DNA from: Brachycybe producta
Taxonomy: Eukaryota > Arthropoda > Diplopoda > Playtdesmida > Andrognathidae
Direction: 5' to 3'
DNA length: 64,000 nucleotides
NCBI GenBank assembly: GCA_036925085.1
Contig: JAUPFP010000008.1
Location: 2,391,957 to 2,455,956 of the forward strand
The notes under the pieces are model-generated. The model was not told where the DNA came from. It did no database searches and worked only from the letters and a program-made list of their open reading frames with translations. Positions 1 to 64,000 of the stretch are shown here, piece after piece. Position 1 is the first letter of the stretch. Every line of letters begins with the position of its first letter. The position numbers were made by a program, and so were the translations under genes.

Positions 1-40
1 AAAAATATAACCCATTAGAACAAAAAGCATTATTTTTTCA

Positions 41-2659
<2,619 letters not shown>

Positions 2660-3428
2660 CGTGGCGATTTACTTGATGCACCTTTCTTGCGTTTTTATAA
2701 CGAACGAACGAAACGCAAAACAACCACGTTTGTGACGCTCAAAAACAAAATGGACGATAAAAACGACAACAGTGTTGTCAGATACCAAGTCACCAACTTC
2801 TTAAGCATGAAAATTATTAATGCAGTTTTGCTTATAAACCGTAGCGTCTTAAATGATTTTTTGATTGGCATATTGAATTATCACTGCTATTAAACCGCCT
2901 GAAATTCATTAAAAGACGATGTTCTAATAAATACTAATAGATAGTATTAAGGTCACCCTGTACTTATAATCGGCTGGGGCGCGCCAACATTTGAGATCGG
3001 CGAATTAGAATTCTAAATTTTAAATAAACTCAAGTTTTTATGAGAGGGGGGGGGGAAACGTTGAATCCGAAAAATATATTTAATTCTACTTAAACTGTAA
3101 TAGACATAAATAAGACTATATACCAAAAAAAAAAGGCTAGGAAAAAAACTTAAAACAGCGGCGGCGGCGGCTAACCTCAAGACATTACTCAGTTTAAGGA
3201 CTGTTACTGCGGTTAACTATGCAATCGCAACACACCAAACCACAACAAAACAAAAACACCATTTCATCATCGAATAAAATGTTTTCATCAAAAATTTATT
3301 CATACAATTTGTACAAGTTTTCTATAATAAAAACAAAGAACAATTCTGAAAACAAATGAATTTTTTATTGTTTGTAAACAAAAACAAAAAAAAGCAAAAT
3401 AAAAATTTATCTTCCCCTCATTCTGTGT
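2660..3428. other. Intergenic: DHX15 upstream region and H2A 3' flank
   Basis: No gene is supported. It contains the presumed DHX15 promoter and 5' UTR, a G run near 3049-3057, a short GCG repeat near 3159-3170 and AT-rich filler. The short open frames here have no recognisable similarity. Confidence 0.6.
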
Positions 3429-3444
3429 GGCCCTTAAAAGGGCC
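3429..3444 (-). promoter_or_regulatory. Histone 3' stem-loop of H2A
   Basis: On the minus strand this reads as a perfect 6-bp stem (GGCCCU/AGGGCC) with a UUUA loop, 53 nt after the H2A stop. About 10 nt further on is a purine-rich GAGGGGAAGA block that fits the U7 snRNA binding (histone downstream) element. This is the replication-dependent, non-polyadenylated histone mRNA end. Confidence 0.93.
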
Positions 3445-3497
3445 GTTGTTTAGATTGTTAAAAACGTTTGACGATAATAATGATGGACGAATTTCTT

Positions 3498-4196
<699 letters not shown>

Positions 4197-4571
4197 ATGC
4201 CGCCGCAAACGAGTGGAAAAGCTGCAAAGAAAGCCGGAAAGGCTCAAAAGAACATAACAAAGTCTGACAAAAAGAAAAAGAAGAAGAGGAGGAAGGAGTC
4301 GTACGCAATTTACATCTACAAGGTCCTGAAACAGGTCCATCCGGATACTGGAATCTCGTCTAAAGCCATGTCCATCATGAACAGTTTTGTGAACGATATT
4401 TTTGAACGGATCGCTGCTGAAGCTTCTCGTCTAGCTCATTACAACAAGCGATCAACGATCACAAGTCGGGAGATTCAGACTGCTGTTCGACTCCTTTTAC
4501 CCGGTGAATTGGCTAAGCACGCCGTCTCCGAAGGGACGAAGGCCGTCACCAAGTACACCAGTTCCAAATAA
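4197..4571 (+). CDS. H2B: Histone H2B (replication-dependent, intronless)
   Basis: Core histone of 124 residues, single exon. A Lys-rich N-terminal tail is followed by the histone fold beginning [20 protein letters not shown] and ending [11 protein letters not shown], the usual metazoan C-terminus with the ubiquitylatable Lys. The N-terminal tail, with a run of about six lysines, looks lineage-specific. It shares a divergent promoter with H2A, and a stem-loop follows 40 nt after the stop. Confidence 0.98.
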
Positions 4572-4611
4572 ACTGAACATTCATCTGAAAAGAGACTTTA
4601 ATAAAATCAAC

Positions 4612-4627
4612 GGCCCTTTTAAGGGCC
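4612..4627 (+). promoter_or_regulatory. Histone 3' stem-loop of H2B
   Basis: A perfect 6-bp stem (GGCCCU/AGGGCC) with a UUUA loop, followed by ACACA and then a purine-rich GAGAGAAAGAAAG block (about 4641-4653) suitable for U7 snRNA pairing. Confidence 0.93.
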
Positions 4628-5892
4628 ACACATACAGTTTGAGAGAAAGAAAGTTTTTGAGTTTTGCGTGTTTTTATTCTTCAAAAAAATAAAAATTTCT
4701 CTTTGAAATAAAACTTGTGTAATTTTTCTTTTACGTTCGTTACGTCTTACGTATTAAAACTTAATTTTAAGGAAGTCGTTGGTTTTTGTTTTTATTGACT
4801 TTAACTAGGGGAGATAATTCAATCTATTCGGAATAAACAATTATGCAAATAAAGAAAAACCGTTTAAACGAAATATTTTTGGCGGCGTTTACGGGCTGTT
4901 TTCTAACAGGGCTTTCAGGCTTAAAAGTTGATCGAATAAAATGAGTAAAAAAAACGTGAAAAATAAATTATTTTGACATTTGTTACAGCTTTTGTTTAAA
5001 TTAAAAGCAATCTTAATATTTCAGTAAAAAAAAATTATAAAACAAAACGTTTATTACGTAATATTCGTCACAGTTTTTTGTACAATTTATGCAAAAATTG
5101 GAGCATAAATAAATCACAATGTAGCAGTTAGCAATAGATGTTTTTTTTGTTTTCAAAAGGTTCTTTTATTAATTTGTGGGTAACTTGATTGGTTCGTACG
5201 CGAGTAAGAAAAAAACGTATTGATAGTATTGTATGGCTTTTAATAAGGTTCTATGAATTTAGAATTTCTTTTGGGCCGTTTTGGATTTGGTATTATCGTG
5301 TATTTTCTGAATAATGGTGTCTGCCTGCAACAAAGCCCGTCTATTGAAGACGGATGATATATTGTGTCTTTGTATTATGGGTTCATACAACTTCATCTAG
5401 GTCTATTGGGGCCTCAGCTACACAAAAACGAAATTCAAGTAATCCTCGATCTACTCCTCAAGTGAAGGCCCATCAAAACCCAAATTCTAGACTTTTATAA
5501 ACACTGAAAAAGTTAAAAAAAAAATATTGCTTAAAAAAGTTTAGGTCATGTCTAAAAACAAGAACCGAACTCCCGCTATATTTATAGTTCATTAGCCTGG
5601 ACAGCGTGCCCTTTGACCCCATTCTATAAGCAGGATTTTTGTCTATTGATTCATTCACTGTGAATTACTAGTATATTGTTGGTTCCGTTGAACTTTCATT
5701 TTTAATCCAATCACTAATACACATCGTTACCGTGAATCAATAAGAGCAATAAAAACTTATTTACATCATATTATTTATTATTCAATACAAAACAAAAAAT
5801 CATTTCAATATGTAAATAAAAGAAAAAAACTGCATTATGAATCATCATGATATGATAATAAAAAAGATTATATTTCCCTCATTATATTATTT
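4628..5892. other. Intergenic, AT-rich
   Basis: No gene recognised. Short open frames (for example minus 5473-5658) have no family features. The stretch leads to the orphan histone stem-loop at its right end. Confidence 0.55.
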
Positions 5893-5908
5893 GGCTCTGA
5901 AAAGGGCC
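5893..5908 (-). pseudogene. Orphan histone 3' stem-loop (relic of a lost minus-strand histone gene)
   Basis: The minus strand reads GGCCCUUUUCAGAGCC, one base different from the functional H4 stem-loop here and one from the metazoan consensus; the change leaves a C-A mismatch at the fourth stem pair. Downstream on the minus strand is AATGAGGGAAA, matching the purine-rich element after H2A. The upstream side (GGCCGTTTTAG on the plus strand) resembles the H2A and H4 3' UTRs. No histone reading frame lies in the 130 bp before the LTR element at 6040, nor beyond its other end, so the coding part appears to be gone. Confidence 0.6.
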
Positions 5909-6035
5909 GTTTTAGCCATTAGGCCTTTTTTAGTCCATGAGTTGCTGTTATTGATTTATTATACTCAATTATTTTATGCGATATTTTAAGAATTCATGAT
6001 GTATTCGTTACAATAAGAACGCATTTTAAACCATG

Positions 6036-6039
6036 TTTC
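6036..6039. repeat. Target-site duplication TTTC, left copy
   Basis: The four bases immediately left of the left LTR are TTTC. The same four bases (14031-14034) follow the right LTR. A 4-bp duplication is usual for Ty3/gypsy integration. Confidence 0.75.
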
Positions 6040-8291
6040 TGTTATTTTTACCTCCACTCTATAGCCCTGAAAGTCAAAATTCAAAATTTTGGAAAAGGGG
6101 AAGAAGTGAAAGTGTACAGCTTGGTTCAGGTTCCAGACAATGGTCTATTTGGGGAACCAGTATCCCTGTTTTGATCAAGTTGTGCCCCCCTATGTTTCTT
6201 GGTGTATTTTTATGTTATTGGCCTTGTTTAAAAAGTAAATTATTAGTTTCCTACCTTTTCTTGATGCTCGTTCAGATGTCCAGTTGATTTGGGGTTGTGG
6301 AGTTGATTGCTGAACTGGCACACACTTAAATTAAACACCAACTCAAATGATGATCACAAAACACTATGAAGTTTGCACACAATTTATTGTTTTAATTTGT
6401 AAACCAACCACAATTAATTATAATTCTGTATGTGTAAACCAAAATATTTTAAAGTTCTATTTGTGAAAGCAACAAAAATGATCTAAGAGTTCTGAATATG
6501 CAACCAAAATATTTTAGAGTTCTGAATGTGTAATCCCAAAATATTTCAGAGTTCTGAATGTGTAATCCCAAAATATTTTAGAGTTCTGAAAGTGTAATGA
6601 GAATATTTTAGAGTTCTGAAAGTGTAATGAAAATATTTTAGAGTTCTGAAAGTGTAATGAGAATATTTTAGAGTTCTGAATGTGTAATGAGAATATTTTA
6701 GAGTTCTGAATGTGTAATCTCAAAATATTTTAGAGTTCTGAAAGTATAACCAAAATATTTTAGAGTTCTGAAAGTGTAATCTCAAAATATTTTAGAGTTC
6801 TGAAAGTGTAATCTCAAAATATTTTAGAGTTCTGAAAGTATAATCTCAAAATATTTTAGAGTTCTGAAAGTATAACCAAAATATTTTAGAGTTCTGAAAG
6901 TGTAATCTCAAAATATTTTAGAGTTCTGAAAGTATAACCAAAATATTTTAGAGTTCTGAAAGTATAACCAAAATATTTTAGAGTTCTGAAAGTGTAATCT
7001 CAAAATATTTTAGAGTTCTGAAAGTGTAATCTCAAAATATTTTAGAGTTCTGAAAGTATAATCTCAAAATATTTTAGAGTTCTGAAAGTATAACCAAAAT
7101 ATTTTAGAGTTCTGAAAGTGTAATCTCAAAATATTTTAGAGTTCTGAAAGTATAACCAAAATATTTTAGAGTTCTGAAAGTGTAATCTCAAAATATTTTA
7201 GAGTTCTGAAAGTATAACCAAAATAATTTCTAAGTTAATCAAACAATACACTAGGTTCCTACAGGAAACTAGTATATTGTTTTCTTTTTTCTTGTAAAGA
7301 AAACTAAGTCCTTCTGATCCCTTTACAAACCGCTGGTATTCTTTTATCTCTCTCTCTCTCTCTCTGGCTGTAGACACTCTCTGAAACCTCATTGAGAGCC
7401 TCACACTCTCTTTGAGAGTCTGCCACACTCTGGTCTAAAATCTAAAATGAACTGACTAAAATTGAAGATTTTAGTCCATTCTAGTCTCTCATTGGTTAAC
7501 TTGGGTTGATTATTCAATCATTTAATTGGTCAACCTTATGATTGAAAAGTGAAAGTATTGTGATTGACATGAAGGACTAACATGATATCAGGTGTTGACA
7601 AAAGTTACATTAAATGTAAACACAGGTGTGACCTTTCTTAGAAAAGGTTAATTTTAAGTGTTAGTTTGCTTTAAAAGTAACGATAGAATAATATTATATC
7701 TTATTATGATTGACAGGCCATTTTAACATTTCCTCTTATTATGACAGCAAATCTCATAAATTATTTATGTGATCTTATTATTTTCACACCCCCAGCCTAG
7801 TCACCGTATGATATTTTGTTAATGTGTGATGTGTATGCCTATTGTAGTTAATTGTTTCTTCTTTCTGTTATCATTGTTTCACTTAAGGTGTTAAATTACA
7901 CCTTTTAACTTTTCTTTCTATTCACTTAAGGTGTTATATTACACCTTTTAGCTTTTACATACGACACACCTGTTATGACACTTGTTTACATTTTAAACTT
8001 TCTTCTTCTCTATCGTCTATTCTTTTTCAGGTGTCACATTACACCTTTCTAGTTAAACACCTGTTTTCATTCACAAGTTCTTTTAAACATTATTATTAAC
8101 ATTATTATTAACATTATTATTATTATTATTATCATTATTACCATTATTATTACTATTATTATTATTACAATTCTTATTGTTGCTTTTCCTTTTTGGTTTC
8201 TATTTAGTTTTTTGTTTTGTTTATTTTTGTTTATGTATGATTTCATGTTAGGTGTTTAGGTGCATTTATAGTCCATTTTGAACACCTAACA
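6040..8291 (-). repeat. Left LTR (3' LTR of the element), 2,252 bp
   Basis: Begins TGTTATTTTTACCTCCAC and ends GAACACCTAACA on the plus strand. It contains a roughly 26-unit minisatellite, a CT-rich microsatellite (about 7351-7365), several AGGTGT palindromes (7885-8050) and an ATT-rich microsatellite (about 8088-8166). Offset from the right copy is a constant 5,739 bp with no indel. Confidence 0.93.
6425..7222. repeat. Minisatellite inside the left LTR, 30-32 bp units
   Basis: About 26 tandem units share the core ATATTTTAGAGTTCTGAA, followed by either AGTGTAATCTCAA or AGTATAACCAA, or at the left end ATGTGTAATCC variants. The two main unit types alternate irregularly. The array carries no unique spacers. 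The same array, unit for unit, is in the right LTR (12164-12961). Confidence 0.92.
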
Positions 8292-8304
8292 TCCCTACCC
8301 CCTA
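8292..8304 (-). promoter_or_regulatory. Polypurine tract of the LTR element
   Basis: The minus strand reads TAGGGGGTAGGGA directly before the TG of the 3' LTR. This is the expected place and composition for the plus-strand DNA primer, with one interrupting T. Confidence 0.7.
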
Positions 8305-9390
8305 AATTTCACTTCCCACATTTAATCTGTGTAATTTACCCTAATTGTCATGAACCTTCACTTACAATAGTCCTAATTTTCTACTTTTTTTTTTTCATGT
8401 TATCATTTACCCCATTTTAGCACTTCTATATCTCTTCACTCTTGGATAATTTTATAAATAGACAAATTGCAGCACATTTTAGGAATTGCTCACAAATTCT
8501 ATTAGTTCATTGTTTTGATGTAGTCCTCATGATGGTTTTGTATAGATGTCATCAGATGGTTACTAGGTTGTCATCTGTTGATTGCTGATCTGTAAATCAG
8601 TTTCTGTTGAAATTGTCCTTTAGACATCACTCAGGCTACAATGTCAATATTCAGTCTGATGAAAGGTTGAAGTTCTCCCAAATTGGCAAACCAAGGTCTA
8701 AGTCTTCAAAGTATTAGTCTGCTTTTCTGAAGAGATTTTTTTGATTAACTGTTATAACATCTGGTATTAGTCTGCTTTTCTGAAGAAATTGTCGACTTGC
8801 TAACCTAGCATCTGTAGAGGTTTTCGTTGATGTTCCAATTTTTTGATGAAAGTACAAAGCTCCAACTTGAATGTGGATACAATGTTCTGATTTCGTGAAC
8901 AAACAATACATTTCAATTGACACTTTTAGTACTTGTTATAAGAGTGAGAGATCTAATGCTTACAACAAATGAATAGTCATTTTTTTTTTACCTAGTTTGT
9001 TTGTTTTTCTAGCCTGTAACTATCCTAACAATTTTCTTATCATACTCTATCCTTCCTAACACATTTCTAAAATAGCAGGACAATTCTTTGTTGGTCTACA
9101 AGCCCTAAACACACAATACAAATTACAGATGTACATAATAAATTTGAAACACTTTTAACTACTTTTTCAACACATAAAAATACAATTCTGGTTAATAGTA
9201 TAATAATTGCATGGGTTACATAAAAATTATATAAATGGTAGATTATATAAAAATCATAAAATTAAACATGTTATTCTTTAGCAAATATTGTTTACCTTTA
9301 ACATGGAATTTGCCTTTTCATCATATTACCTTTTTTAGATAAAGATAATGTGAAGGGAGCCAGATTCCATTCCAAATTCAGGATTTATAA

Positions 9391-10130
9391 CTACCTGTTT
9401 TTTCCCACATGTGAACTTCTTTCTATTCCATCTTTTCTAATTATTACAGTGCCTTCTGCACTAACCATTATAACGGGATCATTAAGTTTGATGAAGTTCA
9501 CCCCATCCTCAATTTTGAATGCATCCATTCCCAGTAAATTTTGCCCATAACATTTGTTTTGTTTTGTGGCTGATTCAGACACATTGAAATAATAATTCTC
9601 TATATTATTTCAAACTTATGATTGTACCTTGTTATTTATTTAGATTATGTAATTTTTCATTTATTTTTTTTTTAAATTATTTTACTTGTATTATATATCC
9701 ATTAAATTTTTTCCCAATATATATTTTTTTTTATGTTGATCCCCCATTTAATAATTGTAGAGGCAATATACTACCATTTCCCATTTCAGCTTTTCTACTT
9801 GCCAAAATGTTCCATTATTATAAGAATAAAATTATTCTATTCATTTCATCTCATTCACTGAGATGTTTTTTAAACTCCCCTTTTGTTTTCCATTTTACCC
9901 TTAACTTCAATTTTTCTCTATTTTCATGTTCATCAAATTTTCTGATTACTATATTTCTTGACATTATTTTTCTTCATCACTTTTTTACTCAATTATTGAC
10001 TCCTGAATAGCTTTTTTGGGTATGGGTGCTAGCTCCAATGTATTTCCTGTTTGGCTAGGACTAATAGCACATTAATTGTGGGCATGAAATTTTCTTCCAT
10101 AAAGTATCCCGTTATTATAGTACTCACATC
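9391..10130 (-). pseudogene. Degenerate aspartic-protease-like region of the LTR element
   Basis: Minus-strand frames downstream of gag contain an NLLGMD segment (in 9391-9582), resembling the conserved end of retroelement proteases, and frame-shifted fragments upstream near 9990-10130. An intact DTGA active-site motif was not found in the gag orientation. The interior from 8305 to 9390 shows no reverse transcriptase motif. Treated as decayed coding sequence; assignment rests on weak motif similarity. Confidence 0.35.
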
Positions 10131-10343
10131 CATGGTTTTAGGTATGAATTATTTTTTCATGTTATCCTGTAATACCATATAGCCTCCCATTCTGTTTTCA
10201 ATTGAGTTTGGTTTTATGTCATAGGGGTACCTACCCCCTAGGCTGTTTCATAATTCTTTTCCACTTGTCTAATTTTTACCTTTAAATTCTTATCTTTATT
10301 CAACTTATATATTCATTGTTCCCCCTATTAGAACCTATCATTT

Positions 10344-10683
10344 CTTAATTATACGGATGGTCCATCATCCAACATTAGTGTTTTAATTATCTAACCATAT
10401 TCTTACCTAATTCCGGACAGTCCGTCGTCCAACACTAATGGTTTAAACCACTATTTGTTTTCATTCACTTTCTGTTTTACTGTTTTCTTCTTGCTCTTTT
10501 AAACTTATTTTTCTCAATTACACGGACAATCTGTTGTCCAACATTACTGCTTTTAACTCCCTGTTTCATTTCTTATTTTATTCCGGACAATCCACTGTCC
10601 AGCAGTAATGTTTTAAATCATTTTCCTTTTTATTCATTTGTCTATTTTACTCTTGTTTTTCTTAACTTCATTTTCTGTAACTG
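10344..10683 (-). repeat. Two tandem ~170-bp units, each with two hairpins
   Basis: Four 16-nt inverted repeats (10355-10370, 10415-10430, 10524-10539, 10585-10600) each have a 6-nt loop and about a 5-bp stem starting GGA, followed by an AACA(T/C)TA(A/G)TG-like tail. Spacing is 60, 109 and 61, which shows a duplicated 169-170-bp module. The first hairpin has GGATG/CATCC where its homologue has GGACA/TGTCC, so both inner base pairs changed on both sides. Located between gag and the protease remnant in the element RNA. Confidence 0.7.
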
Positions 10684-10742
10684 TTTTATGGCATCCTTGC
10701 ACCTTTATGTCTAACTGCTAAATTTGGGTCTCTAGCCTCAAT

Positions 10743-11357
10743 TTAATTTACCCCATTTTTCCCTTGTACTAATTTCTCATTTTCTTCTTCGGCTAAAATA
10801 ATTGCGATTGTCTCTTGTAAATTAGCAGGATTCCGGGACAACACAAACCTTTTAATTCGGGAATTCAATCCTTTTATAATTTGGTTTTGGATCATACCAT
10901 CCCGCATGGCTATTTGATCTGGAGTAGGATTTTCATCGGTGAAAGTTCTACCTCGAGTTTTTACCCTCAAAATGTACTCTATTGCACTCTCGGTGCTACT
11001 TTGCTTTTCTTCTAAAAATTTCTGCATTGACACTAATTTGGGTTCTATTGGTTCAAAACGCTGAATCATTAATGCTTTTAGCTCTTCTAGTCTTGTTATC
11101 TGTCTTATCTCTGGGTGATCTCTTAGGAATTCTGCTGCAGGACCTTTACATTTAGCTTTGATTAAGATTATCTGAAATTCCTCTGTCCAATTTGCTAGCC
11201 TAGTGATACCTTCAATCTGCTCAAACAATTCTTTGGCAGATGGACCTTTTCCATCCCCTGAAAAATATGGGATTAAGCTACTATGTACAGGCTGATTCAC
11301 ATTTTGATTGTGCCCCACACCTGAAGTGGTAGCTTCGTTGTCTCCTTGATGATCCAT
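10743..11357 (-). CDS. Retrotransposon Gag-like protein, 204 residues
   Basis: Intact minus-strand reading frame in the LTR element, starting about 400 nt inside the 5' LTR boundary. The body contains a Ty3/gypsy-type capsid region: IPYFSGDGKGPSAKELFEQI, a central segment with AAEFLRDHPEI and a conserved FLEEKQ...A-x2-Y-x2-R stretch, then a C-terminal helix rich in Glu and Asn. No CCHC zinc knuckle is present, and the protein is shorter than most gypsy Gags. It probably forms capsid-like particles for the element. Identification comes from general Gag features and its position, not from a specific family match. Confidence 0.75.
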   Translation of the reverse strand: MDHQGDNEATTSGVGHNQNVNQPVHSSLIPYFSGDGKGPSAKELFEQIEGITRLANWTEEFQIILIKAKCKGPAAEFLRDHPEIRQITRLEELKALMIQRFEPIEPKLVSMQKFLEEKQSSTESAIEYILRVKTRGRTFTDENPTPDQIAMRDGMIQNQIIKGLNSRIKRFVLSRNPANLQETIAIILAEEENEKLVQGKNGVN

Positions 11358-11757
11358 GTTATTTGGTTTATTTGGTTTTCCTTGTAAATTGTTCCCTTAC
11401 AAACCCCACAAAATTTTAAAGAACCTCACCCAAATTTTGTATATAGTCCGCTTTTCTGGGACTTTTTGTATGGGAGCGCGTGCGTGCATGTGTGGGAGCG
11501 AGCAGAAACCACAAAAATATCGCATATGTACTTATATCTACTTAAAACTACTTATTCGGCCATTTGAAAACATCAATCTAAAAGGTATGAAAAACATTGA
11601 GAAGGGAAAAAAAAATTTCAAAGGTTTCACTATTAATTAACATTAATATGTATTTTAATAGGGAAAACATTCAGAAAATTATAACAAAAATTAGAACCCA
11701 GGAATTCAAACTTCAGCTTTAAATCAAAAAGGGGAACACTGAACTCAACAAGGATAA

Positions 11758-11776
11758 AATCCTGTCGACTGCGCCA
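11758..11776 (-). promoter_or_regulatory. Primer-binding site for tRNA-Ser
   Basis: On the minus strand, two bases after the 5' LTR, the sequence TGGCGCAGTCGACAGGATT is complementary to a serine-tRNA 3' end (T-stem CCTGT, acceptor CGACTGC, discriminator G, CCA). tRNA-Ser priming is known in several arthropod Ty3/gypsy elements such as 17.6 and 297. Confidence 0.8.
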
Positions 11777-11778
11777 CT

Positions 11779-14030
11779 TGTTATTTTTACCTCCACTCTA
11801 TAGCCCTGAAAGTCAAAATTCAAAATTTTGGAAAAGGGGAAGAAGTGAAAGTGTACAGCTTGGTTCAGGTTCCAGACAATGGTCTATTTGGGGAACCAGT
11901 ATCCCTGTTTTGATCAAGTTGTGCCCCCCTATGTTTCTTGGTGTATTTTTATGTTATTGGCCTTGTTTAAAAAGTAAATTATTAGTTTCCTACCTTTTCT
12001 TGATGCTCGTTCAGATGTCCAGTTGATTTGGGGTTGTGGAGTTGATTGCTGAACTGGCACACACTTAAATTAAACACCAACTCAAATGATGATCACAAAA
12101 CACTATGAAGTTTGCACACAATTTATTGTTTTAATTTGTAAACCAACCACAATTAATTATAATTCTGTATGTGTAAACCAAAATATTTTAAAGTTCTATT
12201 TGTGAAAGCAACAAAAATGATCTAAGAGTTCTGAATATGCAACCAAAATATTTTAGAGTTCTGAATGTGTAATCCCAAAATATTTCAGAGTTCTGAATGT
12301 GTAATCCCAAAATATTTTAGAGTTCTGAAAGTGTAATGAGAATATTTTAGAGTTCTGAAAGTGTAATGAAAATATTTTAGAGTTCTGAAAGTGTAATGAG
12401 AATATTTTAGAGTTCTGAATGTGTAATGAGAATATTTTAGAGTTCTGAATGTGTAATCTCAAAATATTTTAGAGTTCTGAAAGTATAACCAAAATATTTT
12501 AGAGTTCTGAAAGTGTAATCTCAAAATATTTTAGAGTTCTGAAAGTGTAATCTCAAAATATTTTAGAGTTCTGAAAGTATAATCTCAAAATATTTTAGAG
12601 TTCTGAAAGTATAACCAAAATATTTTAGAGTTCTGAAAGTGTAATCTCAAAATATTTTAGAGTTCTGAAAGTATAACCAAAATATTTTAGAGTTCTGAAA
12701 GTATAACCAAAATATTTTAGAGTTCTGAAAGTGTAATCTCAAAATATTTTAGAGTTCTGAAAGTGTAATCTCAAAATATTTTAGAGTTCTGAAAGTATAA
12801 TCTCAAAATATTTTAGAGTTCTGAAAGTATAACCAAAATATTTTAGAGTTCTGAAAGTGTAATCTCAAAATATTTTAGAGTTCTGAAAGTATAACCAAAA
12901 TATTTTAGAGTTCTGAAAGTGTAATCTCAAAATATTTTAGAGTTCTGAAAGTATAACCAAAATAATTTCTAAGTTAATCAAACAATACACTAGGTTCCTA
13001 CAGGAAACTAGTATATTGTTTTCTTTTTTCTTGTAAAGAAAACTAAGTCCTTCTGATCCCTTTACAAACCGCTGGTATTCTTTTATCTCTCTCTCTCTCT
13101 CTCTGGCTGTAGACACTCTCTGAAACCTCATTGAGAGCCTCACACTCTCTTTGAGAGTCTGCCACACTCTGGTCTAAAATCTAAAATGAACTGACTAAAA
13201 TTGAAGATTTTAGTCCATTCTAGTCTCTCATTGGTTAACTTGGGTTGATTATTCAATCATTTAATTGGTCAACCTTATGATTGAAAAGTGAAAGTATTGT
13301 GATTGACATGAAGGACTAACATGATATCAGGTGTTGACAAAAGTTACATTAAATGTAAACACAGGTGTGACCTTTCTTAGAAAAGGTTAATTTTAAGTGT
13401 TAGTTTGCTTTAAAAGTAACGATAGAATAATATTATATCTTATTATGATTGACAGGCCATTTTAACATTTCCTCTTATTATGACAGCAAATCTCATAAAT
13501 TATTTATGTGATCTTATTATTTTCACACCCCCAGCCTAGTCACCGTATGATATTTTGTTAATGTGTGATGTGTATGCCTATTGTAGTTAATTGTTTCTTC
13601 TTTCTGTTATCATTGTTTCACTTAAGGTGTTAAATTACACCTTTTAACTTTTCTTTCTATTCACTTAAGGTGTTATATTACACCTTTTAGCTTTTACATA
13701 CGACACACCTGTTATGACACTTGTTTACATTTTAAACTTTCTTCTTCTCTATCGTCTATTCTTTTTCAGGTGTCACATTACACCTTTCTAGTTAAACACC
13801 TGTTTTCATTCACAAGTTCTTTTAAACATTATTATTAACATTATTATTAACATTATTATTATTATTATTATCATTATTACCATTATTATTACTATTATTA
13901 TTATTACAATTCTTATTGTTGCTTTTCCTTTTTGGTTTCTATTTAGTTTTTTGTTTTGTTTATTTTTGTTTATGTATGATTTCATGTTAGGTGTTTAGGT
14001 GCATTTATAGTCCATTTTGAACACCTAACA
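11779..14030 (-). repeat. Right LTR (5' LTR of the element), 2,252 bp
   Basis: Same length and internal landmarks as the left LTR, with the minisatellite at 12164-12961. Because the element is on the minus strand, this copy should hold the active promoter, driving leftward into gag. Confidence 0.93.
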
Positions 14031-14034
14031 TTTC
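14031..14034. repeat. Target-site duplication TTTC, right copy
   Basis: Matches the TTTC at 6036-6039. Confidence 0.75.
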
Positions 14035-14632
14035 TACATTGTATATAACTTTTGTTTGTTTATAGAATTATTACAGACCCGTATTAGGGTATGTGTCATG
14101 CACAGGGGCCCCGACCCGCCCGCCCCGCAAATAAATCACTTTGACTTGTCATATTTACTTTGTGATTACATTTTCAATATTTTTTTATGTTTTTTCGTAT
14201 AATTTATTCCAAACTAAACTAGAAATTTCCTAATCGAATCCTTGTCTCATCTATTATACCCCGCTATTTTTAAGGGCCCACACATTCTACTTGGCAAAGG
14301 GCCCCCAAAAGTGTTAATCTCGGCATGGATTTGTCAATTTTTTAATGGAATTTTTTTTTTCTCTTAAATTCTCTTTATGTTTACATAATAATTAATTGTT
14401 GACGACATTTGTATTTTTTTCATATTCGTTAAAAGCGATATTTTATGTGTTGTCAAATTTGTTTCATTATATTTTTTTAAATCTTATATATTTAAATAAA
14501 TAATTGTGTCAAATAAAGTCCATGAATTTTTAATAGTGATACGTCACTTATATGGGGAACCCCTAACAATAATTAACCATAATAAACAAATAATCTAAAG
14601 ATAGCGCCGTCCAAATGAAGAGGACCTCTCAT
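14035..14632. other. Intergenic right of the LTR element
   Basis: No gene. A GC-rich patch near 14100-14130 and AT-rich sequence elsewhere. This is where the remainder of any histone gene split by the LTR insertion would be expected, and none is seen. Confidence 0.5.
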
Positions 14633-15296
14633 AAAGAGGACCTTGGTAGAGGCTATAACCATAGGGGTTGGCTCAAAACATTTACTCGCTTTGTATTTTC
14701 ATAGTCTCCTATAACTCATATAACGGAGTGATAGGAGGCTATGGTACTTTATGGCGAGAGTAGTAAGTTCATAGCGAGGATAGCATACTAAATCAAACTA
14801 GCGTTTGCCCATTAGAATTAGCAGAACGCATGCGCATTACCATCTTATCGTTTTATATAGGAAAACTAACCTAACCTAACCAAACCTATAGTGAACGTCT
14901 CATCGGCAGTTTCCATTGGTGATCAATAGATGGCGCTGCTAACACAAATCTGCAATCACTTTTCTATATAAAACGATAAGATGGTAATGCGCATGCGCTC
15001 TGCTAATTCTAATGGGCAAACGCTAGTACTTATCAATAATAATCATAGTATAAGAAGGAGTGGAGGATTTGTAAGACTATTTACTATCTTTGCTCGGTAT
15101 TGAGGCTAGTTTACAAGAGAGAGTAGTATATTTAGGATAGCATGGCCATGTTTTGTAATATGAATAGTATGTCAAAACATAACAGTTGCGCCCTCCCCCC
15201 CACCCTGTGGGTCCCCAGCTACGTACGATAAAGAAGCAATGGATGACTACCGCAAAATATATCTAGCTTTGTCATAGCCTCCACCCGAGGTCCTTG
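14633..15296. mobile_element. Putative outer foldback/MITE with ~25-bp imperfect terminal inverted repeats
   Basis: The left end AAGAGGACCTTGGTAGAGGC is mirrored at the right end (GCCTCCACCCGAGGTCCTTG on the plus strand, 15277-15296). It contains a smaller inverted repeat at about 14707-14743 (CATAGTCTCCTAT...ATAGGAGGCTATG) and the 231-bp foldback at 14797-15027. No transposase frame is present. A target duplication was not identified. Confidence 0.5.
14797..15027. mobile_element. Foldback MITE, 231 bp with ~66-bp near-perfect arms
   Basis: The arms begin ACTAGCGTTTGCCCATTAGA and are inverted copies differing at about one position over 65 bp. Both contain the palindrome GCGCATGCGC or a one-base variant. 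The 100-bp centre carries CTAACCTAACCTAACC, an arthropod telomere-type (CCTAA)n run. No coding capacity and no clear target duplication. Confidence 0.82.
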
Positions 15297-15733
15297 TTTT
15301 AAATAAAAGTATTGATGTAATTACTTTAATAATCAGTGGCTTTAGTGTTTATAAGATACTCTTATTACTTTCGAATTTAATTTATTCACAAAAACAACGT
15401 CAAATCAATTCAAAATTTCATTCATGACTTGTTTAGTTGTAAAAAAAAAACATAAAAACGATGATGGCGTCAGATATGAAAGGGGGGGAGCCATCCGCCA
15501 TTGTGAATTCTAAAATCATACAAACTGTGGAAGTAACGCAAACCTTTTTGTATAAAAGAAATAATAAAACCATGAACTAGAATTTCCACGTTTACAAATT
15601 TTTATTAAACCAAAATTTATCACATTAAAAAATATTTACAACAATTTTTAAAAACAAAATTCTTAAAAAATAAACGCAAGAAATCGTTTCAATGCTAAAA
15701 CATAAAAAGCTAATCTTTCTCGACATTTTGTGT

Positions 15734-15749
15734 GGCCCTGAAAAGGGCC
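15734..15749 (-). promoter_or_regulatory. Histone 3' stem-loop of H4
   Basis: The minus strand reads GGCCCUUUUCAGGGCC, a perfect 6-bp stem with UUUC loop, 35 nt after the H4 stop, followed by ACACA and a purine-rich CGAGAAAGA block. Confidence 0.93.
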
Positions 15750-15784
15750 GTTGTTTAGATTAGTCGATTTGTTGTTGTCGTTGT

Positions 15785-16168
<384 letters not shown>

Positions 16169-16269
16169 GTTTTGAAAATTAAAATTCAGACGAACACACA
16201 AGCAAACAGAAACAACCCAAAACCAAAATTCGAATAAATTCTTCCGGCGTTTTCAGACTCAATTTATAC

Positions 16270-16657
16270 TCTAGAGTCACGCGGACGTAAATGAACGCCA
16301 AATTAATGTTTTAAATTCCGGTTTAACTTCCGCCTAATCACTAATACACTATTTTGTGAACGAGTATAATCTTCCGCACTTATCAGTGCGCTAATTTCAT
16401 TGTGTACTGTACAGTACCTGTAAAGAACGTTTATTTATGTTTTTGCTTTAAATTTTATCATATGTAAATTGCTATTCAATGACAATGAGCGATTTCCTTT
16501 GTTATTTATGCAGTGTAATGAACTAAATGACAAACATAACAGATCTCAAACAATAGGTTTAACAAAAAATAGTTCCTAGACAAAAAAAAACAACGCAATC
16601 ACCGCCAAGCGGCAGCACTTACTTGAAATAATTCTTCAATTATACCGGCTTCACGGA
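16270..16657. other. Intergenic upstream of H4
   Basis: Presumed H4 promoter distal region. Nothing else recognised. Confidence 0.5.
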
Positions 16658-16913
16658 GACCACTTTGTGGCGCCACAAAGTGGTTGGCAACGGCCTGTTG
16701 TCAGTGCGTGCATAGTCTCTGGTTATTATAGGAGGCTATGGTGCAGGCGACTGGTATAACCCTTCAAGGTCAGACCATGATTATCACTGACAAAAAATTG
16801 GTGGTCGCCACTTGTGGCCGTACTCAACCACTTTGGTGCAAGAAACAGTGGCTCGTGTGAAACTCCCTTATATAACCAATGACCTTCTAGAATGTGGCGC
16901 CACAAAGTGGTCG
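16658..16913. mobile_element. Palindrome-ended element, ~256 bp
   Basis: The 20-bp terminal motif GACCACTTTGTGGCGCCACA opens the element and recurs inverted at 16894-16913. At the left end it extends into a perfect 26-bp palindrome (16659-16684) around GGCGCC. Interior sequence has further CCACTTTGG-like pieces. Non-coding. No clear target duplication. Confidence 0.6.
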
Positions 16914-16968
16914 ATTTTATCTTAAGACCATAATACTCCTAGGGTCTGTGCACGCCCATTTTTCTAGA

Positions 16969-17164
16969 CATGCATCTGTAGACAGCTTTAAAATTTCTTT
17001 GGCTCCGCCCTTTTATGAGCGTCATCAAATTCTAATTGGTTTGTTACGAGGACTGATGTAACATGCTCCGCCCTTTTTATTTCTAATTGGTTGATATTTT
17101 GTCTGACGCTCATAAAAGGGCAGAGCCAAAGAAATTCTGACGCTGTCTACAGATGCCTGTGTTT
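16969..17164. mobile_element. hAT-like MITE, ~195 bp
   Basis: Arms of roughly 50 bp start GCATCTGTAGACAGC and run through TTTCTTTGGCT...GCCCTTTTATGAGCGTCA, with the inverted copy at 17103-17156. TTTCTAGA precedes the left end and TTTCTAGT follows the right end, a 7-of-8 match to an 8-bp target duplication. Non-coding. Confidence 0.7.
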
Positions 17165-18680
17165 CTAGTTATTGCATCCCCCTTCGATGAGTCACATTGA
17201 GTGGGTGACCATACTGTATTCTAGGGCCCACCACCGCCTAGTGACCTTATTATAAAGTCCCATGAAAATAAAAAGTGAATACAAAAGACTCGTAAATGCA
17301 CAAAAACATTGCACAAGTTTACGATAATATGTTATCAATGAAACTTAAAATATGAAATTATATAAAATAAATTATGGTAATGTATTTCATGATTTATTTT
17401 ACCAGCCTTGCACACAAATCACAAATGAACTTAATTGAATTCTCTCTCATACATTCTTTTAAAATTGATTTTGTTTTTTTCAGTTTACAGTTACAGCATA
17501 TTTTAAAAAAAAAAAACCATGCTGTGGTGGTGCAATCACTATCAAGAGACAAAATACATCTTCACACATAAAAATACCCCGATTCATAATAAAAACAAAA
17601 CTTCATTTTTATAATGACAATAATAATTAATATAGAAAATCCAATTGGAGGCTATTTTTTTTTACTTATACTAAATCTGTACAAATTCCATTTATCTCGA
17701 TCGATCGTAGAATTTTTGTTGTTTTTTTTTTTTACATATGGGCAGTGCCAAGTAACAAGGTAAAAAAACAAAAAAAGAAACTACAAAAAGGAGGTTCGAT
17801 GGCCAGGCGGCTTAATATGTATATAAATATTTATACGGAAAACGATCCTACGGATCACTTTCATCTCTTTCGTTCAAAACACACATTTAAAGAGAAAAAT
17901 AAGAAATTACAAAAAAAGAGAAAGAAGACACAAATGTAGACTCAAAAGGCTCTCTCCTCTTGCTCGTTCACAAATTTAACAACAGACACAAGCGAGGAAC
18001 GGAATTGGCTGGTCAGCGAATACAAAATTAACACGAAATGTAAATAACAAGAATTGAAACATGTCTCGACACTTATCGCAAACTCTCCAAACATGTGAAA
18101 CACACGAGTCAATGAAAATGATAAAAACAAAAATAAATGAGTGTGGACGAGAAAAACGAGAATCGGGGAAGGTTTGTGTGTTTTTTTTTATACAAAGATA
18201 GTCACTGTAATGAGATCGAGAGAAGAGAAAAGAGTGTAAGGGAAGAAGAAGAAGAGCCTTTTTTAATGTTTTATCATATCAGTCACTATACGAAAAACAA
18301 CTGTTCTTCACACTTTTTTTCCCCCTCCAATTTCGGTTTCCAATAAACAACTACTTAAAATGTGTCCTCTTTCGACCGCTACCACCACACAGTTGTGCCG
18401 AGCCCACGTGAAAAGGAGTGAGCAATTCCCGTCTATCTCTCGTAAGCGTCGTTCGCAATTCAAGGTGACGCACACATACACGTTTACCAGAGATCCTCTC
18501 TCCCTAACCCAAACCTCAAAGCCTCTTCACAAGTTCCATTTATCTTACACCCAAAGGCAAAAAAAATGCACAACTTTAAATGTAAAACGACTGCAGAAGG
18601 GAGGGAAGTCTGTTTTCATGTAAAGTTCGTGCTCAAATCATTCCGGTCGATGTCAAAAAAAATTCCCTTTCTGATTTGAG
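17165..18680 (-). other. slimb 3' UTR and flank
   Basis: AT-rich, no supported coding region. It lies directly 3' of the slimb stop and is likely in large part its 3' UTR. Open frames on the plus strand (for example 18360-18623) are antisense noise. Confidence 0.5.
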
Positions 18681-21531
18681 CTACTTGTTCACATAAGTGT
18701 AAGTACGAGACGGCGAGGACTTACTGTCCGGTGAAGTATAATTTAGGAAGTCCCATATAAGGATCGTGTCATCGTGCGAACTGCTCACTATTTGAAATTC
18801 GTCAAATTGTAATCTAAAAACTCGGCCGGAATGCTCCTGAAATCAAATTCGAACCCGATCGAAACCGTATGTTAACGACGCCATAACGATAATAAATTAA
18901 TAAAAACAGAAGAAAAAAAAACTCACCACCAAAGTACGGAGGCAAAGCGTTCCGGACGGTGCTCTTGGATCCAAAGCAGCAGCCAAATCCCAAACTTTTA
19001 TTTTTCTGCTCGTAAAAACAAAGAACAAATTAGACGAAGAGGAAAACTCCTCCGTCAAAAAATCAATTCGACTAACCCATCGTAAGCACCGCTAACAATT
19101 CGTTTGTTGTCAAATCGAATGCATCGAACGAGCTCTTCGTGTCCTTCGAGAACACGCAAACAAGCTCCACATTCGATGTCCCATAATCTAATTGGAGTTT
19201 AAAAATGTTGATAGTTAAGTTCAAAATTAAAACTAGTTTTTTTCTGCTCAACTTTCGTTTTCATTACACCTCAGAGACCCGTTTTATTCACAGATTGTCC
19301 TTTTAATACAAACCGAATAGTGTTGTCTGAACTGCCGCTGACCACCAGTCGATCTCTGTACTGCAGACAGGCAATACCTCGCTTGTGACCATTCAGAGTG
19401 CGAACAAATTCGCAAGACGATGTGTTCCACACTTTGATTGTACGATCGCCAGACGCAGACACCACATACTTTTCATCAAAATCGACTACGTTGACAGCCG
19501 CTCTATGGCCTACGAGAACCCTCCGAAGATTGATCTCGGACGGAGAGACCATGTCCCAAACGGCTATCGACCGATCCTAAATCACAAACACATGAAAAAT
19601 CGAATCCATTAAAAAATGAAACAAGAGGGAAAAAAAGGAAACCTACCTTGGAACAGGTGACCATCATTCCATTGTTAAAACGAAGATGAAGAACGGCTTC
19701 GCAATGATGAATCAGTGAAGTGACCATCTTACCGGTGTTTACATCCCAAACGCGGACCGTCGAATCGCTAGAGCCACTTATGATAACTTTATCGTCATAC
19801 TGAAGGCACAAAACGGATCCCGTGTGCCCCGTCAACACCTGAACGCACTGCAAACTGATTCGATCCCAGATCTTGATCGTGTTGTCCCGCAACCCGCTCA
19901 CGATCTTCTGATCGTCGTACTGAAGGCAATAGACTCCTTTACTGTTTTCGCTTCGACAGTTAATTCGCTGAAGGTTGTGTCTTCCACACCGCCAATTATT
20001 TTCTATGCTCTGTAAACATAACACACATTAGACGAAATCTCTTTGAATAGAGACGATTGTTTTTTTTACGTCAATGTCCTGAATGATCCTCGGATATAAC
20101 TTCCGATAGTACATGTGATCTGGATTCGGTTCTCCAGGTTTTGGCTTGAACAAATACTTTCCCCTATAAACGCAAAATAAAATCAGATAAGAGTAATTTG
20201 TAGTCGCAATTCCCGAATATCAAAGTCAAGTGTTGATTAACTAACCATCCTCTTCTCTCGGCCAATCCCCTCCAGAGAGAATCCGTCCGAACTTTCCTCT
20301 CGATCAGTTTCTTCCAAAGCATTCCCTCGGAAATGACACGCTGCCATTCTTTACATACGAGCTCAGCAGCACACAGAGACTGTGCGTCGAGGTACGAGAG
20401 AATGTTTTCTGCAACATGATCTAAACCTTTCTCTGTATTGAAATAAAACAATTAAGCGATGGTTCAGAGAAAGAGAGAACTGAGAGATAAGTTACTTGGC
20501 AAGAGAGAGACAAAATCTCGTTGCAATATGGGTTTAAGAAATGCGTTCACATGACTGTGTTGATAGTGACACATATTGCCCAAAAGATGTTCTACAAACT
20601 CCACTTGATCCCTCTCGCTCCATTTCTCAAAGTATTTCAGACAGACGTCCTTTTCGGCACCTAAGTTCGGAGAAGGTTCAGTTCGCCGTAAACCATCGAA
20701 TAGATTTGTCATTGGAACCTAAAATATTATTTTACAAACAGAATTAGCATTCAAAAAAAGAAAATTTCTGTAGAAAACTCTTGAAATACGTCTTCAGTAT
20801 GTCCGAAAAACATTATAAAATTCCATCAAAAGAGAACTTTTATAAAGAGGTATTTTCAAGAGATTGCAAACTGAAAACTAGAAGAAAATGATAAAAAAAA
20901 ATAGCTTCAACTTGAACTTTTTAATGATTTTTCATGTTTTGTAATGGTTCAAAAACATGATCAAGATGCATAAAAAAGTTGCAAACAAAGAGGTCAAGAA
21001 TTAGGTCACACGTAAATAGAATGGCATAAAAAAGTCATTAGATTTTTTTTTTGTGTATCTTTCAAGTGTGTTTTCTTTTCTATCTTTTGTTACTAACAAA
21101 ATATAAAAGGATTATGTGAGGTTTAAGTCCTAATTGAACAAAATCTGCTTAATGTCCGAGCGAAATTTGTTGAAGACCACAAAAAAAGACGAGCTGAATG
21201 AACTTCCGCGTACGTCATTCAGACAACTAGCATGAAAACCGGAGAAAAAAGAAGGGGGAGGAGGAGGAGGAGGAGGAGGAGGAAAAGAGAAAGACGCAAT
21301 GGACAAATATACAATGAGCAACAACGCAATGGAGGTGAATTAGAGAGAAAAATGGCGAACGATTCTGGAACAGGAGAGAGAAAAATCTGATGGAGATGCA
21401 ACAGAAAATCACTTTCAATTCATTTATACGAGCAAATTGCATCTAAAATATATGCATAACATAAAACTACATTCATTACGCCATACCTGATCACATTTTG
21501 GTGATTCTTGGATAATTTTCTCCGTCTCCAT
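18681..21531 (-). CDS. slmb: Slimb / beta-TrCP F-box and WD40 protein
   Basis: Substrate receptor of the SCF ubiquitin ligase that recognises phosphodegrons (beta-catenin/Armadillo, Ci/Gli, IkB). Nine coding exons: 21487-21531, 20496-20718, 20246-20432, 20070-20163, 19647-20009, 19314-19576, 19077-19187, 18927-19005, 18681-18836; total 1,521 nt, 506 residues. The N-terminal dimerisation (D) domain contains [19 protein letters not shown]. The F-box follows ([19 protein letters not shown]), then seven WD40 blades, ending in [12 protein letters not shown] and a short Ser-rich tail. Conserved to vertebrate BTRC almost residue for residue. The start is the ATG beginning [10 protein letters not shown], whose exon joins in frame. 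Divergent from E93 with 795 bp between start codons. Confidence 0.98.
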
Positions 21532-22326
21532 CGTTAAAAAATACTAAAACTGTTGACAGATCTTCTCCAAGAATGAAGCTGCTGTGTGAAAAAAAAGAAA
21601 GCAAAAAACACCAGAGGGAGCTGAAAACAGACAAGAAAATCTGGAACTTGGCAACACTGCGCAGGAAGTGCCGAGAGGATAGAAAAAAAAGTGACGTCAT
21701 CAAAGTAAATAGCATCACTTCCTGTTTATGTAAATACATTGTTAGCTATTGAACAAAAAAAAAAGAGGAATTATAAATAATGGGGTCAGTTTTGAAATAC
21801 GATAAAGTCAAAGGTCGAGCTGTAAATATTATTTTTTTTTGGCTTATGTAGCACTTTTGATTTTTGGCTTTATTGTGTGTTTAGGCCGTCATTTGAAAGC
21901 TGTTCAAGCCATATGCAATTTTATTTTCACCGAAAACGGAGAAAAAAACGACTTGATTTCAGTCATTTTTCAGCCTCCATTTCATACAAATTATGTCATA
22001 AATAAAGTCAATTTTGAAATAAAACACGAGACAATACATAAATTTGTTATTATACGTAACATCCGCAAGCACCGCAGCTTAACCTGCGCCATTGAGTGGT
22101 ATATACACGTATGACGTCATACGGTAAATTACGGCCGTTACAATTCGCACATGTTTGTACCGATCATAACGTCGTCTACCTGTTGATTTCCATTCGAGAG
22201 CGAAAGCGCTATGACGTCATAGCCTTCCGGTCTAAAAATGCATAATGACGTCATTGAGTTGTATGCTATTCCATGGTAGGAGGAGGAGGAGGAGGGAAAG
22301 AGGAGGACGGACGGACGGAGGTAAAA
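21532..22326. promoter_or_regulatory. Divergent slimb/E93 intergenic region with four CRE palindromes
   Basis: Perfect TGACGTCA sites at 21692-21699, 22112-22119, 22212-22219 and 22246-22253; the last three lie within 142 bp near the E93 start. A GGA/GAGGA-rich tract (22278-22320) sits just before the E93 ATG in the presumed 5' UTR. The CRE octamer is the known CREB/ATF site. Function here is inferred. Confidence 0.65.
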
Positions 22327-25300
22327 ATGGCGGAATGTGTCGCTGCTCGTTGCGTCCAAGAGCGGCGATTCTTCAAAAGAGAATTACAAAAATGGGGCAA
22401 AAATGTTTTGTACTTAGTTGGTGAGTGAGAAAATTGCACGTTTTTTTAAAAATTCATTATAATATAAAATGTATAGACGAGATGAAGTTAAAAGGTGAAG
22501 TCAAAGATGAGGGTTTCTTTCTCTCTCTCTGTCTCCCCCCCTGTTTTTTTTTTCTATCAGCCGTTGTAATTTTTTGTGAATGACATCGTTTTTGCTTTTT
22601 ATTATATCTATATAAAAATAGGAGAGAGGGGAGGGGCGATTTTTTTTACGGAGGGTGGAGAAACAGAGACGGAGGGAGGGAAGGAGGGAGAGGAGGGTAA
22701 AGTGAGGTCCTTCTTACGAGTCATCGGTGGTGATCGTCTTTCAAGGATTTCATAAAGAAACATAAGAACTTATCTTTCTTATTATATTCTCAAACACTTG
22801 TTTTGTTATTTGTCACATGTTCGGATTCTCTCTCTCTCTCTCTATTGAGTCTCTAAATTCTCTTTGGCGGCGGCGGCGCGCTGCTTTTTATATAGGACCC
22901 CCACCTAAAGACCACCTTATTCGAGGCGCGTGGCGAATGGCGCGTGGGGGGGGGGGGGAGAAGAAAACAGGAGTTGAGGGTCAGTTCGAGGCACATGTAG
23001 TCGCCATCGAGCACACAATGAGGTACTTTTATGAGTACGATGTTTACGTTTGCGGTTTATGGCAATGAATTTGTTAGCTAGTTTGCGGATTTGTTGTGTA
23101 TATAAGCGGTAGACGTTACAATGTTCCGTTTTATATACAATGTAATAATTACATTATACATAACTGGCTTGCGGATGCGGTTGCAGTTGCCATCGCGCGC
23201 ACAATGAGGTACTTTTATGAGTACGATGTTTACGTTTGCGGTTTATGGCAATGAATTTATTAGCTAGTTTGCGGATTTGTGGTGTATATAAGCGGTAGAC
23301 ATAACTGGCTTGCGGATGCGGTTGCAGATATACGGTTTTTTTTAACGTGCCGGCCGCCGCCGCCGTTGTTGCTAGTAGCTTCTTTACCTTTGCATATGCG
23401 TCTCTCTTCTTCGCAAGAGTGTTTTTTGCACATAAGCACGGACTCCTTTCTTTCTTTCCTAAACAAGGACGTTTTTTCTCAAGGCTACTCTTATTTTTTT
23501 TTTTATCATTATCATTCATCATCAGCATATTATTATTAATAATAATGAAGTTTTTGATTTCAAAGTAATAAGATCATCATAATAATTTTTTTTTATGAAA
23601 AAGAAAATAATTTTTTTTTTCTTATTTTACATTAAAAAAAAATGCAATCGATATTCATTGATTATTAAAAAAATAAAAAGAGAGAGGAGGAGGAGAAGGT
23701 TGTTAAGGTGATTGAGGTGGTTTTAAAGCGTAAAATGCTCTTCGAACTCTTGGTTATTCTCTCTGTCTTTCAGGAGTAAAAATTAAAATTAAGAAGTGGG
23801 ACGAATTCTAAATTGTCTCAAATCAGAGTAGGTTCTCGAATCCTTCATATAAGAATCCTATTATTATTCATTAAGAAGATAACAAATAAGTGAAATAATA
23901 TTAAATATTAAATTATTAATAATAAAAAAAAACAAGTGTGGCTTCACTCAGGGTCAGGGCCACAAGGTGATCCGGGTTGCAACAATCGCCGGGTTTTTCT
24001 GGTTAGTGAACGCTTGCTTCTATTGGACGTCAATGGAGTTAAAAACTAATTTTACCAAAGTTTTTAACAGTTTTTTTTTAAGGTTAGGATTCGAAAGACG
24101 AAAAAAAGCGGCGAAGATTCACGTTTTCGAATTTCGAATATATTTTTCAAGATTCGAGGTGTCTTTTTGTCCCGACGACATTCCTAATTAAAATAAACTT
24201 GAAGGTGCTTTAGAAACTAGAAGGGGATATCTCAATCATTTCAAAGGCATTTTCATGTTGATATATCTTTGTCAGGTTTGAAAGCGGAACAACTTTAAGC
24301 TGATGATATTTTTTTTTTGGTAATTTTTTTGTCTTTTTTAAAAGTTAAGGTTAAAAAGATATCAATATGAAAATAGAATTTAATTGATTCAGTTAACACT
24401 CTTTAATTTCTAACACACGGGTCAGGATAAAAAGATGAACGGGATGAATATTGGGGGTAACTCTAAAACCCGACACAGAATGCATATAGAATTAGATGAA
24501 CACTATATTTTAATTGGATGAACAGAGAGAAATACAAGGATGAACATACTTTAAAGGAATGAACGTGGGTTTAAGGGGGATGAACATGTTTTTATGGGTT
24601 TAGTTTAGGATCGGTTCGGTTCGGTTAGGTTACCTAACCTAACCTAAAACCATGTTCATCCCTTTAAAGAATGTTCATCCTTTTATTTCTCTCAGTTCAT
24701 CCCTTTAAAATGTGTGTTCATTAATTAAAATATAGTGTTCATCTTATTCTATATGCATTCTGTGTCGGGTTTTAGAGTTACCCCAATGTTCATCCCGTTC
24801 ATCTTTTTATCCTGACCCCTAACACACTTTCAATTTCTTCATTAAACACAGAATAACCTTTTTGTTTGATAAATTCATCAAAAATTCATGAAAAATGAAG
24901 AATTTGAAAGGATATCAATTACAGTAGAACGTCGATTATCGGAACCAATTTTTTTTTACTTATTCTTATGGAAGTAAAAGAAAAAAAAAATTCTTTGCAA
25001 TTGTGTGTTTTTTTTTTACTTTCCTATACTTTTTTTTAATGGGATTTCGATTTTATGAATTTTTGATTATCGGAACTACTGTATGCATACGTCCGACATT
25101 ACTTCCGATAACTGACGTTCTACTGTACGTAGAACAGTAGAATAGTACAGTGATTGTACACTAACAAAGGATGTGTACAATAAAAAGGAGAAAATGGAAG
25201 AAGAAAAAAAAAACATTTGGTCTTTCTGACCCAGGATCATCAAACTCAGAATATATCACACGATCAAAAAACCCTGATTAAACAAATTCAGCCATAAAAC

Positions 25301-28300
25301 ACCACCTTTGACAAATGATATTAACACCTGTTTGTTGGAAAATAACAACGAGTTTTACAGATCCTAAAAAAAAAAAAGACTGCCAAGTTTTTAGAAATTC
25401 TTTTGATTTTCTTCATATTTTAGGGCTAGAGCGAGTTGCAGAAGAGGTTGTGGGTCACAAGAAATGGAGAAAACTCACTCGTCCTTTAGGTGATGGTTCG
25501 TATATATACCTGTATATATATATTATATAGAAAAAAAAATTAATAGACATTCAGGTTTTGATATCTAACTAATAATTATACCTCATTATGGACAGATGAT
25601 TGCCAAGTGCCAGAAGCTGTCGATTGGAGTCCAGAAGAGAAATGTTTCTTTTGTACGAATCGCAAGAATTCGTCTTCGTCCGCCGTTAGTTTTCGATTAC
25701 GCTCTCTTTCAGTTTCTTGTACGGTTTTATGTGTGATTATTTGTCTGTTTTTTTTTGTGGTTAGAATCGTTCGAAGACTGCAAATAACAGCAATGGAACA
25801 ATCGATGATGATTACGTCGATGATCAAGGTACAAACATATCTTACCTTTTTTTTTTAACTTAAACAAGAACATCTGTTGGTTCGTACGTTCGGTGATTGT
25901 TTAATATAAACGAGACTTTAAAACAGTTCTTCTTCGGACGATGTGCGGAAGAAGCTTGGTTTTGGTGGTGGTGGTGGTGATGGTTTTAGTGATGACAACG
26001 ACGACGATGACAACAACATGGACCTTTTTTTTTTTTAGAAAACTGGTAGTTAATTACGATTTGGAACAAAAAGTGAAAACTGAACTTAACAACGCCTGAA
26101 GCATGAAACTAAGAAAATGAATGGAAGAAATATTATTAATGAATACAGTGTGGCATGACAAATGGATGTGGATGTCCAGCGAAACCTGTTTGAAGGCTTC
26201 GTACAAACGTTAGAATCGATCTCGAACCAAATACTAACTTAACCACTCTCGATACTAAAATTTATGCTGTTCGATTTCTCGTATACTAATCTTTTCAACT
26301 TGAATGAACATATTTAATGAATCGCAATTTTTTGAAACCCGAATTTATACTTAAAAATAAGAATTATTTGTTCGGAATTTTTAATCTTCATTTTTTTTTT
26401 TTTTTTTGCTTTCGGAATTTTTTCAATTTTGTTTATTTTGCTTTCATTTAAATAAAAAGTTACGAAATAAAAATTTAAATTTCAGTTGGAAATTCAATTT
26501 AAAATTTGGCCAAAAAATTAATAATTTTCTTTAAAAAAATTATTTTATTAAATTATTCATTAACAGAAAAATGTTTTTTCGTGTTGACGGTTTTTTTTAT
26601 TCTATTCTAAGGGATTTAACAGAAAATATATTTGGTATTATTCGATTTTTGGCGCTTAAACAGTTTTTACTGTATTTAAATCACTACCATGATTTTTAAA
26701 CCGTACTCAAAATAGCGAATTTGGCCAAAAAGTATTGATAAAGAGACATAAATACAAATTCGTACATCCAAGACAAACGAATAGAAGCGACATTGCAAAA
26801 GAATAAAAGCGTCCAAACTCAAATATAGTCAGTGAGAGTAATGAGAATTTACTACATTTGTGATAAATCGGTTTTCAAAAAAAACCCCCGCAGGTTTTAC
26901 TTGTACAATAATAACATAAATGTGAAATACTAACCTCTAAGGATGTGAATTATTAATGTTACACTTTTAGATGGTTGTCGTCAAACGTTTAACCTTTCCG
27001 TAAATGTTTTTAATTTTCTCAGATTCGAGGGAAGGCAGCCCGTGTTCGGTTGCCTCGGACCAACCTCTCGATCTGAGTATGGGTAGTAAGGTGGCGCGCT
27101 CACATTCTCCCGTCTCCCACAATGGGGATGTCAACGGTTCGACATTCCTCAAAGTGCCTCGATTGCCAGACAAGTCCAGGTGAGTTAACCTCAACAGATC
27201 TTGTTGCTGAATTCTCCTCTAACGGTGATTTACAAATCTTTCATTTTGTTACGAGTAGGAAATTAAAGCGTCGTTCGGACACTGCAACGACGAACACCGC
27301 GACTGCATCCGTAGCGAGTAGTGGTGGAATCGCTGCTGCATCTAGCAGTAAGCGATCTTACACGGACGACGAACTACAGGCTGCCTTACGAGACATTCGT
27401 AGCGGAAAATTAGGGACCAGGCGTGCTGCCGTCATCTACGGTATTCCGCGGTCGACACTTCGTAACAAAGTGTACAAGATGTCGATGGATAAGGTGGCAT
27501 TGGATGTCTCTTCTTCGAAATCCAAAGATGCGACCACGGCCGAAGGTGTACGGCCGCTAACGATGGAAGATTTAGTGGCCGGTACGGACGACGGTATTTC
27601 AGCTAGTGAATCGTTGAAGAGGTTGTTACGTAATCGGATGGCGGAAAGATTAGAGACGAAAAAGGCTGCCACTTCGGTCGGTCAAGCGCTAAGTAGCCTC
27701 GAATCTAATTCTGCCCTCACTCCGTTCTTATCTCACGTTCTTTCTAACATCCAACATTTGGCCCTGTCCCATCAAGGGGTTAGCGACGGTGGCAGGGAAA
27801 CAATCATTAACGAACTTAAGCTTCCCCTTTTGCCCGATCTCATTCGTAAACTGTCCGAAGAACGTTTCGAGGAAGAGTGCAATAGAGTGCATCATAGAGA
27901 CGGTGGTTTGCACGGCACAGAAAGTGTCATTCTTAAAATTCCGTCCTACAAACCGGTTAAAACTCGGTCAAACAACAACAACAACAGTGGCGGTGGTTGC
28001 GAGGCCACAGCTTCTAGTCAGTCTGCTAGTGTTATCCGTGGTGAGAGTAACGTTGGTGATGGGGCCAAAGCTGGTGGTGCGGTTACGTTACGCGAAATCG
28101 TTGCTAAGAGCGTCTCACAACAGACTGGAAGCAACAGTCGAAAGATACCAGTGAACTCGACGAGTGTAACAAACGGAAGTGAAGCTTCTTTGTCACTGAA
28201 ATCTTTTACAAAGGAAAGGATCTCTTCTTCGTCATCGTCCACCTCCTCAAAGAGGAAGCCCACGACGATGTCCAGTGATAACCGGTGCTCTTCAACCTCC

Positions 28301-29026
28301 ATCTCCTCCAAAATGCCTCCTCGAGTGAATGACGACGACGACGACGAAGAGACTAACAAATCCGAAAAACGTATGAGGCCCAAAAGGGGGCGGTATCGGA
28401 ACTATGATAGGGATAATCTCGTAGAGGCCGTGCGTGCCGTACAGAGGGGAGAAATGAGTGTCCATCGAGCCGGTAGTTATTACGGTGTTCCTCATTCTAC
28501 CTTAGAATACAAAGTTAAAGAGAGACACTTGTTACGGCCAAAAAAGAGACGTAGTGGTCAGTCCGACAAGCACAGACACAAGAAATCGAATGGACCATCG
28601 GTGGCCTCCAGTAAATCGAGTTTCGTGGCGTCGAGCGGTAGTAACAGTTGCAGCAACAGCAGCAACGACGGAAGCAGCCACGATTCGATACCGACTTCGA
28701 CCGAAAAGGGTTTAGAAAGTAACTCGGTAAACGAAAGCGATTCTCGTATTGGTGGCGTAGCAGCGTCTCAGCCGACGGTGGTGGCGGCGGCGGCAAACAC
28801 CACACCTTCGACGTCCTCACTTTGGCCTTTCTCTCTGGATTTGGGTCGACTCAATTCCAGCAACTTTTTTGCATCACAGATGATGCGTAAATTACAGGAA
28901 GACGCCATGATGCAGGCGAAACATGATGGAGAAAACGGCATTGATGATAGAGACGCGCTTCTTCTAGGTGTCCTCATAAGGAACGGGCTGCAGATAAAAC
29001 CAGCTGAAACTGCTAGCACAAAATGA
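22327..29026 (+). CDS. Eip93F: Eip93F/E93 (Mblk-1, LCOR family) transcription factor
   Basis: Pipsqueak-type helix-turn-helix regulator; in insects E93 is the ecdysone-induced adult specifier. Six coding exons: 22327-22420, 25424-25489, 25596-25684, 25765-25828, 27023-27179, 27259-29026; total 2,238 nt, 745 residues, every junction in phase. The N-terminus (CVAARC, then [10 protein letters not shown] around residues 64-73) matches the Cys-rich start of LCOR/LCORL. A CtBP-binding PLDLS motif lies at residues 119-123. The two psq domains are near 188-232 ([20 protein letters not shown]) and 529-585 ([20 protein letters not shown]). Between and after them are Ser/Asn/Thr-rich disordered stretches. 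Alternative promoters cannot be excluded, given the 3.0-kb first intron. Confidence 0.95.
22993..23330 (+). repeat. Local direct duplication of ~115 bp
   Basis: A segment running from CACACAATGAGGTACTTTTA to ATATAAGCGGTAGAC occurs at about 23012-23114 and again at 23198-23300, nearly identical. A second short unit, ACATAACTGGCTTGCGGATG with following GCGGTTGCAG, is repeated at 23158 and 23299. This is a nested tandem duplication, not a mobile element. Confidence 0.85.
24207..24330 (+). repeat. GAAACTAGAAG dispersed repeat copy
   Basis: Contains TTTAGAAACTAGAAGGGG, ATCTCAATCA and TTTTCATGTTGATAT in the same order as the PANK-intron copy at 53533-53600. Confidence 0.6.
24411..24827. mobile_element. 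Foldback MITE (24419-24819) with 8-bp target duplication
   Basis: The 401-bp element has arms starting GGGTCAGGATAAAAAGATGA, inverted at the other end, and is flanked on both sides by TAACACAC (24411-24418 and 24820-24827), a hAT-type 8-bp duplication. Each arm carries about seven variants of GGATGAACAT, inverted in the right arm. The centre is CGGTTAGGTTACCTAACCTA, a TTAGG-type run. Non-coding. Confidence 0.9.
24920..25127. mobile_element. pogo/Tigger-like MITE, 204 bp with TA target sites
   Basis: The left end CAGTAGAACGTCGATTATCG is mirrored at the right (CGATAACTGACGTTCTACTG), allowing a few mismatches, and TA dinucleotides flank 24922-25125. CAGTAGAAC-type ends with TA duplication are characteristic of pogo-group Tc1/mariner elements. 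An internal GATTATCGGAACTACTG piece repeats part of the end. Confidence 0.8.
25829..27022 (+). other. E93 intron 4 (1.2 kb)
   Basis: AT-rich. A possible skipped exon after the acceptor near 25925 is GGTGGT/GAC-rich but has no domain. Otherwise nothing recognised. Confidence 0.5.
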
Positions 29027-30685
29027 ACGACAACAACAACAAAAAAAGAACACACATCCGTTAGTAAGATAGGACAAACATTCCATGAGAATTAATATTC
29101 ACCATAATATGTTGTAGAGCTCTCTGGAATTGGACATACGTTTTTTTTTTAAACTCTGGTTTTTCCATTCCACGAGTTCCTTCCTTAAAACTCACCCCGG
29201 TGTAATCGTTTCACGTTAGTCTTGAAATTTTACCTTGATCGTCCCACTTACTTTGATGCTGTTTGCATTAGTTCCATTGTTATTGTTGCGTACAAACGGG
29301 GAACAGTATAAGTGTCTCAGGGTAAAACAAAAAACAAAATAAGATTTTTTTTTCTGGGTATTAAATTGTAACTTACACGAACACCATCACCATCAGCACA
29401 CCACGTACGTGGCTTCGGAAGAGTGCCACACATTTTTATACAACAACACATTTTAATGATTCAGGGAAGAGATTTTGGGGAAAAAAGTTGTAGAAGAAGA
29501 AGAAGTAAAAAACCCAACTAATTTTGTTTGTTCAATATTTTTTTTTACTTAATAACAGCCCGTAAAGAATCAAATTTCTCTACCGTTAGAATTTATATGA
29601 TTATATTATTACTGTTTTCTACGAAACTTAAAAGCTCTTATGCTATGCAGATTTATGTAAATTAACTCCCATTTTTGGGCATATTATTATTAATATTTAC
29701 TATGTCGACCACTCTTACCTGATTATAATTTAAAAAAAAAAAAACAAACCAAGTGACTTTCGTGAAGTAGATTATTTACAGTTAAAAATTTATCTAGTCC
29801 AATAATTTGATTTTCTTCTTAAAGAGAATGTGGCCGACATTAATTTTTTAGGGCCTTAATAAAAAAAAATAAAAGGCATAATATTTTAGATATTTTTTGA
29901 GGCAGTATTATTATCAATGATTTAAATATATACGGTGAATATAGAATAATTGTCAGTAAATCAGAAGGGGGATGCTTACGGGCTCCTGTGCTAATATTTT
30001 TTGTGTTATAAATAACATTCCATATTTAATTATATATGAATGAATTTTAAGATTTTTTTTAAAAAATGAACAGTATTATAAAATTCATATTTGTTTTTTT
30101 TTTTGCTTTAAATAAAAACAAACAATAAAAATATTATAACTTTGCCACGAATGTACGTAAAAGCCAAAGTTAACTAATACCATTTTTAACAACAACGAAA
30201 AATAACTTAATTTCATAGCTAATTTGTATACCAAATCATGAGTTTTTTTTTAAAAGTAGAAAACAACAACAACAAAAAAGTGATGCGAATGTTTTTTTGA
30301 CTTAAAATCGCATCTTTGGAGGCCTTTATAATACACTTTGTGGTATCAATATTACAAAGTGTTGAAAAAATGTATTTCTAGATAATGGGTTTTTAAAAAA
30401 ATGTGTGTGAATTCTAAATGTTTCAAGGTAAATATTTTTATAAGATTTGTGATTATAGAGAAGATTCTTTTGCCACAACTTGCCCACCATTTCTCTACTC
30501 TCCTTCCCGCCCCCCACACATTTTGTTTGGGGAATAATAATCTTTTTTTTTTCTAAAAAAAAAAAATTCAAGATCCACCCTCTAAATTTTCTTTTGTATT
30601 TTTCAATCAAGTTATTTTTTAAATATATGTATTCTGTTTTATTTCATTAATAAGCAGAAAATTCTAATTGTCTTATTTGTCGGTC

Positions 30686-30732
<47 letters not shown>

Positions 30733-31721
30733 AGAGAAAAATATATATATATTTAAAGTTTATGTGGTATGTAACTTGCATCACTTATTAAAAAAATGGA
30801 AAAATGTATTGTGTATTTATATATCGGCATTTGTGCAGTATTGAGAGAGAAAATAATATTATAAAACTAAGCATAATTTTTTTTTTGCTAAGAAATGTTG
30901 TGATCTTTCTTTTTAAAAAAAATGTATTACACTTTTGTGATGTGATCTAATTAATTAATATGTTTTATTTGTTCTGATAACAATTGTAAAATCGTATTTT
31001 ATTTCTCAATTTTCATTTGATTACTTTCCTTTTTCTTTAATTCGCTCTTGACCAATTTTTCAAATCGCCCTATAAAAACGTTTTGACTTTTTAATTTCTA
31101 CCTTGAGCGAGAAACATCCCCCCTAATTCAATTTACCATAGTTTATAAATGAACTTCATTCTTATACACGAGGTGACAAAAATCTGTAATCCTCGATTCT
31201 AAACTTTTGAAATATTTGCCAATTGTAAAGAAATCTTTCTCTTTTCTCTATTGTTTCGAACAACGGGCGATAAAAAATAATCATGTACAGTATATATAGA
31301 ATTTATTTTGTGTACAGTCTGCACACCAATGTAACCGGTTGACCCCCGTACCCCCCCCCCCCCCCCCCCCCTTCACCCCTCTCTCAAACGAATATATTAA
31401 ACTTACCTCCTATCTTCCCCTTCTTCCCTCCCCTAAAAATTTTACATTTTTCGTAACGGGGAACAATAAAATAGAAATTTAAAGAGTGAACGAAAAACAT
31501 TATTTACTGATAAATGTTGTCTCAAAATAAGTTATTATTTGCTAGGGATTCGGTTGTTCAAGATCAATCTTGTGTTTTATTTTGAATCCTATTGTAAATC
31601 ACAGGACTAACACAAGAAAAAAAAAATATAATACATGAAAGACGAAAGTCGAAAAAAAAAAGTATCGACATTTATGTCGAGAATCAGAATTTGCTCGACA
31701 CAGAAAAGTCTATTAAAAGAC
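29027..31721. other. E93 3' UTR and intergenic region to HMG20
   Basis: AT-rich, likely long E93 3' UTR. It contains a TA microsatellite (about 30690-30730) and an uninterrupted run of about 20 C (31351-31370). No coding region supported. Confidence 0.55.
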
Positions 31722-33683
31722 TTATGACTGATAAAAATGAAGAAAAAAAAAGAAGTTGCTTTACACCTGATGTTGAAAGTTAATGACACCGAACAAACTT
31801 GGAACCATCCTCAGATTTCCAAGTTGTTCCTTTAAACGTAACTCCTGAGTTTGAAGGTCGTCAATACCGCAACGGAGCCTTCGTTCTAAAGCCTGAAACG
31901 AAACAAAGAGAGTAAAAACACTTTTACAAAACGATGTTCGAAAACCATGTTAGTGTGCAGACACACCTGAAGTTTACTAATCTCGCCGAGAAGTAATGAA
32001 TTACGTGTTTTTCCGCTTGTTAAATGTTGCCTCAGTTCTTTAACTTCCAATTCGCGGCCTTTTAAATTAAATAAAATCACGAAAAAACGTATTATGAGGG
32101 AAACTATTGCCATAATCCTAACCGGCGGTCATTTCCATGAAATCCTGTATCGCCTGCGGAATGTTAGAAACCAGATCCGACCTATAATGGTTATCGTAAG
32201 GGTCATCGTTGATTTCGTCATCAGTGGACTGCCTACGACAGTGTGACGTTGACCTCGTACTTTCTCCTTGACAGACAGAAAAACGACGAACTGACAGTTT
32301 CTCTTCGTTCCATTCGTATGATTCCTGTTATTCAACTCACCTGTGATCGATTGCAGATGTTGTCGTCCGTACAAGTGCTCTTTTTTGTTGTGCAGTGAAC
32401 TGAAAAACTGATCGCAGACGTCACAATAAAGATCGTCCGAGACGTCGTCCTGAAAACACAGTTCACCTTTTAAAAAAAAACGAAAAATATAGAAACAACA
32501 AACGGATCTTACGTCAAAATCGATGGAGTTGCCATCATTTGAACGGTGTCCACCGTCACCGTTGCTTCTCTTCATTCGATACGACTCGCTCTGCCTGTAA
32601 ACGTTCAGTTCACGACGATAACGCTTCTTATCTTCTTCCGCTTCGTCCAAGTATTTCTAAAAAAAATGATTATAAAACAAATGTAACCAAGAGGAAAATC
32701 TAGTTTGAGGACCGTACTTGTTTTTCATTTCGAGGCAAACGCGTCCACTCGTGGCCTAATACTTTAGTAACTTCAGCAAAAGAAACTTCCGGATGGTTGT
32801 CTTTATAAAAACGACGTCTCTCGGTAAGAAACAGAACGTAACTAAAAAAAAAAAGTAAACGTCCAGCAAACATGTGGTTTTCTCAATACTTTATTATAGT
32901 AATAAACGAACAAACCCAGTTGTCGGCGCCTTTGGAGCCTTCGAATCGAGAATTCCATCCTTTCGTTTCTTCCCCTTCGGCCATCCGCCTTTCCGCTTAT
33001 CGTCCTAAAATAGAACACAAGTATAACGACCAGTGAGCTCGATAAAGAAGACATACAAACAAACCTTCGAATGCGAACACGACGGTAAAAGATCCATCGT
33101 TAGACACGACTCGGTCACACTCGAATTGGAAGTCCTATCATTACGAATCGTTCCTAAACCGATGTTTGAAGGATAAACGAGCCCTCCACCTCCTCTACTC
33201 TGTTCCATGTGGAGGTGAGCTGCTGCAGCTATTTAATAAAATAGTCACAAAATACCTCACATAAGAAACAGTTGACATTTGGGGCAATCGAACGTTCTCT
33301 CACCTCTTCTTCCGTCCTCCAGATGCATAAAACCACTAGAATCGTCGTTGCCGAACGGCATACAGACAAGACGACGAGAACTAAAGATAAATACATGCGT
33401 ATAGAAATAGATCTCAGATTGTTTGGTTGTCAAAAGTCAAAAAATGTCACCAAGACGCGTCTGAAGCCGCCGCCGCTGCTGCTGCGAATAACTCAGCTTC
33501 ATTCCCTCCTCCTCCGCCACCGTGTCCATGTCGAGAATCTCCTCTTTTATCAAAGTCTGATTTGCTCCGAGCGATGGGAAATGCAGGCGTAGAAGAAAAA
33601 TTCGAAGAACTGACGAGAAACGAAGGATCTTTCGCGTAATTAGACTGAACAACAGCCATAACTTGAGCCAAATCCAACGCCAT
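31722..33683 (-). CDS. HMG20A: HMG20 (BRAF35/iBRAF) HMG-box protein with a C2H2 finger
   Basis: Chromatin protein; in vertebrates HMG20A/B act in the LSD1-CoREST complex. Eleven exons: 33451-33683, 33304-33380, 33065-33228, 32916-33004, 32718-32841, 32513-32656, 32341-32449, 32123-32266, 31967-32058, 31767-31892 and a final TCATAA at 31722-31727; 435 residues. The HMG box lies near residues 180-255 (GYVLFLTERR...LGHEWTRLPRNEKQKYLDEA), preceded by the basic GGWPKGKKRK motif. A zinc finger at 286-308 has C-x2-C-x12-H-x5-H spacing, the U1/matrin type, absent from vertebrate HMG20A as I know it. A C-terminal coiled coil follows. If the last splice is not used, a TAA two codons into the intron ends the protein at nearly the same place. 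Confidence 0.92.
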
Positions 33684-34118
33684 TTTGTGAACGAACGAAA
33701 TGTGAAAAGGGAAAGCTTGTGACGTCATCGACAAACAATGGACAGCGACATCTAGCGAACAAGTTGAGCAACAAAACGGAATAATTTTTACTATGAAGTG
33801 CCATCTAGGTCAAAACGCGCCAATTTTTAAATATATACCTTACCGTATATATTTGCAAAAATTATTATTCAAAATATGATTAATTACTGATAAAAGTAAA
33901 AATAAATACAACATAAGTTATTTTATTAACTTATTAATAACCTGTATATAATTAATTTAACGTTAATTAAACTTTGTATTTACTTTAATCAACTTTATTT
34001 TATGTTCAAATATTTTGTGTAATAATGAAATATAATTATATATATTTTATAAAATAAAAACTAATTTAAAAAATTTGAAATAAAAAATTTAATTAGAATA
34101 GTAAACAGCAAGATAAAT
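33684..34118. promoter_or_regulatory. HMG20 upstream region with CRE
   Basis: A perfect TGACGTCA sits at 33720-33727, 37 bp upstream of the HMG20 start. The rest is very AT-rich. Confidence 0.45.
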
Positions 34119-34397
34119 ATATAGAGGTAGCTCAACTAAGAGCTCGGAATTCAGTAGCATTTAGTGCCAGGCTTGACTGTCGCCAATAGAGTGCGCCACC
34201 TCCACTAAGAACTATATTTTTTCTCGGTTACACCCAAAATTTAATGATCACGCACGTTTGAAAAAAAAAAAGATTTAAGGTTATCTTTTATATGACGAAA
34301 AATAAAAATAATAAAAAGAAATAAACCCTGAAAATTAGTTATAGAATTGATGCTTACTCACACCCCAATCTAACATGGAGTTTTACTACCTCTATAT
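34119..34397. mobile_element. Possible MITE with 12-bp ends
   Basis: ATATAGAGGTAG (34119-34130) is inverted at 34386-34397, and the interior is non-coding. Short ends and no certain target duplication make this tentative. Confidence 0.35.
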
Positions 34398-34539
34398 GTA
34401 TACCTTATCAATGGATAAAACACCTTTTATATGTGTCGCAAACAGCGCTTCATAATTAAGATAACCGGATGAAATGAGTGATCGGTTAAATGTCTTATGT
34501 CACTTTTCTCAACTTTTCTGACTCAGTTTCAGCTCGGAA

Positions 34540-35526
34540 ATGGACGACGTTCAGTGGGTTATTAAGTTGACACAAAGCGTCAAAAAGTACCCAATGTTAT
34601 ATGATATTAGTTCTGAAGAATACAATAATAAAGCTGAACAGGAAAAGGCCTGGAAATCGGTGTCAGAAGAAGTGAAACTGAATGGTAAAAGACAGTATTT
34701 CTAAGTATATCGTACCTCCTCACCTTTACCTGTTAACTCTTTAAATTGTGTGTATTTAGTTGCAACATGTAAAGAAAAGTGGAGAAACCTGAGGGCTGGT
34801 TTGAGCCGTCACATAAGAAACCAACAGCTGATCGGATCAGGAGCAAAACCGAAGAAACCGTATTACCTCGCAGAGTACATGGATTTCGTCATTCCTTTCA
34901 GCAAACCACGAAAGTCCGATCATCGTATCTCCTTTCGTTTTCAGTTCCGAACTGTATCAGCTTTTAACAGTGTCGTTTGTCATTTCAGATTATTTAGTCA
35001 TTTTGACGGCGGACAAATAGGAGGTCAGACTTGCGAGAGTTCGGAAGACGTCCTCGTCAAGGCAGAAGACGATGTCGTCGAACCGGTACAGATTGCTGAG
35101 TGTACGATGGAGGAGAATGACAGTTACCTTGAAGAAAACCATGTCGATGGTTTGTACACCGACGATCTACTTCACAAACGAGATAAGAACGAAGATACGT
35201 CACGTAGAAACACGGTGAAGAGAAAATGGAAAGATCAGTATCCGGTTGAAAAGTGCGCCCTTGAATATCTTGCAGCAAAAGAATCGAGATCAGAGAGAGA
35301 AGGACAAGAAGACGCTGATCTAAATTTTCTTAAAAGTCTTCTTCCTGACTTAAGACAAATGAACAGAAGGCAAAAGAATAAATTTAAGATTGCCGTAATT
35401 AGAGCTAGTGATAGTATTTTGTGTGGTGACGAGGACAAGAACAATCAATCTACCCCGAACCCTTCGACACCGTATTCTTACGGTTCTAATACGAGTGCTT
35501 CGGACGACATCGATTGGACGCGTTGA
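34540..35526 (+). CDS. MADF-BESS domain protein
   Basis: Putative DNA-binding transcriptional regulator of the MADF (Adf-1-like) family, common in arthropods. Two exons: 34540-34684 and 34760-35526; 303 residues. The N-terminal MADF domain runs from WVIKLTQSVKKYPMLYD through the conserved Trp residues in KAWKSVSEEV and KEKWRNLRAG to YYLAEYMDFV. The C-terminal BESS motif (FLKSLLPDLRQMNRRQKNKF) sits near residue 240. The stretch 34911-34987 is T-rich, ends CATTTCAG and could be a retained 77-nt intron, but it lacks a good donor and is open, so it is kept as coding. No specific orthologue recognised. Confidence 0.88.
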
Positions 35527-36269
35527 GACATTTATATTTTATTATTAATTTTTAATATTATTGTTGTTTTAAAACATATTTATCATTTGTGTCATCATTT
35601 TAAAACTTTTTTTTTGTCCTAAGTACATTTTCCATAATATGGCTTACCATTAAGAGATAAATAAATGTTACAATGCCCCCCCCCCTCTTTTTTAAAATAA
35701 AATGTTGTTTTTCCTTAATTCTTATTAAAGTGGCTCATTATAGGAATTTTTTTACTGTACATAAAGTTGAATGTAATTTTTTGTTAGAAGCAACAAACTC
35801 AAACGTTTGTTAGACACTGGATTTGTATGCAGAATGTACTTATAAAATGCGTTACAGTGGTTATGTTACCCTTCTAGTTTTTAAAACACCGTCAAGTTTG
35901 CCTTAATTTTGCTTTCCAGAGTATGAGGGGGCGTTTAAACTTTGTAAAAAAAAATAATTTTCAAATTATCATCAAATTCTATATTTAGAAACCGCCATGA
36001 AAATAGTTTTATCAAATAACTAACTACTATTTTAATTTCCATTTCCATAAAATTTATAAATAAATATTAGGAATATATTAGACATGACATCATGCAATTT
36101 GAAGTCTGGATTGGTTTGAGATTGGTGCTCTAACATGGCATATAATTAGATTAGTACGAAGAAAAGACGCCATATTGGTTAGCCCCTCTACGTTATTTTT
36201 CTCTAAACCACGTCAGATTTTCAAAGGTTTTTTATTATAAATTGTACCTTGACTACTCCGGCTGTGGAA
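35527..36269. other. Intergenic, MADF-BESS to EMC10
   Basis: Contains likely MADF-BESS 3' UTR (AATAAA near 35660), a C run near 35675 and one inverted copy of the GAAACTAGAAG repeat (35868-35945). Confidence 0.6.
35868..35945 (-). repeat. GAAACTAGAAG dispersed repeat copy
   Basis: On the minus strand: GTTTAAACGCCCCC, about 40 bp, then GTGTTTTAAAAACTAGAAGG and GTAACATAACCAC. Same order as the other copies. Confidence 0.65.
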
Positions 36270-37387
36270 ATGAAATGGACGTTTTTCTTACCGATCCTTG
36301 TGTTTATGATCGGTTTCACGTTTGTTTTGACAATAAGTGTATGTGAAAATAGTGAGACATTGTAGAGTATATGGCAACGATGTAATGAAATGTTCCTTGG
36401 TTTCAGGATGAATCCGAACTGACAATGGAAGGAGCAGTGACCTTTCAACTGCAACACTCCTTTGACTTCGGTTACACGTTCAATATCCCAATGTACAAAT
36501 GGGATAATTACACTGATTCAATCTTTAATTCTAGGTCCATCACCCGAGTTCCTATCTCGCCGTTCGCTCACACTGAGACCCTATAAACCCTCAAGGATCC
36601 AATTGCCACAAGACGTACAACTCACTGAGGGTCAAAGGTCAAAGCTATTGGTCAGTTAGACCTAACATTATATTGTTCTATGATGAAAGATATAACCCGT
36701 GATTAACTTGCTTTGAAAGAACAGGAACTAGCTCAAAACGGAGGAATCTATCGGCTAAGAGTTCCAATCAAAACAGAATCACGAATCAGTTACTTGACGA
36801 CGTTTGTTGAAGCCGTAAATTAATTTATAAGTTAATAATAACGATAGCGCAGCAGTTTAACATGAACTCTCGTCTCTTGTAGTGTTCTCTTTACGAGTCC
36901 GGACTCTCGGACATTCTGACCATTCACGTGGACGCGTCCTACGAACCGGTTGGAATTTCGGCCACGACCACGAAACCTCGATGCGATGGAACGTCGGTTC
37001 CACTTTCTGCATTGACTCATTTCAAAACGGTGGTCGAAGTGCGGCCCATCGAGACCGGACCCTCGTAAGACCTAACTATTGCTACGTCCTTCGCCAGACA
37101 GTGAGTTTGGTTGTTGAGATTTGGTTTGTTGTTTTAAGACCGGACACTTCTGCGTACATACAAAAGGTGGATCGAGAGAAAGCGGAGAAAGCGAAAGGAG
37201 AACAAGGCGACAATCGCTCTTTCTTAGCCAAATACGTAATTAAAGAATCACACAATCTAATTTAGTAAAACAAACTTTATACAGAATCACTATGTTTTTC
37301 TTACAGTGGATGTACATTGTTCCTGTCTTCATCTTCATCTTTATTTCGGGGATTGCAAATCCAGAAGGTCAAGGGGGTGGGAGGTAG
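36270..37387 (+). CDS. EMC10: ER membrane protein complex subunit 10
   Basis: Lumenal subunit of the EMC insertase for tail-anchored and multipass proteins. Seven exons: 36270-36338, 36407-36470, 36535-36650, 36725-36814, 36883-37064, 37139-37235, 37307-37387; total 699 nt, 232 residues. A signal peptide (FFLPILVFMIGFTFVLTIS) is followed by the lumenal beta-sandwich with QLQHSFDFG and GGIYRLRVPI, then CSLYESGLSDILTIHVD. A C-terminal FLAKYWMYIVPVFIFIFISG membrane anchor precedes PEGQGGGR. Convergent with the SLC18B1-like gene, with only 120 bp between stops. AATAAA lies at 37475-37480. Confidence 0.95.
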
Positions 37388-37507
37388 TCAATCGTTCTTT
37401 CATCAAACATCTGTTCTTCAATTTTAAAATCTTATTTAAAAGAGAAAAAAACCTGTTTTAGAATTGTTGCATTCAATAAAGAGTCAAACACACAAAGTAC
37501 CTCGCGA

Positions 37508-40500
37508 TTAGGCGATTGTTTTGATGTTTGTTTCAGTCTTTTCGTCGTGGTGCAGTGATAGCCGAGGAATGGTGCCGTTACTTGTACTAGCTGGCCCCAC
37601 TAGACGCGTCCTCACAGTTGCCGTGAGTCGTCTTTGTTTAATTAACGCATGAGTACAAATCAGAATCACCTTATAAACAATGAATTCAAAGTTGAAATGG
37701 CGACCAAACAACTTATAAGTTGAGAACGAACTGTTATTATGTGCATAGCCCACAGAATAAGACTAGAATTAGCAAAGCCGATGGCATCAAACAACGGCCC
37801 GCCTACTGTAGGACCAATGAAACAACTGAAACCAAAAATATATCAGTCAAAAAACGAAATTTCAACAACAAAAAAAATAGGTTTACACTTTACCCTGCTG
37901 CAAAAAGGAAATTGTACATTCCAGAAACAAATCCTTGTAGCGACAAGTTCTTAGAATAACCACATTCCCTACAAATTGTATTTACAATTGAAAGATTATT
38001 GAAAAATTACTAAGTATGGCCATGGAAGTGACATTTTCGTAACTTTTTGGCAGTTTAAGATGTTTTATGAACAGCTGATTTCCAAACGTGTTATTTTGTG
38101 TTTCAGGATAAAATGAAAATTGAAAAAAATGTGGAGAAATGTAAGAAATGTGTGGAGAGTGTAGAGAAATTGAAAGTATGTTAAAGACTAGAACGGTAGC
38201 TAAATCATTTGACAGTTTCTTCATATTAATAGCTAAAAGTTTGGTCCTTTTCAAACTGACAAAAAAAAACCTATTTTAAAAGATGTCACATTAAATTACT
38301 CTTAAATTAATTGCCCTACACTTCTAGTTTCTAAAACACTTTCACGTTTATCTCCATTTTTGTTCCTGAAAGATAAAACACACAGTGCTCGATGGTTGTT
38401 TACACTTTAAAACCATCTTTATGGAGAAAAAAAGCTTACAATAAAGCGTCCAAAACCATAATTACAACAATTGCACCGATTGTGGTAAATGGGCTTACAT
38501 AATTTCTTTCATAATGGCCACAACTGCACTGACTAGAACGCAACCAATGCCAAAACCACACAGAACAAATCCCAAGACAACCAAATACAGCGACCTAAAG
38601 AAAGAAGCAAAAATATTATTTGCAAAATTTATGGGGTGTAACTGTTAGTTACTGCAAATGATGATACGTACTTCTGAAGTGGGACAAAAGGCAGTGGTCC
38701 AATGATTGTCAGTCCCAAAATATGACACACTGATCCCGTAGCGATGACAACGTTCGGAATTGCCTAATTTTACAAAAGAACACAGTCAATATAGTGATTT
38801 AAATAATATGTTTTCTGCATTAACCATCCTTCTTACAAATTTATCTACAATGCGTCCCATGCCAATGGATGCAACGGCACCAACAAAACCATTTGCCATA
38901 AAGACCAAACCAATTTGCAAAGGACTTACACCAAACTTTAGATTAAATATTATGAAAATAATCAATGAACGGAGAATTGGAAATCTCGAGCAAATAAAAT
39001 TTAATCGTCACTGTTCTGAGATGGGGTTCAATGAGTGCTGTAAAAAATCCAACTGTTGCCGCAACGGTGAATATGGAAAATGAAAGGATTAGAATAGCCG
39101 ACGATCGCATTAATCTGACTATGCTCGGACTTGTGCCTCCGGGTCGTACTTCCTCTGTTATAACGAAATGAAAACAATAACGACTGGTTTGAGATACAAG
39201 GGAAAGTATTAAAAATAAACATTTTATTCATTTCCTAATAAATGACTTCGGTAAGCTGTTAAAATAATTCTGTGAAATTATTTACATATTTTTACATATC
39301 CTGGTTTCAGACTGTACAGTACTAGTTGTTACGTGATCTTCGTGCCCTTAGTAAAGAGTGTTTGACAAATTTCACGTACTACATGTATAAAACATTTAAT
39401 TTTATTTTGGCAGGTACCTAACACATCATTGTTGGATTTACAACTTTTTAATAGACCTCACTGTCCAGCTAAGATTTTCCAGGTTTTTTTTTCTTTCTAG
39501 GCATTTAATTTTTTTAGGCTATTTTCAGTGGCACTTTTTATGCTTGTTATGATTTTAGGGCTACTAGTGACCATTATTTTTTCAACATTAAAACATGCTT
39601 TTGACGCAGAACTGCAAGACTGTTAATTCAAGTGATCTACACAAGCTTACCAATATCTCGAATAAAAATGAAACCTAATATGAAACCGCAAAAGAGGATT
39701 GAACCAGTGAGAAAGAACGGAAGACGAAATCCCCCTATCTTTCAAAATGAAATTAAAATCAATTTTAATTAATCGAAGTTTAAAGCACGTACGCCACAAT
39801 TAAGAAACCTGATAGAGTGCTCCTCCAACAGTTGGCCCTAATATAGTTCCTACTGCAAATGCTGTCTCGACAATGGCCTGATAAAATCACAAAAAAAAAA
39901 CACACAATTATTTGTTATAAAAATGTAAAAGATGTTATTAAGGTAAATAAACCTAACCAGAGCCGTGGCCATTGCATTTGAATAGCATCTAAACGCAATA
40001 ACGTAACTTGAAGTGTAAATTGCTGACTCTCCGATAGCTGTTACAAATCGTATAGCAATTGACAGACTAAGGAAGGTGTCATTCGGACACATCTCAAGAA
40101 ACCCAAACAGTATGGTACACAGAGATGCTATAAACACTCCAGATTTAAATAAAAATGCTGACCCAAAAAGTTTTATCTACAATCAATAAATAACCAAAGA
40201 ATTTTTTTTTATAAAAAATCATGTACACAAATGAAAATCTCACGCAGCTCTCACATATTTTCCAAATAAAGGAGCTGTGATTAAAATTATTAATTGAAAT
40301 ACTCCAAAAACAAATCCATATTCGGTTGGTGTGACTCCTTTCAGTTCGGCCTAAATAAATCAATAAAATTTGAAAAACAAAAACAACTCATATTACAGAA
40401 CTGATCAAATGACTTATTTAAAAAAAAATAGATTTCTGTTCATAGTTTCGAAAGAAAAAAGCGCACTAATTACCTCTGCCGGGTAAAAGGGCGCTTGAAG

Positions 40501-40617
40501 CGAAGAGCAAATAGATCCAATGAGAATAATGAGAAATATCAAATTTATAAGCACCCTTTTCTTGGCTACACTGATACTTGTGCTCACTTCGTTGCTTGTA
40601 AAATCTGTTTGAACCAT
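37508..40617 (-). CDS. SLC18B1: SLC18B1-like major facilitator transporter
   Basis: Twelve-helix MFS transporter related to SLC18B1 (vesicular polyamine transporter in vertebrates). Exons seen: 40474-40617, 40255-40350, 39958-40176, 39809-39877, 39651-39738, 39012-39154, 38837-38935, 38672-38763, 38499-38594, probably 38033-38074, 37894-37949, 37732-37825 and a tail exon within 37508-37645. Hallmarks are the first helix (INLIFLIILIGSICSSLQAP), GTILGPTVGGALYQ between helices, and the mirrored FIGPTVGGPLFDAIGF in the second half. Phase is continuous through 38499; the join to the 38033-38074 exon and the final splice are off by one phase with canonical sites. The C-terminal tail is therefore uncertain. 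Confidence 0.82.
38076..38498 (-). other. SLC18B1-like intron with repeat copy
   Basis: Holds an inverted GAAACTAGAAG repeat (38324-38414). The minus-strand frame 37982-38254 stays open across part of it. Confidence 0.5.
38324..38414 (-). repeat. GAAACTAGAAG dispersed repeat copy
   Basis: On the minus strand: GGTTTTAAAGTGTAAAC, about 49 bp including ATCTTTCAGGAACAAAAATG, then GTGTTTTAGAAACTAGAAGT. Confidence 0.75.
39155..39650 (-). other. SLC18B1-like intron (496 bp)
   Basis: AT-rich, no feature recognised. Confidence 0.5.
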
Positions 40618-41675
40618 TCTTGATTGCTGAAAGATTTTATGTCAGTCGACCGAGGATCATAAATTTGCAATATGCTACCAGAAAACACTTAAAAGTTACT
40701 ATGGTAATTACTTACAGACGTTACAAATACTATTTTATATCACTATACAGACACTAGCACAAAGTAACAAGATAACTCACTTTGAAGTACTTGAAATACA
40801 AAAATTAATCTAAGTCAACTCAAATCAATGATATTAATGTTGTTGCTACTGATGATGATGATGATGATTAATGATGAAGAAAATAAACGAAAACGAATAA
40901 AACCAGACAAGCAACAGATAAAATTAAATCTTAAAAACAAAGTAATTATGTTTATCTGTATTTTCAGAGAGATGAGATTAAAACATTCATAACTGTTTTT
41001 ATCAAACAAAACGACCGACTTGTTAAATTATTTCACATAAAATGTTTTAAGAAGATTCTGCTGTTGTTTTTTACGTCACTCTCGCATAAAATATTTGAAA
41101 AGAGTAAAACTGGATCTTTCTTGCTGTTTTGAACAAGAATTTTAAAACGACTAAGAGTAATGCCTTCAATTGAAAAACATCCTAATTGCAATCAGCAGTA
41201 ATTTGAAACGGTTCAAAGGTTATAATGCTTATATGTGAATATTACACTGAACTCTAAAGAGGACAAGCACACAAAAAAATCAATCAAGCTTTGGTTGGAC
41301 CACATTGATTGAATTTCTCATGCCTCAACGTCGCCGTAATCATCATGTGACATCATTCAGAAATATTTCGTAGTCACCATGCATTTACAAACCACGTGTC
41401 AGAAGAAAAAAATTGGATCAATTTTAATAAAAACTAGAGTTAAGAACCTTGCGAAACAACAAACCAACATAAGAATAAACAACTTTTAATAAAGCATAAC
41501 TTTAGTTTGTTCCAATGGCGATTTTCAGCCTCAGCGAACGCACAGGACCCCCAATTTTAAAATGGTCCCAAAAACTCAATACTGCTATGAATTTTACAAA
41601 ACTTCAAACTTTTATTTGAGAAGGAGTCAAATAAAATATTTTGAGAAAAAAGCAAAACCACTGGGTTAGTTCACA
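40618..41675. other. Intergenic between WWOX 3' end and the SLC18B1-like start
   Basis: AT-rich. A GAT microsatellite near 40851-40870. No gene supported. Confidence 0.5.
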
Positions 41676-43918
41676 CTATGTTTTACCGCCATCTTGTATC
41701 CCAACCATAAGCTCACTCATTTCCCACAATTTATTAGCTAAATATGGATCGTCTGCACCTTTTGACGGTTCACACCGACAACAGTTATTGAAATATAATC
41801 CACCCACACCTTCCAGCTCTGGAGCAACAGCACAATAGACACTTGTAGAGCTAGCCTGTTGCTGCATGACAAAAGAAATAACTTTAGATATGAACAGAAG
41901 TTTCGAACAAAGTGCACGTTTACCGTTATACATACCATGGATTTTGTAAATGGCCGCACAAGTGCAAACAACAACCGATACGGCCACCAATTTCGAGAAA
42001 GAGATGAGCTAACCATGTTTCCGGGATGAACGGCGTTGGCAAAAACGTAACGAGAACTCAATTTCCGATTTAATTCAAACGCAAACAGTATATTGCACAA
42101 TTTAGACAAGTTATAGGCAAGCATGGATGTGAATTGCGAAGCTCGACCAGGAGACAACCACTCTTCACTAATGTTATGCAAGCTGAGTGACGTAAACCTT
42201 TTTTTTTTTTTAAATAAAAAGGCATTTAAAATAATATCGTCAAAATAATGCAATTTTTTTTTGTACCTATGCGACTCTGAAGAAAGAACGACGACTCTTG
42301 TAGGAGCCGAAGCGATAAGAACATCCTGTAGAAGATGAGTTAGATAGAAATGTCCCAAATAGTTTACTTGGAAAATCGTCTCAAAACCATCTTCTGTGAG
42401 CGTATGCGGAATGGCAAACACTGCAGCATTCAGTATTAGAATGTGTAAGCGCCTGAAAGTTAGATCGAATCAATTATACAAGTAAAACCTGTAACGACAG
42501 TCTGAAACAGACTGAAAGTCAAAAGCTGATAAAAGAATTATTCAAATGTTGTTCCTATTATTAAGAAAGGACTAAGGCCCGAATTATCAAGAGATTGTAA
42601 TCAATAAAACATAGCTTTCCTATTTTGAAACCCTGTTCTGAGAGTTTAAGTATTAAGCTTCCTTTTTGATTTTTGGGCTTTAAATGAGAACCTAAAAAAT
42701 ATTACGTATAAATTGTTTCAAAACGCCTTTAAGCATGCAAAAAGGACTTCGAACTTCAAATGCCTGAATCAAAAACAAGTTTTGGGTGGAGCTAAAAAAT
42801 AAAGTAATTCTTACTGAAACTTGTTCTTGTATTGTTCTACAAACTGTCGAATACTCTTAAACGATGCCAAGTCCAATTGAATGGCTTCGAGACTAGCTAA
42901 AGGCTGAAGAAAAAAACGTAATCATTTTATTTAAGATTCGATGAATAACTTCAAGTTTAAATTAACCCTTTCTTTTCGTATGAACGCCATCGCCTCTTCG
43001 GCTTTATCGAGATCACGACAAGCCATAACGACATGAGCCCCATGAAAGGCCAACGATTTTGCAGTCTCAAATCCTACATAAAAGACAATCGCATAATAAA
43101 TTATAAAAAACAATCAATTTAGGTGAATTTACTGAACCAATGCCACAGTTTGCTCCAGTGATTAAAGCGATTTTTCCACTGATGTCTCGGCCGTGTAAGA
43201 CCTGTAGGGCCGTACTGGATGCATCGAAACGCTGCCTAAAATCGTCAATCGTCTCCTTTTCTTCGACAGCGAATGCTAATCTCGGATCTGTATACGTTGT
43301 CTTCTGATTTATGTGGCTACAAAAGTTAAAAAAATACAACTCAGAATAGCTACATGACAAATTCTTTCGATCAGAAGCGCGATTAGCCTCTATATACGGG
43401 CTTGTACAGCTCTTTCGCCTTTGACGCAATATATATAACAACTCTGCATTCATTAGCTTGGAGGCTAGCGGCTGCTAATCGAAAGAATGCTCCAGAAACT
43501 CTGCAGCCTTAACTTAAAATAACTAAAGAGAACTGACTCGACAAAGAAGATGTGTCCCTCCTCGCTCACTTTCTTTTCCCAGCCGTAAGGCAACTCTTTA
43601 AAAACAATAACAAAGATTCCCATTTATGTCAAATGTTTCACGTTATGAGACGCACGAAATTTATAAATTATATACCTCCTGAAACTCTCTTTTTCTTTCC
43701 AGTTCTTGGATGAGTCCATTGCGTGCTCTTCACGGAATGACTAAACGAAACGTTAATTATTACGAAATCCCTTTCACATTTCAATCTGTATCTTGTAAAT
43801 ATAAAATCGTTTATTTTACTCACTTTGCGTAATAAACACGACCATCAACTGTTGCCCTCTCTTCCCAACCTGACGGCAAATCGTCTTCGCTGTCAGATTC
43901 CAGAAAAACGTCGTTCAT
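41676..43918 (-). CDS. WWOX: WWOX, WW-domain oxidoreductase
   Basis: Two WW domains fused to a short-chain dehydrogenase. Nine exons: 43824-43918, 43676-43740, 43538-43595, 43138-43316, 42967-43073, 42815-42903, 42267-42452, 41936-42197, 41676-41861; total 1,227 nt, 408 residues (human 414). WW1 is at residues 14-47 with both Trp (W18, W40). WW2 starts LPYGWE near 55 and has Tyr instead of the second Trp (KTTYTDP), as in human. The SDR part has the nucleotide-binding TGANCGIG and the catalytic YNLSK; the C-terminus contains YFNNCCRC. It binds PPxY ligands and acts in stress and tumour-suppressor signalling in animals. Divergent from ZC3H3 with 493 bp between starts. Confidence 0.97.
42453..42814 (-). 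other. WWOX intron (362 bp)
   Basis: AT-rich, nothing recognised. Confidence 0.5.
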
Positions 43919-44411
43919 TTCCACGCGAAAATCAGCAGACGATCAAAAACAATAACAACAATCTACCAAAAAAGTTAAACAAAATATAGCACGTATTTAA
44001 AAGCAATAACTAATCAATCCGCTGTAATCATCATTACGTCAATTACATAACACTACACACAATAAATGTCACCAATTAGATTTAAAGATGAATTAATCGA
44101 AAAAAAAAAATAAACGTCATCGATGTTAAATCAAAGATAAGATTGGATGCAAATATTGTTAGTGCTGCCATCTCTTGACGTTAGTTGATAATAATTTTCC
44201 TGCACATTCCGTTATTAATCGATTTATATAGCAATGAATCATCTTGTTCTTAGAACAGATTGATGTTAAACCGCTTCATAAAACGTTGAACAACTGAATG
44301 TCAATGAGCGGTTTGTTTTTTTCCTCATGATGCACGTAATGACGGTTTTTTTATGACGTCATGACTGTTGATGACGCAATTGATATTTTTTTTTTCTTTT
44401 TGAGAAAGAAA
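43919..44411. promoter_or_regulatory. Divergent WWOX/ZC3H3 promoter region
   Basis: Contains a perfect CRE palindrome TGACGTCA at 44354-44361, about 50 bp upstream of the ZC3H3 start. No TATA box is obvious. Confidence 0.5.
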
Positions 44412-47014
44412 ATGGCGACTTTAAGGGAAGGTTCGAGTGAATCTCTACGTTTATTACACGAATACGCAAGTTTGAAACGTAAGTCGTTTGTATTTATAAA
44501 CATAATATGAATGTAAAAGTTATTTTTTGTATGGATTTCAGGTTTGATTGAATCTCATAAGCGTAGAATCGGTGATAATTCGGTTGCAAATAAAAGTAGG
44601 GTGGTCGTGGAGGGTCCCAGGCCCAATGTAGGGTCGTTCAGGTCTTTTCAGAATAATATTTATTCGCTAAAACGCAACATAAACCATAAACAGAAGCATA
44701 CTCAATCAATTCCCAAAGCAATAACAACTCCAATACGAAAAAGTGCTCCAAAACAACCTTCCAAACCCACAAAAAGCCCCAAATTGAATCCGTTTCAACC
44801 TCCAAAAATCGTTTCTAAGTACAAAATGACGAAATGCAACAACTCAACGTCACAATTGGCCTTAAAACCCACTTTAAGCACTTCTGTTGTGAACAATGCT
44901 ACGAAATCCCTGTATTCTTGGTCTGCTTCAGGTTCGAAAGGAGAAGACACAAATCTCGGCACAATCGCACCGCATCCTTCTTTTCCGACTAGTTCGTTGC
45001 CGTTTAGGTCCAGCTTAAGTCTGGTAGCTTCGAAACCGAGGCCCTCTCCGAAAATAACAGTTAAAGTCAGGTGCAATAGAACTCCGAAATCAATCCGTCG
45101 TGTTAGTAAGTATTCCCTTAAAAACACGACAGCGACGCAAAAGAAGTTAAGTCTTGATTGGGTTAAATCTCAAAGGCAAAAACCTATCGTTATCAATAAG
45201 ACTTACGCTTTGAGAAGACATCAGTCGCCGCCTAAGTCACGAAACGCAGTTAAAAGCCGCTTTGTCGTCATCGGAAAACTTCTTTACAAATCTTCTAAAA
45301 CGAAATTGTTATGCACTGGTTCTGCAAAAACGAAATTTACGAACAGAAATGCGAAAATAAAGAAAACAAATCAAGCAAAATCAACTAAAGAGCGGATAGT
45401 TACAGTCAGAGGTGTTAAATTCTCGATGGATTCTAAAGGAAAGACGCTAAGGAGAATTGATCCCGTCGCTAATTCGAAGGAAGGAGCAAATGGAATTGTT
45501 GCCACGTTACCGAAAAATAGGGGACTTGAAAGTAGTTTGGTCTCAAGGGTAGATATCGGAGGAGAGACTTACATACGAACGAGGCCTGGCGTTCTAATCA
45601 GATCGTCCGGTAATCAGCTGCGATCTCTAGCAAGGTCTGACTATTTTCTTGTCTCGTCGTTTCTTCGTCGATAAATATACAAGTTCTTTTTATTTTTTTT
45701 GTTTTTGCTTTTTTAGTCGCGTTGTGACTAAAAGCATTTATAGGTTGACGTCTGCCAAACAATTTAAGTCGCAACAATTCTGCCTTTTCTTCAACAAGTT
45801 TGGCCGATGCAGTAAACAGCTAAAAGGGAACTGTCCTTACATTCACGACGTTGACAAGATTGCAGTTTGCAAGAGGTTCAAACTTGGTTTTCTCCCTTTT
45901 TCATGTGTAACGAACTCCGGTCGTTGTTCTACACTGGTGACAAACTAAGATCAAGATAAAACACTTTAAACGTTCTTTTATGGACGTAAACTTTTTAAAG
46001 AAGCAACTTTCAGGTGGTTTTAAAGTGTAAACGCCACTTAAACTATGGGAAATGGGATTCAAATTTGAGGAATTGGAGCGGATGATATTTTAAAAAATCT
46101 TCGTCTATAAAAACGTTTATTGTGAAAGATAGACATGAAAATGCTACTAAGTGACCTTCAACTTTTTTTTGTTCATTGAATATCCCAGATTAGAACAATG
46201 ATTGGAATTCAATTAGAAACCTTTTGTTTTTTACATTGCGTTTGTTCTTTACGATCGAAAATGAAAATAGGTTTCTTCGAGGTGAATGTAGAGTCGAAGG
46301 GTGTACCTTCTCCCACAAGATATGCAGTTCAAAGATGCCCGTTTGTACTTTTTTCGTCCACGGTCGATGCAGCAACGATTCCTGTCCGTATCGACACGTT
46401 AACGTCAACCCTAAAGCGGATTTCTGCATCGATTTCGCTAACGGCTATTGTGCATCGGGAGAAAAGGTCTCCTTACGATAGTTTAGACCTTCATTTCGTT
46501 CTTTTGGTAGTTTTTTTCATTAAATGTTGTCATATATTTCATTTCAAGTGCAAAAAATGGCATGTTACGGTATGCGCCGAGTACGAACGTAACGGTCAGT
46601 GTGAAAGGGGTGAAAAATGTCCACTAACTCATCGGAAGAAATCTCAAAAGAAGGACAAAAGTATCGCAAGTTGTCATAAGCCGACAGTGAGACCGTTTTT
46701 AGATAGGTAGCGCTAAATCTTCCTCAGTCTCGTGTGTTGTCGTCCGCTCACGTTAATCGTTCCTTTCCATAATTAGGTTATCCGACGAAACGAGTTCAAA
46801 CACAAATTGCCTGCCTTCGTTTATATCTCTTAGTCCGTTTGAGGGACCATTTCCTAACAACAACAACAAGAGAGACGAAAGTAATTTTAAACAAATTTCC
46901 GATTTTTGCGTTTACATTGATATGGATTTTATTTGTTTTTATCTATTCGAAGACACGAGTTTGGACGAACGGCTACAGATTAAACCTGGTTTCATGACTA
47001 AAATGAATCGGTAA
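44412..47014 (+). CDS. ZC3H3: ZC3H3-like CCCH zinc finger protein
   Basis: Nuclear mRNA polyadenylation and export factor in vertebrates (ZC3H3/Smicl). Seven exons: 44412-44478, 44542-45634, 45717-45875, 46271-46466, 46549-46706, 46777-46880, 46953-47014; total 1,839 nt, 612 residues. A long basic, Lys/Ser/Thr-rich N-terminal half (about residues 23-387) is followed by five CCCH fingers: CLFFNKFGRC...C-H, CKRFLRGECRVEGCTFSH, CTFFVHGRCSNDSCPYRH, CIDFANGYCASGEKCKKWH and CAEYERNGQCERGEKCPLTH. The tail has LPSFISLSP and ends near LQIKPGF, both also found at the vertebrate ZC3H3 C-terminus. The long exon 2 is lineage-variable. If the 46706 splice is skipped, a TAG follows at once. Confidence 0.9.
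45876..46270 (+). other. ZC3H3 intron with repeat fragment
   Basis: Includes GGTGGTTTTAAAGTGTAAAC at 46013-46032 and a CTATAAAAACGTTT...GAAAATGCTACTAAGTGAC tail, both parts of the GAAACTAGAAG repeat family. The core motif itself is missing here. Confidence 0.5.
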
Positions 47015-47162
47015 GTTATTGATTACAGACAATAGTCGAATACAATTTCAGTCGTCTACCAATTACTGAAATTTGTTTATATGTATCACATCCACTTGTT
47101 TTTATTTTGAATAAAGTTTACGTTCTACCACAATTTTGTTTCGTAAATACTTATTTGTCTTT

Positions 47163-49322
47163 TTAAAGCTTAATCGGGTACAGTCTTTGTCCGAATATAG
47201 TAGTTCCAACACGGACGTTCGTGCTACCGACCTCAACCTATGAAAAAAAAATTAATTACTTGACAGTACTACATTAAACAATAACATTTGTCAAAAGATC
47301 GAGAATGGACTTGATTCACATTAAAATGATTGCACCGTGGTTTACTCAGTTTATAAAAGTCACGCAACAGTACCATAGTTTGCAATTATTTTTTGCCTTC
47401 AATTCAACTCAAGGTTTGATAATTTAAAAAAATCGGATTTTTTTATTTACATTAATTAAGGCGGGTTTAAAGTGTAAACACTATTCAAATTCTGTTTTTT
47501 TTTGTCTTTCATGAGCGAAATGAAAAGAAACTTGAGTGTTTTAGAAACAAGAAGGGTAGCTCAATCTCTGCAGGGTATTTATCTTTCAAAATAAACTTTT
47601 TATGGTACTTTGGAAATGACTCAACTTTAAGTAGACCATATTTTTTAATTTTTGTCTATAAAAATCTTTTGTTTATAAATATATCAACGAGAAAATACTA
47701 TAAAGTGACTGCAGCTACTGTTCTACGAATATACTAGATTAGTAGAAACAAACCGCATGTTCGTAATCTGTAGACATGCCCATACTGAGTTCCAACTCCT
47801 TTTCTGGAAGATTAAGTTTCTCGCTCACTTCTTGTCTGCATTTCAACAATAGCTGTTCAAACCAATTCACTAGTTAGTAACAGCGTAATGCCTTTTTTTT
47901 TTACTTATAAAGTCATTTAGAGACTAGAGTTACTTTAAAGTCCGGGTTTGGTCCCAAACTTATATCGTAATCGTAGATTCCGATCGTCATCAGTCCGACA
48001 AACTTCAGATTCGGACAACTGTTTCGAATGTATTCGACGAGAGTCGTCACTTGACTGGGTTCCAATCCACTTTTGTCTATTGTTATTTAATATAAGAAGA
48101 CATTATAATTTAATTATTTTTGAAACGATTTACATTTTCTATTTCTCTCAACTTTCTTCGGCGCTTGTATTCACTTGAACCATCACATTGAGAGGTTCTT
48201 TCCTTCCCAATTTCTCGCAGGCCGCATTCACACTTGCAGCTATTTTTTCGGAATCGATCGTCTCGATCATGAATAAATTAGGAATGGCTTTGAAAACAGA
48301 TAACTCAAAAAGTCGTAAACATCAACACAACAAATCGAGAAGAGGTTCAGAACTCATTCAATACCGACGACTTTATTGACTTTGTTACGTTGTAAGTGAC
48401 CGATCAAATGCCATCTGATTTCTTTGCATTTCTCGACAACTTCCGGATCCGTTCCCTTCTCGAAGAATTCTTGAACCTGTTCGAATTTAGCATAACAAAA
48501 CGAACAATAAACCGTAAACAAAAAACGAAAACTGGTGCATCGATATAATAATTTCTAACATAATTCTCTCCGAAATGTCTCTGTCCGCAGTTATAAGCTT
48601 CGATGATATCTTCTTTCGGTCTTGTCTTTGAAGCGGCCACCAATCTCGGTTCACCATAATTCAACTCCTGCAAGAGGATACAAAAAAAAGACAATCTTAA
48701 GAGATTAGATTCCACTCACAAGATGTATAATCACACAGACACACGCGTATACGAATGACCTCAAACGATGGTCACTCGGTCAACATGTACCATTATAGAC
48801 GGTCATCAAAGTAAGAGAAATGTGACAACCATTGATGTGTCATATGATACAGAACACACACACAAAAAAAGATAATCTTTATCGATATAACAACAAAGTA
48901 AGGACGAATTACTCCACTTTCAAGACGAATAAGAAACGCAGACGATAGACAGACACATCTGAAGCACTTTCTTAAACATCCATCAAGCAAATAACGACAT
49001 AAATCGGTAAGTAAATTAACGTTATAACCGTATTATTAGAAATAACTGGTTAAGGTAGGGCGTGTGTGGCCCTATAATGAATATGCATGAAGAACAAACT
49101 GCTTTTTAACATATGAAGGAACCACATTAGTCATACCAAAACGTTATAACCGCATAAAAAGCAACATTTCGTAGCTAATTATCCAATAAAACACAGCCAT
49201 TTTCTTTTAAAAGTAATGAATTATTCATATATACTTACGGGAGGTCTTTTACTGGCTGCAATACGAATCTTTTCGCAAACAATTGGTAATGTTTTGGCAA
49301 CGGCTACCTTCGTTGCAGCCAT
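47163..49322 (-). CDS. PLPBP: PLPBP/PROSC pyridoxal phosphate homeostasis protein
   Basis: YggS/PROSC family PLP-binding protein that buffers and delivers vitamin B6 cofactor; no catalytic activity is known. Seven exons: 49239-49322, 48560-48667, 48365-48476, 48153-48287, 47934-48076, 47754-47852, 47163-47237; total 756 nt, 251 residues. The PLP lysine is K42 in VAASKTRP. Family blocks are [58 protein letters not shown] and the final [10 protein letters not shown]. The start at [10 protein letters not shown] gives no organelle targeting peptide. Confidence 0.97.
47238..47753 (-). other. PLPBP last intron, containing a repeat copy
   Basis: The 516-bp intron is largely a GAAACTAGAAG family copy in plus orientation (47460-47735). 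Confidence 0.7.
47460..47735 (+). repeat. GAAACTAGAAG dispersed repeat copy, long
   Basis: GGGTTTAAAGTGTAAACACT, about 59 bp including GTCTTTCATGAGCGAAATGA, then GTGTTTTAGAAACAAGAAGG with GTAGCTCAATC, then ATAAACTTTTTATGG, CTATAAAAATCTTTT and GAAAATACTATAAAGTGACT. The most complete copy together with the one at 53465-53665. Confidence 0.8.
48668..49238 (-). other. PLPBP intron 1 (571 bp)
   Basis: No feature recognised apart from a short CA-rich tract near 48725-48745 and another near 48851-48863. Confidence 0.5.
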
Positions 49323-51246
49323 TTCTTGTCGTCTGCTTTATGATATTGCATCAACCTCGTCGACAATCGCTCCGAGTAAACGGATTGTTCGGTGCGATCA
49401 AAACTACGTGACAATCAATGAGACATATGAAAGGTGGCGTGAGCAAAATGTAAACACATAGCGTGATGTCGCGATTTATCCCTATACGTCCATTTAAGAA
49501 ATGCATTCATCTAGTAAAATAAAATTTAATGTCAACATTAAATTAAGATAGGAATCAAAATAACACTTGACGACAGCAGTAACATTTTTTATACTATTCG
49601 TTTGCGTAAGATAATTCACATTATAAGTGGTTAACAGTGTGACCTTTGCTTTGACATTTGTCCCTATTTCGCGGAATTTTACTGTTCTCGTGTGAAATAC
49701 TGACGCTTTTTTTTGGGGTGTTTTTGTTGATTGATGTCATCTTTACACGTAAACTATGTATTCTATGAATGAGTGTCTTGTTTACTTTAGGGTAAGGAAG
49801 GCAAATAACTGGATTGAATGCGTCATATAGTAAACTGGTTTCTTGAATATATGAACCTTGAACTCAAAAACGTTTGGGTTTTTTTAAATTGGTTTTTAAG
49901 TAGCCTTTATGTAATGCTTAATAAGGAGGAGGAGGAGGAGGAGGGGGAGGGAGAAAAAGAACTTGACACGTGCTTACGGCGATTGCAGCAGCACGCGATG
50001 AGCGTGTGTGACGTCATTGACGGGGGGGGGGGCCAAGCAATAACATGCGGACGCGTCCTTGTAAATCTATAATATGACGTAAATGTCTTTAAGAAGAAAA
50101 CAAAAATGTCAAAAAGTGCATAACTCTTGAGCTTATATATAAAATGAAATATATTTGCACAGATTAAAAGGTGTTTAGAAAGCAGCTTTTTTTAAAAAAA
50201 AAAGATTTTCAAAAAAAAAACTAGAAGCGTTAAGGAATTCAATAATGTTATTTTTATGATAATATCTTTAAATTCGAACTTTTTATATAAAATTATATTA
50301 AAAAAAAGTTCATTTTCAAAGATATCGTTATTAAAAATATCTTATTGCATTCACTTACTTTTTCTAGTTTCCAATAAATTATTTTTTTTAAAAAGTTGCT
50401 ACTATAAAAAGGTTGAGTAACCCCGCTTAATTGGACGGTTCATACCGTCAATTCAGGCTTGTCAATCCTGAGCATATGGAAACATGTATAGAATTTCGTT
50501 TCAAATCTTAATGATTGGAAACATATATGAGAAATTATATTTAAAACAAGACAAAAATAACCAATGTTCATATAAATTTATATTGAAGTTTAAATTTCAA
50601 AAAAAAAAAAAAAATATTAACCAAAGAGATGGACAATTTAGAATTGATATCCTCCGTCTGTATCCAATTTAATGTCTTCAATTAAAATAATATATTTAAC
50701 TTCAAGGTCAAATACTTATTTATGGCAAATTAATCCTGATTGATTTGACGTTAATAAACCCTTTTTGCTACCTAATAATAATAATAATAATAATAATATC
50801 CACGTGTTACGACCACCTTAGACGTACAAAGTGTTCCATGAGTTAATAATTATATGTTATTCAATATAATTCATTGACTTAAAAAGCCAATAAAGCACGT
50901 ACACATTCTTCAGAACTTCCATTTATAACTTAAAACGCGGTTCATACTTTTAAAGAAATTCCCCTCCCTTCTTCCCTCTTAACAAATCCGTGCTTTTTTC
51001 TTGTACTCGTGCGTCTTGCTGTTTTATTGAAGGTCAAACCCATCAAATCGGTATAACTTTTAATTTAGTTTTATAAGAAACATGGCAACAAGACTAAAAA
51101 AAAAAAAAAAAAAAGAACAATGAAACTTGATTACGTATTAATTGACGTAGCCTGTTCTGTGTCTGTTTTGTTTCCACAGGTGTTTTCTGTGTTTGCTGTC
51201 GTTCTCAGTCGCCGTCCGGTTTCTAAAATAGAAGTAATCTATCCAA
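49323..51246. other. Divergent PLPBP/PANK intergenic region
   Basis: A GGA repeat (49925-49950), a CRE palindrome TGACGTCA (50009-50016) next to a G run (50022-50031), an inverted GAAACTAGAAG-like repeat (50218-50230 and 50364-50376), a TAA microsatellite (50774-50798) and a long A run (51096-51114). No gene. Confidence 0.55.
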
Positions 51247-54200
51247 ATGGGTCCCACTGTTAGAAGTGAAATGGAGACTTCATCAGAGTCCGTCCAAATG
51301 AGTAATTGTTCGAATCAGACGACGACGACAACATCGACGATGGCATCCTGTGGACCGATGGAGACTTCGAGTATCGAGAGATCGATCGCAAACGGATATA
51401 TGCCACGTATGGATCATCGTCTTGTGCATGTTGTACAGAATCGACTATCGAACGGTCGATCGACGGATTGTGCTTCTAATTCGTGTCTAAGTCTGACGTA
51501 TCTAACTAATAATTTAGCCATGCCGTGGTTTGGAATGGATATCGGCGGTAGTCTCGTCAAATTGGTCTATTTCGAACCGACCGATTTCACAAAGATCGAA
51601 GAGGATTGCGAACTGGAGACGTTAAAGAACATTAGACGGTATCTCACGAGTAATTCGGCTTATGGAAATACGGGGCATCGTGACGCCCATCTTCAGGTTT
51701 GTTCACGTTTTGTGGCGTGCTGGCTACATATGGTTCGTTCAATAACCAACTTTTACTAAATTAAAGTAAACATTTTTTTTATTTTGCTTTTCTCTAGCAA
51801 CAATGTATTATTTTATGAAACTCTGGTTAAAAAGACATTGAAAATGTCTTAGAAACTAGAACGAAGGCAAAATCACTTATGCTAAAATAAACTTTTTAGA
51901 GGCAAAAATTTAAAGTTGGGGTCATTTTAAAACTTGAGATAAATAAGTTTATTTTAAAAAAAGTTCAACAACAAAAATACTCTAAAGCCGGTTGTAGACA
52001 TTGCGAGTTTCTCCTCGCGAATCGCAATAGCGAGTATCCCTTGCGAGTCAGGCGCGAGGCGATCCAAAATGTGTTTCGTGAATCAAGGGTGAGCGGACAG
52101 TTGTCTTGAGGGGTTATACAATAATCGGTAATTACTGTAAACATCGATGAGTCTGATTGCCTCGGCCTGGTTCATTTTCGGTCTACACGTCGCGAGTTTC
52201 GACCGCGAAACGTCTTTGATGCAGGGTGTTTACCGACTAGTGCGCGGATGGGGAGTGAGGCAGCCAAGCGAGGCAAGTGGGGCGGAGACTCAGGGTGAGG
52301 AATAGTCTAGAACATGCGAGACTTGATTCGCGAAACTGCCTCGCGAGGCAAACTCGCAATGTCTACAACCGCCTTTAAGTGATTGAGTTACAATTCTAGT
52401 TTCTTTCTCTTAATTTTGAAGCTCAAAGACAGAATAATCAGAGTTTGAGGCGTTTGAGAAAAAGCATTTTTATGATAATATCTTTGAAAATAAACTTTTT
52501 TACAACTGTTTTGAAAATAAAACCCGATTTAACGTCTTTTTAAATAATATTGAACAGCTATAAAATAGTTTATTTTTAAATATATCATCATAAAAAAAAG
52601 CTTCGTATTCAGCAACTTTTATAGTTTCCACAAAAATGTTTACTTGAATTATAAAAAAATTTTGTCTCGCTGTTTTTTATGACGAAATGTAATAAATGAC
52701 GTTGAAAAAACTTTCGTTTTAGATGGACAACGTTCAAGTTGGCGATCGAACCGGTTCATTACATTTCATTCGATTTCCAACGTGTGAAATGGGAAACTTC
52801 TTGGAACTAGCAAAGTCCAAGGGAATGGCAACGTTAGCGAGTACGGTCTGCGCAACCGGTGGAGGAGCTTACAAATTTGAAGAGGATTTCAGACGAGTAC
52901 AAACTTGGTTTAAGCGGATTTACAAAAAAATGTTCACTGAATATAAATTTTGCTTTCATGTTTGTTGTTTTGTCAGGAGGTGAACATGCAGTTGCACAAA
53001 TTTGACGAACTCGATTCTCTTATTCGAGGAATTCATTACATAGAAGACAACAATCCTCACGAGTTATACTATTGGAGTAATCCAAAGGATGAACAACGTT
53101 GCGAAAAGATTCCATTCGACTTTAGCGATCCGTATCCGTTTCTGGTCGTTAACGTGGGTTCTGGAGTCGGAATGCTTGCCGTTTACGGACCGAACAATTA
53201 CAAACGTGTGACGGGCACTAGGTACATAAAAGTTCAAAATCCTGGTTTTATTTTTATTCGTTTTGGGACAAAACAAACCGATGGAACACTTTCAGATTTT
53301 TACTTGAAACTAGAAAAGTAATCAAAGGTTTAAATAAAATACTTTCATGATTGGCAGTTTGAAAACCGTGGTATAAACCATTTTACTCTTCTAGTTTCCA
53401 AAATATTGAAATTCTTATAACTTTAAAAAAAAAGCGTTCCAGTTATTCTTCTGTTCCTTAAGCTGGTTTATAAGTGTAAACGCCCTTTGGTCATGTCTTT
53501 CAAAAAACAAAATTAAGAAGAAAAATAACTCGTCTTTTAGAAACTAGAAGGGTAGCTCAATCACTTAAAATATAATTTCATGTTGATATCTTTTAAAATA
53601 AGCATGTTACGTCTATAAAAAGTTTTATTTTGACGTGTATCAACATGAAAATACTAACGTTATTGTTTCTAACGCCGAAAATTCAAATAACCAGAGTTTT
53701 CAAAATCAGCTCTTGATAAAAACAAGCTTAACTCCAAACGTTTGCCGGGTCTCGATCTCTTTAAAACTTAAAAGTTTTTGTTTACTCGGCACAGTTTGGG
53801 AGGTGGTACTTTCCTCGGTCTGTGTTCGCTTCTGACCGGATGTGAAACGTTCGAGGAAGCCATTGCTTTAGCCGCTAAAGGTAACAGCAACAATATTGAC
53901 AAACTGGTTCAAGATATTTATGGTGGAGATTATCCGAAATTCAATCTAAAAGGTGACACGGTCGCTAGTAGGTGAGTGTTTAAAGGGGGCTTTCGTTTGG
54001 TTTCTCTTCTGTTGACAGCGGAGACAACAGTTAATAATCTCTCGATGCACAGCTTTGGCCAAATGATATCGAAGGAAAAGAGAGAGAAAGCAAGTCGAGA
54101 GGATCTAGCGAAGGCCACTTTAGTTACAATTACAAATAACATTGGATCTATCGCACGACTATGTGCCGTTAACGAGGTTAGAAAACAAAAAAAACTATAG

Positions 54201-54512
54201 AAACGAAATGTGAATGATTTTTAACAACGTACCTTTGATTGTTTTGCACTTTTTTAGGGAATAGAACGGGTCGTTTTCGTCGGTAACTTCTTGAGAGTAA
54301 ACACAGTCTCGATGAAGATGTTATCGTATGCGATGGAGTTCTGGTCCAAAGGAGCTTTAAAGGCACTCTTTTTAGAACACGAGGTAGAGAGATCGATATC
54401 ATTTAATCGTCTCGAATGGTGGAATGATTCTCATGGTCCTTTTGCATTTCATTCAAAGGGATACTTTGGAGCTGTCGGTTGTCTTTTGGAACTGATGAGG
54501 CCCGATAGTTAA
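51247..54512 (+). CDS. PANK: Pantothenate kinase (type II, PANK)
   Basis: ATP-dependent phosphorylation of pantothenate, the first and regulated step of coenzyme A synthesis. Seven exons: 51247-51696, 52723-52896, 52977-53221, 53795-53971, 54053-54176, 54258-54383, 54459-54512; total 1,350 nt, 449 residues. A Ser/Thr-rich N-terminal extension of about 90 residues precedes the actin-like fold. The nucleotide loop is [11 protein letters not shown] (D98-G101). [13 protein letters not shown] holds the catalytic Glu region, VNVGSGV the acetyl-CoA/pantothenate loop, and [10 protein letters not shown] plus [10 protein letters not shown] the second nucleotide-binding segment. The last intron (54384-54458, 75 nt) is stop-free and in frame, so its retention would add 25 residues. 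Confidence 0.97.
51845..52640 (+). repeat. GAAACTAGAAG dispersed repeat copy, split by a MITE
   Basis: Left part: AATGTCTTAGAAACTAGAAC, AATAAACTTTTTAGAGG, and AAAATACTCTAAAG. Right part: TTTAAGTGATTGAGTTAC and an inverted TTCTAGTTTCTTTCTC. The uninterrupted copies read GAAAATACTATAAAGTGACT, showing that the break is an insertion. Confidence 0.65.
51986..52373. mobile_element. GC-rich MITE, ~388 bp
   Basis: Terminal inverted repeats of about 24 bp begin GCCGGTTGTAGACATTGCGA, with a near-perfect inverse at 52350-52373. The interior is rich in CTCGCGAGGC/TTCGCG motifs, in contrast to the AT-rich intron. Flanks CTCTAAAG and CTTTAAG may be a decayed target duplication. Non-coding. Confidence 0.78.
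53222..53794 (+). other. PANK intron 3, mostly repeat
   Basis: 573 bp, including a long GAAACTAGAAG family copy at 53380-53665. Confidence 0.7.
53380..53665 (+). repeat. GAAACTAGAAG dispersed repeat copy, long
   Basis: An inverted CTTCTAGTTTCCAAAATATT piece near 53390, then GGTTTATAAGTGTAAACGCC (53465-53484), GTCTTTCAAAAAACAAAATT, then TTTTAGAAACTAGAAGGGTA (53534-53553) with GCTCAATCACTT, TTTCATGTTGATATCTTTT, CTATAAAAAGTTTTATTTTG and ATCAACATGAAAATACT. Confidence 0.8.
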
Positions 54513-55747
54513 CCATTTCACGGAATCCTACACGTAACAAAAGTGTAGTTTTGAGTGAAAGAAATAGACGAATTTCATCGTTTTAAGACTGATGATACGG
54601 AATGGAAGATGGAAATGATGAACGTGTCTTTTAAAACCGTATCTGCAAAACGTTTCTAGAACAGGGCATTTTGGTAGAAGATGTGGATGTTGTTTGCAAA
54701 CTTAAGTATAGTTAGTGTTTGTAGCTTTAAAAAAACATACAAGTCGTAAACTTCTTTTTTTAAAAAAAATTGGTAAAAAACTTAAGTGAAGCGAGAGGTT
54801 GAACCAATAAATAAATGTATTCCTTGTTTTAAGAAAAGAATTCCGTAAAGGTAACGCCAACTTAAAAAGAGGGACTTGGCACTGATGTTTTAAATCTAAA
54901 CCTAGTTATTCCGTTGATCAGAAAATGATTTTAAAAAAACATTTTGTCGCATCAATGTAACTTGAAGCTTGTGACGTCAGAGTTAATAAAACCTTTGGAT
55001 TGTTTCATTTTGTCAGATAAGAAAGGGTAATAAGTTCTATTATTATATTATCATACGTTTTTCTAACTGACAAACTAACACAAGCTTAGGTTTTTAGTCA
55101 ACCCCTGTGACGTCACAAGCTTAAAGTTAAGAGCGGCGACTGTATATTTGTCAGAAACAAGAAAATTAAATTTAAAATCACTGAAAAATAACTTCAAGAC
55201 AATAAATATCTTTCAAAATAGATGTTTTAAGGCAGTCTGAACATGACGTTAACACCGAATCAATTATTAGATTTTACGTTTTTCACACTGTCATAAAACG
55301 TCCTAAGTGATTCCTTTTATTTTTCTAGTCTCTAACAAATGATTTTTTTTTAAAAAAAAATATTGCTAATACTGTTTGTAACCCAGGGACCTAATAATAA
55401 ATTTTCTGCATACTAGTGACAAAGTCTCTGAGATTAAACAAGAGAAATTAGAAGGATGAAATGGAAACGCAGATTAATTATAATATTCCATTTTAAAGTA
55501 TTAAATTAAGATTTTTGTTTGCTGTTAAACAGCACTTATTTTTTTGTTGCATATATATGTTTATGTATAGTATATATTGTGCTCAATTGTAGATTTTTTT
55601 TGTTGTGTATATTTTGAAACTCATAATAAATAATAAAAAGCGCTTATAATCACAAATCTTTCCTTCAGCATGGTTCGATTTTATTTCACCTTTTTTTTCT
55701 TGTTTTGTTTTGCCAAAAAGCTTTTTTTCTTCACATTTTTCCCACAG
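54513..55747. other. Intergenic, PANK 3' flank
   Basis: PANK 3' UTR with AATAAA signals near 54809 and 54984. Two CRE palindromes (54972-54979 and 55108-55115) lie 136 bp apart with no nearby gene start. A fragment of the dispersed repeat lies near 55308-55345. Confidence 0.5.
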
Positions 55748-55882
55748 GACGTCATTATTAACGTATATAAAACCCAACGAAGGCTTTTAAGGCCCAAGAA
55801 GCTGCATGTTTTTGAGGCGTTTGGCTGTCGTTACATTTGGAACGTAAATCTTCGTGAATGGGAACGGGACCGGCAAGCTTGA
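55748..55882 (+). CDS. Unrecognised possible terminal exon
   Basis: After a good acceptor (TTTTTCCCACAG) an open stretch encodes about 44 residues beginning DVIINVYKTQRRLLRPKKLH and ending in TGA. It can also be read from an ATG at 55670 as a 70-residue frame with a Phe-rich start, but that start lies in the pyrimidine tract. No partner exon or family was recognised. It may be chance. Confidence 0.2.
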   Translation, partial: DVIINVYKTQRRLLRPKKLHVFEAFGCRYIWNVNLREWERDRQA

Positions 55883-56786
55883 TATTTAAGGCAGGGTCAC
55901 TCGAACCAACGAATGAAGAACCCTTTTTTATATAAGCAATTAATAAAAATCGAGCAACGATTCATTTTGTTAACATAAGATTTACAAAGTTCTCGATTTA
56001 AAATTGGCCACAGTTCCATTTTTGAGTTTTGGAACAACACAATTCACAATAAAAACGGAAGAAAGTTCTTTTTTTTTTAGTATAGTCACAGCCTAACCAA
56101 AATATTAGTAATGACAAAAAGTGTCTCAACAAAAAAAAATTATAAGCAAATTTGAAATTAAAAATGCAATGATAACTATTGTTACAAAAAAAAAAGCCAA
56201 ACTGGTTGATTCCATGTGAAAATCAAAAAAATTGAGCTCATTCTATTCTAGTAACAAGTCAAAAATCAAATTGTAAAATTAGTCGAATGTTGATACCATG
56301 ACCATTATAAATTGGACCCAAAATCTGGGATTTTTCTTCCATAGAAAATTGTACGAAAACGTCAAAGAGGCCCAAGAAGAAAAAAAAATTTAGCAATTAA
56401 AAACCGTAAAAACAAAATTCCTGAATTGTGGGCCCTCTCGATCAGTTCGAGTAAATAAAAATAGAGATTAGAACCTGCGCAGCAGAATTTCAAAACCAAT
56501 AACAAAAAAATATCTGAAAACAATCAATCGTTTCATTGCACATAATGAAGAATCCAAAAAGAAGGAAAGAGGAAAAAACAGAAAGCAGCTGTGAGAACAT
56601 GAAAAAGGAGGAGGAGGAGCAGAAGAAGGCAAAAGTGGCCCGTATTTTGATATGAATCCTTTTGTTATTTTTTAGTTTAGACTGGTGAAAAACATAACCC
56701 CTTAACTGTTCAATAGAACCAAACGAACAAAACCACGACGAGCCTCTAGAAATGCGCGAGAGGCTTCCTTCGCCACGTCCTCCTCC
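55883..56786. other. Intergenic, eRF1 3' flank
   Basis: AT-rich, probably including eRF1 3' UTR. No gene seen. Confidence 0.5.
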
Positions 56787-60760
<3,974 letters not shown>

Positions 60761-61564
60761 CTTCGAATCAAGTCAAGTAACTAACAAGAAGAAAATGAAA
60801 CGATGAGTAAAACTTTTTACTAAGAATGAGGAAGACTCGAGAGAGAGAAAGAGAGAAGGTGCACGCGTGTTTCTCTTGAAAAGCGACCGCTTTCGCCTCA
60901 CTTCCGGTCCGTCCATTTGTTTGCACGCGGCGCCCACCGTAAGAACCCTCATAACCATTTCTTGACACATTTTACACTTTCTACCTCATTTAGAACCCCA
61001 TTTCTACCAATTATACACTTCTCTCGATAGGTTATCCTCGTCTAAAACCAGTAAATTCATAAAAACGTGTAAAAATAAGTGAAACATACCTTCAAAAGTA
61101 TGAGACGCCGACTCCACAGCTCGACGCCGCGTATTAAAAAGGTTTTCGCAATGCACAAATGAGTTACACCATGTGATAGCGACAATACAATCCGAGTACT
61201 CCAAGCGCACGGAGTAGTTTATATAGCTGTCTGATTCTTTATATAAAATTGAACAGAGTAATCGGATTCAGTTATCCAAATGATCGCTCTTTTGTGACGT
61301 CATTCCGAATGACGTTGCCAGTAATAGACAGTAGAGTTGCAAAAGGGACGACTTCACATAACAATTTATTGTTATATTAGTACAGCTGTGATGCTTTGTT
61401 TTCGTATGTGAGCGATCAAAAGCTTTTTGACGTTTTAATTTCTATGAAAATTATGAATTTCTGTGAATATAATCTAAAAAACCTCAATAATAACCGTTGT
61501 TCCGCCTGAAAAAGTCATTCTTTAATGTAATTTTTTTAGCATAAAATATAAATTTGGTCATAAA
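60761..61564. promoter_or_regulatory. Divergent eRF1/PSTK promoter region
   Basis: Contains a perfect CRE palindrome TGACGTCA at 61295-61302. A GAGA-rich stretch lies at 60838-60856 in the presumed eRF1 leader. No TATA box is obvious. Confidence 0.45.
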
Positions 61565-63233
61565 ATGGGATGTGGGATCGTTTTAGCCGTATTATGTGGA
61601 CTTCCCGGTAGTGGAAAGTCATGTTTAGCTCAGTTAATAAACGAAAAATATGAACAATCGTCGTTAGCAACCGTTTGCGTCGTCTGCTACGACTATTTGC
61701 TCCATAGAAGTTTAGCGGAACAGCTCATCCCTGCGACAAGTGACGTCACGAGGGTGGCTCATGCCCTTTCAATGGTGAAGGAACTCGAAAAGGTCATTGA
61801 CCTCAACTCCGCCCATCCACCTACGCCTACCCCTTATAACGAGCTCAATGAGTATATTTACGACCCCCAACCAAATCCGATCTTAACGATTATATTTACG
61901 ATTTCACGTAGAGTCAGCATAATTCGAAGTGGAAGGAATACAGGGAATTTATTGTCAATGCTGTCGACGCTTTAGTTTGCGAAAAACTTGATAAAAATCT
62001 TCCGAACAATAAACTGGACACGAACACGATCGTGGCACAGTTAAAGGACGAGATCGGAATCAGAGTCGTATCTTCTTCATCCAATAGGTTCTTGTTTATC
62101 ATCGACGATAACATGTATTTCAAGAGTATGCGGTTCGATTACTATAAGCTTGCAAGAAAATGTAATTGTAACTTGGAACTATTCGAAGTAATTAACTTAA
62201 AACAAAAACATATGATTTATCATTTTACAGATAACATTGGGTTTTGTCAGATTCACGTCCAGTGCCCATTGGATGTGGCCATCGAAAGAAATCGCACGAG
62301 AGAAGATCTCGAAAAGGTCGAGGAGACAGTCATCCACAATATGAATATCAAGTTTGAAACTCCGGATCCAATCGAATACTCTTGGGAGGCAATGTCGATA
62401 TCCACTGGCAGCGATAATGATCACTTTCTTTCATTTTGGTACCAAAAATCATATTTTTTTAAAACAAAAATGATGCAGAACAACTATGAGAACATTTTTC
62501 ATTGAAACAACTAATTACAAGTTTTGTTTGAAACTAGAAAAGTTTCGATAATTTCGGGATGGATAAAAATTCTGAATTTTTTTTTTTAATTAAAGCAAGC
62601 ATAATTCAAATTATTTCGATTTAAATTGAAAATAAATTGATTTCAATCGTAATTTAAATAAATAATAAATCCACGCTGAGGAATTTTCATTATACCTTAA
62701 AAAAGATATGATTTTAATGTTTCTTGACTACCCTTAAACTTCAGAAATTACCAATTCAAGAAAGGTTTTCTTGAAATTCTTTCGTAAAATTGTTTTGAAA
62801 TGCGTTTCCATAGTTATCCTGTATCATATTCAAAAAAATAACCTCTATTAAAAAAAATATCTACCTCTGCAGGCCAAAATTAGACTGTTTCTTACAGACG
62901 GCATTCGATAATCCAGTTTTGAGCCGTCTAGACGATGAAGACGAGAAGGCAGCATCCAGAGAGGAGTGTGCAAGAAGCGTTCTTCACCAAGTTGACAAAA
63001 TTCTTAGAAAACTAGTTTCTAACGCAATGAAAAAGAACGGAGGAACAAAGTCGGAGGCCGAAAGACTAAACGGAGCGAGACAGATTCTCTTAAACGACAT
63101 CAAGACTGGTGAACTGATGTTGAACGAGGACTTGAAACGTCGAATCGAAGGCGGACAGATTGAAGACTTTGAAATTGATTTAAATCATTTTCTAAATGAA
63201 GCATTTCAAAATAAACTTGCAAATAAAACTTAA
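61565..63233 (+). CDS. PSTK: L-seryl-tRNA(Sec) kinase
   Basis: Phosphorylates Ser-tRNA(Sec) to the substrate for SepSecS in selenocysteine synthesis. Four exons: 61565-61851, 61914-62161, 62231-62438, 62873-63233; total 1,104 nt, 367 residues. P-loop GLPGSGKS at residues 12-19. The Walker-B-like region is FLFIIDDNMYFKSMR, and YNIGFCQIHVQCPLDVAIERN matches vertebrate PSTK. The C-terminal helical domain begins LQTAFDNPV and contains a coiled, charged stretch. The first acceptor is TAGAG rather than the nearer TAG, chosen because it keeps frame. The presence of this gene implies active selenoprotein production. Confidence 0.93.
62439..62872 (+). other. PSTK intron 3 (434 bp)
   Basis: AT-rich; includes a weak GAAACTAGAA motif at 62530-62539. 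Confidence 0.5.
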
Positions 63234-63612
63234 GAAATTTGATACTTGTATTTTGTATGTTATTATAAGAGTAAATTTCGATATGATAAAATGAGCAAAT
63301 CAAACGTATAAATATATACTACAAGACGTACAAGTCATTGATTAGTTATGACATCATCAAAATCTCTTAACATTTAACCCATTTTTCTTCTTTTTTTCTT
63401 TTAAAAATCGTGCAAAAAATACACATATTTAATTTCATCCAATCCTCACAGGAAAACACTTAAAACGTTCAAACATAGAAATGAATTAATGGTCGATAAT
63501 TACAATCAGTGATTGAAACCTATCGACCATTCCATTCGATCGCGTTCGAAACTGCACCATTTTTAAGTAAATATAAAAATACCACCTCGGTCTCCATCTA
63601 TATATATCCACA
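63234..63612. other. Intergenic between convergent PSTK and GOLGA7
   Basis: 3' flanks of both genes; no other feature. Confidence 0.5.
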
Positions 63613-64000
63613 TTACGCTCTGTTATTCGCTGGTTCATTTAAAACTGCAATTTCGATCTAGAAAACACTAGTCAAGGTTTGAAAACAAATCTGGGTGGTA
63701 GGGGGAGTTCAAATCACTTGCAAATCTTACGAATTTTGTTTACAAATTGCAAATGAAACTGGCATTAATCACAGGAGCTTCAAATTGTGTGTCAATTTCC
63801 TAAAACAAAAAGGATACGACTCGAAGTCCTCTTTCTACCGGATCGGTTAAAAGTAAACCCTTAGGAATGTAAACGTTTTTGTTCTGCTCTTCGACGAACC
63901 TAGCTATCCTCTTCAGACACTTCTCGTAATGCGTTTCCATGCACATGTAAACGATGTAGGCCGTGATGCAAGCAAGGCAGCTCTCGCAGTAAGCTTTCGA
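63613..64000 (-). CDS. GOLGA7: GOLGA7/ERF4-family palmitoyltransferase subunit, 3' exons
   Basis: Partner of the DHHC9-type acyltransferase that palmitoylates Ras at the Golgi. Two exons are in the window: 63818-64000 (continuing right) and 63613-63657. Together they encode [11 protein letters not shown], the invariant [12 protein letters not shown], a [20 protein letters not shown] block and the end [14 protein letters not shown]. The Cys cluster corresponds to the lipid-modified cysteines of the family. The N-terminal half lies outside the window. The intron between the two exons has U12-type splice signals. Confidence 0.93.
63658..63817 (-). other. U12-type intron of GOLGA7
   Basis: On the minus strand the donor is GTATCCTTTT, matching the U12 consensus RTATCCTT. 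ACCTTGAC at 63678-63671 matches the U12 branch-point consensus, and the acceptor CTAG lies 14 nt after the branch adenosine. All other introns mapped here are U2-type. Confidence 0.82.

Follow-up and report, generated by a model that had tools for sequence, protein, structure and literature searches.

A young LTR retrotransposon with an open gag and no pol, and its probable helper in the same animal genome

The element at positions 6040-14030 of the 64-kb stretch of DNA analysed here (the window) is probably a young non-autonomous LTR retrotransposon of the Ty3 type: it would derive, by internal deletion and rearrangement, from the lineage of a large env-bearing relative of the same genome, by which it would be mobilised in trans. 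Since the window also encodes Psq, MADF and BESS domain genes, which we take to be a mark of animal DNA, we infer that the host is an animal.

Structure and content of the element

With paired LTRs that have TG...CA ends, a target-site duplication, a primer binding site (PBS) and a purine-rich tract, the 7,991-bp element has the makeup of an LTR retrotransposon. Its coding strand is the minus strand and, since gag lies on that strand, 11779-14030 is the 5' LTR. The features are as follows.

14031-14034, no strand: target-site duplication TTTC, copy 2 (GAAA in element orientation)
11779-14030, minus: 5' LTR, 2252 bp, TGTTAG...ATAACA
11779-13150, minus: exchangeable block of the 5' LTR, counterpart of the 3' LTR block 6040-7411
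11761-11776, minus: primer binding site for tRNA-Ser (aga/cga), TGGCGCAGTCGACAGG
10743-11357, minus: gag, 204 codons, with a stop that precedes the zinc knuckles
10354-10600, minus: four short palindromes GGA[C/T]-N8-[G/A]TCC, a sequence pattern 3' of gag
9106-9614, minus: decayed envelope fragment, 83.9% nucleotide identity to the helper env
8292-8306, minus: purine-rich tract TTTAGGGGGTAGGGA, directly adjoining the 3' LTR
6040-8291, minus: 3' LTR, 2252 bp, no difference from the 5' LTR
6040-7411, minus: exchangeable block of the 3' LTR, LTR position about 881-2252, putative R-U5
6036-6039, no strand: target-site duplication TTTC, copy 1 (GAAA in element orientation)

Pairwise comparison of the two LTRs agrees with the initial annotation, which had reported 2,252-bp repeats at an offset of 5,739 without indel: they are identical. 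The TTTC duplication and the purine tract, likewise noted there, were both located. The proposed tRNA-Ser primer site is matched by tRNA-type 3' ends at 23 places in the genome, the reversed control pattern by 0. ARAGORN found a tRNA-Ser in both stretches submitted to it (two of the three matching stretches extracted), with the anticodons aga and cga.

Gag, Pol and Env of the helper element described below, together with six of its upstream ORFs, served as tblastn queries against the interior, with the reversed interior as a control. Two stretches were recovered, gag (E 1e-106) and a decayed piece of env (E 6e-46). The remaining matches, to three of the upstream ORFs and to another stretch of env, have E-values of 0.23-0.70. 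Helper Pol has no match at E<=1, in agreement with the earlier statement that the interior lacks reverse transcriptase (RT) and integrase (IN) motifs, and the reversed interior gives zero matches for every query. Thus, the element resembles a gag-only (TR-GAG-like) LTR element, with LTRs, an open gag and no pol. What had been read as a decayed protease-like stretch is the env piece at 9106-9614, and its assignment to a protease was rejected.

The palindrome array after gag folds better than shuffled sequences (z -3.68). Its covariation is not clearly above controls: the score is reached by 5/500 shuffles, a slid version scores higher, and the units were chosen by a pattern that already fixes the outer pairs. 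Other covariation measures do not stand out from controls either, and we rejected the palindromes as a conserved RNA hairpin.

A young family of near-identical copies

The genome, in which the initial annotation had proposed to look for relatives, contains at least 14 further copies whose interiors are 99.3-99.9% identical to that of the window element. All 13 copies in which both LTRs are readable have a 4-bp target-site duplication of their own, and all 13 duplications differ. LTR pairs were counted in 13 of the 15 copies, with L021 and L022 left out: 11 show no substitution between their LTRs, and the total is 4 over 26,119 aligned LTR positions (0-3 per pair). These nearly substitution-free pairs, among them the identical LTRs in the window, support the recent insertion that had been proposed. 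In L021 some bases are withheld; in L022 the first ~236 interior bases are absent at the locus, and a further LTR match lies ~12 kb off.

It is practically impossible that the element reflects a misassembly or just one decayed locus. An assembly duplication, which had been named as a potential pitfall, is excluded because 13 insertions have 13 different target duplications; moreover, LTR length ranges from 1722 to 2252 across copies and is equal to within 30 bases inside each copy.

The probable helper element

The same genome harbours a Ty3-type element of ~17 kb with gag, pol, a phlebovirus-like env and several extra ORFs before gag. We defined it from the copies C10 and C13, read partly or fully, which are among the five best gag matches (C10, C13, C16, C98 and C188). 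C10 has LTRs of 2368 and 2367 bp that differ by 2 substitutions (1-2 in the helper LTR pairs), the target duplication ATCC and a Gag with CCHC knuckles. The Pol of C13 contains RVT_1, RNase H and integrase domains, and the Env of this copy matches Phlebovirus_G2 (E 3.5e-29). The RT of C13, whose nearest solved structure is that of Ty3 (4ol8, E 6e-88), and the pol order PR-RT-RH-IN place the helper in Ty3/gypsy (Metaviridae), with a protease match (gag-asp_proteas, E 0.0033) that is below the cut-off.

The window element is tied to Ty3/gypsy through this helper, namely by gag, the env piece, an LTR block, the PBS and the purine tract. The PBS and the purine tract are identical in both; both helper copies that were read have the tract unchanged, as do the sister copy L030 and L042, a gag-less copy. 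Compared to C10, gag of the window element is 17.8% and its env piece 16.1% different. The genome holds a relative that looks autonomous and has these cis signals in common with the window element, the kind of partner that the initial annotation had proposed to look for. Because these signals are shared and LTR blocks have been exchanged, we infer that mobilisation in trans by the helper is the likely route. The RNA of the window element would most likely be packaged together with helper RNA, primed by the tRNA-Ser that the helper uses, and then copied and integrated by the RT and integrase of the helper.

LTR blocks shared among element types

Over the last 366 LTR bases the window element shows 0/365 differences to C10 and 5/360 to C13, compared to 29/363 to its sister L030. 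Both ends of the exchangeable block match C10, and ~32-bp repeats in between vary in number. The C10-like last 366 bases, with 0-1 differences from C10, are present in 14 of the 15 window-type copies. The fifteenth, L010, has the gag-less version of this segment (0/364 differences to C105, 26/357 to the window element): at the informative sites it follows the gag-less type throughout -366 to -32 and the window type throughout -11 to +353. The left border of the exchange lies at LTR position ~855-881 in L010 and at ~855-915 for the helper block.

These borders fit a switch from one RNA to another in the course of reverse transcription. Minus-strand strong-stop DNA that was synthesised on the first RNA could jump to the second, and such jumps would trade the block from about the transcription start to the primer site among helper, gag-only and gag-less elements. 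LTR blocks could also come to be shared outside reverse transcription, if chromosomal copies underwent gene conversion or ectopic recombination. Scattered mosaics fit it equally well, and there are additional U3 patches of uneven identity: segment 301-600 of the window element is 92.1% identical to C10, the flanking segments 63.4% and 78.7%, and inside the window family L022 has 94.0% in 1-300 and L011, L013 and L014 have 94.8% in 301-600. Moreover, the leaders of the window element and L030 are only 1.7% different, the sequence just after gag 19%. However, two separate exchanges nearly coincide at both borders, of which one is near the primer site, and in L010 the exchange is present in both LTRs with 0 substitutions between them. 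We therefore consider gene conversion unlikely and favour transfer during reverse transcription.

The short Gag and selection on its frame

The 204-codon gag on the minus strand, reported initially as intact, is open in 15/15 window-type copies. Its 204-aa product ends before the zinc knuckles, and a full-length Gag with a nucleocapsid is thus not encoded. The helper Gag, which has CCHC knuckles, is 417 aa long, and over the pre-knuckle part the two are 78% identical. Against curated models the only match of the short Gag is PNMA, at an E-value of 0.058 that is below the cut-off. Among seven aligned Gags, matches at E<=1 are to PNMA in 5/7 (best 0.014), Retrotrans_gag in 3/7 (best 8e-4) and Ty3_capsid in 1/7 (0.095). 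A profile of the seven reaches only PNMA2, with E-values (0.011 and 0.27) too weak to count. The AlphaFold model has a mean pLDDT of 57.4, and the blocks that exceed 80 are confined to about residues 31-100.

Such a knuckle-less Gag would at most co-assemble with the full Gag of the helper. It might act as an interfering (trans-dominant) capsid, which limits helper particles or biases them towards parasite RNA in the manner of Ty1 p22/p18. In line with this, it corresponds to the pre-knuckle part of Gag, with 78% identity to that of the helper, and Ty1 p22, a truncated Gag, is described as disturbing particle assembly (PMC4599808, PMC8458377). However, p22 is a C-terminal half, and it is the autonomous element that produces it; in addition, the few substitutions in the LTR pairs show that the window family and the helper have both been active recently, so that any restriction is weak at most. 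We regard this role as distinctly unlikely.

The gag of the window element and that of L030, an older lineage, both 204 aa with an identical stop, differ with a dS of 0.225, a dN of 0.056 and a dN/dS of 0.25 (binomial P 3e-5; changes by codon position 22/4/22), to be read against a neutral yardstick that is uneven along this pair (differences of 1.7% for the leader, 19% right behind gag, 33% for the middle and 15% for the 3' part). When neutral evolution by substitutions alone is simulated, an open frame survives one L030-type branch in 103/2000 runs. Compared to C96, the nearest of the old copies and one with two stops, there are 4 synonymous and 10 nonsynonymous changes (dN/dS 0.66), and the window branch with L027 as the outgroup has 3 and 10, a neutral proportion. 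In the 15-copy burst, 7/33 variable sites fall in gag (615 of 3487 bases); with 4 nonsynonymous and 3 synonymous changes, constraint on gag is not detectable there. The burst has 0 indels in gag and 12 elsewhere, with a chance probability of about 0.1. Thus, the synonymous/nonsynonymous comparison across copies lends support to the earlier idea of a frame kept open for L030, but not for C96 or the burst, which suggests past purifying selection on gag and little sign of it recently.

Siblings of a gag-less type have lost interior positions 403-955, and with them most of gag, and have nevertheless multiplied; gag in cis is thus not essential. The window element could be a pure passenger, in which gag is kept by chance or for an RNA packaging or dimerisation signal and the frame is still open because the element is young. 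Retroviral packaging signals can extend into gag. The spread of the gag-less siblings, the ratio against C96 and the missing sign of selection in the burst speak for a passenger. The codon-position pattern and the dN/dS against L030, with a frame open in both, speak against it, and since the gag-less type multiplied without 403-955, a packaging signal there cannot be essential. On balance, a pure passenger is a realistic possibility, albeit on the less probable side. More tentatively still, the knuckle-less Gag may have been maintained by selection in a parasitic lineage that had already lost pol, to load its own RNA into helper particles or to tune them, with three tiers, helper, gag-only and gag-less, that share a particle pool and trade LTR blocks by strong-stop transfer.

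Discussion

TR-GAG elements of plants were reportedly described by Chaparro et al. 2015. According to PMC8704663, they have two LTRs, a single gag frame and no pol; the Arabidopsis case, which belongs to the ATCOPIA63 subfamily and has a 562-aa GAG termed full-length, has transposed, and a similar relative of it is potentially autonomous. The window element likewise consists of LTRs and one gag frame without pol. Unlike the Arabidopsis element, it resides in an animal, its relative is of the Ty3 type and its Gag lacks zinc knuckles. The proposal of an animal TR-GAG counterpart is supported for the host and the open gag without pol; the Gag itself is shortened and knuckle-less. Among the titles listed by word searches of open-licence literature, none concerns an animal LTR element of the gag-only kind. 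The TR-GAG titles listed concern plants, except for one paper on a brown alga in which the phrase is confined to the reference list.

Defective elements thought to be mobilised in trans by competent relatives are described for cattle ERVK[2-1-LTR] (D-type and C-type), ETn/MusD and IAP I-delta-1, where recombination between types is read as RNA pairing in particles (PMC10924933). The window element is similar in that its central part is replaced and that it recombined with the competent type. Unlike these vertebrate retroviruses, of which the cattle D-type is described as having no intact GAG, PRO, POL or ENV frames (PMC10924933), it keeps one shortened open gag.

The helper resembles Atlas virus of hookworm, a BEL/Pao element of 9,204 nt with 271-nt LTRs (PMC9094657), since both are LTR elements with a phlebovirus-like envelope. 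It differs in its Ty3-type RT, its length of about 17 kb, its 2.4-kb LTRs and the extra ORFs before gag. As with Ty1 p22/p18, a shortened Gag is encoded inside a retrotransposon family, but whereas p22 comes from a subgenomic transcript of Ty1 (PMC4599808, PMC8458377), the Gag of the window element is an N-terminal portion, and its gene sits on a separate, defective element.

Because one genome harbours a helper, a gag-only and a gag-less type that are all young, two questions become testable: whether a parasite profits from retaining part of Gag, and whether the RNAs of distinct elements enter common particles. Such particle sharing may be recorded directly in the exchanged LTR blocks.

Structure and copies of the window element

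The window element is a gag-only LTR retrotransposon that reads from right to left, since its gag lies on the minus strand.

6040-14030, minus-strand orientation: window element with LTR pair and gag frame
11776-11761: tRNA-Ser primer site
10743-11357, minus strand: gag frame of 204 codons
ending at 8292: purine tract, adjoining the 3' LTR

The features claimed in the initial annotation are found in the sequence: the equal LTRs (2,252 bp each) are identical base by base, TTTC flanks both ends of the element as a target duplication, and the 204-codon gag, the primer site and the purine tract are present. The LTR contains tandem repeats of ~32 bp. The tRNA 3' end that matches the primer site occurs at 23 places in the genome, compared to zero for a reversed control pattern, and ARAGORN identifies the matching genes as tRNA-Ser with anticodons aga and cga (two stretches analysed, of three fetched). 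A tandem tRNA-Ser gene array with a 180-bp period and mixed aga/cga anticodons was seen at ~1347500-1349700 of C4 in the assembly (G000:C4; L032, L033).

Using the interior as query against its own genome (295 Mb, 442 contigs; 40 of 182 candidates scored), we found at least 14 full-length interiors, including that of the window, and one that is nearly full-length. The interiors of the 14 further copies are 99.3-99.9% identical to the window's, and the gag frame is open in 15 of 15 window-type copies. All 13 checkable copies have a 4-bp target duplication, each of a different sequence. LTR pairs were compared in the 13 of 15 copies in which both LTRs are readable in the fetched stretch: 11 show no substitution, one shows three and one shows one (pooled 4 in 26,119). 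These counts, and the identical LTRs of the window, bear out the proposed recent insertion. Under assumed substitution rates between 2.8e-9 and 1e-8 per site per year, the pooled LTR divergence would correspond to about 8,000 to 27,000 years. Among these copies the LTRs range from 1,722 to 2,252 bp, but inside each copy the two lengths agree to within 30 bases, as expected when a single template gives rise to both. Further LTR matches, for which no interior was listed (e.g., C2:10962969, C18:1876873, C6:7968301 and C22:41984; 40 of 763 candidates scored), are perhaps solo LTRs.

A Ty3-type candidate helper

Five loci (C10, C13, C16, C98 and C188), with gag 81% alike in longer frames of 417-429 aa, point to a much larger element, the probable helper, described here from C10 and C13. 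The C10 copy spans ~17.0 kb, with LTRs of 2,368 and 2,367 bp that differ by two substitutions and a target duplication of ATCC; its pol and env are interrupted. At C13 the gag, pol (1,308 aa) and env (926 aa) frames are all open, and the LTR pair shows one mismatch and five gap positions in 2,417 aligned columns (the 3' LTR being cut by the stretch). Pfam detects zinc knuckles in Gag, RVT_1, RNase H and integrase domains besides a weak protease match in Pol, and Phlebovirus_G2 in Env. Among solved structures, the helper reverse transcriptase is nearest in sequence to that of Ty3. Between 5' LTR and gag lie about six ORFs (L023:4143-7540, and L026), several of them Cys/His-rich, for which Pfam gave no significant match (none better than E 0.038).

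Four of these ORFs resemble pre-gag stretches of a second family (L027/L028). Its gag frame of 403 aa is 77% alike to the window's. Compared with helper pol, its pol (in more than one piece in the copy read) is 80% alike across residues 1-1081 and 44% alike in the final portion; its env is 68% alike to that of the helper. Among the matches listed, this family has no LTR match longer than 300 bases to the window. A phlebovirus-like envelope on a Ty3-type element of this animal genome is seen at L025:2935-5712; the env of the second family lies at L028:1551-4244.

Searched by tblastn with helper proteins, the interior of the element matches gag at E 1e-106 and, at E 6e-46, a stop-containing piece of env. 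Weak matches (E 0.23-0.70) concern another env stretch and three of the upstream ORFs; the reversed interior gave zero matches. Helper pol has no match up to E 1, in line with the claimed lack of a recognisable polymerase. The other remnant, annotated as a decayed protease-like stretch, is instead envelope. Palindromes of the form GGAC-N8-GTCC, mostly ~60 bp apart, occur four times in the window (10354-10600), six times in the older sister element L030 (1912-2315), six times in the gag-less L029, three times in L031 and three times in the second family (L028:980-1116); this pattern was not found in the C10 stretches.

Exchanged LTR blocks

Scored piecewise, the relationship of the window to other elements shifts abruptly along its length.

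Identity of the window element to helper copy C10 and to sister element L030. LTR repeats between the scored pieces differ in number and carry no separate score.
U3 1-300: C10 63.4%
U3 301-600: C10 92.1%
U3 601-898: C10 78.7%
LTR 899-1060: C10 98.7%
Last 366 LTR bases: C10 99.7% with gap (0 substitutions in 365); L030 91.5%
First 59 interior bases: C10 82.8%
Leader: L030 96.9%
gag: C10 82.2%; L030 92.2%
env piece: C10 83.9%
Post-gag: L030 82.5%

The 3' part of the window LTR is thus helper-like, and most of the remainder is not. In 14 of 15 window-type copies the last 366 LTR bases match C10 with 0-1 differences. The exception is L010, which differs there from the window at 26 of 357 positions and from the gag-less sibling C105 at 0 of 364. 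Relative to the primer-site border, every informative site of L010 between -366 and -32 is of gag-less type and every one between -11 and +353 of window type; the -11 sites are weak, being differences in A-run length, and the count ends at +353 with the gag-less stretch. The left border lies at LTR ~855-881 in L010 and at ~855-915 for the helper block, where C10 is gapped.

Strong-stop DNA made on one RNA and transferred to another would yield a block ending at the primer site and at a fixed LTR point, and such a transfer would need the two RNAs to share a particle. The primer-site-bounded block is the best evidence for the helper. Speaking against a simple single block, U3 301-600 is likewise unusually helper-like, and U3 patches of 94-95% identity occur within the window family (L022; L011, L013, L014); these patches may reflect later switches in reverse transcription, or gene conversion. 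As to the direction of the primer-site-bounded exchange, helper copy C13 differs from the window at 5 of 360 of the last LTR bases and L030 at 29 of 363, which favours transfer from helper to parasite.

History of the short Gag

Window Gag aligns with helper Gag up to its own last residue, where the helper protein continues into the zinc knuckles. L030 gag has the identical stop, followed by recognisably homologous sequence; the truncation therefore probably predates the split between window and L030. The gag frames at C17 and C19 (L031, L036; read in part) are 264-266 aa long, likewise end before the zinc knuckles, and appear to be a second form of shortened Gag.

The claim that gag is kept open is partly supported, by a signal of constraint in the past. 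Over 179 codons, 22 synonymous and 23 nonsynonymous changes separate window and L030 (dS 0.225, dN 0.056, ratio 0.25; P 3e-5 under neutrality, simple binomial), and each gives a ratio of 0.08-0.09 against the helper. With C10 as outgroup, the window branch carries 11 synonymous and 14 nonsynonymous changes (P 0.008) and the L030 branch 10 and 8 (P 0.001). With the more distant L027, the counts are 3 and 10 for the window, the neutral proportion, and 8 and 11 for L030. For recent constraint there is little signal: changes within the burst number 3 synonymous and 4 nonsynonymous, and in C96 (L035), the closest of the old copies, gag contains two stops and is separated from the window's by 4 and 10 changes (ratio 0.66).

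Gag-less siblings and known systems

Three gag-less siblings were fetched (C2, C51 and C105), and C31 and C21 were assigned from interior-search matches alone. C2 lacks interior positions 403-955, which is most of gag, and over 2,066 aligned bases its LTR pair shows 0 substitutions and three gaps. The interiors of the three are 0.7-1.8% apart. Gag in cis is thus dispensable, which speaks against a necessary role of the short Gag and is consistent with particles drawn from a shared pool.

Gag-only LTR elements (TR-GAG) are described in plants, where one has transposed in Arabidopsis (PMC8704663), and defective animal retroelements mobilised by competent relatives are already known (PMC10924933). 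Among the titles and abstract openings listed by word searches of the open-licence literature, none showed a parasite with knuckle-less Gag together with an env-bearing Ty3-type helper in an animal.
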